From Bolinopsis microptera (taxonomy: Eukaryota > Ctenophora > Tentaculata > Lobata > Bolinopsidae): DNA of 64,000 nt. A program made the position numbers and the translations under genes. The notes under the pieces are model-generated. The model searched no databases. It was not told the origin of the DNA and was given only the letters and a program-made list of their open reading frames with translations. Shown here piece by piece: positions 1 through 64,000 of this stretch. The number at the start of each line of letters is the position of its first letter. Positions within the stretch are counted from its first letter, which is position 1. Where the stretch lies: positions 8,484,394 through 8,548,393 of the forward strand of contig NC_087084.1 in assembly GCF_026151205.1 (NCBI RefSeq), in the 5' to 3' direction.

Positions 1-60
1 AAAATCAAATTTAGTTGTGATGAAGCCGCAACTTTCAGTTCATATCATTCACTAAAGCAG

Positions 61-121
61 GCCTTTTGGAACTGTTCCGTGTATGAAATTAGATCATCGT
101 GACCCTAACTTGCTAGGCAAG
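61..121 (+). CDS. possible upstream exon of the 1.1-2.7 kb gene
   Basis: An AAAGCAG acceptor precedes a 61-base open stretch ending LLGK at a GTAATA donor in phase 0. That is the phase needed by the exon at 1121. The in-frame stop at 53-55 lies before the acceptor. It is supported only by phase and splice signals. From 122 to 1120 I see no other exon. Confidence 0.3.
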
Positions 122-1120
122 GTAATAAGGCTATGTTCATTGTTTGAGATTGTAAAACCGCTGATATCCACTGAAACTTTAAGTTCAATTTCACGAATCT
201 AATTCTTCTTAGATTAATTATAGATGCTGGTAACGAGAAATCATACAAAAACCAATTCCATGGGTAGCTCTCTTCCACAGTTTGCACAGAGATAATTTCA
301 ACGCATATTCTGTATAATTGAGCTGGTGGAGGGGCTGCCAACATATCAATCATATCAAAGTGTACGGAAGCTCTTTAGGATTACTGATCGACTTTGATAA
401 TCGATAATCATTGTTACATACATATAATGTACACCGTGCGGTTACTAGTAAGGACGAGGGGTACACTATGCGATCCAAACATTGGGCCAAGCTGCTCGGT
501 AACAATTTAACAAATTATCCAACTATAATAGATTACTTTTGCTAGATGAGGGAGATAATGCACGTTTACTCGGACTGGTAACTGCAGTCAGTAGCGTTAT
601 ATTAATTAGTAATTACATTAATGGGCTAATGAGGGGCCTTATAATTAAAAATTATAATTTTAAATTTGGACACGAGGGAACACCCTGTGAAAACTGATAA
701 TTGTACGTAAGTCTTTAAGACTTATTATTATCATCATATCTTTGCTTGCTGCCCTCTTATAGTCCTCCTTACGTTCAGGCATTATTGCGTGCAGCACTCA
801 ACAGTCAATAGGTATCATGGTATCATGATAATGATTTGGACACATAGCCATCTCAACTTTCTCGCAACCCTTACATTATATTCTAGTACGCTATACCAAT
901 TATAGCTTTTTGGGGCACAGTTTTCTGCTTAGGGTCACATATCATGAACCTTTTACACTCGAGAAATTTTGACGTATCCACTTCCCTTCCTCTAGGATAA
1001 GAATGGCCAATACTTTTCCCCGGAATAAAACTCTGATGGTCTATCATATTCCTTTTACTATATTCATCTTCCTCAGTCTCATAACACGTCTTTTAAATTG
1101 TAACCCATCTTATTGCCCAG

Positions 1121-2705
1121 GTATCCGGCTGGTTCGCTGATCACGTGGGGGCCACCAGCCAATCAGCTCCTGAAACAACCTCCACTCCTCCCCCTCCAAA
1201 CTCCTTCACACCTCACCAAACCTCAACTACTATCCCCGACGAACATACACGGCCTCCTCGAACCTCATCTACAGTTCCAGATCCCCAAATACCCTCCTCT
1301 CCAGGAGGTAGCGGGGTGAGGGGGTCTAACATCGCCTCCTCCTCCTCTCGGGGTAAACAGCCAATGACGAGACCTCCTCGTCCTCCCAGTATGCCTGTTC
1401 CACCTGAAGCCTCCGCTATTCCTCCGCAATCGTTACAGATTCAGAACGAGCCAAGATCTTCTAAGTCTGCTATATCAGGTAAATAGGAAGATCTCTAGGG
1501 GGATGTTGGACCTTTATTATATCGTTGGAAGTTGAGACTTTAGAGGAAGTGATTTTGAAGTCTACGTTAAACGTTTTAAGCCAGAAAACTAGAAAACGCA
1601 AAACTGGTAAACCAATAAAGATTTGAGTCTATGATTTGAGTTTATGATTTGAGTTTATGATTTGAGTTTATGATTTGAACCTATGTATGTATTTATAATT
1701 GTGGCGACAGGGCCAACACCCATTTCGGTTAAAGAGGAAGAGATTGGTAACAGTCATTAAATTAAAACTCTAAATGTTTCAGAGCAAAATTTGTAGCGTT
1801 CCCGTTTAATACGACAAGGAAAAGGCTCTTATCAGGATAAGGAATTAGAAACGGAAACACTAAACTGTTTGCCTCAGAAACATTATATTATAACAATGCG
1901 ACTAATAAATTATTTTCCGATCAGAATATTACTCTAACTATTTCAGGCAGCAAAGAAACGGTCACCACACCCCGCCGACCCCACAACACACCCATTACAC
2001 CACACTCTAGAGCTGCTAGGAACAGAGCCCTGCTTACTGACCAAGATAAGGATATTATCAAAGGTTTGTGAGGGTTTCAGTGTTACGGGATTTTGTGGTT
2101 TTATCGTTTTTCTGGAGAATAAGCTAGTACTCATCTAAACATATCGCTACTCCATTGGATCAAATTAGCAGTTCAAATTGGACCTAATTCATTAATTGAT
2201 TGCTCAGGTTTAAAGGAGCACGGAGTACCATTGAACCAAACTAAAATATTTATAAAGAATGTTCCCACAACCCCAACCACTAGAGAAGATGTCAATACTC
2301 TACTGCTAAAGCATGTTGAACAGGTGATCATTTCGTGTTTCTACTTACTCCCCCTTAATCCTTGTTTACAATAGCTGACTTAAAATTGTCGGAGATTTGA
2401 ACATATGTAGAAACTTCTAATATTTGACGCGCAGATTTTACATTTCCTCTGGAATCCTATTGGTATCCAACCTATTGCCTCGAATTCGATTGATGAATGA
2501 ACGTCAATTCTGAACAAACCCCATTTAATTTTGATTACCCCATTAAAACACCATTTAATTTTGACAGGTGCACGAACTGGAGCATGTAGAGGAAATGATA
2601 ATCGCAATCACAGACACAAAAGGGAGCAAAGAATTTAGAGATCAGCTAGATGGGACAGTTCTGGGTGGGTCGACTGCACCACTGGTTATTGTGCTGATAG
2701 ACTAG
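1121..2705 (+). CDS. 3' end of unrecognised multi-exon gene, Pro/Ser-rich then folded C-terminus
   Basis: Four exons join in phase with GT-AG borders: 1121-1478, 1947-2063, 2208-2323 and 2568-2705 (stop TAG). They give 242 residues. The first about 120 are low-complexity and rich in Pro, Ser and Thr, so probably disordered. The last about 95 look folded, with the stretches KIFIKNVP, EEMIIAITDTKG and a hydrophobic end APLVIVLID. The phases (1, 1, 0) fit without a single frame break, which is the main evidence. The gene must begin upstream, because the first exon opens at an acceptor in phase 0 and has no start ATG. A possible preceding exon is 61-121, which ends in phase 0 at a GTAATA donor; this is weaker. 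I do not recognise the family. Function is unknown. Confidence 0.7.
1620..1685. repeat. 13-bp tandem repeat in an intron
   Basis: About five copies of a 13-bp unit (GATTTGAGTTTAT) lie in the intron between the first two clear exons of the upstream gene. The last copy has diverged. Confidence 0.8.
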
Positions 2706-3960
2706 TCGGACAGTGGAAATTGATACTGTAATTGGATAATTGATTGTGGAAATTGTTACTGTTATCATGATCATGTGATACTTAACCACGGCTGTTAAAG
2801 GTTTAATCTAAAATTTTTTCTTCATGGCAGTTTTTATGGTTTTTTCTTGCCGTTTTTTTATGAAAAAGAGAAAAGATATTCTAAGTTTTCTATTCGTGAA
2901 AGTTTGTTTACTTTTTTTTCGAGGATCTCTTCATTTGTTGTTGTATTTTTTATTTACAGAAGCGGTTGCATATATTTGATTTATATTTCATATGAGATCT
3001 CATTAAAGTTTGTGAACATCAATAAGTTATTTATATTACTAGAGTTTGAGATCACCGTTTCATTTGGTAAATGACTGTCCATCTAGCAGGTCATGGAAGG
3101 CGCGAACGCCTACTCTCAAAGTTGCGTGAAAATGATCTTAATTTCCGCGCGAAATTTTGACAGCCTAGTGCTGCGCGCGCTCGGCCTCCTGTATATAGTT
3201 TGTATACATGCCGCTACCTGACCACTGACACGCCGGCCTGGCTTGGCTGGAACTTGGACTAGCTAATAGTTTATAGTATCTATATAAATATTGATTAGAC
3301 TGTCGATCACAAGTTACCGCTCAGCTGAAGGATTTATTTGAGTAGTTTTATTCTGTGAAATTGACACTTTATGATAAGATGACAGACAGAAGCAAGATGT
3401 TAGATGACTGCACTGGTCACCCTACCCTGGATTAATCCATAATGCATAATCTGCATGATCGATAATATCATCCGACACTACTGGTCATAATTAAAAGAGA
3501 TACCTGAACATCAAATTAGGAGCTGCATTTGTAGTTTGAGATACAAATTATCTTGATCGACGATGTCAATACTCTACGACTCCACTCTCGGTGGCCGCGC
3601 CCAGTGATCTTTGACAATTTGAAGTTACGAACATCTAACAAATTTGATAAAGGAGCAAAACTCTGCATCCTAAATAACAAGACTCAGGGAAGCACTAATT
3701 TTCAGTTAAACACGTTTTTTTTGTTTGGTAGTGGTACCTAGTAGCAGTTGTGTCGGGCGTCGGCTCTCACTCACTAGCCAGTCCTTTTGGGCTTGTCAAA
3801 AAGCGTCGGAGAGTCGGTCACACACCTAAGTTAGTACACGGGACAAGGACTGTATCTATACGTCAGTATAACTAGAACTATAACATTGTTCCTGATTCTA
3901 GTTAAAGCAGCATTCATTATTAGTATGTTTCATCTCTGAACTACAGTACGGAAAAGATTT
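2706..3960. other. intergenic stretch, no gene seen
   Basis: This is AT-rich with several short open frames that lack splice support. A GC-rich patch near 3165-3185 and TATA-like strings near 3190-3290 could be a promoter, but no convincing reading frame follows. I see nothing further. Confidence 0.5.
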
Positions 3961-4309
3961 AAAGAGTATCAGACCGTCATGCTGTCATCAGTTTGCACGC
4001 TCCTCAGCTCTGTTGCCCCCTGTGACCATGGCGACAACTCCAGTGGCCAGGTTGCGACTTCCGCGTACGTCCGATACACGTTTTGCACGTGGGCGCTGCT
4101 TAACCTACCCCGGGAAAAGTTGCAAGGTATCAGTTTTCTAATGCAACTTTGACTTATGCTCGATTCTTCAAAGATTCTTAAATAATCTACTTATTCTTCA
4201 ACGACATCTTAGCTTCATAATGAATACGATAGAAGTTTTATAATTGTATGTGGCAGTGGACATGTGGGGCGTGGGCATTATATTTATGGTTCGCGCCACC
4301 CTGGAAATA

Positions 4310-4555
4310 ATTGCTCTATAGCATAGCATATATGGCTTATAACACCAAAGTGCTGAGACTTGCGACAGAACTCTTGAAGAGCAATGCAGAAATTGCGGCA
4401 CTTAAAACGACTGTGCGTGTGCCTGTGGAGGATTCGGTCAAAATTATCGATAGGACCCTCTACAGGTACAGCATCTTCGATGAAATTATCCACTCCATCC
4501 CTGGCAGCAAGATGAAGTGTAAATCCATCGGTTGATAGTTGCGTTATTGAAATGG
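4310..4555 (+). pseudogene. decayed copy (a) of the small membrane-protein family
   Basis: This stretch matches the middle of the intact family member at 27580-28086. It has the AKIL-like segment, then LLKSNAEIAALK, then the conserved block around IDRTLY. It is interrupted by small insertions after the coiled-coil part and stops early. The upstream block 4015-4140 matches 27385-27490, so the promoter-side sequence was duplicated as well. It is one of at least four broken or partial copies in the window. Confidence 0.7.
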
Positions 4556-4575
4556 TGGACGTATAGTAGTAGTAC

Positions 4576-4885
4576 GATGACAGGCCTATCTCAATCGTTC
4601 GACTTGTTGGCACTGTGGTTCGCTACACTGACAATAAGTTCGATACTATTTATCGGCTTGTACGCCAAAATACTGCGGCTCGGCAGAAACTTGGTAAAAA
4701 ACAACACTGAAATCGCGGAGTTAAATAAGACTGTAGAGGAGATTGTCAAAACTCAAAAGCATCGACAAGATGCTCTATTTTGGGTGAGATGGGCCAATCG
4801 TCCACTCCCTCCCTAGCGGCTAGATGGAGTCTTAATCCACCAGTGGATTCCTGTGTTATTAATATGGTGGACAACTGGATCATGG
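4576..4885 (+). pseudogene. decayed copy (b) of the small membrane-protein family, 5' half
   Basis: The reading frame opens at the same ATG as the intact paralogue (MTGLSQSFDLLALWF against MTALSQSFDLLALWF). It keeps the hydrophobic membrane segment and the charged coiled-coil start. A frameshift near 4750-4785 ruins it. Beyond that point the DNA still matches the paralogue in another frame up to the PPVDSCVINMVDNW region, and then it runs into 75-bp repeat sequence. It is a pseudogene by frameshift and truncation. Confidence 0.8.
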
Positions 4886-4990
4886 ACTCCCGGACTACTT
4901 CCGCAGTTAACTTGTCCTGCGATGCCTTTCACAACATCGATTGATGACGGTTGAAGCCTAGCTCCCGGACTACTTCCGCAGAATTATGCC
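4886..4990. repeat. one and a half units of the 75-bp minisatellite
   Basis: This is the same 75-bp unit that is tandemly repeated at 28231-28487. Here there is one near-complete copy plus a partial one (GCCTAGCTCCCGGACTAC appears at the end). Its position between family copies is the same as in the second cluster, so the two clusters share descent. Confidence 0.85.
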
Positions 4991-5034
4991 AATGATGCAG
5001 ATTGGAAGCTCTATCAGTATCTGTGGTAGTAGAC

Positions 5035-5557
5035 ATGTGGGCATTATGGTTCGCCACGTTGATCGTATGCTCAATAGCGTGCATATACCTTTACCGTTCA
5101 TTTACCCTTAGTTTTACTCCAAGGTGCTGAGGCTTGCGGCAAAACCTTTTGAAAAGCAATGCTGAAATTTCCGCACTTAAAACGACTGTAGAGGAGTCGG
5201 TCAAAAGTATCGATAGGACCCTATACAGCATATTAGAGGAGATGGGTCAATCATCTACCCCATCTCTAGCAGCAAGATGGAGCGTGAACCCGCCAGTCGA
5301 CAGCTGCATTATCAACATGGTCGATGACTGGACAAAGCCGGCTCTAACGGGCCGATCAAGGCCGACAATGAAGATAAACCGGACTAGTAAGGCATAAAAT
5401 GGGGACTGTACGGGAACTACGAACAGTATCCTGTAAAGACCTTTGAATTCCATGTTCAAGTGTCTGCAGGGTAAAAACCCAAAGACTTGGCCTTTGACAG
5501 AAATATATGAGGGTTCAATCGTATCGACTGAAAGTAGTTCGGTCTGCAATGTCTAAT
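5035..5557 (+). pseudogene. decayed copy (c) of the small membrane-protein family
   Basis: This is homologous over nearly the whole length of the intact paralogue: membrane segment, coiled coil (LKSNAEISALKTTVEESVKS), the block TPSLAARWSVNPPVDSCIIN, and a tail ending SSVCNV. At least two frame changes, near 5125-5140 and 5325-5450, break the frame. Copy (e) near 28.5 kb has the same PALTGRSRPTMK shift, so part of the damage predates the duplication of the cluster. Confidence 0.8.
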
Positions 5558-5681
5558 TATTATTGTATTTATGTCCCTGACGATTGATCACACATGAAAT
5601 TTAAAGTTGGACGATTACGTTGGTCGTTTACTTTGTACCGCTTTATGATTATGAATAGTAATTTTAGTAGAGCACTTTGTA
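5558..5681. other. downstream flank shared with the 28.8-29.0 kb cluster
   Basis: The sequence matches 28845-28968 closely (for example TGTCCCTGACGATTGATCAC). It runs up to the TA dinucleotide where the TIR element at 5682 was inserted. It contains no gene. Confidence 0.85.
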
Positions 5682-7982
5682 CAGCAGGGTGTCAGAATTA
5701 TTGGCGTGTTTGAAATTTTATGATGAAATCAATATTTTTCGACGGGTCATAACTTTACTTCTGAATATCGAAATTACAAAATTCAAAAACTAGTCTGTAG
5801 ACAATCGTCTAAAATTTTTCTTAATTTCAGAATTTTGTGTTGATGTACCTCAAAACCCATAATTTTACAGAAACTTAAAGAGCTAAGGAAAGTTATGCAA
5901 GTCTGGCTGGCCGACGACGCGTCATCTGTTGGAACACTGATACATCTCAAAACCTGGTGGGATATGATAGTGGCAGAGGGAATTAAATATGGATATCATG
6001 TCAACCCGAGCAAATCATGTTTGATAATAAAACATCCATCGAGCATGGAGAGGGCTATGGAAATATTTGGAGAAAGCGGGATCGAGATAAAAATAACTGG
6101 ACAGAGACATCTTGGAGCGGTTATTGGGTCAGAGGAATATAAACGACTTTACATCAATAATTTAGTTGAAGAATGGACCAAAATGATCAACAAATTATCA
6201 GATTTTGGTCAATCCCAGCCACAAGCAGCATATGCAGCATTCACTCATGGGGTTAGGCACAAAATGACATACTTCATGAGAACAATCGAAGGACTAGATC
6301 AATTCTTGCAACCTCTTGACATGCTTATCGATGAGAAATTTATACCGGCTTTATTTGGATGCCCTATTACACCATTAGAGAGAAGAACGGTTGCGCTACC
6401 CGTACGATGTGGGGGACTAGGCATACCAGTTTTATCAAAGTTGGCATCAGAGGAGTATAAAACATCCATGGAAGTGACTAAGTCCTTAGTAAAGGCCATG
6501 GCCGGAATTGAAACGGATATAGATCATGATTCCGAGTCGCTGAAAGAAATTCTAAAAGTGAGGGCAGAAAAGCATGAATTAGAATACACGTTAATCTGCA
6601 ATGAAAGCAGTGATAGATCTACACGTGCAATTAATCAGGCAAGAGAAAAAGGAAGCTCAAGTTGGTTGACTGTCCTATGGGTTCACATTGAACAAAGGGG
6701 AATTCAGGGATAGTCTACTTCTTCGATATAACAAAGACCTTCCACGATTACCTCAATCCTGTGTTTGTGGGGCCAAAATGGACATCAACCATGCTCTAAA
6801 CTGTCCAAGAGGAGGCTACATCATCATCCGCCACAACTCAGTTAGGGATTTCATAGCCAAACAACTATCAACTGTTTGCAAAGACGTAGAATGTGAGCCC
6901 CACCTACAGACTTTAGACGGGGAGACTTTCTCAACAAGTACCACACTAACAGGAGACAATGCCCACCCTGACGTCCGTGCAAGGGGATTCTATCGTCCAG
7001 GACAGAACTCCTATTTCGACATAAAGTTTCTCAATCCAAATTCTGAGTCTTATCTCTCATCATCAACAGAAAAAATATACGAGAGAGCTGAGACTCAGAA
7101 GCGGAGGTTATACAACGAGAGAATATTGAATGTCGAACATGGGAGTTTCTGTCCACTGGTGTACTCTGTCACGGGTGGCAGCGGGCCAGAAGCGAGAACA
7201 TTTTTTAGATTACTGTGTGAGAAAATAAGTTATAAAACTCAACAAAATTATTCAGATGTTGTCAATTTTTTAAGATGTAAATTATCATTTATTATCAGGA
7301 AGCTGGTTCTCCTGTGTATAAGAGGAACCATATCTTCTGTCAATTCAGTTGACAAAAGTTGTGAAAGCGACTTTGAGTTCGCATGCTTTGTATCAAAGCT
7401 TAGCTAATTATGAGTCCTATGGACTCAATTAATTGTTGATTCAAATCTGGTCGATATACATTGTTGTAAATTATATTGTTATATATTATTCTATTTGTTT
7501 TCCAAAAAAAAATAATTTAGGCCGTTATTTAAAAGATCGATTCCATACTTGGTTAGATTTACGAAGGAGGGATTTATGTGTAATTTTTTTCGGTGAATTT
7601 TTGTCTGAAATTATTCTTTAGACTAAAGTGCACAGCTCTTCAAGTTCATGCGATAGCGAAACATATAGAAAACTATAGATTTTATAAAACTAAAAGCTCT
7701 CTTTCTCCTCTAACTGACGCAATAAAATATAGTCAGGCGGACTCATCCCGGAATTCAGGGGAAGCAGCCGAAAGCTTAAAGTCAAATAATCCAAATTTGT
7801 CTCTTTCGTCGTGATTATCGACGAAATTTAACTTCTTTCGGACTTCGTTTTTAAACTGAACTGTAGTATGAAGGATTATCTCTCGAATGATCAAGACTCC
7901 ATAGGAAACTGACCCTCAGAAGTCAAGTAATGATCGTTTTACGCAAAATTGTCTACGCGCCAATAATTATGACACCCTGCTG
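5682..7982 (+). mobile_element. 2.3 kb element with TIRs and TA target duplication, carrying an RT fragment
   Basis: Both ends carry an inverted repeat starting CAGCAGGGTGTCA, about 25 bp with one mismatch. TA lies on both sides (5680-5681 and 7983-7984). The paralogous sequence at 28950-28990 runs straight through with a single TA, so it is the empty site and the borders are firm. The inside is a frameshifted reverse-transcriptase fragment (5895-7407) and about 575 bases of AT-rich sequence after it. TIRs with a TA duplication are typical of cut-and-paste transposons such as Tc1/mariner, yet no transposase is seen. Either a retroelement fragment sits nested in a non-autonomous transposon, or the RT belongs to the element. 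Confidence 0.88.
5895..7407 (+). pseudogene. R2-like reverse transcriptase/endonuclease fragment, frameshifted
   Basis: The fragment begins at the RT catalytic box (VWLADDAS, the xxDD motif) and lacks all earlier RT motifs. It continues through the thumb region (RHLGAVIGS). A frame change near 6670 moves the reading frame to the one that ends at 7407. That part has a zinc motif CxCx7HxxxC (CVCGAKMDINHALNC, 6760-6805). After it comes a PD...D-type segment (HPDVRARGF, then FDIKFLNP) of the sort found in restriction-like endonucleases of R2-group LINEs. The order RT, CCHC, PD-(D/E)xK is that of R2/NeSL-type elements. The C-terminus (LSFIIRKL) looks natural. It is 5'-truncated and inactive. An acceptor-like ATTTTACAG just upstream leaves a spliced 5' part conceivable. 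Confidence 0.8.
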
Positions 7983-7984
7983 TA

Positions 7985-8152
7985 TAAACACAAACACACT
8001 ACTAAAATATAATTGACCGACTTTTTAGTTGATCGTAATCATACATTTTAAAATGAAACAAAGAACTTGTAAAAACAATAGTTAAAATTTGTATGAATAT
8101 CATCGAATGCAATAGCATAGTATATTCAGCCATAAAATTATCCAGGAACCTG
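7985..8152. other. continuation of the duplicated cluster flank
   Basis: This matches 28969-29130 (AAAATATAATTGACCGACTT and following). It has no gene. It joins the TIR element to the next insertion. Confidence 0.8.
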
Positions 8153-8810
8153 TTTGTTTGTTTATAGAACCCGTCCCCAATCTCGTATCGGAAAATAATG
8201 ACTAAAGTTTAGTCACTAAACTCAGGTCTGAGTGTGAATACGGGTGGTACCTGCAAGTGTGTTCATTAAGCATTTAGAGTTCTGTAAAACTGCAGTTACA
8301 AATACAATTGTGCTAGGCCTAAAGTATTTTTAGTATATACGGTCGATATCAGGTCTAAATCCCTACATGCTTCCAAAATTTGTAATCTCCAACTTTTTTG
8401 CACAATTGCACTGGAATGTTTTGGAAAAAGGAAAATGATATAAAATCAACGATTTAATGTTAGGAAGGTAAATTTAATTCCCTGGTTTAAAGTCGGAAAA
8501 TCAAAGTATGTAGGGTCGATCATACCAAACCGATTATTGAGCGATGATAGTTAAATAGTTGGTTCCTGGGATACAAAGTCCTCCTGATTCCTCAGTCTTT
8601 GAGTGTGGTTGTTGCTCTTGTTCAGTTCTGTCCACATTTCCTCGTGTTATGTTCAAAGTTAGGGAGTGTCTTGTTGTCCTGGCACTGAGTTCTGTCCATA
8701 TGTTGTTATGATCAAAGTTTTGGGGTTCATGTTGTCCTCAAATTTTTTGTTATATAGTCAATAGTAGTCATGTTGAAAGTATTAAAACTCATCCAGGATC
8801 CAGGAACCTG
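8153..8810. mobile_element. 0.66 kb insertion flanked by an 11-bp direct repeat
   Basis: The sequence CCAGGAACCTG stands at 8142-8152 and again at 8800-8810. The paralogue near 29125 has only one related copy (CCAGGACCCAG) and none of the 650 bases between. The insertion has no open frame of note, no poly(A) and no clear inverted ends. The 11-bp direct repeat may be a target duplication. The class is unknown. Confidence 0.65.
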
Positions 8811-9283
8811 TATAATTATATAAAATGCCATTCTGCACAACACCTAGAAATATATGTAGTACCAGTAAGTGGCGGAGAAAATCTAGAGAAGGCGGCAAAT
8901 TCTGAACAAAGAAGAAGATGAACTTTGCTGCCTACTGGAATTTTGTCAACCATATTAACTTAGTAAGTCTTTACTAGCTACAATTTGTTACCGCGATCTT
9001 GCTCGAATTTATAGGATAATGGAAAATTTTCCACCGTTATAGTATTACGCTTCAACGTAAAACGTAAAACAATATAATAGAATTGCACAAACAACAAAGT
9101 CCTCTACCAATTTCATGAAAATGGTTAAAACTGCGCTGGCTCCCCGCTCCAGGCCTCCGAGATCCGAACTAATGCAGAGCTAAGACATAAGTTCTACTTC
9201 ATACTTAGTATTTAAAACATATGTGGATAATTCATCACATTGTACAGTGATTTCGTGGCAGACACTGTAAGTTCAGCGCTTAA
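8811..9283. other. flanking sequence shared with two other places
   Basis: The first part (8822-8925) matches 29132-29235 downstream of the second membrane-protein cluster. The part 9040-9230 matches 25575-25760, just after the GPCR tail repeat, including ACAACAAAGTCCTCTACCAA. No gene is seen. Confidence 0.7.
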
Positions 9284-9828
9284 ATGGTCGAAATTAACGG
9301 TAGTGAAACGGAAGTGTGCTCATGTGCCCACAGATACGGACATAGCTGCAGGATGAGGAGATGCAGTCACCCAAAAACGGGGGTACTCATGAAAACAGAA
9401 AGCAAAAAATCAGGAAGAAATGTGAAAAATGTGCAATATGATACTGGAGGAAGCATCAAAACTGATAACAAAGTTCAAGATTATATGCAAGATGTTATTG
9501 AACGAGGCAAAAACCCTAATAATCGAGATGAAGATGTGCAAGATGAAATTGAACAAGGCGAGAATACTGATATACAATTTCACGATGTTCAAGATGACAT
9601 CGAACAAGACGAGAAAACTGATACTCTGGTAAAATATGTTCAAGATGACATCGAACAAGACGAGAAAACTGATACTCTGGTAAAAGATGTTCAAGATGAC
9701 ATCGAAAAAGACGTGAAAACTGATACTCTGGTAAAAGATGTCTAAGATGACATCAAACAAAACGAGAGAACTGATAATCTGGTAAAAGATGTCCAAGACG
9801 TCCAAGATAATATCGAACAGGGAAACTG
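9284..9828 (+). pseudogene. broken relative of the GPCR cytoplasmic tail
   Basis: The open frame 9284-9745 codes for acidic repeats of the form VQDDIEQDEKTDTLVKD. It opens with a segment (SHPKTGVLMKTESKKS) that aligns with the start of the GPCR tail at 20890-20940 (GHPTTGIHVKTLTRKL). A TAA at 9743-9745 sits where the other repeat copies have CAA (Gln). After it the same frame continues with repeat units to a TGA at 9826-9828, so this is a nonsense mutation in a longer tail. No 7TM sequence lies upstream. It is probably a tail-only remnant of a duplicated receptor gene. Its repeats are more divergent than those of the intact tail. Confidence 0.65.
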
Positions 9829-11011
9829 ACTTAAGCATCAAAGTGTTTGCAACGATCATATTTATAAAATGCTTATTTAAAGATTTTTTAGCGTAAAACT
9901 TGTTTTCAGCTCTACTGCTGCTATTATTGTTTTCCAGTGAATTAGATCTTGCAAGGTGACTTAATTATAATGGGGGTAGAAACACAAAAAGGTTTAATCC
10001 TCCATCAATAGGAGGACCCTTCAAAATGGGCTGCTGGGTTTTTTCTAAAAGTAGGCTGGATTTTTCTATTTTTCTTTAAAAGTTTCAAAATATTTGGAAT
10101 GGCCACATTCGAGTAACTCCTCTTTAAAGTAAAGAGACACTGCTTAACTCAAACGGGGAACCCCTCAAATTAAGACACACCCAACTTACCACATTTCTGC
10201 TTCTTAATGTCAACTGGTTTTGCAACAATACAAATGTCCGTAATGTGGGTTCTGGACGATGTGTTTGATTCTATTTTAGCTTTTTAGGAGGATGGTTGCC
10301 ATGGTTGGTTCATTGATGAGTGTGTTGAGATGCAATAAAGCAATAAAAAAGAAAACCTCAATGACTTTCTACTGAGACGAGCAGCACGGTGCTATTTGAA
10401 TAACCAACAGTTCAGATATAACAGAATCGCTTGTAAAACCCTTGACAAATAATTGTTAACGGGATTAATAATCGATTATGCCATTACAAGTAGCCGTGTT
10501 AAGGCGCTGAGCTCAAGATTTCTTCGCTTTATCATTGGTTGGATAAGAGCACGGAGTCGGTTGCTGTGTTGTGATTGGTCAGAGCTCCAACACGTGGTTG
10601 ATTCTTACAATCAGAAGCTTTAATAATACTACTGCTTATTATTATTTATGTGCGAACTATAGCAAGGTAAAAAAGAATATAGTTCTATTTTGACCACCAA
10701 TATGAACCAAAATCTCAATATTCTTATTAAGATGCTAGAACAAATATTCTTTAACATCTTGAAATGCAAATACTTACAAAAACAATGGTATTCTATTGTC
10801 AGAAAATGAATTCAGGCAGTCCAACTTTCTCATTGGTTTGATAACGACAGTTAATATAATGTGATAGGTCGAGATTCAGTCACGCGGTCATGTTGACCTG
10901 TCACGTGATGTATCCTGGTTACAGCAAGATTGAAACTATTTCTAACCAGCTCTACTCAGTTCCTCATTTCTGTTTTTTTGTTAACGTGAGACGTGAGTAA
11001 GACGAGAGATA
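9829..11011 (+). promoter_or_regulatory. upstream region of the GPCR gene
   Basis: No gene is seen. The last 200 bases before the GPCR start hold an E-box (CACGTG near 10911) and an initiator-like CTCAGTT near 10955. A promoter here is inferred from position only. Confidence 0.3.
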
Positions 11012-14000
11012 ATGACTAAGATCATAATCCTTCTCATCGTCTCGGGAGTGGTGACAGTAGGCTCAGCTTCAGGCAAGCATATCGAGCAAGGTTAGGTTAT
11101 TGTATCCAATCCGACGGTCGATGGCTCTATGTTGTTGATTTACACGATACTATGTACGCACCATACTCCCCAATTCTACTTTCAACTGAACAGTTAAAGA
11201 TAATATGTTACAGGGGGCAAGGACTTTACATTTCATCTGGTGAACGGAAGTATAGACTTGTCTACTAGTGGCTTTGGAATTTTCTTTGCTCAAGATGGAA
11301 ATAAAAGGGTATGTCATTAAATTGCTATGTTAGGGCTATATTAGCCATCATATTGGATCAACAAAAAATGTTTGTGCTACTAATGAGTTTGTGTATATAA
11401 TATAGTTCAGTCATTATCAATAACAAATGTTTGTCCATATTTAGATTGTTTCGATTTATCATTTTATTTTATCTTAAAGTTAGTTTTCTTGAACAATTAG
11501 TTTTTCTTTGAAAATTTTTCAATTGGCTACTTTCTCAAGAATATTACTTGTTACTATCATGTGATATATAAAGATGCCGATATAGAGATGACGCTTCCGA
11601 ACTGTCTATTATCGACCTCCACGGAAAACTTTCCACACTGAAAATGGACTGAGTTCCCTATTATTTCTTTCGAACATAACATTTACTCAATACTCATTTT
11701 CAGATAATTCCTGTCGCAGATATCCAAGGATATTCCGAATGCTTTTTTGACCATATTTGCCAAAAAATGGGTTTTGAGGAAGGAATTAGTGGGTTCGTGG
11801 GGACAGTTAGGTTCGAGAAGAAGAACCCATACCGCAAAAGTGCCGTGTTAGATAACATAAAATGTGATTACAATTCAGACGGAACCGCTGAAGCTCACTA
11901 TAATTTTAGAATTTCAAAAAAGAATGGGAAGGCTCATCCAAGTTATTGGATTCTGTTGTGTGGACCGATGAAAGGTTTGATAGTGATTGTTTGGCAAATT
12001 ATAGCCATATAGGTTAAATGCCGACCGGCTATTACAGTGGGCCGTTACGGTAACAGCCCTCTCACAGCCCTATCAAAACACAAGTAAGCGTCTAATACTA
12101 ATAGTAGACGCTTACTTGTGTTTTGATATGGCGATTAACTGGCTGTTAGAGGGCTGTTACCGTAACAGCCGGCTATTCTAATAATATCACATATTTTCTT
12201 AAGAATATTCCACGCTATGGTTGAATTTTTATAATAACATTGGTTTAAGTTTAACCGTGGTTTTTCACGTAGGGCAACTGCATTTTCTATGCGCTGCTGA
12301 TAATAAGAGCAATACCGAAAGTGCATTTTGGTGCTGACAATTTTTAAGCCGCGCCACAACTTTTAATTCTCAGCTGAATGTTTGTTTCCAACAAACTTAG
12401 ACGCAAAAATTCAAGCCATTTGTAAGGTTGTAGTTAAAAATATACTAAAAATTCAAAATTTAAATACCCTTTTTAAGTTTGCGTTGCTTTCAGAGGACTG
12501 TGCGATAGTCAATAAAAACAACTACTTGAAGAAGCGTTGCATCGAGGACCTCGGTTACACAGTCCACCAGTGTCACAGCTCAAACAGTTACTTCGTGGTT
12601 AAAACGTGGGACATCCAAAGATTAAGTGTGTTTGACCGGATCTGTGAAGCAGATCCTTATTTTTATCAGACTTGTGGTGAAGGGATCCATAACCTAGCAT
12701 CAAACAATCTAACCCTGTGCGGGGACTACATGTGTAAGCAACCGCCACCGCCTAAAAATACCTTATCCAGCTACTCGATCCCCCCAGATATGGCCTGTCA
12801 GAGACAACCTTGCGATTCTCGGCCCTGTTGGATAACTGAGACTCCAGTCTGCACTAACTTGGATCTGACTGGTGCTGCCTGCATAGATTCACAGGGACCA
12901 GTAGAGACATCTGTACGACTGAGGTCAGGTTTGGTGGTGCCCCACTCCTCTCTGTGTAATGGTATATGTGACGTTCACTTCCGTTGTGAGGATGAGGCGG
13001 AATGTGGGGGCTATCTCTATGGGAGATTCTGTTATATAGAGGGGCAGCCGAAACCAATCTACGTTTATCCCTCTCTCTCTTTTTCTCACTTTTGTGAAAA
13101 TGGTGACGATGAATTCGAAAGTCCGAATTTAACTGATTTGCTTTGGACAGAGAAGTGCGAATCTTTTACGAGCAGTATGGTTAGTGAACTGCTGTTTCTA
13201 TACTATTGTCATTGAGAGTTTGGTTAGTGAACTGCTATTTCTATTGAGAGTTTGGTTTAAATAGAACTTTAATGATTGATGATATTTCAACACCATATAA
13301 TATGTATACACTATTATATTATATGTACATATATGTAGAAATGTAAAAGACGTCATAACACTCACTGCTGCAAACTTAGAGAAATATGTAGCAATATATA
13401 CCAAATTGAGGGCGGTTTTAAAGCTTATAAGACAGCTGCAGATATACCGAATCCAGACAGCAGGATCCTGGAATAATTTATCAGTATTATATGATAACAT
13501 AATATGAACACATTTCAATAAAGCAAAAGGAGTTATTCACATAAATTATGAAACCAAATTGAAATTCAGTTTGGCGAACAAAGAACACCAAACGGTAGAT
13601 ACTGCATTTAATCCACTTCTAACACCCTAACAACACCCTAACAACAACACCCTAACAACACCCTAACAACACCCTAGGTAAGAGCTATTGTTAACCGTAC
13701 AAGATGTGTAGCAGTCTGGAGAAAACTTACCAACATTCACAGAATTATACCTATGTGTAAAAACTTCTGGGACCAGACGAATTGCACTGATCCAAATAGG
13801 TTTATTAACCAAATAGGCTTTGAATTCAATTTTACTAACAACTGAATTACGGATATAATTCTATTTGAAAAATAAGATTGTTACTAATTGTAACCCCATA
13901 ACACCCACAACAGGGGTATATTGACTTGCAATATAGGAGGATACAGTTCAACTTTGTCAATATATTTGGTGTGTCATGAGTTGACGACAATTCCTCGAAT

Positions 14001-17000
14001 GTGCGACGATGGAGTAGGTCAGGTAAGAATCTTCAACTGTCTCTCTTAAATAAAATTTGACAATTTCTGCTAGCTTATGTTTACTGCAATAATTAAAATG
14101 CTTTTTATTGAACTGTGAACCTTAGCGCAATTAGTCCAAATAACTATATATATATTATTATATTATTATATTATTATATTATTATATTATTATATTATTA
14201 TATTATTATATTATTATATTATTATATTATTATATTATTATATTATTATATTATTATATTATTATATTATTATATTATTATATTATTATATTATTATATT
14301 ATTATATTATTATATTATTATATTATTATATTATTATATTATTATATTATTATATTATTATATTATTATATTATTATATTATTATATTATTATATTATTA
14401 TATTATTATATTATTATATTATTATATTATTATATTATTATATTATTATATTATTATATTATTATATTATTATATTATTATATTATTATATTATTATATT
14501 ATTATATTATTATATTATTATATTATTATATTATTATATTATTATATTATTATATTATTATATTATTATATTATTATATTATTATATTATTATATTATTA
14601 TATTATTATATTATTATATTATTATATTATTATATTATTATATTATTATATTATTATATTATTATATTATTATATTATTATATTATTATATTATTATATT
14701 ATTATATTATTATATTATTATATTATTATATTATTATATTATTATATTATTATATTATTATATTATTATATTATTATATTATTATATTATTATATTATTA
14801 TATTATTATATTATTATATTATTATATTATTATATTATTATATTATTATATTATTATATTATTATATTATTATATTATTATATTATTATATTATTATATT
14901 ATTATATTATTATATTATTATATTATTATATTATTATATTATTATATTATTATATTATTATATTATTATATTATTATATTATTATATTATTATATTATTA
15001 TATTATTATATTATTATATTATTATATTATTATATTATTATATTATTATATTATTATATTATTATATTATTATATTATTATATTATTATATTATTATATT
15101 ATTATATTATTATATTATTATATTATTATATTATTATATTATTATATTATTATATTATTATATTATTATATTATTATATTATTATATTATTATATTATTA
15201 TATTATTATATTATTATATTATTATATTATTATATTATTATATTATTATATTATTATATTATTATATTATTATATTATTATATTATTATATTATTATATT
15301 ATTATATTATTATATTATTATATTATTATATTATTATATTATTATATTATTATATTATTATATTATTATATTATTATATTATTATATTATTATATTATTA
15401 TATTATTATATTATTATATTATTATATTATTATATTATTATATTATTATATTATTATATTATTATATTATTATATTATTATATTATTATATTATTATATT
15501 ATTATATTATTATATTATTATATTATTATTATTATATTATTATATTATTATATTATTATATTATTATATTATTATATTATTATATTATTATATTATTATA
15601 TTATTATATTATTATATTATTATATTATTATATTATTATATTATTATATTATTATATTATTATATTATTATATTATTATATTATTATATTATTATATTAT
15701 TATATTATTATATTATTATATTATTATATTATTATATTATTATATTATTATATTATTATATTATTATATTATTATATTATTATATTATTATATTATTATA
15801 TTATTATATTATTATATTATTATATTATTATATTATTATATTATTATATTATTATATTATTATATTATTATATTATTATATTATTATATTATTATATTAT
15901 TATATTATTATATTATTATATTATTATATTATTATATTATTATATTATTATATTATTATATTATTATATTATTATATTATTATATTATTATATTATTATA
16001 TTATTATATTATTATATTATTATATTATTATATTATTATATTATTATATTATTATATTATTATATTATTATATTATTATATTATTATATCATTATATTAT
16101 TATATTATTATATTATTATATCATTATATCATTATATCATTATATTATTATATCATTATATCATTATATTATTATATTATTATATCATTATATTATTATA
16201 TCATTATATCATTATATCATTATATTATTATATTATTATATCATTATATCATTATATCATTATATCATTATATTATTATATTATTATATCATTATATCAT
16301 TATATTATTATATCATTATATCATTATATCATTATATTATTATATTATTATATCATTATATGATTATATCATTATATCATTATATTATTATATTATTATA
16401 TCATTATATTATTATATTATTATATCATTATATTATTATATTATTATATCATTATATTATTATATCATTATATCATTATATTATTATATTATTATATCAT
16501 TATATTATTATATCATTATATTATTATATTATTATATCATTATATCATTATATTATTATATTATTATATTATTATATTATTATATCATTATATCATTATA
16601 TTATTATATCATTATATTATTATATTATTATATCATTATATTATTATATTATTATATTATTATATTATTATATTATTATATCATTATATCATTATATTAT
16701 TATATCATTATATCATTATATTATTATATTATTATATCATTATATTATTATATTATTATATTATTATATTATTATATCATTATATTATTATATTATTATA
16801 TTATTATATTATTATATTATTATATCATTATATTATTATATTATTATATTATTATATTATTATATTATTATATCATTATATTATTATATTATTATATCAT
16901 TATATTATTATATTATTATATTATTATATTATTATATTATTATATCATTATATCATTATATTATTATATCATTATATCATTATATTATTATATTATTATA

Positions 17001-18550
17001 TTATTATATTATTATATTATTATATTATTATATTATTATATCATTATATTATTATATTATTATATTATTATATTATTATATCATTATATTATTATATTAT
17101 TATATCATTATATCATTATATCATTATATCATTATATTATTATATCATTATATCATTATATTATTATATTATTATATCATTATATCATTATATTATTATA
17201 TTATTATATCATTATATCATTATATTATTATATTATTATATTATTATATCATTATATCATTATATTATTATATTATTATATCATTATATCATTATATCAT
17301 TATATTATTATATTATTGTATCATTATATCATTATATCATTATATTATTATATTATTATATCATTATATCATTATATCATTATATTATTATATTATTATA
17401 TCATTATATTATTATATTATTATATCATTACATTATTATATTATTATATTATTATATCATTATATTATTATATTATTATATTATTATATCATTATATCAT
17501 TATATTATTATATTATTATATTATTATATCATTATATTATTATATTATTATATTATTATATTATTATATTATTATATTATTATATTATTATATTATTATA
17601 TCATTATATTATTATATCATTATATTATTATATTATTATATTATTATATTATTATATCATTATATTATTATATTATTATATCATTATATTATTATATTAT
17701 TATATTATTATATTATTATATCATTATATTATTATATTATTATATTATTATATTATTATATCATTATATTATTATATTATTATATTATTATATTATTATA
17801 TCATTATATTATTATATTATTATATTATTATATTATTATATTATTATATTATTATATCATTATATCATTATATTATTATATTATTATATTATTATATTAT
17901 TATATTATTATATTATTATATTATTATATCATTATATTATTATATTATTATATTATTATATTATTATATTATTATATTATTATATTATACTTCGGCCGGG
18001 GTTTCACTGCCGCAGTTAAAAAGGGTAGGATTAATTACCCGCTGAGTCAAAACCCGGATTATGCGAGAAATTCTATACGGAGTGCCCTCACGTATCCAAT
18101 AGTATCCTTAAAAAATAATATTAACAATAATCAATAGAAATTAACCCTTATTAACTCCGCACCACACCCGCATATTTGAAAACATGCATTACATTGTCGT
18201 ATGAAAGTATGAACTCTCTCTACAGTCCAAACAGACCGCTAAGAGCGATTCCTCCCCTAATAAGTTTAAAGTATAACACGACAGTGTAATATATACGCTA
18301 CATAATATACAGTAATGGGAGAGAGAGCGAGCCCCGTAACTCTTACCTTTTTCTTGATTAAGCTGCTCAAGCCATTTTATGTAACATTTGTGGTACAAAA
18401 CCATCAATTAAACCACTTACCACCGGCCGACTTACATAAAATTTGCTTATGGGCTTCGTCAGAGTTTTGTTGCAATGTTGGCACTATACCGAAAAAGAGT
18501 CCCGTAACTCTTACCTTTTTTTAATATAACCGACCGGAAATTACACACGC

Positions 18551-18592
<42 letters not shown>

Positions 18593-21500
18593 GATCAGAC
18601 ACACACACATTTGAGATTATTGTTTAAGATTATATGTATATTAATATCACTATAACTTTTTTAGATTCGTGTAAACAAAATTTCTATAATTGAAATAAAA
18701 CACACAATAATCTTGTTTCGTATAATGTGATCTCTCAGGTATGTGAATCAGTTTCACCGACGTGTTTTATTCACAAACACAGGCTCTGTGACGGCATAAA
18801 AGATTGCCTGAATAATGAAGATGAGGATCTAAAATCTTGCAACTCCCTCACGCAGCGAACGTGTCATAGAGCTTACAGACATGAACAACCTCTCAGAATT
18901 CCTCTGGCATGGCTTCAAGATGGCGTGAAAGATTGCATAAATGGTATTGATGAGGATGATAGCTGGCCAGTTTGCGGCTTTGGGTCAACAAAACGATTCA
19001 TTACCAAAACAAATCCTGCTTGCGATGAGGTTTTCCTGTGCGAACTGGGACAAGAAAATAGATATGTTGAGTTTCAGAACCTTTGTGATGGCAAAGATGC
19101 TTGTGGTCGAGAGAAAAGAGCTTGTCAAAAATCTCATGAGATGACTCTTACCTTTGACAAAGTTTTAACCACAGTCAAGTTTGGGAAAAGTGAAAAGCGC
19201 CTCATGTACTGCTTGCAAGGACTCACAGAAATACAGAAAATTTCCGAAAAGTGTGTGAGGAAGGAGGTGAATTTAACAAAACAGGAGGTTTTTGGAGTAA
19301 ATTCAGATATCACAGTCGTTTATCCTAATAAAACGTTTAACTGTGACTACACATTTGGTGAACTCTATTTAATTTTGAGCTGTTCAGGCCGTTGTGAAAA
19401 TTCTACTTGTCCATTAAAGGATACCTATCGATCCGACGCTTGCCCTCAGCAATACCCAAACCGGGTCTACACAGTGGCACAAAACTCCTTTCTCACATTT
19501 GTCACGAAAACAAGACACGGTTACACCAACGATCTCTTTGTATGTCGCAACAGCCTTTGTATAACCCAAAACAAAGTTTGCAACGTTGTGGACGACTGTG
19601 GAGATGGTTCTGACGAAGAGACCTGTACCAATGTGTTTCGCTGTCACTCAAAAGAGCGGTTCATTCCAGTAACTGAGAAATGTGATGGAACAGTGGACTG
19701 CCTGGACTTCTCGGATGAATGTAACTCGGACTGCGGTAAAAATATCGTTCAACAAACCTTCCTCAAGTTGATGTGCTGGTTGTTGGGGATTTTAGCGGTC
19801 CTTTTCAATCTAGTGACCATTTGTCGAACTTGGTTTGCCGCCGAAGACAAGAACACTACGGTTATGAAGAACAGGCTCTTGGTGTTTCTGATATCCGTTG
19901 GAGACTTCCTCATGGGAGTACATTTGCTGTGGTTGGCTGTCAACGAAACGATTGTGTACGGGGCAAATTACTGCTCCAACCAGCTCGTTTGGCTGTCAAG
20001 CTTTGGTTGCTCAGTTATTGGCGTTATCAGCACGGTTGGAAGCCAGATGTCATTACTTTCCATGACTTTTCTCAGTACAGTACGAGTAGCCGGGGTCAAC
20101 AAGAAAAACACGTCGAGGAGGAAAGTTAAAAATATAGCAATTCTACAGATAGTTTCGGTGATGGCAGCGATTTTATTGATATCAGTGACCGTAGCAGTGG
20201 TCCCTTTGGTCCATTATTTTGAGGATTTCTTTGTGAATGGTATGACGTATAAACCTTCAGTAAGATTGTTTATAGGAGCACCAGGCAAAGAGGCTCATCT
20301 TGGTATATTACAAGAATACTACGGGAAAATAAAATCTGGGACTCTCAGCTGGAGAATTATAAACGATCTCATTGATGGAATGTTTTCCAATGATTATGGA
20401 GGTGACGTTCTCGGCCGAAAGAAACTCGAGTTTTATGGAAATGATGGTGTTTGCCTCTTCAAATTTTTTGTTAAACCTAATGACCCACAAAGATTTTATA
20501 CTTGGACAATCCTGGCGATGAACATGCTCTGTTTTATTATCATCTCAATATCTTACATATACATCAACATTACAGCTAATGCAGCCAGCCAGAAAATCGG
20601 AAACAAGAACAGAAAACTACAACAAAAAATATCACTGATCATTGCGACAGATTTCTTCTGTTGGTTACCTATTGTCATCGCATGCTGCCTTCATTCCAGT
20701 GAAGTTATCGACGCAACACCCTGGTACCCAATCATTTCAATAATATTTCTACCAATAAACTCGGTTATCAACCCTTTACTGTACAACGATTTTGTTGCGA
20801 ATTCTGCAAGTTCACTGTTTAAGTGGTTGGAAACAACTCTGAAACCAAAGTGTGCTCAAGAAGTGCCTGCTGATCCGGGTGATGGTATTGGTCACCCTAC
20901 CACAGGGATACACGTAAAAACACTCACCAGGAAATTGGAAAACAATGTGCAGAATGTGGTAAATAACGTTGGTAAGAAAACTGATAACCCAGTTCAAAAT
21001 GACATCGAACAAGACCCAGTTCAAAATATGCGAGATAACGTTGAACAAGGCAAGAAAACCGATAGCCCATATCAAAATGACATTGAACAAGGTAGAAAAA
21101 CTGATAAACCAGTTCAAAATGTGCAAATTCACATTGAACGAGGCCAGAAAACTGATAACCCAGATCAAGATGTGCAAGATGACATTGGACAAGGCAAGAA
21201 AACAGGTAACCCAGATCAAGATGACATTGGACAAGGCAAGAAAACAGGTAACCCAGATCAAGAGGACATTGGACAAGGCAAGAAAACAGAAAACCCAGAT
21301 CAAGAGGACATTGGACAAGGCAAGAGAACAGATAACCCAGGTCAAGATGACATTGGACAAGGCAAGAAAACAGGTAACCCAGATCAAGATGACATTGGAC
21401 AAGGCAAGAAAACAGGTAACCCAGATCAAGATGACATTGAGCAAAGCAAGAGAACAGATAACTCAGATCAAGATGATATTGGACAAGGCAAGAAAACAGA

Positions 21501-24500
21501 AAACCCAGATCAAGAGGACATTGGACAAGGCAAGAGAACAGATAACCCAGGTCAAGATGACATTGGACAAGGCAAGAAAACAGATAACCCAGGTCAAGAT
21601 GACATTGGACAAGGCAAGAAAACAGATAACCCAGATCAAGATGACATTGGACAAGGCAAGAAAACAGGTAACCCAGATCAAGATGACATTGGACAAGGCA
21701 AGAAAACAGATAACCCAGATCAAGCTGTGCAAGATGATATTGGACACGGCAAGAAAACAGGTAACCCAGGTCAAGATGACATTGGACAAGGCAAGAAAAC
21801 AGGTAACCCAGATCAAGATGACATTGGACAAGGCAAGAAAACAGGTAACCCAGATCAAGATGACATTGGACAAGGCAAGAAAACAGGTAACCCAGATCAA
21901 GATGACATTGGACAAGGCAAGAAAACAGGTAACCCAGATCAAGATGACATTGGACAAGGCAAGAAAACAGGTAACTCAGATCAAGCTGTGCAAGATGATA
22001 TTGGACACGGCAAGAAAACAGGTAACTCAGATCAAGCTGTGCAAGATGATATTGGGCACGGCAAGAAAACAGGTAACCCAGATCAAGATGATATTGGACA
22101 AGGCAAGAAAACAGATAACCCAGATCAAGATGACATTGGACAAGGCAAGAAAACAGATAACCCAGGTCAAGATGACATTGGACAAGGCAAGAAAACAGAT
22201 AACCCAGATCAAGATGACATTGGACAAGGCAAGAAAACAGGTAACCCAGATCAAGATGACATTGGACAAGGCAAGAAAACAGATAACCCAGATCAAGCTG
22301 TGCAAGATGATATTGGACACGGCAAGAAAACAGGTAACCCAGGTCAAGATGACATTGGACAAGGCAAGAAAACAGGTAACCCAGATCAAGATGACATTGG
22401 ACAAGGCAAGAAAACAGGTAACCCAGATCAAGATGACATTGGACAAGGCAAGAAAACAGGTAACCCAGATCAAGATGACATTGGACAAGGCAAGAAAACA
22501 GGTAACCCAGATCAAGATGACATTGGACAAGGCAAGAAAACAGGTAACTCAGATCAAGCTGTGCAAGATGATATTGGACACGGCAAGAAAACAGGTAACT
22601 CAGATCAAGCTGTGCAAGATGATATTGGGCACGGCAAGAAAACAGGTAACCCAGATCAAGATGATATTGGACAAGGCAAGAAAACAGGTAACCCAGATCA
22701 AGATGACATTGGACAAGGCAAGAAAACAGATAACCCAGATCAAGATGACATTGGACAAGGCAAGAAAACAGGTAACCCAGATCAAGATGACATTGGACAA
22801 GGCAAGAAAACAGATAACCCAGATCAAGCTGTGCAAGATGATATTGGACACGGCAAGAAAACAGGTAACCCAGGTCAAGATGACATTGGACAAGGCAAGA
22901 AAACAGGTAACCCAGATCAAGATGACATTGGACAAGGCAAGAAAACAGGTAACCCAGATCAAGATGACATTGGACAAGGCAAGAAAACAGGTAACCCAGA
23001 TCAAGATGACATTGGACAAGGCAAGAAAACAGGTAACCCAGATCAAGATGACATTGGACAAGGCAAGAAAACAGGTAACCCAGATCAAGATGACATTGGA
23101 CAAGGCAAGAAAACAGATAACCCAGATCAAGATGACATTGGACAAGGCAAGAAAACAGATAACCCAGATCAAGATGACATTGGACACGGCAAGAAAACAG
23201 GTAACCCAGATCAAGATGACATTGGACAAGACAAGAAAACAGATAACCCAGATCAAGATGACATTGGACAAGGCAAGAAAACAGATAACCCAGATCAAGC
23301 TGTGCAAGATGATATTGGACACGGCAAGAAAACAGGTAACCCAGATCAAGATGACATTGGACAAGGCAAGAAAACAGGTAACCCAGATCAAGATGACATT
23401 GGACAAGGCAAGAAAACAGGTAACCCAGATCAAGATGACATTGGACAAGACAAGAAAACAGATAACCCAGATCAAGATGACATTGGACAAGGCAAGAAAA
23501 CAGATAACCCAGATCAAGATGACATTGGACAAGGCAAGAAAACAGATAACCCAGATCAAGATGACATTGGACAAGGCAAGAAAACAGATAACCCAGATCA
23601 AGATGACATTGGACACGGCAAGAAAACAGGTAACCCAGATCAAGATGACATTGGACAAGACAAGAAAACAGATAACCCAGATCAAGATGACATTGGACAA
23701 GGCAAGAAAACAGATAACCCAGATCAAGATGACATTGGACAAGGCAAGAAAACAGATAACCCAGATCAAGATGACATTGGACAAGGCAAGAAAACAGATA
23801 ACCCAGATCAAGATGACATTGGACAAGGCAAGAAAACAAATAACCCAGATCAAGATGACATTGGACAAGGCAAGAAAACAGGTAACCCAGATCAAGATGA
23901 CATTGGACAAGGCAAGAAAACAGATAACCCAGATCAAGCTGTGCAAGATGATATTGGACACGGCAAGAAAACAGGTAACCCAGGTCAAGATGACATTGGA
24001 CAAGGCAAGAAAACAGGTAACCCAGATCAAGATGACATTGGACAAGGCAAGAAAACAGGTAACCCAGATCAAGATGATATTGGGCACGGCAAGAAAACAG
24101 GTAACCCAGATCAAGATGACATTGGACAAGACAAGAAAACAGATAACCCAGATCAAGATGACATTGGACAAGGCAAGAAAACAGATAACCCAGATCAAGA
24201 TGACATTGGACAAGGCAAGAAAACAGGTAACCCAGATCAAGATGACATTGGACAAGGCAAGAAAACAGATAACCCAGATCAAGCTGTGCAAGATGATATT
24301 GGACACGGCAAGAAAACAGGTAACCCAGGTCAAGATGACATTGGACAAGGCAAGAAAACAGGTAACCCAGATCAAGATGACATTGGACAAGGCAAGAAAA
24401 CAGGTAACCCAGATCAAGATGACATTGGACAAGGCAAGAAAACAGGTAACCCAGATCAAGATGACATTGGACAAGGCAAGAAAACAGGTAACCCAGATCA

Positions 24501-25641
24501 AGATGACATTGGACAAGGCAAGAAAACAGGTAACTCAGATCAAGCTGTGCAAGATGATATTGGACACGGCAAGAAAACAGGTAACTCAGATCAAGCTGTG
24601 CAAGATGATATTGGGCACGGCAAGAAAACAGGTAACCCAGATCAAGATGATATTGGACAAGGCAAGAAAACAGGTAACCCAGATCAAGATGACATTGGAC
24701 AAGGCAAGAGAACAGGTAACCCAGATCAAGATGACATTGGACAAGGCAAGAGAAAAGATAACCCAGATCAAGATGACATTGGACAAGGCAAGAAAACAGG
24801 TAACCCAGATAAAGATGACATTGGACAAGGCAAGAAAACAGATAACCCAGATCAAGATGACATTGGACAAGGCAAGAAAACAGATAACCCAGATCAAGAT
24901 GACATTGGACAAGGCAAGAAAACAGGTAACCCAGATAAAGATGACATTGGACAAGGCAAGAAAACAGATAACCCAGATCAAGATGACATTGGACAAGGCA
25001 AGAAAACAGATAACCCAGGTCAAGATGACATTGGACAAGGCAAGAAAACAGATAACCCAGATCAAGATGACATTGGGCAAGGCAAGAAAACAGATAACTC
25101 AGATCAAGATGACATTGGACAAGGCAAGAAAACAGATAACCCAGATCAAGAGGACATTGGACAAGGCAAGAAAACAGATAACCCAGATCAAGATGACATT
25201 GGACAAGGCAAGAAAACAGATAACCCAGATCAAGAGGACATTGGACAAGGCAAGAGAACAGATAACCCAGATCAAGATGACATTGGACAAGGCAAGAGAA
25301 CAGATAACTCAGATCAAGAGGACATTGGACAAGGCAAGAAAACAGGTAACCCAGATCAAGATGACATTGGACACGGCAAGAGAACAGATAACTCAGATCA
25401 CGAGGACATTGGACAAGGCAAGAAAACAGATAACCCAGATGAAGATGACATTGGACAAGGCAAGAAAACAGATAACCCAGATCAAGATGACATTGGACAA
25501 GGCAAGAAAAAGGTAACCCAGATCAAGATGATATTGGACAAGGCAAGAAAACAGGTAACCCGTTATATGTACTTATGTATTACGCTTCCACGTAAAACAA
25601 TAGAATTGAACAAACAACAAAGTCCTCTACCAATTTCATGA
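11012..25641 (+). CDS. LDLa/SRCR-like GPCR of the LGR type with a giant repeat tail
   Basis: Five exons: 11012-11090, 11214-11308, 11704-11974, 12494-13179 and 18739-25641, all GT-AG with phases 1, 0, 1, 0. About 2,677 residues. Residues 1-22 are a signal peptide. An SRCR-like domain follows (CQKMGF ... AVLDNIKC), then Cys-rich sequence. The first LDLa module is completed only by joining exons 4 and 5 (its six Cys run across the junction), which proves the 5.6 kb intron 4. Two more LDLa modules lie near residues 646-706 (CGDGSDEETC, CDGTVDCLDFSDEC). The 7TM spans about 720-1062 and has LGR hallmarks (SVGDFLMGVHLL, TDFFCWLP, NSVINPLLY), a long second extracellular loop and no DRY box. It resembles relaxin-receptor/GRL101 types without leucine-rich repeats. 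The tail is about 100 copies of DDIGQGKKTGNPDQ. A one-base loss near 25510 changes the last 44 residues; without it the frame would stop at 25593-25595. Ligand unknown. Confidence 0.85.
12039..12172. repeat. nested palindromic fold-back element in GPCR intron 3
   Basis: The inner arms 12071-12094 and 12105-12128 are perfect 24-base reverse complements around a 10-base loop. The outer arms (12039-12069 and 12141-12172) are near-perfect complements of about 30 bases. Each outer arm also contains a self-palindrome of the form GGCTGTTAC-GTAACAGCC. A fold-back MITE is the likely explanation. No coding capacity. Confidence 0.85.
13180..14145. other. start of GPCR intron 4, no gene
   Basis: The donor GTTAGT is followed by a short local duplication (GTTAGTGAACTGCT appears twice, at 13180 and near 13221). 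An 11-bp tandem repeat (CAACACCCTAA) lies near 13619-13677. Otherwise the sequence is AT-rich and without exons that fit the flanking phases. Confidence 0.6.
14146..17989. repeat. 3.8 kb array of the 8-bp repeat TTATTATA
   Basis: About 480 head-to-tail copies of TTATTATA fill most of GPCR intron 4. From 14150 to about 16085 the units are essentially identical, apart from one register slip near 15527. From 16085 to the end, units with TCATTATA are mixed in irregularly. With no stop codon in the unit, the array reads as long spurious open frames. It is not coding: the flanking receptor exons splice over it in phase. Confidence 0.97.
18333..18520. repeat. 20-bp direct repeat in GPCR intron 4
   Basis: CCCGTAACTCTTACCTTTTT occurs at 18333-18352 and again at 18501-18520, about 170 bp apart, between the large array and exon 5. 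Significance unknown. Confidence 0.7.
18551..18592. repeat. (ACAG)n microsatellite
   Basis: A run of about ten ACAG/CAGA tetranucleotides lies about 150 bases before exon 5 of the GPCR gene. Confidence 0.95.
21160..25560 (+). repeat. 42-bp coding minisatellite of the GPCR tail, with higher-order structure
   Basis: About 100 copies of a 42-bp unit (14 codons) occur, with a 51-bp variant that adds three codons (AVQ before DDIGHGKKT). The variants recur in the same order: the block with AVQ units starting near 21.71 kb repeats near 22.28 kb, about 570 bp later, and again near 22.81, 23.93 and 24.27 kb. Larger segments were therefore duplicated after the basic unit. Neither strand has stops in several frames of the unit, so other frames look open too. 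The receptor frame is the one continuous with the 7TM. The repeat is highly charged and hydrophilic. Confidence 0.95.
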
Positions 25642-25843
25642 AAATGGTTAATGGTTAAAACTGGCTCCCCGCTCCAGCTAAGCATCCAGGCCTCCGAGAT
25701 CCGAACTGCAAAGCTATTGCTAAGTCATAAAGTCATAACAGATAAGTTCTACTTGGTATTTAAAACATTTTTTGGGGCTTTGTAATACTATGACGGCATT
25801 GCTTTGAATTTGAATTTCTGATGATATTGATTTTCACTTTCAG
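25642..25843. other. 3' flank of the GPCR gene
   Basis: The first part matches 9090-9235. No gene. A poly(A) signal is not obvious; AATAGAATTG near 25600 is the nearest AT-rich candidate. Confidence 0.5.
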
Positions 25844-27143
25844 TGCTATGTAACCTTTTTTTTTTTTTTTTTTTTTTTTTGTCGAGGGCGCTCACTCTAC
25901 CTCCCCGGATTAGCAAGGAGGCTACGTCCGCCTTGTGGCTAACGTCTGATGGAGCTCCTTTGGACTGCAGGCTTTGTACCTTTTGCTCTGCTTGGCATGG
26001 GGTTCGCAGAGCCCGGTACGTCCAAAAGACATAACATAGTTATGACCCGGTGGATCGGCGATGACCCTAAGGTTATCTGCCATAATGATCCGTCATCGAG
26101 AGACTCCATAGAACCCGTCTGGAGTCAGGTGTCGAAACACCCTCCCGGAAAAGGTAGTGCGTTACTTCGAGGAACTACCACCGCATTATGCTAGCGGGCC
26201 TGCCCTGGTGATCCTCGAGGTTGTGTCGTGCTTTTAGTATTTTTGAGGATCGAGTTGAGATGATATTAAACTCGAACCCTGGTGTGATGTTCCTTTGGTT
26301 TATCTTTGGTGTATTTAACTTTTGACGTCCCTTTGTTTCAGATTGTTTTGTTATGCTGCGCGCGGCTGTCTCGCGCTCTCGTGGAGTGCTGATTTTGGTC
26401 CTTTCTATACTGGTTTGTGTTGACGCTTTCCAGATTCTTCCTGTTGTAGAGCGCTCGCTTTGGAGTTTTAGTAATATTCCGTGGTTTAACATGGTTTTGC
26501 GGCTGGTTCAATAATGTCATTTTTCCATGACTGGATGGGTTATTTTTGTCCACTTTCCGTGGCGGAGTAGAGAGTGCCAGTCTCTGTACTGTGTTTGAAC
26601 TGCTGATGTGATTGAGTGAGTGAGATGCTGCATTGCTACTGGCTGACTCGCCAGCAGCAATGCAGGTCCAAGAAGAGAGAAGGAGAGACACTGTCCGTTT
26701 TCTGGGTGTGCCACCACCGACAGTGCTCCCACTTCTGTGGGGCTGAGAGTGTTGGCTCCAAGAACCAGCCGTGAGCGTACAGTGCCTGACCTTGACCATT
26801 GTTAATGATCTGGCCCGGCGCGCGCTACTTCGTAGCTCGTGCCGTCGGGAAGAAAGCGGCGCGCGCTACTTCGAAGAAATTTAGACGAGTAACATCCGTC
26901 AATGCCTGACCCCCTCTATGGTTAACTTGAGAATAATAGGACTATGCCATTCTCCAGGCCAATCCGTTCAGTAACCAGCTGACCCAGCACCACCTCTGAT
27001 GGAAGATGTGGTTCGGATTGGACTTCGCTAGGATTTGTCAGTTTTTCTGTAGACACTAATGCTCCCTCGAGGAAAGACATGAGCCCCGGCGAAGCTGACC
27101 AAAAACGTGACAAGGATTCTCACCCTGTAACTGCTATGTAACC
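25844..27143 (-). mobile_element. poly(A) retroposon with 12-bp target duplication
   Basis: A run of about 24 T (25856-25880) is the poly(A) tail of a minus-strand insert. TGCTATGTAACC stands at 25844-25855 and again at 27132-27143, so the insert is 25856-27131, about 1.28 kb. It is more GC-rich than its surroundings. A repeated GGCGCGCGCTACTTCG lies near 26817 and 26860. Short minus-strand open frames (26338-26799, 26922-27113) have no RT or endonuclease motif I can see. It is likely a non-autonomous or internally deleted non-LTR element moved by LINE machinery. Confidence 0.85.
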
Positions 27144-27579
27144 TGGCAGTAACGTTGTAAAGGACTTTGAGGGGGTCTGTAGTACCCCGCATAGTATGTT
27201 TGTGTTTCACTGATTTGTAAACTGAAGACGTAAATATGGGGATATAGATAATTCATAACATTTGGCCTATGAGTAGGCCCAGCTCTCATTACGTTTCTTT
27301 CATTGGTGATAGGAATGTTTGGAGTATTGGGTACCGCGATAGCACGACCGTCCTGAAAATTGAATTGCGCGATCCTCCGCAGACTCCTGTGACCATGGCG
27401 ACAACTCCAGGTTGCGCGTCCGAAACACGTTTTACACGTGGGCGCTGCTTAATTTACCCTGGAGAAGGTTGCACGGTGTCAGTTTTCTTAAATACAACTT
27501 TGACTCACACTGGATAAGAATTCAATTCTTGAGACTTCGAGTACTCGATTTTCAAAACTCCAACGACACCATCCGAACG
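27144..27579 (+). promoter_or_regulatory. upstream region of the intact small membrane-protein gene
   Basis: The block 27385-27490 is conserved with 4020-4140 upstream of the first cluster (GACCATGGCGACAACTCCAG). Conservation ahead of two gene clusters suggests a promoter or 5' UTR. AT-rich TATA-like strings lie near 27235-27250. Nothing else is seen. Confidence 0.4.
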
Positions 27580-28086
27580 ATGACAGCTTTATCCCAATCG
27601 TTCGACTTGTTGGCATTGTGGTTCGTCACACTGATTATAAGTTCGATACTATTTATCAGCTTGTATGCCAAAATCCTGCAACTCAGCAGAAAGTTTTTAA
27701 AAAACAACACTGAGATTTTGGAGTTAAAGAAGACGGTAGAAGACTCTGTAAAAAGCATCGACAAGACGCTCTATAGTATTTTGGATGAGATGGGCCAATC
27801 GTCCACTCCTTCTCTAGCGGCTAGATGGAGTCTTAATCCACCAGTGGATTCGTGTGTCATAAATATGGTGGACAATTGGACGGATAACGCCATTTCTGAA
27901 GGGTCGATCAATAAACCGGACCAATACGGAATTAACTGGAAACTTTACGGGAACTACGATAAGTATCCCGTTAAGTCTTTCGAGTTTAAATGTCTACAGG
28001 GTAAAGACCCAAAGACTTGGCCTTTGGTTGAAATAGACGAGGGTTCAATCATTTCTACTGAAAGTGGTTCAGTCTGCAATATCTGA
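27580..28086 (+). CDS. small single-pass membrane protein, intact family member (d)
   Basis: One uninterrupted frame of 168 residues ends in TGA at 28086. Residues about 8-29 form one hydrophobic membrane segment (LALWFVTLIISSILFISLY). A charged, probably coiled-coil stretch follows (about 36-68, FLKNNTEILELKKTVEDSVK). After it comes a domain with Cys at about 90, 135 and 166, the block STPSLAARWSLNPPVDS, and repeated Trp and Tyr. The start is set at 27580 because the pseudogene at 4576 has the ATG at the same place; the frame is open further upstream but is not conserved there. At least four decayed relatives lie in the window. I do not recognise the family. A type II or signal-anchored surface or ER protein is plausible. 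Confidence 0.7.
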   Translation: MTALSQSFDLLALWFVTLIISSILFISLYAKILQLSRKFLKNNTEILELKKTVEDSVKSIDKTLYSILDEMGQSSTPSLAARWSLNPPVDSCVINMVDNWTDNAISEGSINKPDQYGINWKLYGNYDKYPVKSFEFKCLQGKDPKTWPLVEIDEGSIISTESGSVCNI

Positions 28087-28230
28087 GTAAGTTTACATAA
28101 TATTCTTTAAGTGTATACCTGAAATTTGGCTTGCATTTTTTATCACTATAGATGGAGAAAAAATGGAGAAAAAAATTGATTTTAACCCTTAACGTTTCCC
28201 CCAGGCAAAAAAGACCCTCGATACCTCCGG
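28087..28230. other. 3' flank of the intact membrane-protein gene
   Basis: Short AT-rich sequence before the minisatellite. No feature recognised. Confidence 0.4.
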
Positions 28231-28487
28231 TTGAAGCCTAGCTCCCGGACCATTTCCGCAGTTAACTTGTCCTGCGATGCCTTTCACAACATCGATTGAT
28301 GACGGTTGAAGCCTAGCTCCCGGACTACTTCCGCAGTTAACTTGTCCTGCGATGCCTTTCACAACATCGATTGATGACGGTTGAAGCCTAGCTCCCGGAC
28401 CATTTCCGCAGTTAACTTGTCCTGCGATGCCTTTCACAACATCGATTGATGACGGTTGAAGCCTAGCTCCCGGACTACTTCCGCAGA
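28231..28487. repeat. 75-bp minisatellite, three full units and a partial one
   Basis: Units start at 28231, 28306, 28381 and 28456. They differ at a few bases (CCATTT against CTACTT). The period is divisible by three, which explains a spurious open frame on the minus strand. The same unit is found once at 4886-4990. Confidence 0.95.
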
Positions 28488-28845
28488 ATTATCCCATTCC
28501 CAATGATGCAGATTGGAAGCTCTATCAGTATCTGTGGTAGTAGACATGTGGGCATTATGCCAGTCGCCAGTCGCCAGTCGACAGCTGCATCATCAACATG
28601 GTCGATGACTGGCTGGACGAAGCCGGCTCTAACGGGCCGATCAAGGCCGACAATGAAGAAGATTAGCCGGACCAGTACGGCATAAAATGGGGACTGTACG
28701 GGAACTACAATCAGTATCCTGTAAAGACCTTTGAATTTAAGCATTAAGTGTGCTGCAGGGTAAAGACCCAAAGACTTGGCCTTTGACAGAAATATATGAG
28801 GGTTCAATCGTATCGATTGAAAGTGGTTCAGTCTGCAATGTCTTA
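28488..28845 (+). pseudogene. decayed copy (e) of the small membrane-protein family, C-terminal half
   Basis: It matches copy (c) and the 3' half of the intact gene (VDSC, the region around WGLYGNYNQYPVKTFE in shifted frames, and a tail resembling SGSVCNV). The N-terminal membrane segment is missing and frameshifts are present, so it is not functional. It stands next to the 75-bp repeat exactly as copy (c) does. Confidence 0.75.
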
Positions 28846-29235
28846 TTATTATTGTATTTATGTCCCTGACGATTGATCACACATGAAATTTAAAGTTGGA
28901 CGATTACGTTGGTCGTTTACTTTGTACCGCTTTGTGAATAGCTCCTAATTTTAGTAGAGCACTTTGTATAACCAGAAACACACTATTAAAATATAATTGA
29001 CCGACTTTTTAGTTGATCGTTATCATAAATTTCAAAATGAAACAAAGAACTTGTAAAAACAATAGTTAAAATTTGTATGAATATCATCGAATGCAATAGT
29101 ATATCCAGCCATAAAATTATCCAGGACCCAGTATAAAATGCCATTCTGCACAACACCTAGAAATATATGTAGTACCAGTAAGTGGCGGAGAAAATCTAGA
29201 GAAGGCGGCAAATTCTAAACAAAGAAGAAGATGAA
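28846..29235. other. downstream flank holding two empty insertion sites
   Basis: This matches 5558-5681, 7985-8152 and 8811-8925 in order. It carries one TA at 28967-28968 and one CCAGGACCCAG near 29125 where the first cluster has its two insertions. No gene. Confidence 0.85.
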
Positions 29236-30128
29236 CGAGAAAGGAAATTACCTGCCAAATCAATAAGAATTACATTTTTTTCCCTAACTTCTTAGGCAAA
29301 AAATAAGACATTACATTCAGGAAAACTAAAAAGCATTCTTCGATCGTTTCTCTCTATTGCTTGAATCGAAAATCTTGAGGTCGGATTATAAAAAACTTTT
29401 AAGTCATAATAATCATAAGAAAAAGATGTAAACCGTCAATACACAAAATTAATGATGTATTTATTCTTTTTTCAGCGTCCATAATTTGTATAAAAAGAAG
29501 AAGTTGATCCGTGTTAAATGAGACGCATATCTTAAAATGTAAGAAGTTTCTTCATTCTTGAACTGGTGGATTTAGAAATTCTAAATATGTACATATATTA
29601 TGCATGATAAAAGAAGATTGAAGATAATGCTGTTGATATGATGAATAGTGTAACTGTAAGACGCCAAACCAATCGAACAAAAATTAAACACTTCAACAAT
29701 TTAACGTCAAATTATGGCATGGCAAAAAATTATGACACATCTTTACATCAAAGTAGTAATATACATCTCATAATAATAATGTATAAATCTTATTATATCT
29801 ATAACATTTTAAATGCATCTAATTTGAGCGAAAAATTATTAACTTCAGCTGTTTTTATATCATTTTTACAGCCTAAAAACTTGGTTTAAATTGGTAAATG
29901 AAAAAGCAATATTAAAACCTAAATCTAGCGTTTAAATTTGGAAAGAGCGCGCGAGGAATGTTTAAAAAGATCAAAAGAAGCACTGGATTTGAAATATACC
30001 TACCAACAAGGCTATACTTTCACCTCGAAATTCGCAAATGTATCAAAAAAAGGGGCGGTTAACACAAATCAACGTAATCGTAAAACCACAAGTCCATCCA
30101 AGAGTTTCAATCGCCGTGCAATAAAACG
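29236..30128. other. 3' flank of the PAK gene
   Basis: AT-rich, with short open frames of no coding character. Part of it (from about 29400) is present twice more as error-rich copies near 52.9-53.5 and 53.5-54.1 kb. Confidence 0.5.
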
Positions 30129-30190
30129 TGACGTCACGGCTTGTAGCGTGACGTCATACCATTGTGCGTGACCATGTGATGGGTCACGTG
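30129..30190. promoter_or_regulatory. two CRE palindromes and an E-box beyond the PAK stop codon
   Basis: TGACGTCA occurs perfectly at 30129-30136 and 30149-30156, with starts 20 bp apart. CACGTG follows at 30185-30190, about ten bases past the PAK stop codon. TGACGTCA is the known CREB/ATF site. Function here is inferred from the motifs only. Confidence 0.45.
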
Positions 30191-30200
30191 AGCAGTGTTT

Positions 30201-39407
<9,207 letters not shown>

Positions 39408-39686
39408 CCCTACCACCTATAAGTGGGAGAGTGGTTAGTTGGGCTAATTGGATGATTAGTTTCTGTACTCAATTAGTCATTTTTCGTGACATGTAATGCC
39501 AGTTATGATAATTTTGAACCTGTGAAGTGTGAGTGGAGATTTGCTGAAAATGTTTGCTAAAATAACAAGTTTGCTAGAATAACAAGTGAAGTAGATACGA
39601 TTGATTCCAGAATCACGCGTTATAGAAATGACGCGGTGCTATCGCGGAGATATCAAATCGTGTTGCCGAATATATCGAGAGAATAG

Positions 39687-42600
39687 TTACTCCAGTAGCA
39701 GGGAATAGTTGAGTGTGCACTTCGATGTACACGATTTCTGACAACACAGGGTTGTTTGTTAGATCATTCTTAACCAAAATCGTTTAGGTACGCAATTTGT
39801 GTCGCTAGACATAACCCTACAGGGCAAATTTTCTAAATTACCCTCAGTCGCATATACGGGATTTTTGTATTTCAGCTCCTAAAGGTCATAGAGACTTGAA
39901 TTTTAGCTTAAAATTACCGCAATGGCTACATTTATATACAAGTTATGAAGCAACATAAGGTCTCCAGTGCTTCATTTTATAGATATTGACAAAAAACTGG
40001 TTTTTTTTTCTCAGCGAACCAAAAATGGCACTGAATTTTGATAACTTGAACTAGGAAAGTCGTAGAGACTTGAATTTTAGCTTAAAATGACCGCAAACAT
40101 CATATTTATATACAACTTATAAAGCAATATAAGCCCTTTAATGCTTATTTGTTGAGATATTGACAAAAATCAGTCATTTTGGCTACAAGTGTGAGGAAAA
40201 ATACCAAATTGGGCAACTACTTTGGTATTTTGACACACCCCACAACACTTACCATCATCCTTGATTACACATCTTGATTCCACTGGCATCCTCATTCCTC
40301 CCACAGGACTGCCATACCCCAGAGGTAGGCAAAGCATTCTTATGCTATCCTCTCGTGGGCCAACCAGGCCCAGCCTCTCTAAAAAATAAATAAATTTTTT
40401 TTAAAAAAACTTCTTTGGTCTTTTTTTGACAATTTTTGTGCTCAAGTTATTAAAATGTGCTTTGCAGTTGTAGATCGGATGTTTTCTTCCAATATGGGTT
40501 TCGGTATAAATCCGGAAGCACCCGGTTCATGGGTGATAGGGGTTAAAAATCCTGAAATGTCAGGCGATGGGCGAGACAATTGTCTGAATTTGGTTATAAA
40601 ATCACTCTTTGCTAGGGTTTGCTTTTTTCCGCTACATCGATCCGCTTTCTAACTACTGATCATCCCCCTCTACATCATTGATCATTCTCTTTTAGATACA
40701 TGATTTCTATAAGTTCTTGAAGGTACATCCGGCATGATGTAAAGTTTATATCAAAGCATTTTAATGTGGTCTTAACAAGTTGCAAGATATTCAAGTTCAT
40801 TAATAAAACAGAGATTGTAGGATATCCTTCTTTTACATATTGAGTAATTGTGGGATTTTTGAGGGGGAGGCTATAAAATGGCCAAATATAATTTAAACGT
40901 AAACGACCCAATAATAATATTAAAAGTAGAATGAAACTACTTAAAACTTATACAGATTTAAACTTATACAGATTTATGGTATCCTGTTTCAAGACGCTTG
41001 CTCCTGATTTTTAGCAACAATATCGACTGACCCCACAACGTTGTAATATAATTGTGGGTAGGCAATCACTTGATCTATAAGTTTTGAACGGTAGTTTGTA
41101 AAAATAATTATTTCCAAGGTAATACTAACTTTCAAAGGTACATCTTAAGTTATCATCAAATTATTCGGGTTGACAGTATTAAACATTTTGAATCGGGAAA
41201 TCAAAGCGTAACTTTTTGATTACAGATAAACGATGTGGATGCGGATGTTGTACAATGTACATTAACGTCATCTTAAATCTATTTTGAATGGAGTATTATA
41301 CAGTAGTTCAACTATATAATTGCATATCCAGTATTCACCTACAAGCATTTAACTGCTTGGCGTGATAAGGTACATCTTTGAATGGTAGTAGGGTCTTTCA
41401 GCGACACAGCAATATCACTTCCATGGTAGTCCCCGGCTTATGACAGGTTCATAGCGGTATCAAACATGTTTTATGGGCCTAACTCCCAATCATCTGTCCA
41501 AATAATGGTGTTTCTGGACAGATAGATGGTGTATGGTGCCTTCATGCTAATTTCAGCGATCTTCATGCAGGCCTTATTCTCTTTAGTGTTTACGTTCAGG
41601 TGGTTCATAAAGGTTTGGAGGCTGCAGTTGTAAATGACTCGAACTCCAAATTCTACTGTCTGGAACTTGCAAGCCCATCCGTTGGCTTCTATCTCTTCTG
41701 TCAGCTGCTGATATCTCCTTATCTTATTTTCTCTTGATCAGCAAAGTTCTCCTCATTCAGATGCACCTTCTTCGCTTTATCTAAATAGATCACTACATCT
41801 GGTCTCAATAGTATTATCCTAATGTAATGTCTAACAATAACGTTTATAAGCGCTACAATTTCGAACTAGCGGACCATATTCGGAAGAGAAATTTGGGACA
41901 GTATTTTGCTTGGAAATACTGATTTAATCGAATTGTAACCACAAAAATGACTCCCAATAATAGTCTTATGGAAAGTGTGAATAAATATTAAAGATTAAAA
42001 ATAATACAGGTTTGACTATGAAGTTTCGTCAATAATCACGTAAAGAATAATAGATAACCTACAATCTTTGTTTGGTAAACCAATTTGGTATATTTCCTCA
42101 CATGTGTAGCCAAAATTACTCAATATGTAAAAGAAGGATATCCTACAATCTTTTTTTTATTAGTGAACTTAAATATCTTGCAACTTGTTAAGACCACATT
42201 AAAATGCTTTGATATAGACTTTACTTCATGCCGGATATACCTTCAAGAACTTATAGAAATCATATATCTAAAAGAGAATGATCAATGATGTAGAGGGGGA
42301 TGATCAGTAGTTAGAAAGCGGATCGATGTAGCGGAAAAAAGCAAACCCTAGCAAAGAGTGATTTTATAACCAAATTCAGACAATTGTCTCGCCCATCGCC
42401 TGACATTTCAGGGTTTTTAACCCCTATCACCCATGAACCGGGTGCTTCCGGATTTATACCGAAACCCATATTGGAAGAAAACATCCGATCTACAACTGCA
42501 AAGCACATTTTAATAACTTGAGCACAAAACTTGTCAAAAAAAAGACCGAAGTAGTTGCCCAATTTGGTATTTTTCCTCACACGTGTAGCCAAAATGACTG

Positions 42601-43081
42601 ATTTTTGTCAATATCTCAACAAATAAGCATTAAAGGGCTTATATTGCTTTATAAGTTGTATATAAATATGATGTTTGCGGTCATTTTAAGCTAAAATTCA
42701 AGTCTCTACGACCTTCCTAGTTCAAGTTATCAAAATTCAGTGCCATTTTTGGTTCGCTGAGATAAAAAACAGTTTTTTGTCAATATCTATAAAACGAAGC
42801 ACCGGAGACCTTATGTTGCTTCATAACTTGTATATAAATGTAGCCATTGCGGTAATTTTAAGCTAAAATTCAAGTCTCTATGACCTTTAGGAGCTGAAAT
42901 ACAAAAATCCCGTATATGCGACTGAGGGTAATTTAGAAAATTTGCCCTGTAGGGTTATGTCTAGCGACACAAATTGCGTACCTAAACGATTTTGGTTAAG
43001 AATGATCTAACAAACAACCCTGTGTTGTCAGAAATCGTGTACATCGAAGTGCACACTCAACTATTCCCTGCTACTAGAGTA
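39687..43081. mobile_element. 3.4 kb element with about 1 kb inverted arms, allelic empty site present
   Basis: The left end TTACTCCAGTAGCAGGGAAT and the complement of the right end (TACTCTAGTAGCAGGGAAT) begin inverted arms. They run to about 40911 on the left and from about 42085 on the right, with only scattered differences. The second copy of this locus runs straight through at 63772-63774 with a single TAG. The element here is flanked by TAG on both sides (39684-39686 and 43082-43084), so the borders and a probable 3-bp target duplication are clear. The spacer holds a retroelement endonuclease remnant. No transposase is seen. It is a fold-back type element, probably mobilised in trans. 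Confidence 0.9.
41471..41805 (-). pseudogene. retroelement endonuclease-domain remnant in the spacer
   Basis: The minus strand reads RPDVVIYLDKAKKVHLNE. After one frame change near 41715 it goes on with RYQQLTEEIEANGWACKF, then VEFGVRVIYNC and a tail to a stop at 41471. The RPD start followed by YQxLxxExxxxGW resembles the C-terminal endonuclease-like region of restriction-like-endonuclease LINEs, as I remember that family. It is short, frameshifted and inactive. Confidence 0.55.
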
Positions 43082-43084
43082 TAG

Positions 43085-43685
43085 TAAATTGATCGCTTTT
43101 TTAAGTTGTATAACCACATTAACTAAGTGTAAAACATAAATAACTTGTTGTCTGATTTGGAACGTAACCAAAAAATAATAAGCTTAGTATATATTATACT
43201 TTTTTTCGCTATAACCTTTTAAATAAATATTTTAGACACATAGTTGATCAATAAGATGAATATAAACATTAAACATTCACATTTTGCATCTTTTAAGCTA
43301 TTATTCGATTGTCTAGGTGCTATAGTTCTCATGTTATGGCATTTATGGGTCCATGCGCCGTCTCGGTAGGCCGTAACCATGGAAACGCGAAGAGCAACCC
43401 AAAGATTTTGGAGTAGGGCAACATTTTTTGGGAACTCTCAGTTACCCAATACAACTTTCTGGAATCGTTCTTTAATTTTGGACAAACTTTTGTATTTTGG
43501 TAAAGTTTAAGAGGTAAAAAACAGTGCTTGTCCAGATAGTGCTTGTCCAATATCGCTGTCAGGTGTCAAAATAACTTTTCACCACGCCTCTTTGAGTAGC
43601 ATAGACAAATAGCTTTGTCTAGGTCAGCCTTGCTGTGCTCTACCATGCAAAGGTTCCCATGAGATTAAATAACTGGCCCAGTATT
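43085..43685. other. 5' flank of PAK beyond the insertion
   Basis: The first part matches 63775-64000, apart from a seven-base difference near 43268. No gene seen. The PAK promoter may lie here or nearer to exon 1. Confidence 0.5.
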
Positions 43686-44520
43686 AGGGGGGGGGGCAAG
43701 GGGTTTTTAATTTTTTTAATTAATTAAGGGTTTCCCAAAAAAGGGATGCTTTAAAATTTTTTTTAATTCCAAAAAATTCAGTAAAATTTCGGGGGACATT
43801 TTTGAGATTTTTTTTTTGAAAATTGTTTTTTTGGGATTAAAATGAAGGATTTTTCCAAAATTTACCAATTCCAAAAAAAATTTAAAAATTTTTCCCCAAA
43901 AAAAAATTTTTGGGAAATTCATGCTGAAAAATATCAACAAATAAGTAAGATTATACCTTTTTAAAAAAAACATACAGTTAACTTAATGGGTATTAAGTTA
44001 TTAGAGAAATTTTTAAAAATTTTGATAATTTTGAATAATTTTGGGGAATTTTTGGGGAACTTTTTTGGGGGGTTTTGGGGGGAAATTTTTTTTGGGGAAA
44101 AATTCAAAATCTTGGGGGATTTCCCAAAGTTCCCCCAAAGTTCCCCCCCTTGGGGACCCCCCCCCCCCCCCTAATAATGACCCCAAGCAAAAAAAAAAAA
44201 TGGGGCACAAAAAAATGAACAAAAAACTGTATTATTTATAAGTCTAGTGGAGAACAAATCACGGATAGGACCAAGTTCAAAGAGCAAAAAAAAATTCGGC
44301 CTGAAGTCATTAAGCTTTTACTTATTCAAATATCTTCAATTTTAAAATCCTATCTGCTTTTGCTGGTTATTTTTGGGTATTTTAGTTGCTTTGTTTGATT
44401 GTGCTGTAAAATATTGTTTTATTTTAATAAATGGGACCCCCCATGAAAAACGATTAGCTGAACAAATACCTTTTTTTACTATTAGAAAATTGTATACATA
44501 TATTTCAGTATTTTTTTAAT
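43686..44520. other. homopolymer-rich low-quality sequence
   Basis: The sequence consists largely of runs of A, T, G and C of length 4-12, with stretches such as GGGGGGTTTTGGGGGG. It matches nothing else in the window and has no coding character. It sits exactly at the border between clean sequence and the error-rich copies, so a base-calling or gap-filling artefact is the likely cause. Confidence 0.7.
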
Positions 44521-47500
44521 TTTGTGTGAGTAAACGATTAGGTAATTAATCACTAATCGCGTGTAATTACACTGTGAATTTCAGCTTCTGTTGGATGTGT
44601 AAACTTTGTGAATGAACGAACAGCCACATTCGTGGAGTCCAGCCACCTACAAAATACATGGCAACATGATCACGGGTAAATATACACATACACAAGTCCT
44701 ATCTGTTTTACTGCATATTTACAAGTCAACCACTGGTGATCTTTGAAAAGCCCCCCCTCCCCCCCCCCCCGCCTCATCATCTGACATCCCTTGATCATGT
44801 TTCGGAATGATCAGTACCCTATAATTAAAGAAATAATTAAACGCATAACCTAAGCCAATACTTATCTGCTTCAATTATACAAAAGGAACACGTAACAAAA
44901 AATCAGGAATGAAAAGAAGCAATTAGCATTTCTGAAACTATAACCGAAATTAAATGCTGTCTGGCCTTAAAATTTAAATAAGTTTGTATTTTTGTAAATA
45001 ATAGTATTAAAAAAATACTGCATATTTGATATTGGATATCATAGCAAATCAAATACAAAAATATATGCACAATTCCAAAGCGTACCACCCCACCCCTAGC
45101 GTGGGATTCAACTGATATCGCGTTCCGTTCGGACATCCGATAAAATTGCCTTTCGTAGCATAGCATAAAGATTTTACCTCATGGTAGACAAAGCCTTCCT
45201 TTTTTCCAAGATAAAAAGACCACGTGATATTTCTCTATAGCCAAATTGGAATGTCTGGAATGCGGGCCAATTATAGCGACGACCAAAAGCACCTCGGATT
45301 CTCCTCTATCAAGAATTGAAGAATATACCAGACCAGAATCCTGTCAGAATCTCTGTCCATTAAAGATGATGCTCCTTTCTTTGGTCACAAATCCTGAATT
45401 GTTTTCCCTAACCTTCCTTAGTTTCTTCCCAAAATCGTTTTCTCTTTGTCATGCTTAGTATCCGTTATTCCTGGTATCTTTCCGCAGAATTTAGATTTAG
45501 AGTTGCTTTATTTTGTTGAAAGTTTAGTATTTTGTTTGTTAATTTTAGACAATTTAACTGATGTTGGGTTGTTTGGAAGGATATTGATGCCAACTCCTTT
45601 CGAATGTTACTTGACAGTTTAGGAGATCTCTTACTATTGGACTAAATGGATTCCCGATCTGCTAGTCCGAGTCAGTGAGTCTCAATCCCCTCAAATCAAA
45701 CTATTGATTTTCTCCATACTTTCAACCGTGTTAGGTTCTTGGCCTTGATATTAAGATTTTTAGAGAACACTAGAAGATTCAAAATATTTATCTACTAGTA
45801 TTCCCAATTTGAAAGGGCGAGACGGGCTTATCTATAAAATACATGGTTCCACTTTAAAAAAAAGTTTGAACTTCAAATTCCTTAGATTTTTTCAATATTT
45901 CAGACGACGAGGAAGAAATAATATGAGAGTTCCTCGTCCCAAACACTGCTCCTGCTCCACCACCAAGACCACTACACCACAACCGCTAGTATCGATTAAG
46001 TCCACATTTATAGAAAAAGATTATGTTGTCAATAGACATAATTCTTGTTATTATACACCCCCTGTTGCATTTTACATATTCTCACAACCCAAACCTTGTT
46101 CTAGTTTGCATTTACAGTATATCTGTACTTTTAGATCCGTCAACTTTGTCCACGAATGTCTTGTGCTGTCCTAAATAAGCCAATTTGTTATACTGAAATT
46201 CTTCCACGGCCGAACGAATGGCGGTGCTATCGCTTCCTTATCTAATTTATTATTCTAAATTATTTAGCTTGGCCTGTAATTTAAATAGCCGAGTGTGCCT
46301 ACTAATATCGGCAATACATGATGAGCTAAAAAAGGAGATATAACCTACTTACTGAATCATTTGGACCTAAACAGGTGTTAAGAATTAGTTTAGGCAGAAA
46401 CTCTTGTTTTAAAGGCAGAGGCGATTAGCAGACAAATTGTCCCCGCGCTACGTAGCGCGGCGGTTTTTGCTGTTTTTTCACAAGTCCAAATTACCAAGGC
46501 CATTTCTTTTTCGCGCCATCACGTACGGTTTTCCGTGCTTTTTGGAAGAATAACTATTGTTTACGGTATTATGACTGGGTGCATTATGTACAAACATTTT
46601 GTATTTACGGCATTGCAAACAGAACATCACCAATAAATAACGCCCCTCTTAATATGAACTGTTCTTGAATTTGACTACTATTGCTCTATTCATTATTTTA
46701 CAAGCATGTTTAAATAAAACCAATGCTACAATACCCCTGGCTGAAAAATATTGTTCTTGACTGTTAGCATGAACCTCTGAGAACACGTCTATCGCACCAT
46801 TAGAACGTATATGATAATCTTGTTGATTTGTGTGTTATCCACCAACATTATACAACGCGCATCATCGCATTAACTCTTATCCTGGAGGCTGTACTAGATG
46901 CGTTTTAAAGCTAATAGCTTGCGCGATGGGCCTTTGTTCGTATGGCAAAGTTTAGCAGTACTAGGACCGCCCGGCAAAACTCCCTTTTCCATCCCGATTT
47001 TCAAATAACATCACCATCCCATCATCGTGATAATATCAAAGTTTTTTCGCTAAACGGTGCATCTATAAACTTATACTCCCAGAACGTAACTAGTCAGACC
47101 ACTGTGAATCAATTCCGACACACTGGTTACGTTGTTGGTTCGGTAAGGTCTTCCTCCTGCAGTCCAGCTTTGCGTCATTCAACAAGTCTATTCTATTGTG
47201 TGTTGGTAGCCTGTACCGATTCCTCTGCATCCTTCAGAACGAAATGTACGTTGCAACGGAACTTTCTCCGTATCGGTCTCCTGTACCTGCAGCTTTTTCT
47301 ATGTTTGTTATTTTTACCCCCAGGATATTATACGCATCCTCAACATTCCCAAGCATTCCATTTTTTGTTGTGCTGTCGCTGTGAAAACGGAATGAGGAAT
47401 CCGTATCATGAATTCCCCAGTCAATCAGCTACTTTCATTCAAAATGGATTCTGTTTTTTCATTTTCGAATTTTAATTCCCCCCCCGGGATAACTTCTCTT

Positions 47501-50500
47501 TTTGGATCAAATGGCTTTCACTCATCCTCCCTGTAACTTCTGTCCTATTCCTCAGAAGTTTTTAAAGGAAGTCAATGTCTCAGTTATGTTAAAGAATAAA
47601 CACTTAAATCAAAGTGACCTTCCTACATTAACAGAAACAATTTTTATACATTACAAAATCCCTATGCAAAGAGAGATTTGTCAGCAGGAGGAGACAAAGT
47701 AGGAATTGGTAACGTTCCAACATCGTAATAACAGAACTTTTTGTTTCGGATCTTTTTCGTAACTTTTTCTCTTTTGTAATCCGTATTTGCTAAAATTGGT
47801 CCGCAATTTTAATTGAAAGGTTATCCCACTGCTGTCCCCATCAACAATTCATTAAAAGTAATCCTCTGATTAAAGTATCTGAAAGTCAATGGAAAGTGTG
47901 CGAAAAGAATGAAACGTAAGCAACAGAGGAATCAGAATTAAAACCGATGCTCAGCGACCTGACTAGTTTAATCAATTATAGCTAGCTAGCTGACAGCACG
48001 TGGGCTCCGGCTGTGGAGCTATAATTAGTGTGGACTGAAGTGTGAGCGGTTTTATAGCTGAATTGGCAAGTCTGAACTGATCGGCGATAAATCTGAATGA
48101 CAACAGAACAACTTGAAATTTATGATCCCAGGTATAAAAAAGACCCAGTTGAGCCAGGCAAAGATAATGACCAATTTTACTACGATGATTACCGCTTTAA
48201 TTTCCCGTTTGTTATTATATCCAGGCAACGGTTGAGACGTGGTTACTGGTTAGGTTCAATTAGAAACCTTTATTCAACGCTTGGAACTAGGAACAGAAAA
48301 AAATTGTTGATATTTTGAAATACTCTAAAAGACCGCTGAGAGACCTGAATTAATTCCAGTTTAAGACGGAGGCTGATAAGGTAAACAGAGTTATAGGTAG
48401 TTTAAGGTTAACGAACTAAGGTCGTTCACATGTACGTATCAAACTTAGCAATTTTTTACCCCTTTCCCCTCCGATTCAACCGTTTATTAATACCCACCCC
48501 CCTCTTGACAGCAATATTACGTAATCATGGCCTGAAACCCCCCCACCCCCCCCCCCCCCCCCCTTTTGACTTTTTCCGCTGTAAACACTTTTTCTTCACG
48601 TTTGATGCTACCATGAATCATAATGGAGCCGAAATCATTGTTATAAATTATATCCGGCCAAGGCCCCCCAAACTACTTTACTTATACTATAATAGACGGA
48701 TATCCGATTCAATTTCAAAATTTGTCACTATCAGATGAAAATGAGTGGAATTTGAATAAACATAATTGCCAATTGTTATTATTTATTTATTCAGAGGGTA
48801 AAAAATAAAAGTTTGATACGTAAATCAAACAACCAACACCCCTCCCTCCCCGTATCAACCGTATGCATTTAGAACCCCCTTCCCACCTCGCTGATTACTA
48901 ATATGTGAACGAAACGCCGAGAAATCTGAGATACGGGCCCGGAAAGAATTAGACCAGCCCTTCTAAGAGCTAAGAAGGAAGTCTTCAAAGTTCTATGTGG
49001 CTAAATTAATTTATGTTATCGAATTTTTGATACTTTGAATACTATAGTTACAATGACAAAAAAAGGAAAACCGGTTGTTGTGACGTTGGGGCCTCATTGC
49101 AATGTTGACACTTCCTAAACCTACCTAACAGACCTTGCTTTTCACATGTTGCAATATTGTAATGCAAGTCACTGAAATCGGTAATGGAAACTGAGTGTCA
49201 TCAGAATATATAAAATTCATGACCCCGTTCAAGATAGGGAACCCTAGTCTAGCTTGCTGTGAAGATAATTTAGCAAGCAACTACACGTTCGGATCACAGC
49301 TCTTAAATAGGCAGTGTCTGAGTGGTCATGATTATCTTAGTAGCATATACTCGTTAACTCGTGCAGGTGCCAATTATTTCGGACGCTTGAAAAATGTCCA
49401 GTGAACTGCAGACTTAACTTGACAGCTCTTCAAGGAACTGTTCCATCTGGATAAATCTTAAAGTTTTCACGTTGAACCTGACCTTAGATGGCAGTTAAAT
49501 GGACCTCGAAATGAAAATATAATTTTGTTGGCACTAAACCCCAAACAATTCTAAGAAAATTCATAAGACAATCTGTTAGTCCATAAACCAACAAATTGGC
49601 GCGCCAATCATCATTCAATCTTGTATTTCCCAACTTACCTAACTTTTAGTAAACCTAAACGAACAGTTCTTAACAACTCAACTTTCCATCACCCAACGTC
49701 AGCACTTTGATACAAGCGAAGTTCCCCGAACATGCCTCAGTCAAGGTGGGCGAAACATTCCCAACAAAGAAAAAAATATCTTTTAAAATAGATTATTCTA
49801 TGTACCCAAATATTCCATTATGATCAGTTGCACGTTCTGATACCTGTAGTCCATTCCACTAGCTGTGCCTTTCTGTTTACAAACTCTGAAATTCTTCAGT
49901 TTTTTTATATTTAAAAAAACACTCCCATTAATCAATAACATTCACTTCGCTAACTTCCAGCAAAGCACAGCGATGAAGAAGTTTAAATCCTTCTGCGAAC
50001 AATTGTTAGTGTCGGTGATCCTAAAACAAAAACACTAAGTTTTGAGAAAATCGTCAAGGTAAGTTTGATAATTAACAAATTAATATATTCTGATAACCTG
50101 AAAATTAATACTCTTTCAATTAATAATTTATTGGATTTCTTATCGCAACTTGATTTCACCAAGTCAATGCAGGTATTTAGTACACTACCCTGGCCTTAAT
50201 AACACTTCTTAACAGGGCCTCAGGCAGGTACGTATATACTGGTGTGAGGTTCCACAGGGCAGGAAGTCGCTATCAAAATGATGAAATCAGTCACAGTCAT
50301 CATATTAAACATTTTTAATTTAAATTCTTAGATTTTTGGATTTGTAGACTCATCCTAATAAAACATGGACTTGGCAACAAAACTTTTAAAACGACACAAG
50401 ATCCTATCTCAAATTTAATAGATAGCTTACCTGTTATCTTTCTCATCCTAAAAAAAATCTGATTATCGAGTCAAGCGTCACATTCTAGTGAGAAAGAGAA

Positions 50501-53487
50501 CCGCCACCCTAACATAGTGAACCATCGGACAGTATACTTGGTCGTACGACGAACCTGGGTCTTAATGGAATATTTGGTGAGGTCCGGGGTTGGCGTTTGA
50601 TTTCTGACATCCTAATATCACACCGAATTGTGTATATCACACACACCCACCACAACTTCCCACCACGCTCACCAAAATATAAGTTCACTCAACACCATCA
50701 CTAATTCACTAACCACACGGTAACCACTTTTTTGAAAAGCATATGAAAAAAATTTTTAATCGTATCAATTCACATATTTTTTTAGAACTTTAGAACTCCT
50801 GCTGTATTTTAATTTCGTGTTATTTCGTAAAACAAAGTCTACCACAGACTTCTATTTGTGTCAATGTTGATAATTTGTTGCGGACTCCGCTATAAAAAAT
50901 GTTAAACAATTTAAACATGTCTGCTATAAATATTTAATCTAATTCCAGTGGACCCTTAACGACGTAGAAACTGAAACGTGTATACTGAAGTCAATAGCAC
51001 AGCCGTCCTCAGAGAGGCAACATTTCAACCTCACAAAGTTGAGAATTCGACGGCATAAAAAAGTACCGAAAAATTTGCCGAAATTTGATATGTGTAAGCT
51101 GTAAAGTGCATATTTCGCTAATTTTCCATCCCAGGAGACAGAGGATGAGGGTGGGGGGGGGTTGGGGTGTGTGGGGGGGTGTGGGGTGCATCGCATAGCC
51201 TACACGAATCGCACAGTTATACAACAGACGATATCAAAGTGACAACATCCTCTTAGGCATGACTGGTGTAAATTAAGTGAGTTTACTGTTTTATTCAAAG
51301 TTAAGTGAGCACAATTGGAGCATACAAGATCCTTATTGAATTTAGAACTATCTACTTTGCAACGAATTTTAATCCTAATTTAAATTGGTCCAGAGTCGAG
51401 GTTCGCATTTCACTGATGGTAACCACTGACAGATGTGCGATGGTCCGTTCAGCCGAGTTTTGTTCTGTGCCCAAATCACACGCGCAATCAAAGCAAAAGA
51501 ACGACAAGGTCGGTACTACCTTATTCGTGGTCATGGTGCACCGAGGGGTGCCCCAAAACAGTACGGGCCCTAAGTACGCAAAGGGTATCTCCGTTTAATT
51601 GCCCCACATTATTATACAGCTGGTATTTATTATACAGCTATATTTATTACAGCAGTTTTGATTGTATTGATGTTTTGTTGAATATTTTGGTGTGTTTACT
51701 ACGTACTGTGGCACTACTGAGTCCACATCTGTGGTACTGCAACGACAAATTAATGCTGAAATCAGTGCCACATCGGACATATAAACCCAGTTTTAACTGT
51801 TTCTTAATTACTACACACTACTTAACAGTTACTAAAATTACTATACAACGCATTCCTCTCCACCGGTTGATGTGTGAGTTTGGTATCAGGCTATAGATGA
51901 AAAGAGGGAGAACCACCCTACCTTAATGAGAACCCACTGAGGGTAAGAACTATTAATTTCTGAATACTACTGAATACTACCGAATACTACTGAATTACTC
52001 TGAATACCTGGCATACTATAGATTATCTAAAACTAGTACGACAGTGATACCATACTTACATTACATAAATAAGAATTACATCTTATCATCGACGATGATG
52101 CCTGGATGATGTAAATTCCATCAGTCAAACTAAACTTGCATTCCAGGCGTTTATATCTGATAGCAACTAACGGAACTCATCCGTAGATTTATAATAAACC
52201 CTGAGCACTATCCTCCGTGATTAGAGATTTACCTGGCCAAATGCCTGAAAAGGATGCGAAAAAGCGGAGATGCTAGTAAGTGTACATTTAAAATTTTTCT
52301 TATGTTTTTCATGGTTCTGTAATCAGTATCGCAAATCATACGATTTCACTACTGTTTATCATTCTCTTTTCCTCCAGAATGTTTGAGGGGGTTTGTTGGT
52401 TATCTAATATTTAACCTCCTTGTAACCTTTTATTTTTAACGATGTATAATAGTCCTATAAAATAGGCGCACATGGCGAAGAAGACGAGTGTTAATGTTTA
52501 GTCTAAAGTTTAACTCTAAACGGCACGTGTAACTGATTGATTTTTTCAGGTGAAATGTTGCAGCATCCTTCTTGAGGAAGGCAGCACCCTTAATCCAAGT
52601 TTAGTTCCCCTATCCCACGCCCTAAAGACAGCCAACACTAAAAACACTGCTCACGTGAACCATCACATGGTCACGCACAATGGTAGGACTCACGCTACAA
52701 GCCGTGACTCACGTATTATAAGCACGCGATTGAAACCTCTGATGACTAGTGGATATTTGACGTGAGAGAACTTGAATTTTGTTAACCTAACCGCCCCTTT
52801 TTTTGATAGCGACGTCACACATTTGCGAATTACGAGTGAAATATACCTTGTGGTAGGTAATTTTCAACTCCAGTGCTTCTTTGATCTTTTTATAAACATT
52901 CCTCGCGCGCTCTATCAAATTTAAAACGCTAGATTTAGTTTTAATATTGGCTTTTTTTCATTTAACCAATTTAAACCAATTTTTAGGCTTAAAAAAGATA
53001 TAAAAAACCTGAATTTAATAATTTTTCGCTCAAATTAGATCATTGAAAATGAATAGATATAAGAATATTTATACATTATTATTATGAGATGTAATAACTA
53101 CTTGAGTAAAGATGTGTCATAATTTTTTGCATGCCATTATTTGACGTTAAATTGTTTGAAGTTTTTAATTTTTTGTCGAGATTGTTGGGCGTCTACAGTT
53201 ACACGATTCATCATATCAACAGCTATTATCTTCAATCTATCTTTTAATATCTGCATAATATATGTACAATATTGAATTTCCTAAATCCACCATTCAAGGA
53301 ATGAAGGAAACTTTCTTACATTAGATATGCGTCCTCCATTTAACACGGATCAACTTCTTCTTTTATATACAAATTATGGACCTGAAAAAAGACTAAAATA
53401 CATCATTAAATTTCGTGGTATTGACGGTTTATATCTTTTTCTATGATTTATTATGACTTAAAAGTTTTATAATCCACCTCATGATTT
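44520..53487 (+). pseudogene. error-rich inverted copy of the PAK locus (29.4-38.3 kb)
   Basis: Read on the plus strand, this is the reverse complement of 38285 down to about 29400. PAK exons 4-15 appear in order, for example exon 4 near 44583-44678, exon 5 near 45904, the catalytic-loop exon near 51150-51280 and the last exon near 52550. The antisense secreted-protein exons lie near 45240-45480 and 46960-47700. Single-base insertions, deletions and changes occur every 10-30 bases in exons and introns alike and break every exon. The poly-G tract and the MITE-like element are included. The even spread of errors suggests raw-read sequence rather than an evolved pseudogene. Confidence 0.85.
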
Positions 53488-56400
53488 TTTCACGTCCAAA
53501 ATTGTATAAAACGAAGAAGTTGATCCGTGTTTAATGAGACGCATATCTTAAAAGTAAGAAGTTTCTTATTCACTTGAACGGGTGATTTAGAACTTCTAAA
53601 TATTACATATATTAAGCATGATAAAGAAAGATTGTAGATAATGCTGTTGATATGAATGAATATTGTAACTGTAAGACCGCCAACCCATCGAACAAAAATT
53701 AAACACTTCAACAATTACGATCAAATTATGCAATGCAAAAATTTATGACACATCTTTACATCAAAGTATAATATACATCTCAAATAGATAATGTATACAT
53801 CTTATTATATTCTATAACAATTAAAATGCATCATTTGAGCGAAAAATTATTAACTTCAGCTATTTTTAATACATATTTTACAGCCTAAAAACTTGGAGTT
53901 TTAAATAGGTAAATGAAAAAGCAATATTAAACCTAAATCTAGCGTTAATTTTGAAAGAGCGCGCGAGGAATGTTTAAAAAGATCAAAAGAAGCACTGGAT
54001 TTGAAAAATACCTAACCACCAAGCTATACATTCACCTCGAAAAATCGCAAATGATCAAAAAAAGGCGGTTAACACAAATCAACGTAATCGTAAACCCAAG
54101 TCCATCCAAAGAGATTCAATCCCGTTGCAATAAAAACGTGACGTCACGGCTAGTAGCGTGACGTCATACCATTGTGCGAGACATTATGGGTCCCGGGAGC
54201 AGTGTTTTTAGTGTTTGCTGCGTTCTTAGCGCGTGATAAGGAACTAACCTGTGAATAATGTGCAGCCTTCCACCAAGAAGGATGCTTGCAACATTTTCAC
54301 TGAAAAAAATCAATCAGTTCACGGCCGATTAGAGTCCTCTACGTGCATATGCTCATACGCTACAAAACATTAAACAAATCGCTTCTTCGCCCCAGGTGCG
54401 CCTTATTTTATAGGACTATTCTACATCGAAAAAAAGGTTTTCCAGGAGGTAAATATTATATACACCAAACAAACCCCCATCAACATCCGGAGGAAAAGAA
54501 TGAAACAGTAAGAGAAAATCGTGCATGATTTGGCGATACTGGAAATTACAGAACCATGAAAATCAGAGCAAACTTTATAAAGAACCCTAACTAGCGACTC
54601 CCCGCTTGTGTTTTTCGACATCCATTTCCACACTTGGCCAGGAAATCACTAAACACGGAGAATAGACGCTCAGGGTTATAAATCTCCGAGTTTCCGTTTG
54701 GAGACTGTTTATAGCGAATCAGAGACTCAACGCCTGTAAGAGTAGCAAATCAGATTGATACAGGTGGGTTTACAGTGACTGAGAGGAATTAACATCCAGC
54801 AACATCGTCGATGATAAGGATGTAATCTTATTATTGTAATTGATAAATGGTAACGAATTTTTAGAAATCTATAGTATGCCAGGTACTTCAGATAATTCAG
54901 TATATTCCGATAGTATTATCAGTAGTATTCAATTAATAGATCTTACCCTCATGGTTTCTCATTAAGTAGGTGTTTTCTCCTCTAATCATCTCAATAGCCC
55001 ATGAAGGTAGGACGGCCCAAACTCCACACATCAACCTGTAAGAGGAAGCGTTCGTATAGTAATTAGTAAACAGTGTTAATTAGTGTAGTAATTAGAACAG
55101 ATAACTGGTTTATATGTCCGTGTGCACGATGCAGCATTAATTTGTCGTTGCAGTAAACCACATGAATGTGACTCAGTAGTGCCACAGTACGGTAGTAAAA
55201 CACCACCCAAAATTTCAACAAAACATCAATAAATCAAAACAGCTGTATAAATATAGCTGTATAATAAATACAGCTGAATAAAAAAATGTGGGGCAAACCT
55301 AACGAGATACCCCTTTTGCGTACCTTAGACCGTACTGTTTTTCGGGTCACCACCTCCGGTGCCATCCAATAAAGTACCGACCATTGTCTTCTTTTGCTTT
55401 GATCTGCGTGATTTGTGCCCAGAAACCAAAATCGCTGAAATTGTGGTTACAAATCAGTGAAATGCTACCCTCCGACTCAGACCAATGAAAATTAGAAATT
55501 AAAATTCGTTGCAAAGTAGCATCCAGTTTAAATTCTATAAGGATCTAGAGTATCCTCATCAATTGTGCCCACTTAAACTTAGAAATAAACAGTAAACTCA
55601 CTTAATTTAACACACCAGTCATGCCTAAGAGATTGTTGTCACTCTTGATATCTCTGTGTATAACTTGCGATATTGGTAGGAATGCCAGAGCTTGTAACAA
55701 CCTGGGATGAAAATTTAGCGAAATTATTCCTTTACAGCTTTCACATATCAAATTTCGCATATTATCTGTACTTTTCAATATTGCGTGTCGAAATTGCTCA
55801 ACTGTGTGAGTTGAAATGTTACCTCTCTTGAGACGGCGCTATCTGACCTCAGTCCCAGACACGTTTCAGTTACTACGTCCCTTAAGGGTCCACCTGGAAT
55901 TAGATTAAAAAGATTAAGCAGACATGTTTAAATTGTTTATCATTTTATAGCGAGTCCCGCCCAAATTCACAAACATTGACACAAATAAGAAAGTCTGAGG
56001 GTAGACATAGGTTTTACGTATAAAAACTGAAATTAAAATACAGCAAGTCTAAAAGTTCCTAACACATATGTGAATTGATACGATAAAAATATTTGTTCCA
56101 ATAAGGCTTTCAAAACAGTGGTTACCGTGGTACTGAAATTGAAGTCTTGAGTGAACTTATAATATGGGACGTGTGGAAGAGTGTTGGAGTGTGTGATAAT
56201 CACACAATACGTGTGATATTAGGACTGTCAGAAAAACGAACAACACGGACCTCCAAATATTCCATACGACACCAGCGTTCGTCAGTACCGTCCAAAGTAC
56301 TGTCCAATAGTTCACTATGTTAGTGGCGGTTCTCTTTCATCACTAGATCTCGTTATAATCAGATCTTTTTTAGCTGAGAAAAAAGAACAGGTAAGCTATC

Positions 56401-57908
56401 GATCACGTATGCAATTTGATCTACGAGTGATCTGGTGTCCGTTTTAAAGTTTTTGTGGGCCACGTCGCAAGTTTCGATTGGTGCAGATGATCAGGATCAG
56501 AACAAAATCCAACTCTAAGATTTAAATTAAAATGATTACAAATGACTGACCTGTTGACTGAGATTCATCATTTTGATAGCGACTTCCTGCCCTGTGGATA
56601 TACCTCCACACCAGTATAATACCATACCTGAGGCCCTGAGAATAGGTGATTAAGGCCAGTGGTTATTAGAGTGTACTAGAATACTGCTTGACTTGGTGAA
56701 ATCAAGTGTGCAGAATAAGAATCCAATAGAATTAATTTAATTGAAAAGAGTATAATTTCAAGTTTATCAGACATCATATTATTTTTAAATACAAACTTAC
56801 CCTGACCGATTTCCAAACTTAGTGATTTTGTCTTAGGATCACCGACACTAACAATTGTTCGCAAGCAAGATAAAACTTCTTCAATCGCTGAGCTTTGCCT
56901 GGAAGTTAGCAAAATGAATGTTATTGATTAATGGAGTGTTTTATAAATATAAAAACTGAAGAATTTCAGAGTTAGTAAACCAGAAAGTCACAGTTAGTGG
57001 AATGGACTTAAGGTATCAGAACTGTGCAACTTGATCATAACTCGGAAATATTTGGGTAAATAGAATAATCTATTTTAAAGTTAACGCCTTTTTCTTCTTT
57101 ATGGGTAGAGGGCACACTACCCCACCTTGACCCTGAGTCATGTTACCGGGGACCTCGCTTGTTATCAAAGCTGCTGAACGTTGGCTGATGGAAAAGTTGA
57201 GATTGTTAGAACTTGGTCGTCTACGGTATACTAAATTATGAATACTGTTGGGAATACCCAAAAGATTGAACATGATATTGCGCGCCAAGTTTTGTTTAAT
57301 TGGACTAACAGATTTCTTTCTGAATTTCTTAAATTTTTTGGTTAGTGCCCAACAAAATTAAATTTTCATTTCGAGGTCCAGTTAACCTTCCATCTAAGCT
57401 TCGGTCTCATCGTTTGAAAAACTTAAGATTTATCATGATGGTAACATCCTTGAGCAGCTGTTAAGTTAAAGTCTGCATCACTTGAACATTTTTATCAAGC
57501 GTCCCGAATTAGTGGCACCTGCACGAGTTAACGAGTATATTGCTACTAAATAATCACGACACTCATGACACTGCCTATTAAGAGCTGGGATCCAAATTGA
57601 TAGTTGAATTGCTAAATATCTTCACACAACTAACTAGGTTTCCCTATCATGAACGGGGCTCATGAATTTTAATAAATTCTGATTACAACTCAGTTCACAA
57701 TTCCGATTTAGTGACTCTTGCTTACAATATTGCAACATGTGAAGCAAGGTCTGTTAGGAAGGTTAGGAAGTGTAGACATCATTATCGCAACATCGTCCCC
57801 CGTATCAACGTCACAACAACCGTGTTACTTTTTTTGTCATTGAAACGATTATAGTAATTCAAAGTAGCAAAAACTTCGAAAACATACAATAAGTTTAGCC
57901 ACATAGAA
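53488..57908 (-). pseudogene. error-rich direct copy of the PAK 3' half (29.5-33.8 kb)
   Basis: The orientation flips near 53487 and the locus is read again in the original direction, with PAK exons 15 to 6 on the minus strand. Examples are exon 8 near 56549-56640, exon 7 near 56810-56900 and exon 6 near 57085-57190. Indels again occur throughout, independently of those in the inverted copy. It ends abruptly at 57908 after GCCACATAGAA and new, clean sequence begins. It is not a working gene as written. Confidence 0.85.
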
Positions 57909-60900
57909 TGGATCTAATAATTTTTAATATGACAGTGAATGGGCAGTGAAAAAAGTGGCATATGGTTGATAGTGACTAGTGTGCTAACCGTCTGGTTTTA
58001 TTTATTCCTTAGTTTATTCTCGGTAGTTGATTTGTTGTGTGCCTGATCTTGTCGATTTACGTAGCCCGGGTAAATTATGTAACAGAAAAGGTGGCCATTC
58101 TTCATCGTTTCCTGAGCTTTGTAGTTCTATCATTACACGCTTCGCTGATTTCTTATATATGCTTATTGAGAAAATGCTAGATGGGCAAGTTATGCGACTA
58201 ATGTTGTGCTCGGTAATAGCTAATATAGGACCTTTATACAGAACACTAGCGCGTAGATCTGGTTGAGAGAACGTTGTTAGCCAGTCGATATTGTCGTCAT
58301 AAGACGTGCCATACTTTGGTATATCGGGAGGAAATAAGTCTTTTATCGACGACGGCAGAAGGCCAGGCATGTAAGTTATCTTGTGCATCAGAGTCAGAGC
58401 ATTTTTTATGATGACCCCGTGTACAGATAATATTTCGTATTCTTTAAACGTAGTTTTAGTATGATCCGGAAGCTTACCGTCCTTGTAATAGTAATTCACG
58501 TAGCCCGGCATAACTGCTCGTATTCCCTGCTTTTGTTTCGTGAACAGTGATTCAATATGGGATTTTGCAGCAAAGCCCCAAACTAGTGAACAGAAATTTA
58601 AGTGAGATTGTACAAAACTTTGGAAGATCTGTAAGCGTGCTTTGATTGGTAATTTGCGTTTTATTTTGAACATAATACCTATAAACCGTGACATTTTTGT
58701 TTTGACGGCTCGGATGTGGCTGGCCCATTTTAGTTTGTCGTCGACGATAACTCCTAAAAACCTGGCCTCCGTTTTGCGTTCTATAGGAGAGTTGTCGATA
58801 CTTACTTGTAGGGACGATAGATCTACCCGTCTTTTTGAAAATACCATATAGCAAGTCTTCTTCAGATTAAGAGCTAGGCCGTTCGAGTTAACCCATTTTA
58901 TCAACACGTCAGTGAGGTGGTTTACTTTGGATATAATGTCTTGTACATTTGATCCGGTGATAATAATGTTTGCGTCGTCTGCGTATAATATAAATTTAGC
59001 TAGGTTACTGATTCCTGGTAAGTCATTGATATATATGACAAAGAGCAGGGGGCCTAATATGCTCCCTTGTGGAACACCGTATATCATAGATTCTAATGAT
59101 GAATTGGAGCCGTTTAGGGAAACAAATTGACTGCGACCACTGAGGTATGACTCGAACCATTTCAACGCAATGCCACGAATACCGTAATGCTCAAGTTTCC
59201 TGAGTAATGTCGCGTGATCTAGGACGTCAAATGCCTTGCTATAGTCTAAAAGTAATAAAAGTGCTATTTGGTTCTTATTTAGAGAATGCAGAATAGAGCT
59301 CTGAGCATTGAGAAGTGCGTGCTCACATGATCTTCCTGGTCGGAATCCGTACTGATTCTCGAATAGAGAGTTATTCTTGTCGAGAAATTCTAAAACGCGT
59401 CTGTGCATTAGTTTTTCATAAATTTTTGAGAACGAGCCCAGAAGCGAAATAGGTCTATAATTCGCTACGTCGAGTTTACAACCTCCTTTGTGTATAGGTG
59501 TAACTTTTGCCGTTTTCAAAGCTTTAGGGAAGGCTCCCTCTACAAAAGATGTGTTAACTACTTTTGCTAAGGCGCATAAAAAATTTTGGCATGTGCTGGC
59601 TATTTTCAAGGGCTCAATCTTTGAATCGAGAGTTGCCTTATTTTTTAGGCCAATAATAATTCTATGAATCTCGGTGGGCCCAGTAGGTTCGAGGTAGATA
59701 GACGTTGGACATGACCCGGTCAGATACTCCTGGAACCCCCCAGGATCGAAGGTCTGTCGGGAACTGATCTGAGACTTGATGTTGGCTGCGATGCTGGAAA
59801 AGTAGCCATTGAACTTTTCAGCGACTGCCGAGTTAGTACTCAGGATCGTCCCGTCAGTATCCCTCAATCTGATTTGATCAGATCCCCGTCTTTTTCTGTT
59901 TAGCAGGCCGTTGATTATCTCCCATTGTTTTTTGGAACAGTCCTGATATTTTTCAAATTGTTTTTTGTAATACCGCTCCTTGGCAATGTTAACGTGTTTA
60001 CTGCAAAATAGTTTCATTTTATCGTATGCAGCTATGTTTTCATCAGTAGGCTCTGTGATATTAAGATGGTATAATTGCTGTTTACGTGCACAAGCTGTTT
60101 CGAGCCATGGAAGTATCCACGGCTTCGGATCAGACCGTTCATTTTCACGACGATTACGATTACTCTTAACGGGGTATGCAGTGTTGTAATGTTTCATGTA
60201 GATTTCTGAGAACTTGTCATACTGTTCACTCGCACTGCCTGATTCCCGCGCTTCCTCCCACGTCTCCCCTTCCAATAGCTCCTTGAACATAGCATTGCTG
60301 GCTTCATTCATAGTACGTGTTTCACGGTATTTTGTGGTATCGGTCCTATTTGAGTGTGTGGTGTGCTTTTGTGATACTGCACGTAACTTTATAGTGGTCA
60401 ACGTTGCAAGATGATCGGAGATGTCGAGTGTTAACACGTTGCTACTTAATGTGTTTTCAATATTATTTGTGTACACATGGTCAATAAGGGTGGCACTGTG
60501 GTCAGTGACTCGTGTTGGTTTTGAAACAGTTTGAACAAAACCATATTTTGCCAGTGTGTCAATGAGGTTCTGGCTTGAGGAATCAGTGTCATATTTAATA
60601 AGATCAATATTTGCATCGCCATGAAACATAACGTGTTTGCGTGAGTGTCTATCTAGTCTATTAAGTACGTGATCGAGTAAGCTAATGAACTTATTTGTAT
60701 CTCTTGACGGTGATCTGTATAAATTTACTATAACCTTGGTTTTGTTAAAACCTTTGCAATTATGAATTTTGACTAGTTGGAACTCACCACTCATGTCTTC
60801 AGGATCCAGAGCTAAGTCAAGACGTTCAATTTTATCAAAATCGCACACACGTTTGTTTATATAGATTGCTAACCCACCTCCTCTCCCCGATTTTCGTAAA

Positions 60901-62357
60901 GGTGCTTGTATAACAGGTTCGTGAAAACCCTCGATTGTGATATCATCAATACCATTAGGCAGCTTATCAATGTTACAGTTAGTTTCATTAAAGCATAACA
61001 CATCACATTTTGAGAAGGTGTGGATTTCTTCTCTAAGATATGTTATGTTTTTTGCTAGTGATCGTATATTTAATGAAAAAACTTTCAACTCGTCTTTGGC
61101 GGAGTTTGTGACGTTTTTAGGTTCTTGATATTTGCACTTGGTTAAGATTTCGCTTATTTCATTCCAGTATTCGTTGTTCATGTCACTATTCTGATCTAAA
61201 CTATTGCCGATGGAATTTATTACGTGCGAGCGATCATATGGATTGAAACTAAGACGTGATGCGTGAAGGTGGTCGAACTTATCATAGAGATCGAATGTCT
61301 CTACATTGTAACCTGGAATCATTGATTCGCAACATCTGATGCAACCTAACGTTTCCTGGAAACATTTCCTATGCACATGGCCCTCGCACCATGCACAAGT
61401 ACGCAAGTTAGACTTAGAGTAACACCAGCCCGGACAGGCCGTGCATTTGATTTTAATTTTTTGACTATTGCTAACTTCACCGTTTGTGTTCATGATGTTT
61501 TTAAATTTCGTTGTGAATTGATTAATCAAAATAAATGTTTATGATAAGGTATATAAGAATATATATGAAAGTCAGACCTGCTTCGCGAAAACTAACAGTT
61601 TTGTGAGCTAACAGATCCTGACTGATACTAATTTACACTAACTGATTAATAATCTTAACTATCTAAAACTAACTATCTAGCGAGTGTGCTAGTAGAGCAG
61701 CTTAACTTTGACTGTACTGTACTAAAACGTGTAACTTTAACTTGACTGTAGCTTAACCTCAACTGTACGAAAACTTGCTTAGTTTGGAACTTGTAAGACC
61801 TCGCCTACAATTGCACTCCGCATTACCCGTCCGTTAACAAACAAAAAACAAAACAAAAAACTTTCATTAGGTGTGTTGATGTGTAATCAAAATATTATGT
61901 CAAAGATTTGTGATGAATATGAGAGTTGGACGATATATGTGTATGACTGCTAAGTACTAAAATTGTCTTTGATTAAAATTTCGTAGCTGAATAATGGAGA
62001 TAGTGGTAAAATGAAAATCTTATCTGTAGTATTGCTATTTTAGGGGTGGCAGATAAGAAGTGGGCCCATTTATGCATCTGATTGTTTCTGATTGTTTAGT
62101 CGTGAGAGCTTATTTGTGACACAATTAAATTGAATTAAATTAAAACAGCACGTGATTACATGTGCCGTATCGTGGCCAGGAGTTGACTCGTACATATATC
62201 ACCAACAGAATCTCCTACCAAAACTAAACTAGAAATTCTCCAGCGTGTGATCTATCCTCAGTCAAAATATGACTAGCATAACACTTGATCTACAGATCAT
62301 AACATTTCATTTCCCGATAACAAAAACTGTCTCAGTCGCAAGAGTTGACCGATCGCA
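57909..62357 (-). mobile_element. Jockey-superfamily LINE with its flanks
   Basis: A clean segment sits between the error-rich copy and the second PAK 5' copy. It holds one intact minus-strand reading frame (58014-61493). A 5' region (61494 to about 62100) contains loosely repeated strings such as TTAACTTTGACTGTACTGTA. About 100 bases follow the stop, with no poly(A). I cannot define exact ends or a target duplication, because both neighbours are assembly junctions. Confidence 0.7.
58014..61493 (-). CDS. intact LINE ORF: zinc finger, APE endonuclease, reverse transcriptase
   Basis: 1,159 residues without a break. The N-terminus has a Cys/His-rich PHD-like finger (CTACPGWCYS, CAWCEGHVHRKC, CIRC). 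The apurinic-type endonuclease follows (SLNIRSLAKN, FNETN, NLYRSPS, GDANID, IDHVYTN, DISDHLATL). The reverse transcriptase has NYRPISLL, NQYGFRPGRSC, LLLDYSKAFDVLDH, YGVPQGSILGPLL and the catalytic LYADDANI. This is the layout of Jockey/CR1/L2-type LINEs. Its protein nicks DNA and primes reverse transcription at the nick. The start is the first ATG (61491-61493); the frame is open a little further but only with non-ATG codons. Intactness suggests recent activity. Confidence 0.93.
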   Translation of the reverse strand: MNTNGEVSNSQKIKIKCTACPGWCYSKSNLRTCAWCEGHVHRKCFQETLGCIRCCESMIPGYNVETFDLYDKFDHLHASRLSFNPYDRSHVINSIGNSLDQNSDMNNEYWNEISEILTKCKYQEPKNVTNSAKDELKVFSLNIRSLAKNITYLREEIHTFSKCDVLCFNETNCNIDKLPNGIDDITIEGFHEPVIQAPLRKSGRGGGLAIYINKRVCDFDKIERLDLALDPEDMSGEFQLVKIHNCKGFNKTKVIVNLYRSPSRDTNKFISLLDHVLNRLDRHSRKHVMFHGDANIDLIKYDTDSSSQNLIDTLAKYGFVQTVSKPTRVTDHSATLIDHVYTNNIENTLSSNVLTLDISDHLATLTTIKLRAVSQKHTTHSNRTDTTKYRETRTMNEASNAMFKELLEGETWEEARESGSASEQYDKFSEIYMKHYNTAYPVKSNRNRRENERSDPKPWILPWLETACARKQQLYHLNITEPTDENIAAYDKMKLFCSKHVNIAKERYYKKQFEKYQDCSKKQWEIINGLLNRKRRGSDQIRLRDTDGTILSTNSAVAEKFNGYFSSIAANIKSQISSRQTFDPGGFQEYLTGSCPTSIYLEPTGPTEIHRIIIGLKNKATLDSKIEPLKIASTCQNFLCALAKVVNTSFVEGAFPKALKTAKVTPIHKGGCKLDVANYRPISLLGSFSKIYEKLMHRRVLEFLDKNNSLFENQYGFRPGRSCEHALLNAQSSILHSLNKNQIALLLLLDYSKAFDVLDHATLLRKLEHYGIRGIALKWFESYLSGRSQFVSLNGSNSSLESMIYGVPQGSILGPLLFVIYINDLPGISNLAKFILYADDANIIITGSNVQDIISKVNHLTDVLIKWVNSNGLALNLKKTCYMVFSKRRVDLSSLQVSIDNSPIERKTEARFLGVIVDDKLKWASHIRAVKTKMSRFIGIMFKIKRKLPIKARLQIFQSFVQSHLNFCSLVWGFAAKSHIESLFTKQKQGIRAVMPGYVNYYYKDGKLPDHTKTTFKEYEILSVHGVIIKNALTLMHKITYMPGLLPSSIKDLFPPDIPKYGTSYDDNIDWLTTFSQPDLRASVLYKGPILAITEHNISRITCPSSIFSISIYKKSAKRVMIELQSSGNDEEWPPFLLHNLPGLRKSTRSGTQQINYRE

Positions 62358-64000
62358 ACCTAATCGTTTCTCACACCCAAACAAGGGTAGATATTCATTT
62401 AACAGTGACCCAACCCGAGAATGTGGCGGAAAACATGACGGTGACGGTGTAACGGGCGAGATGTAAAGAATTTACAGGAAAATGAACGATGGAATGATCT
62501 CATTCTTCATTACGTCATGAAGTCGTCATTTCTGTGGAACACTCCAGATTTTCACTAACCTCGGGATTTTTCTTGGTTTCTTCTTTACTGATGGCAGATG
62601 TACTGAGAAGAACTTCCCATTCTTTTGGTAAATTCTGGAAAAGTAAATAGTGAATCTCAGATATTTAAAATTCAAATAATCCTATGAACGGATGGCGAAT
62701 AACAAGGTTGAAGTCGGGTAAAAATACTAACCGCTGTAAGGTAACACCTCAAATAAATCAGAGTTTAAAGATTGAAACTTTCAGCACATTTATTGTATTC
62801 ATGACAATGGAAAAAATTCCAAGATGGCAATGTTATTCAAATGGGATTGATATAAATCATCATACTTAATTAACAATAAAAAGGCGTAACTAAATTCTTA
62901 GAATATTCTAGTTTCAGACAAAAAGATAATTTATTATACCAAATTTTTAAAATTTTGGTAGAAGAAAGGATGAGACATAAACTTACAACAAATTCTCCAG
63001 ATTCTTGGTCAAATCCTACGTGCATTTGATGTGAAAAGTCTTGTGGGCTGGAAATCTCTATCTTATTACGACCTGTGGAGAAAACAAGTTATTTACGTAA
63101 ATATACGTAATTATATACATATACGTTTAAATTATATACATATAATTACGTATATTTACGTAAACTCTGTGTTCAATTTTCATTTCACTTTGTTTTTTAT
63201 TTGACCGGGGACAAATACAGTTTATAAGTTTTGACCTAACCTTTGACTACATTAATTAATTAAATTGAGGAGATCGTAAGGATTATGATTATAGTTTAAA
63301 AAGCATAATTCCCTCACCAGGTTTCTTGAGGAAGTATGTGAAAAACTTGCTCTTCTCCTTGTTATGACCAGGAGGCATGGGAGGAAGGGGCTTATCAGGG
63401 GGTTGGGGGGAGACGTCCATCAGGGACACAGTACGGGGAGGGGGTGCACTCGGCTGGTTCTCATTGTAATCAACCTGGTTGTGGTTATAGGACATCCCTA
63501 CCACCTATAAGTGGGAGAGTGGTTAGTTGGGCTAATTGGATGATTAGTTTCTGTACTCAATTAGTCATTTTTCGTGACATGTAATGCCAGTTATGATAAT
63601 TTTGAACCTGTGAAGTGTGAGTGGAGATTTGCTGAAAATGTTTGCTAAAATAACAAGTTTGCTAGAATAACAAGTGAAGTAGATACGATTGATTCCAGAA
63701 TCACGCGTTATAGAAATGACGCGGTGCTATCGCGGAGATATCAAATCGTGTTGCCGAATATATCGAGAGAATAGTAAATTGATCGCTTTTTTAAGTTGTA
63801 TAACCACATTAACTAAGTGTAAAACATAAATAACTTGTTGTCTGATTTGGAACGTAACCAAAAAATAATAAGCTTAGTATATATTATACTTTTTTTCGCT
63901 ATAACCTTTTAAATAAATATTTTAGACACATAGTTGATCAATAAGATGAATATAAACATTCACATTTTGCATCTTTTAAGCTATTATTCGATTGTCTAGG
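62358..64000 (-). repeat. clean second copy of the PAK 5' region (38.27-39.69 and 43.08-43.3 kb)
   Basis: The offset is 24085, then 24088 after a three-base insertion near 63127. Only a few single-base differences are seen over about 1.4 kb (for example a G/A difference near 62402, and T/C differences near 62749 and 63275). The 3.4 kb element is absent. This level of difference fits two alleles better than old paralogues. Confidence 0.9.
62560..63495 (-). CDS. PAK1: PAK exons 1-3, second copy, partial
   Basis: Exons 63495-63318, 63072-62987 and 62634-62560 are intact, with the same splice sites and reading phase as 39407-38475. They code for the Pro-rich N-terminus, the CRIB motif and the start of the autoinhibitory region. 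The next exon (AVLDVLNF) should follow but the sequence joins the LINE region at 62357 instead. It is either an allele broken by misassembly or, less likely, a truncated duplicate. Confidence 0.85.

Follow-up and report, generated by a model that had tools for sequence, protein, structure and literature searches.

A predicted class A receptor in the ctenophore Bolinopsis microptera whose long acidic tail may stem from the expansion of a coding minisatellite

Results

Gene structure and receptor class

The window, i.e. the whole stretch of 64,000 nucleotides of contig NC_087084.1 of B. microptera that was analysed (G+C 36%), holds one open frame of 2,315 codons (18694-25641, +), which runs without interruption over a long tandem array. 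The exon that carries it most likely starts at 18739, directly after a ctctcag acceptor. Together with putative exons further upstream, placed by their AG/GT edges and by frame joins, it gives the following gene:

11012..14022, +, putative upstream exons of the same gene, comprising the six listed next
11012-11090, +, putative exon with an ATG at its start
11214-11308, +, putative exon
11704-11974, +, putative exon
12374 to about 13174, +, putative exon, 3' edge uncertain
13743-13799, +, putative exon
13914-14022, +, putative exon 6
14151..17988, no strand, 3.8-kb TATATTAT satellite, about 480 copies (TRF)
18739..25641, +, single last exon with LDLa modules, 7TM, tail head, array and out-of-register end (acceptor ctctcag/GTATGT)
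19534..19722, +, LDLa modules adjoining TM1 (Pfam PF00057, E 3.9e-12)
19768..20784, +, seven transmembrane segments (PF00001, E 7.5e-9; hydropathy)
20941..21213, +, diverged tail head of mixed 17- and 14-aa units, about NVQNDIEQGKKTDNPVQ (frame parsing)
21214..25479, +, regular array of 99 units (TRF and frame parsing)
25480..25641, +, final unit lacking one base near 25510, followed by 43 out-of-register residues up to the TGA at 25639-25641

The gene model consists of two in-frame exon groups, of which one is formed by the first four exons and the other by 13743-13799, 13914-14022 and the sequence from 18739 onward; the joins within the groups are putative, and the two groups, separated by the 13174-13743 junction, would belong to a single gene. 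By eye only, the start of the 11012-11090 product resembles a signal peptide. Cys-rich or LDLa-like sequence is found in the last three upstream exons. While no Pfam family matches the first 415 aa at E<=10, LDLa is the sole family matched in the following 394 aa. An SRCR domain, suspected by eye in the N-terminal exons, was dropped since Pfam gave no match at E<=10; SRCR repeats are mentioned for sponge adhesion GPCRs (PMC4302439). The TATATTAT satellite lies inside the intron 14023-18738, as predicted from its splice sites, directly before the last exon.

PF00057 matches two stretches of the product of the open frame (P0001; the best at aa 281-311, the end of the second module being set by eye) and four stretches of the joined gene model at a permissive E<=10, so that the ectodomain holds several LDLa modules. 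The 7tm_1 family (PF00001) scores 35.9 bits against a cut-off of 30.5, and the hydropathy profile contains eight rows above 1.5, two of which overlap, leaving seven segments. Within this region we find CWLP and NPLLY, which we take to be motifs of 7TM receptors. Most class A receptors carry E/DRY at the end of TM3; here this position (20074-20088, aligned by eye) reads STVRV, with the Arg kept and the acidic residue not. A PDB sequence search with the receptor returned 58 distinct sequences at E<=0.01. Its top matches are to LRP2, via the LDLa modules, and the best 7TM relatives are the lutropin, thyrotropin and follitropin receptors (LHCGR, TSHR, FSHR), below which follow relaxin receptor 1 (RXFP1) and LGR4, and then more distant class A receptors. 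Judged by these matches, the product is a class A (rhodopsin-type) GPCR with LDLa modules, nearest to the glycoprotein-hormone and relaxin receptors. An AlphaFold model from the single sequence, made with no alignment, reached a mean pLDDT of 44.5 and was set aside as too poor.

About 1,520 hydrophilic residues follow TM7, in agreement with the initial annotation, which gave the 7TM receptor some 1,500 tail residues, and their hydropathy does not rise above -0.96. Acidic residues make up a fraction of 0.235 and basic residues 0.141 of the 1,522 residues of the tail, among which there is one aromatic; the pI is 4.34 and the GRAVY -1.98. We thus expect the tail to be disordered and net acidic, and to form a bristle on the cytoplasmic face of the membrane. 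Two other notions were considered for this tail. A coiled coil, suggested by 14 being two heptads, was rejected by eye, the regular unit having one isoleucine plus Pro and Gly, and phase separation via aromatic stickers is not favoured with a single aromatic residue.

The repeat array

TRF reports a period of 42 with 104.9 copies (21033-25561, score 6769), and 99 regular units could be parsed, in line with the roughly 100 copies first proposed. The unit size of 14 residues holds for 87 of these units, mostly DQDDIGQGKKT[DG]NP, while the remaining 12 have 17 aa owing to an extra AVQ (DQAVQDDIGHGKKTGN[PS]). Repeats are present in the tail from 20941 onward, some 220 bp ahead of the start at 21160 assigned to it initially. 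An example of the tail peptide is TDNPDQDDIGQGK. Residues D4, I5, K9 and N13 are invariant across the 99 units, and codon 12 encodes Gly in 53, Asp in 43, Glu in 2 and Asn in 1.

All 99 units are in frame with the open frame that holds LDLa and 7tm_1, which bears out the earlier statement that the unit keeps the reading frame; the last unit, one base short, does not, and this deficit may be either real or a sequencing error. As an argument for coding, however, the open frame counts for little. With a period divisible by three, the array (21214-25479) is also free of stops in a second sense frame and in one of the antisense frames, while the remaining three contain 10, 96 and 193. A better argument is that the array continues the 7TM exon without a stop, so that translation of an unspliced message has to pass through it, and we expect the tail to be translated in full length.

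The units are homogeneous, with 28 distinct DNA versions among the 99, and their order contains long block copies. A string of 11 units recurs at a distance of 573 bp, which confirms the nested duplications of about 570 bp that had been noticed before; the corresponding distances are 1,986 bp for another string of 11 units and 2,559 bp for one of 10. If the count is restricted to strings of at least four unit types, the longest repeated string has 11 units, whereas none longer than 6 arose when the order of the units was shuffled 300 times. Such block copies, the longest of 11 units, suggest unequal exchange or slippage and, with the homogeneity of the units, agree with the recent expansion already suspected. 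Leaving Asp/Gly at codon 12 uncounted, the 30 edge units carry 1.17 changes per unit relative to the consensus and the other 69 units 0.77 (permutation p 0.053).

Variation between units

A comparison of synonymous with nonsynonymous changes between units had been proposed as a check, and we have carried it out. There are 17 types of variant relative to the consensus, 14 nonsynonymous and 3 synonymous, distributed 5/6/6 over the codon positions; at kappa 2, neutrality predicts fractions of about 0.73 nonsynonymous, 0.23 synonymous and 0.04 stop. Over all pairs of array units pN/pS is 0.98. Stops have arisen in none of the 99 units, where only about 0.7 would be expected for 17 variant types. 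By the variant counts and pN/pS, variation within the array fits the neutral expectation.

Some constraint on the units is nevertheless possible. The array value drops to 0.66 without codon 12, with its common Asp/Gly alternation. Among comparisons of older units, those with a neighbouring paralogue, described below, give 0.52 for the array and 0.59 for the head; the array against the head yields 0.77, and values within the head and within the paralogue are 0.97 and 0.69. A control over all six frames used a gap-free subset of units, four against four; owing to gaps it excluded a head unit and the 14-aa consensus, and a paralogue unit was dropped for being a near copy. Here the sense frame gives 0.65, the other sense frames 0.93 and 0.69, and the antisense frames 0.90, 0.87 and 0.81. 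Values of 0.65 or lower arise in 608 out of 2,000 permutations of the columns, so that the sense-frame value is not significant; with another sense frame at 0.69, past constraint is not demonstrated.

A broken paralogue next door

Upstream of the gene lie two stretches related to the receptor exon and its surroundings:

9037..9220, +, 73% copy of 25573-25768, the stretch that directly follows the array (blastn 2e-28)
9240..9826, +, broken paralogue with the end of TM7, the proximal tail and five clear 17-aa units of the DVQDDIEQDEKTDTLVK type (tblastn 8.3e-11)

The tblastn match falls into two pieces, in frames 3 and 2: a frame change separates the TM7 part from the tail part, and the fifth unit contains a stop. 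Its proximal tail is similar to that of the receptor. Read in this way, the paralogue is a shorter form of the receptor tail standing beside the array gene. This copy, the terminal frame change, the near-neutral variation and the weakness of the frame argument are points that the initial annotation did not contain.

Other sequences in the window

A 9-kb segment occurs twice in inverted orientation with 88% identity (29369-38291 and 44524-53488), and five open reading frames from the two copies have no Pfam match at E<=1. An element of 3.4 kb at 39688-43081 has long inverted arms (97-98%) and interrupts a sequence of which an intact copy is present at 62358-64000, matched by the left flank of the element at 99.6%; the element looks like a foldback transposon. 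At 58014-61538 (-), a 1,174-aa reading frame encodes domains of an endonuclease and a reverse transcriptase and is, by these, a non-LTR-type retrotransposon. At 28228-28486 there are 3.5 copies of a 75-bp tandem repeat, of a family that is also found at 4.5-5.7 kb. Rfam and tRNA scans of the window gave no matches. Outside it, no relatives were found with a 28-base pattern among viral contigs or with a 25-base pattern among prokaryote genome contigs, and of the viral contig stretches that matched a pattern of the receptor protein (10), none was confirmed. A PDB search with the tail head gave no match at E<=10.

Discussion

The explanation that we consider reasonably probable is that a coding minisatellite has lengthened an already disordered acidic GPCR tail, which would serve as a bulk spacer at most. 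The variant counts, 14 nonsynonymous to 3 synonymous, and a pN/pS near the neutral expectation are among the reasons for this reading, and of the options initially offered for the tail neutral expansion fits them best; the multivalent scaffold has found no positive support. We also count in favour of a minisatellite expansion the stop-free exon that connects TM7 with the array, the repeated 11-unit string, the 17-aa form in the paralogue and the composition of the tail, and further that the locus is prone to repeats, as the satellite of 480 copies in the same putative gene illustrates. With coding minisatellites the array shares its block copies and its homogeneous units, which stand head to tail in frame, the last being off by one base.

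That the tail is instead a selected scaffold, in which every unit binds the same partner (a G protein regulator, an arrestin or the cytoskeleton) and copy number sets the valency, seems unlikely to us. The four invariant residues, the presence of the repeat in both the receptor and the paralogue, and the values of 0.52-0.59 obtained for array or head units against the paralogue would all suit such a role, yet some invariant codons are expected anyway with 17 variants on 42 sites, variation between units is near neutral, and constraint specific to the reading frame is not significant. Moreover, the tail has no Pfam match at E<=10, which includes GoLoco, and 0 matches to a GoLoco-like core pattern; NPxY, NPF and dileucine patterns are absent from it, and an arrestin-code pattern occurs 5 times in 1,522 residues. 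None of the short motif patterns tried exceeds 5 occurrences.

We regard it as quite unlikely that the array goes un- or partly translated in most mRNAs, the repeats acting as splice donors to an acceptor past the array (e.g. 25844) and most messages thus encoding a short tail. Because codon 12 is Gly in many units, the sequence ACAG/GTAAC is created, and it occurs 55 times on the + strand in and beside the array (21001-25600), each a potential CAG/GTAAC donor; elsewhere in the window CAGGTAA is found on the same strand just 4 times, one of these being the putative exon-6 donor of the receptor gene itself. Just past the array there are four acceptor-like sites with 11 of 15 pyrimidines, 25844 among them, compared with at most 6 of 15 for those within it. 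With 55 donor-like sites and better acceptors downstream, shorter isoforms are therefore a live question, even though the donors fit only part of the usual consensus and the acceptor at 25844 would open into a long T run and so make an odd exon. Still less of a case can be made for the array length being an artefact of assembly, collapsed or expanded, which we hold to be most improbable: exact block copies of 11 units and a last unit lacking one base could come from misassembly, but 28 distinct versions in irregular order and an upstream flank in frame argue for a genuine array.

Under the minisatellite expansion that we prefer, the tail of the ancestral receptor would already have held a short repeat, acidic and about 17 aa long. 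By unequal exchange or slippage, including copies of multi-unit blocks, this repeat may then have multiplied until there were about 100 copies, most of them of a unit shortened to 14 aa, the change having presumably run from 17 to 14 aa. A tail that is hydrophilic and probably disordered could tolerate many lengths. Any effect would be one of bulk, the tail acting beneath the membrane as a long bristle or spacer with negative charge, rather than of signalling motif by motif. The bulk negative charge of the melanopsin C-terminus has been linked to deactivation (PMC7112210), a parallel that gives no more than a lead here.

Mucins and other coding minisatellite (VNTR) proteins share with this array the in-frame period, the homogeneous units and the block copies; whereas those are secreted or surface proteins, the product here would be the C-terminal tail of a receptor. 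Very long, repeat-bearing intracellular tails with dispersed short motifs are known from GPR179 and GPR158, which are class C receptors. The likeness lies in the 7TM domain followed by a very long tail of repeated motifs, but the units described here are near-identical and stand head to tail. Tandem pentapeptides form the tail of cephalopod rhodopsins, which is much shorter than the present one. These rhodopsins resemble our receptor as class A GPCRs with an extended low-complexity C-terminus, and their longer C-termini are described as proline-rich (PMC9740569), in contrast to the acidic tail of about 100 units found here. No title among the literature matches listed points to a tandem-repeat GPCR tail of this kind.

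For the extracellular part, LGRs with multiple LDLa modules (GRL101) are described from cnidarians and bilaterians (PMC4079206), a GRL101-like receptor with six LDLa modules is described from a starfish (PMC6267866), and rhodopsin-type receptors with LDLa are also listed for choanoflagellates (PMC12716839). LDLa modules and a class A 7TM domain are common to the type C or GRL101-like LGRs and the receptor reported here. Unlike the LGR/GRL101 group (type C2), the latter lacks leucine-rich repeats in the parts examined, passes from LDLa straight into TM1 and continues in a tail of about 1,520 residues. With Pfam, no LRR family is listed at E<=10 for either piece of the ectodomain (HMMER filters drop most weak matches), and LDLa ends directly before TM1. 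In view of the missing leucine-rich repeats, we have not filed the receptor as an LGR.

A bolder possibility, distinctly improbable in our view, is that a hypervariable in-frame minisatellite sets tail length, with individuals or paralogues ranging from few to about 100 units, and that length tunes signalling, diffusion or membrane crowding, perhaps together with splicing at the donor-like sites.

In summary, the locus apparently presents a coding minisatellite in mid-expansion, with the shorter 17-aa form alongside. If translated, the tail may rank with the longest that consist of tandem repeats on any class A receptor. It would then offer a natural experiment on the amount of disordered bulk that a GPCR tolerates, and on whether tail length alone changes coupling, arrestin binding or mobility.
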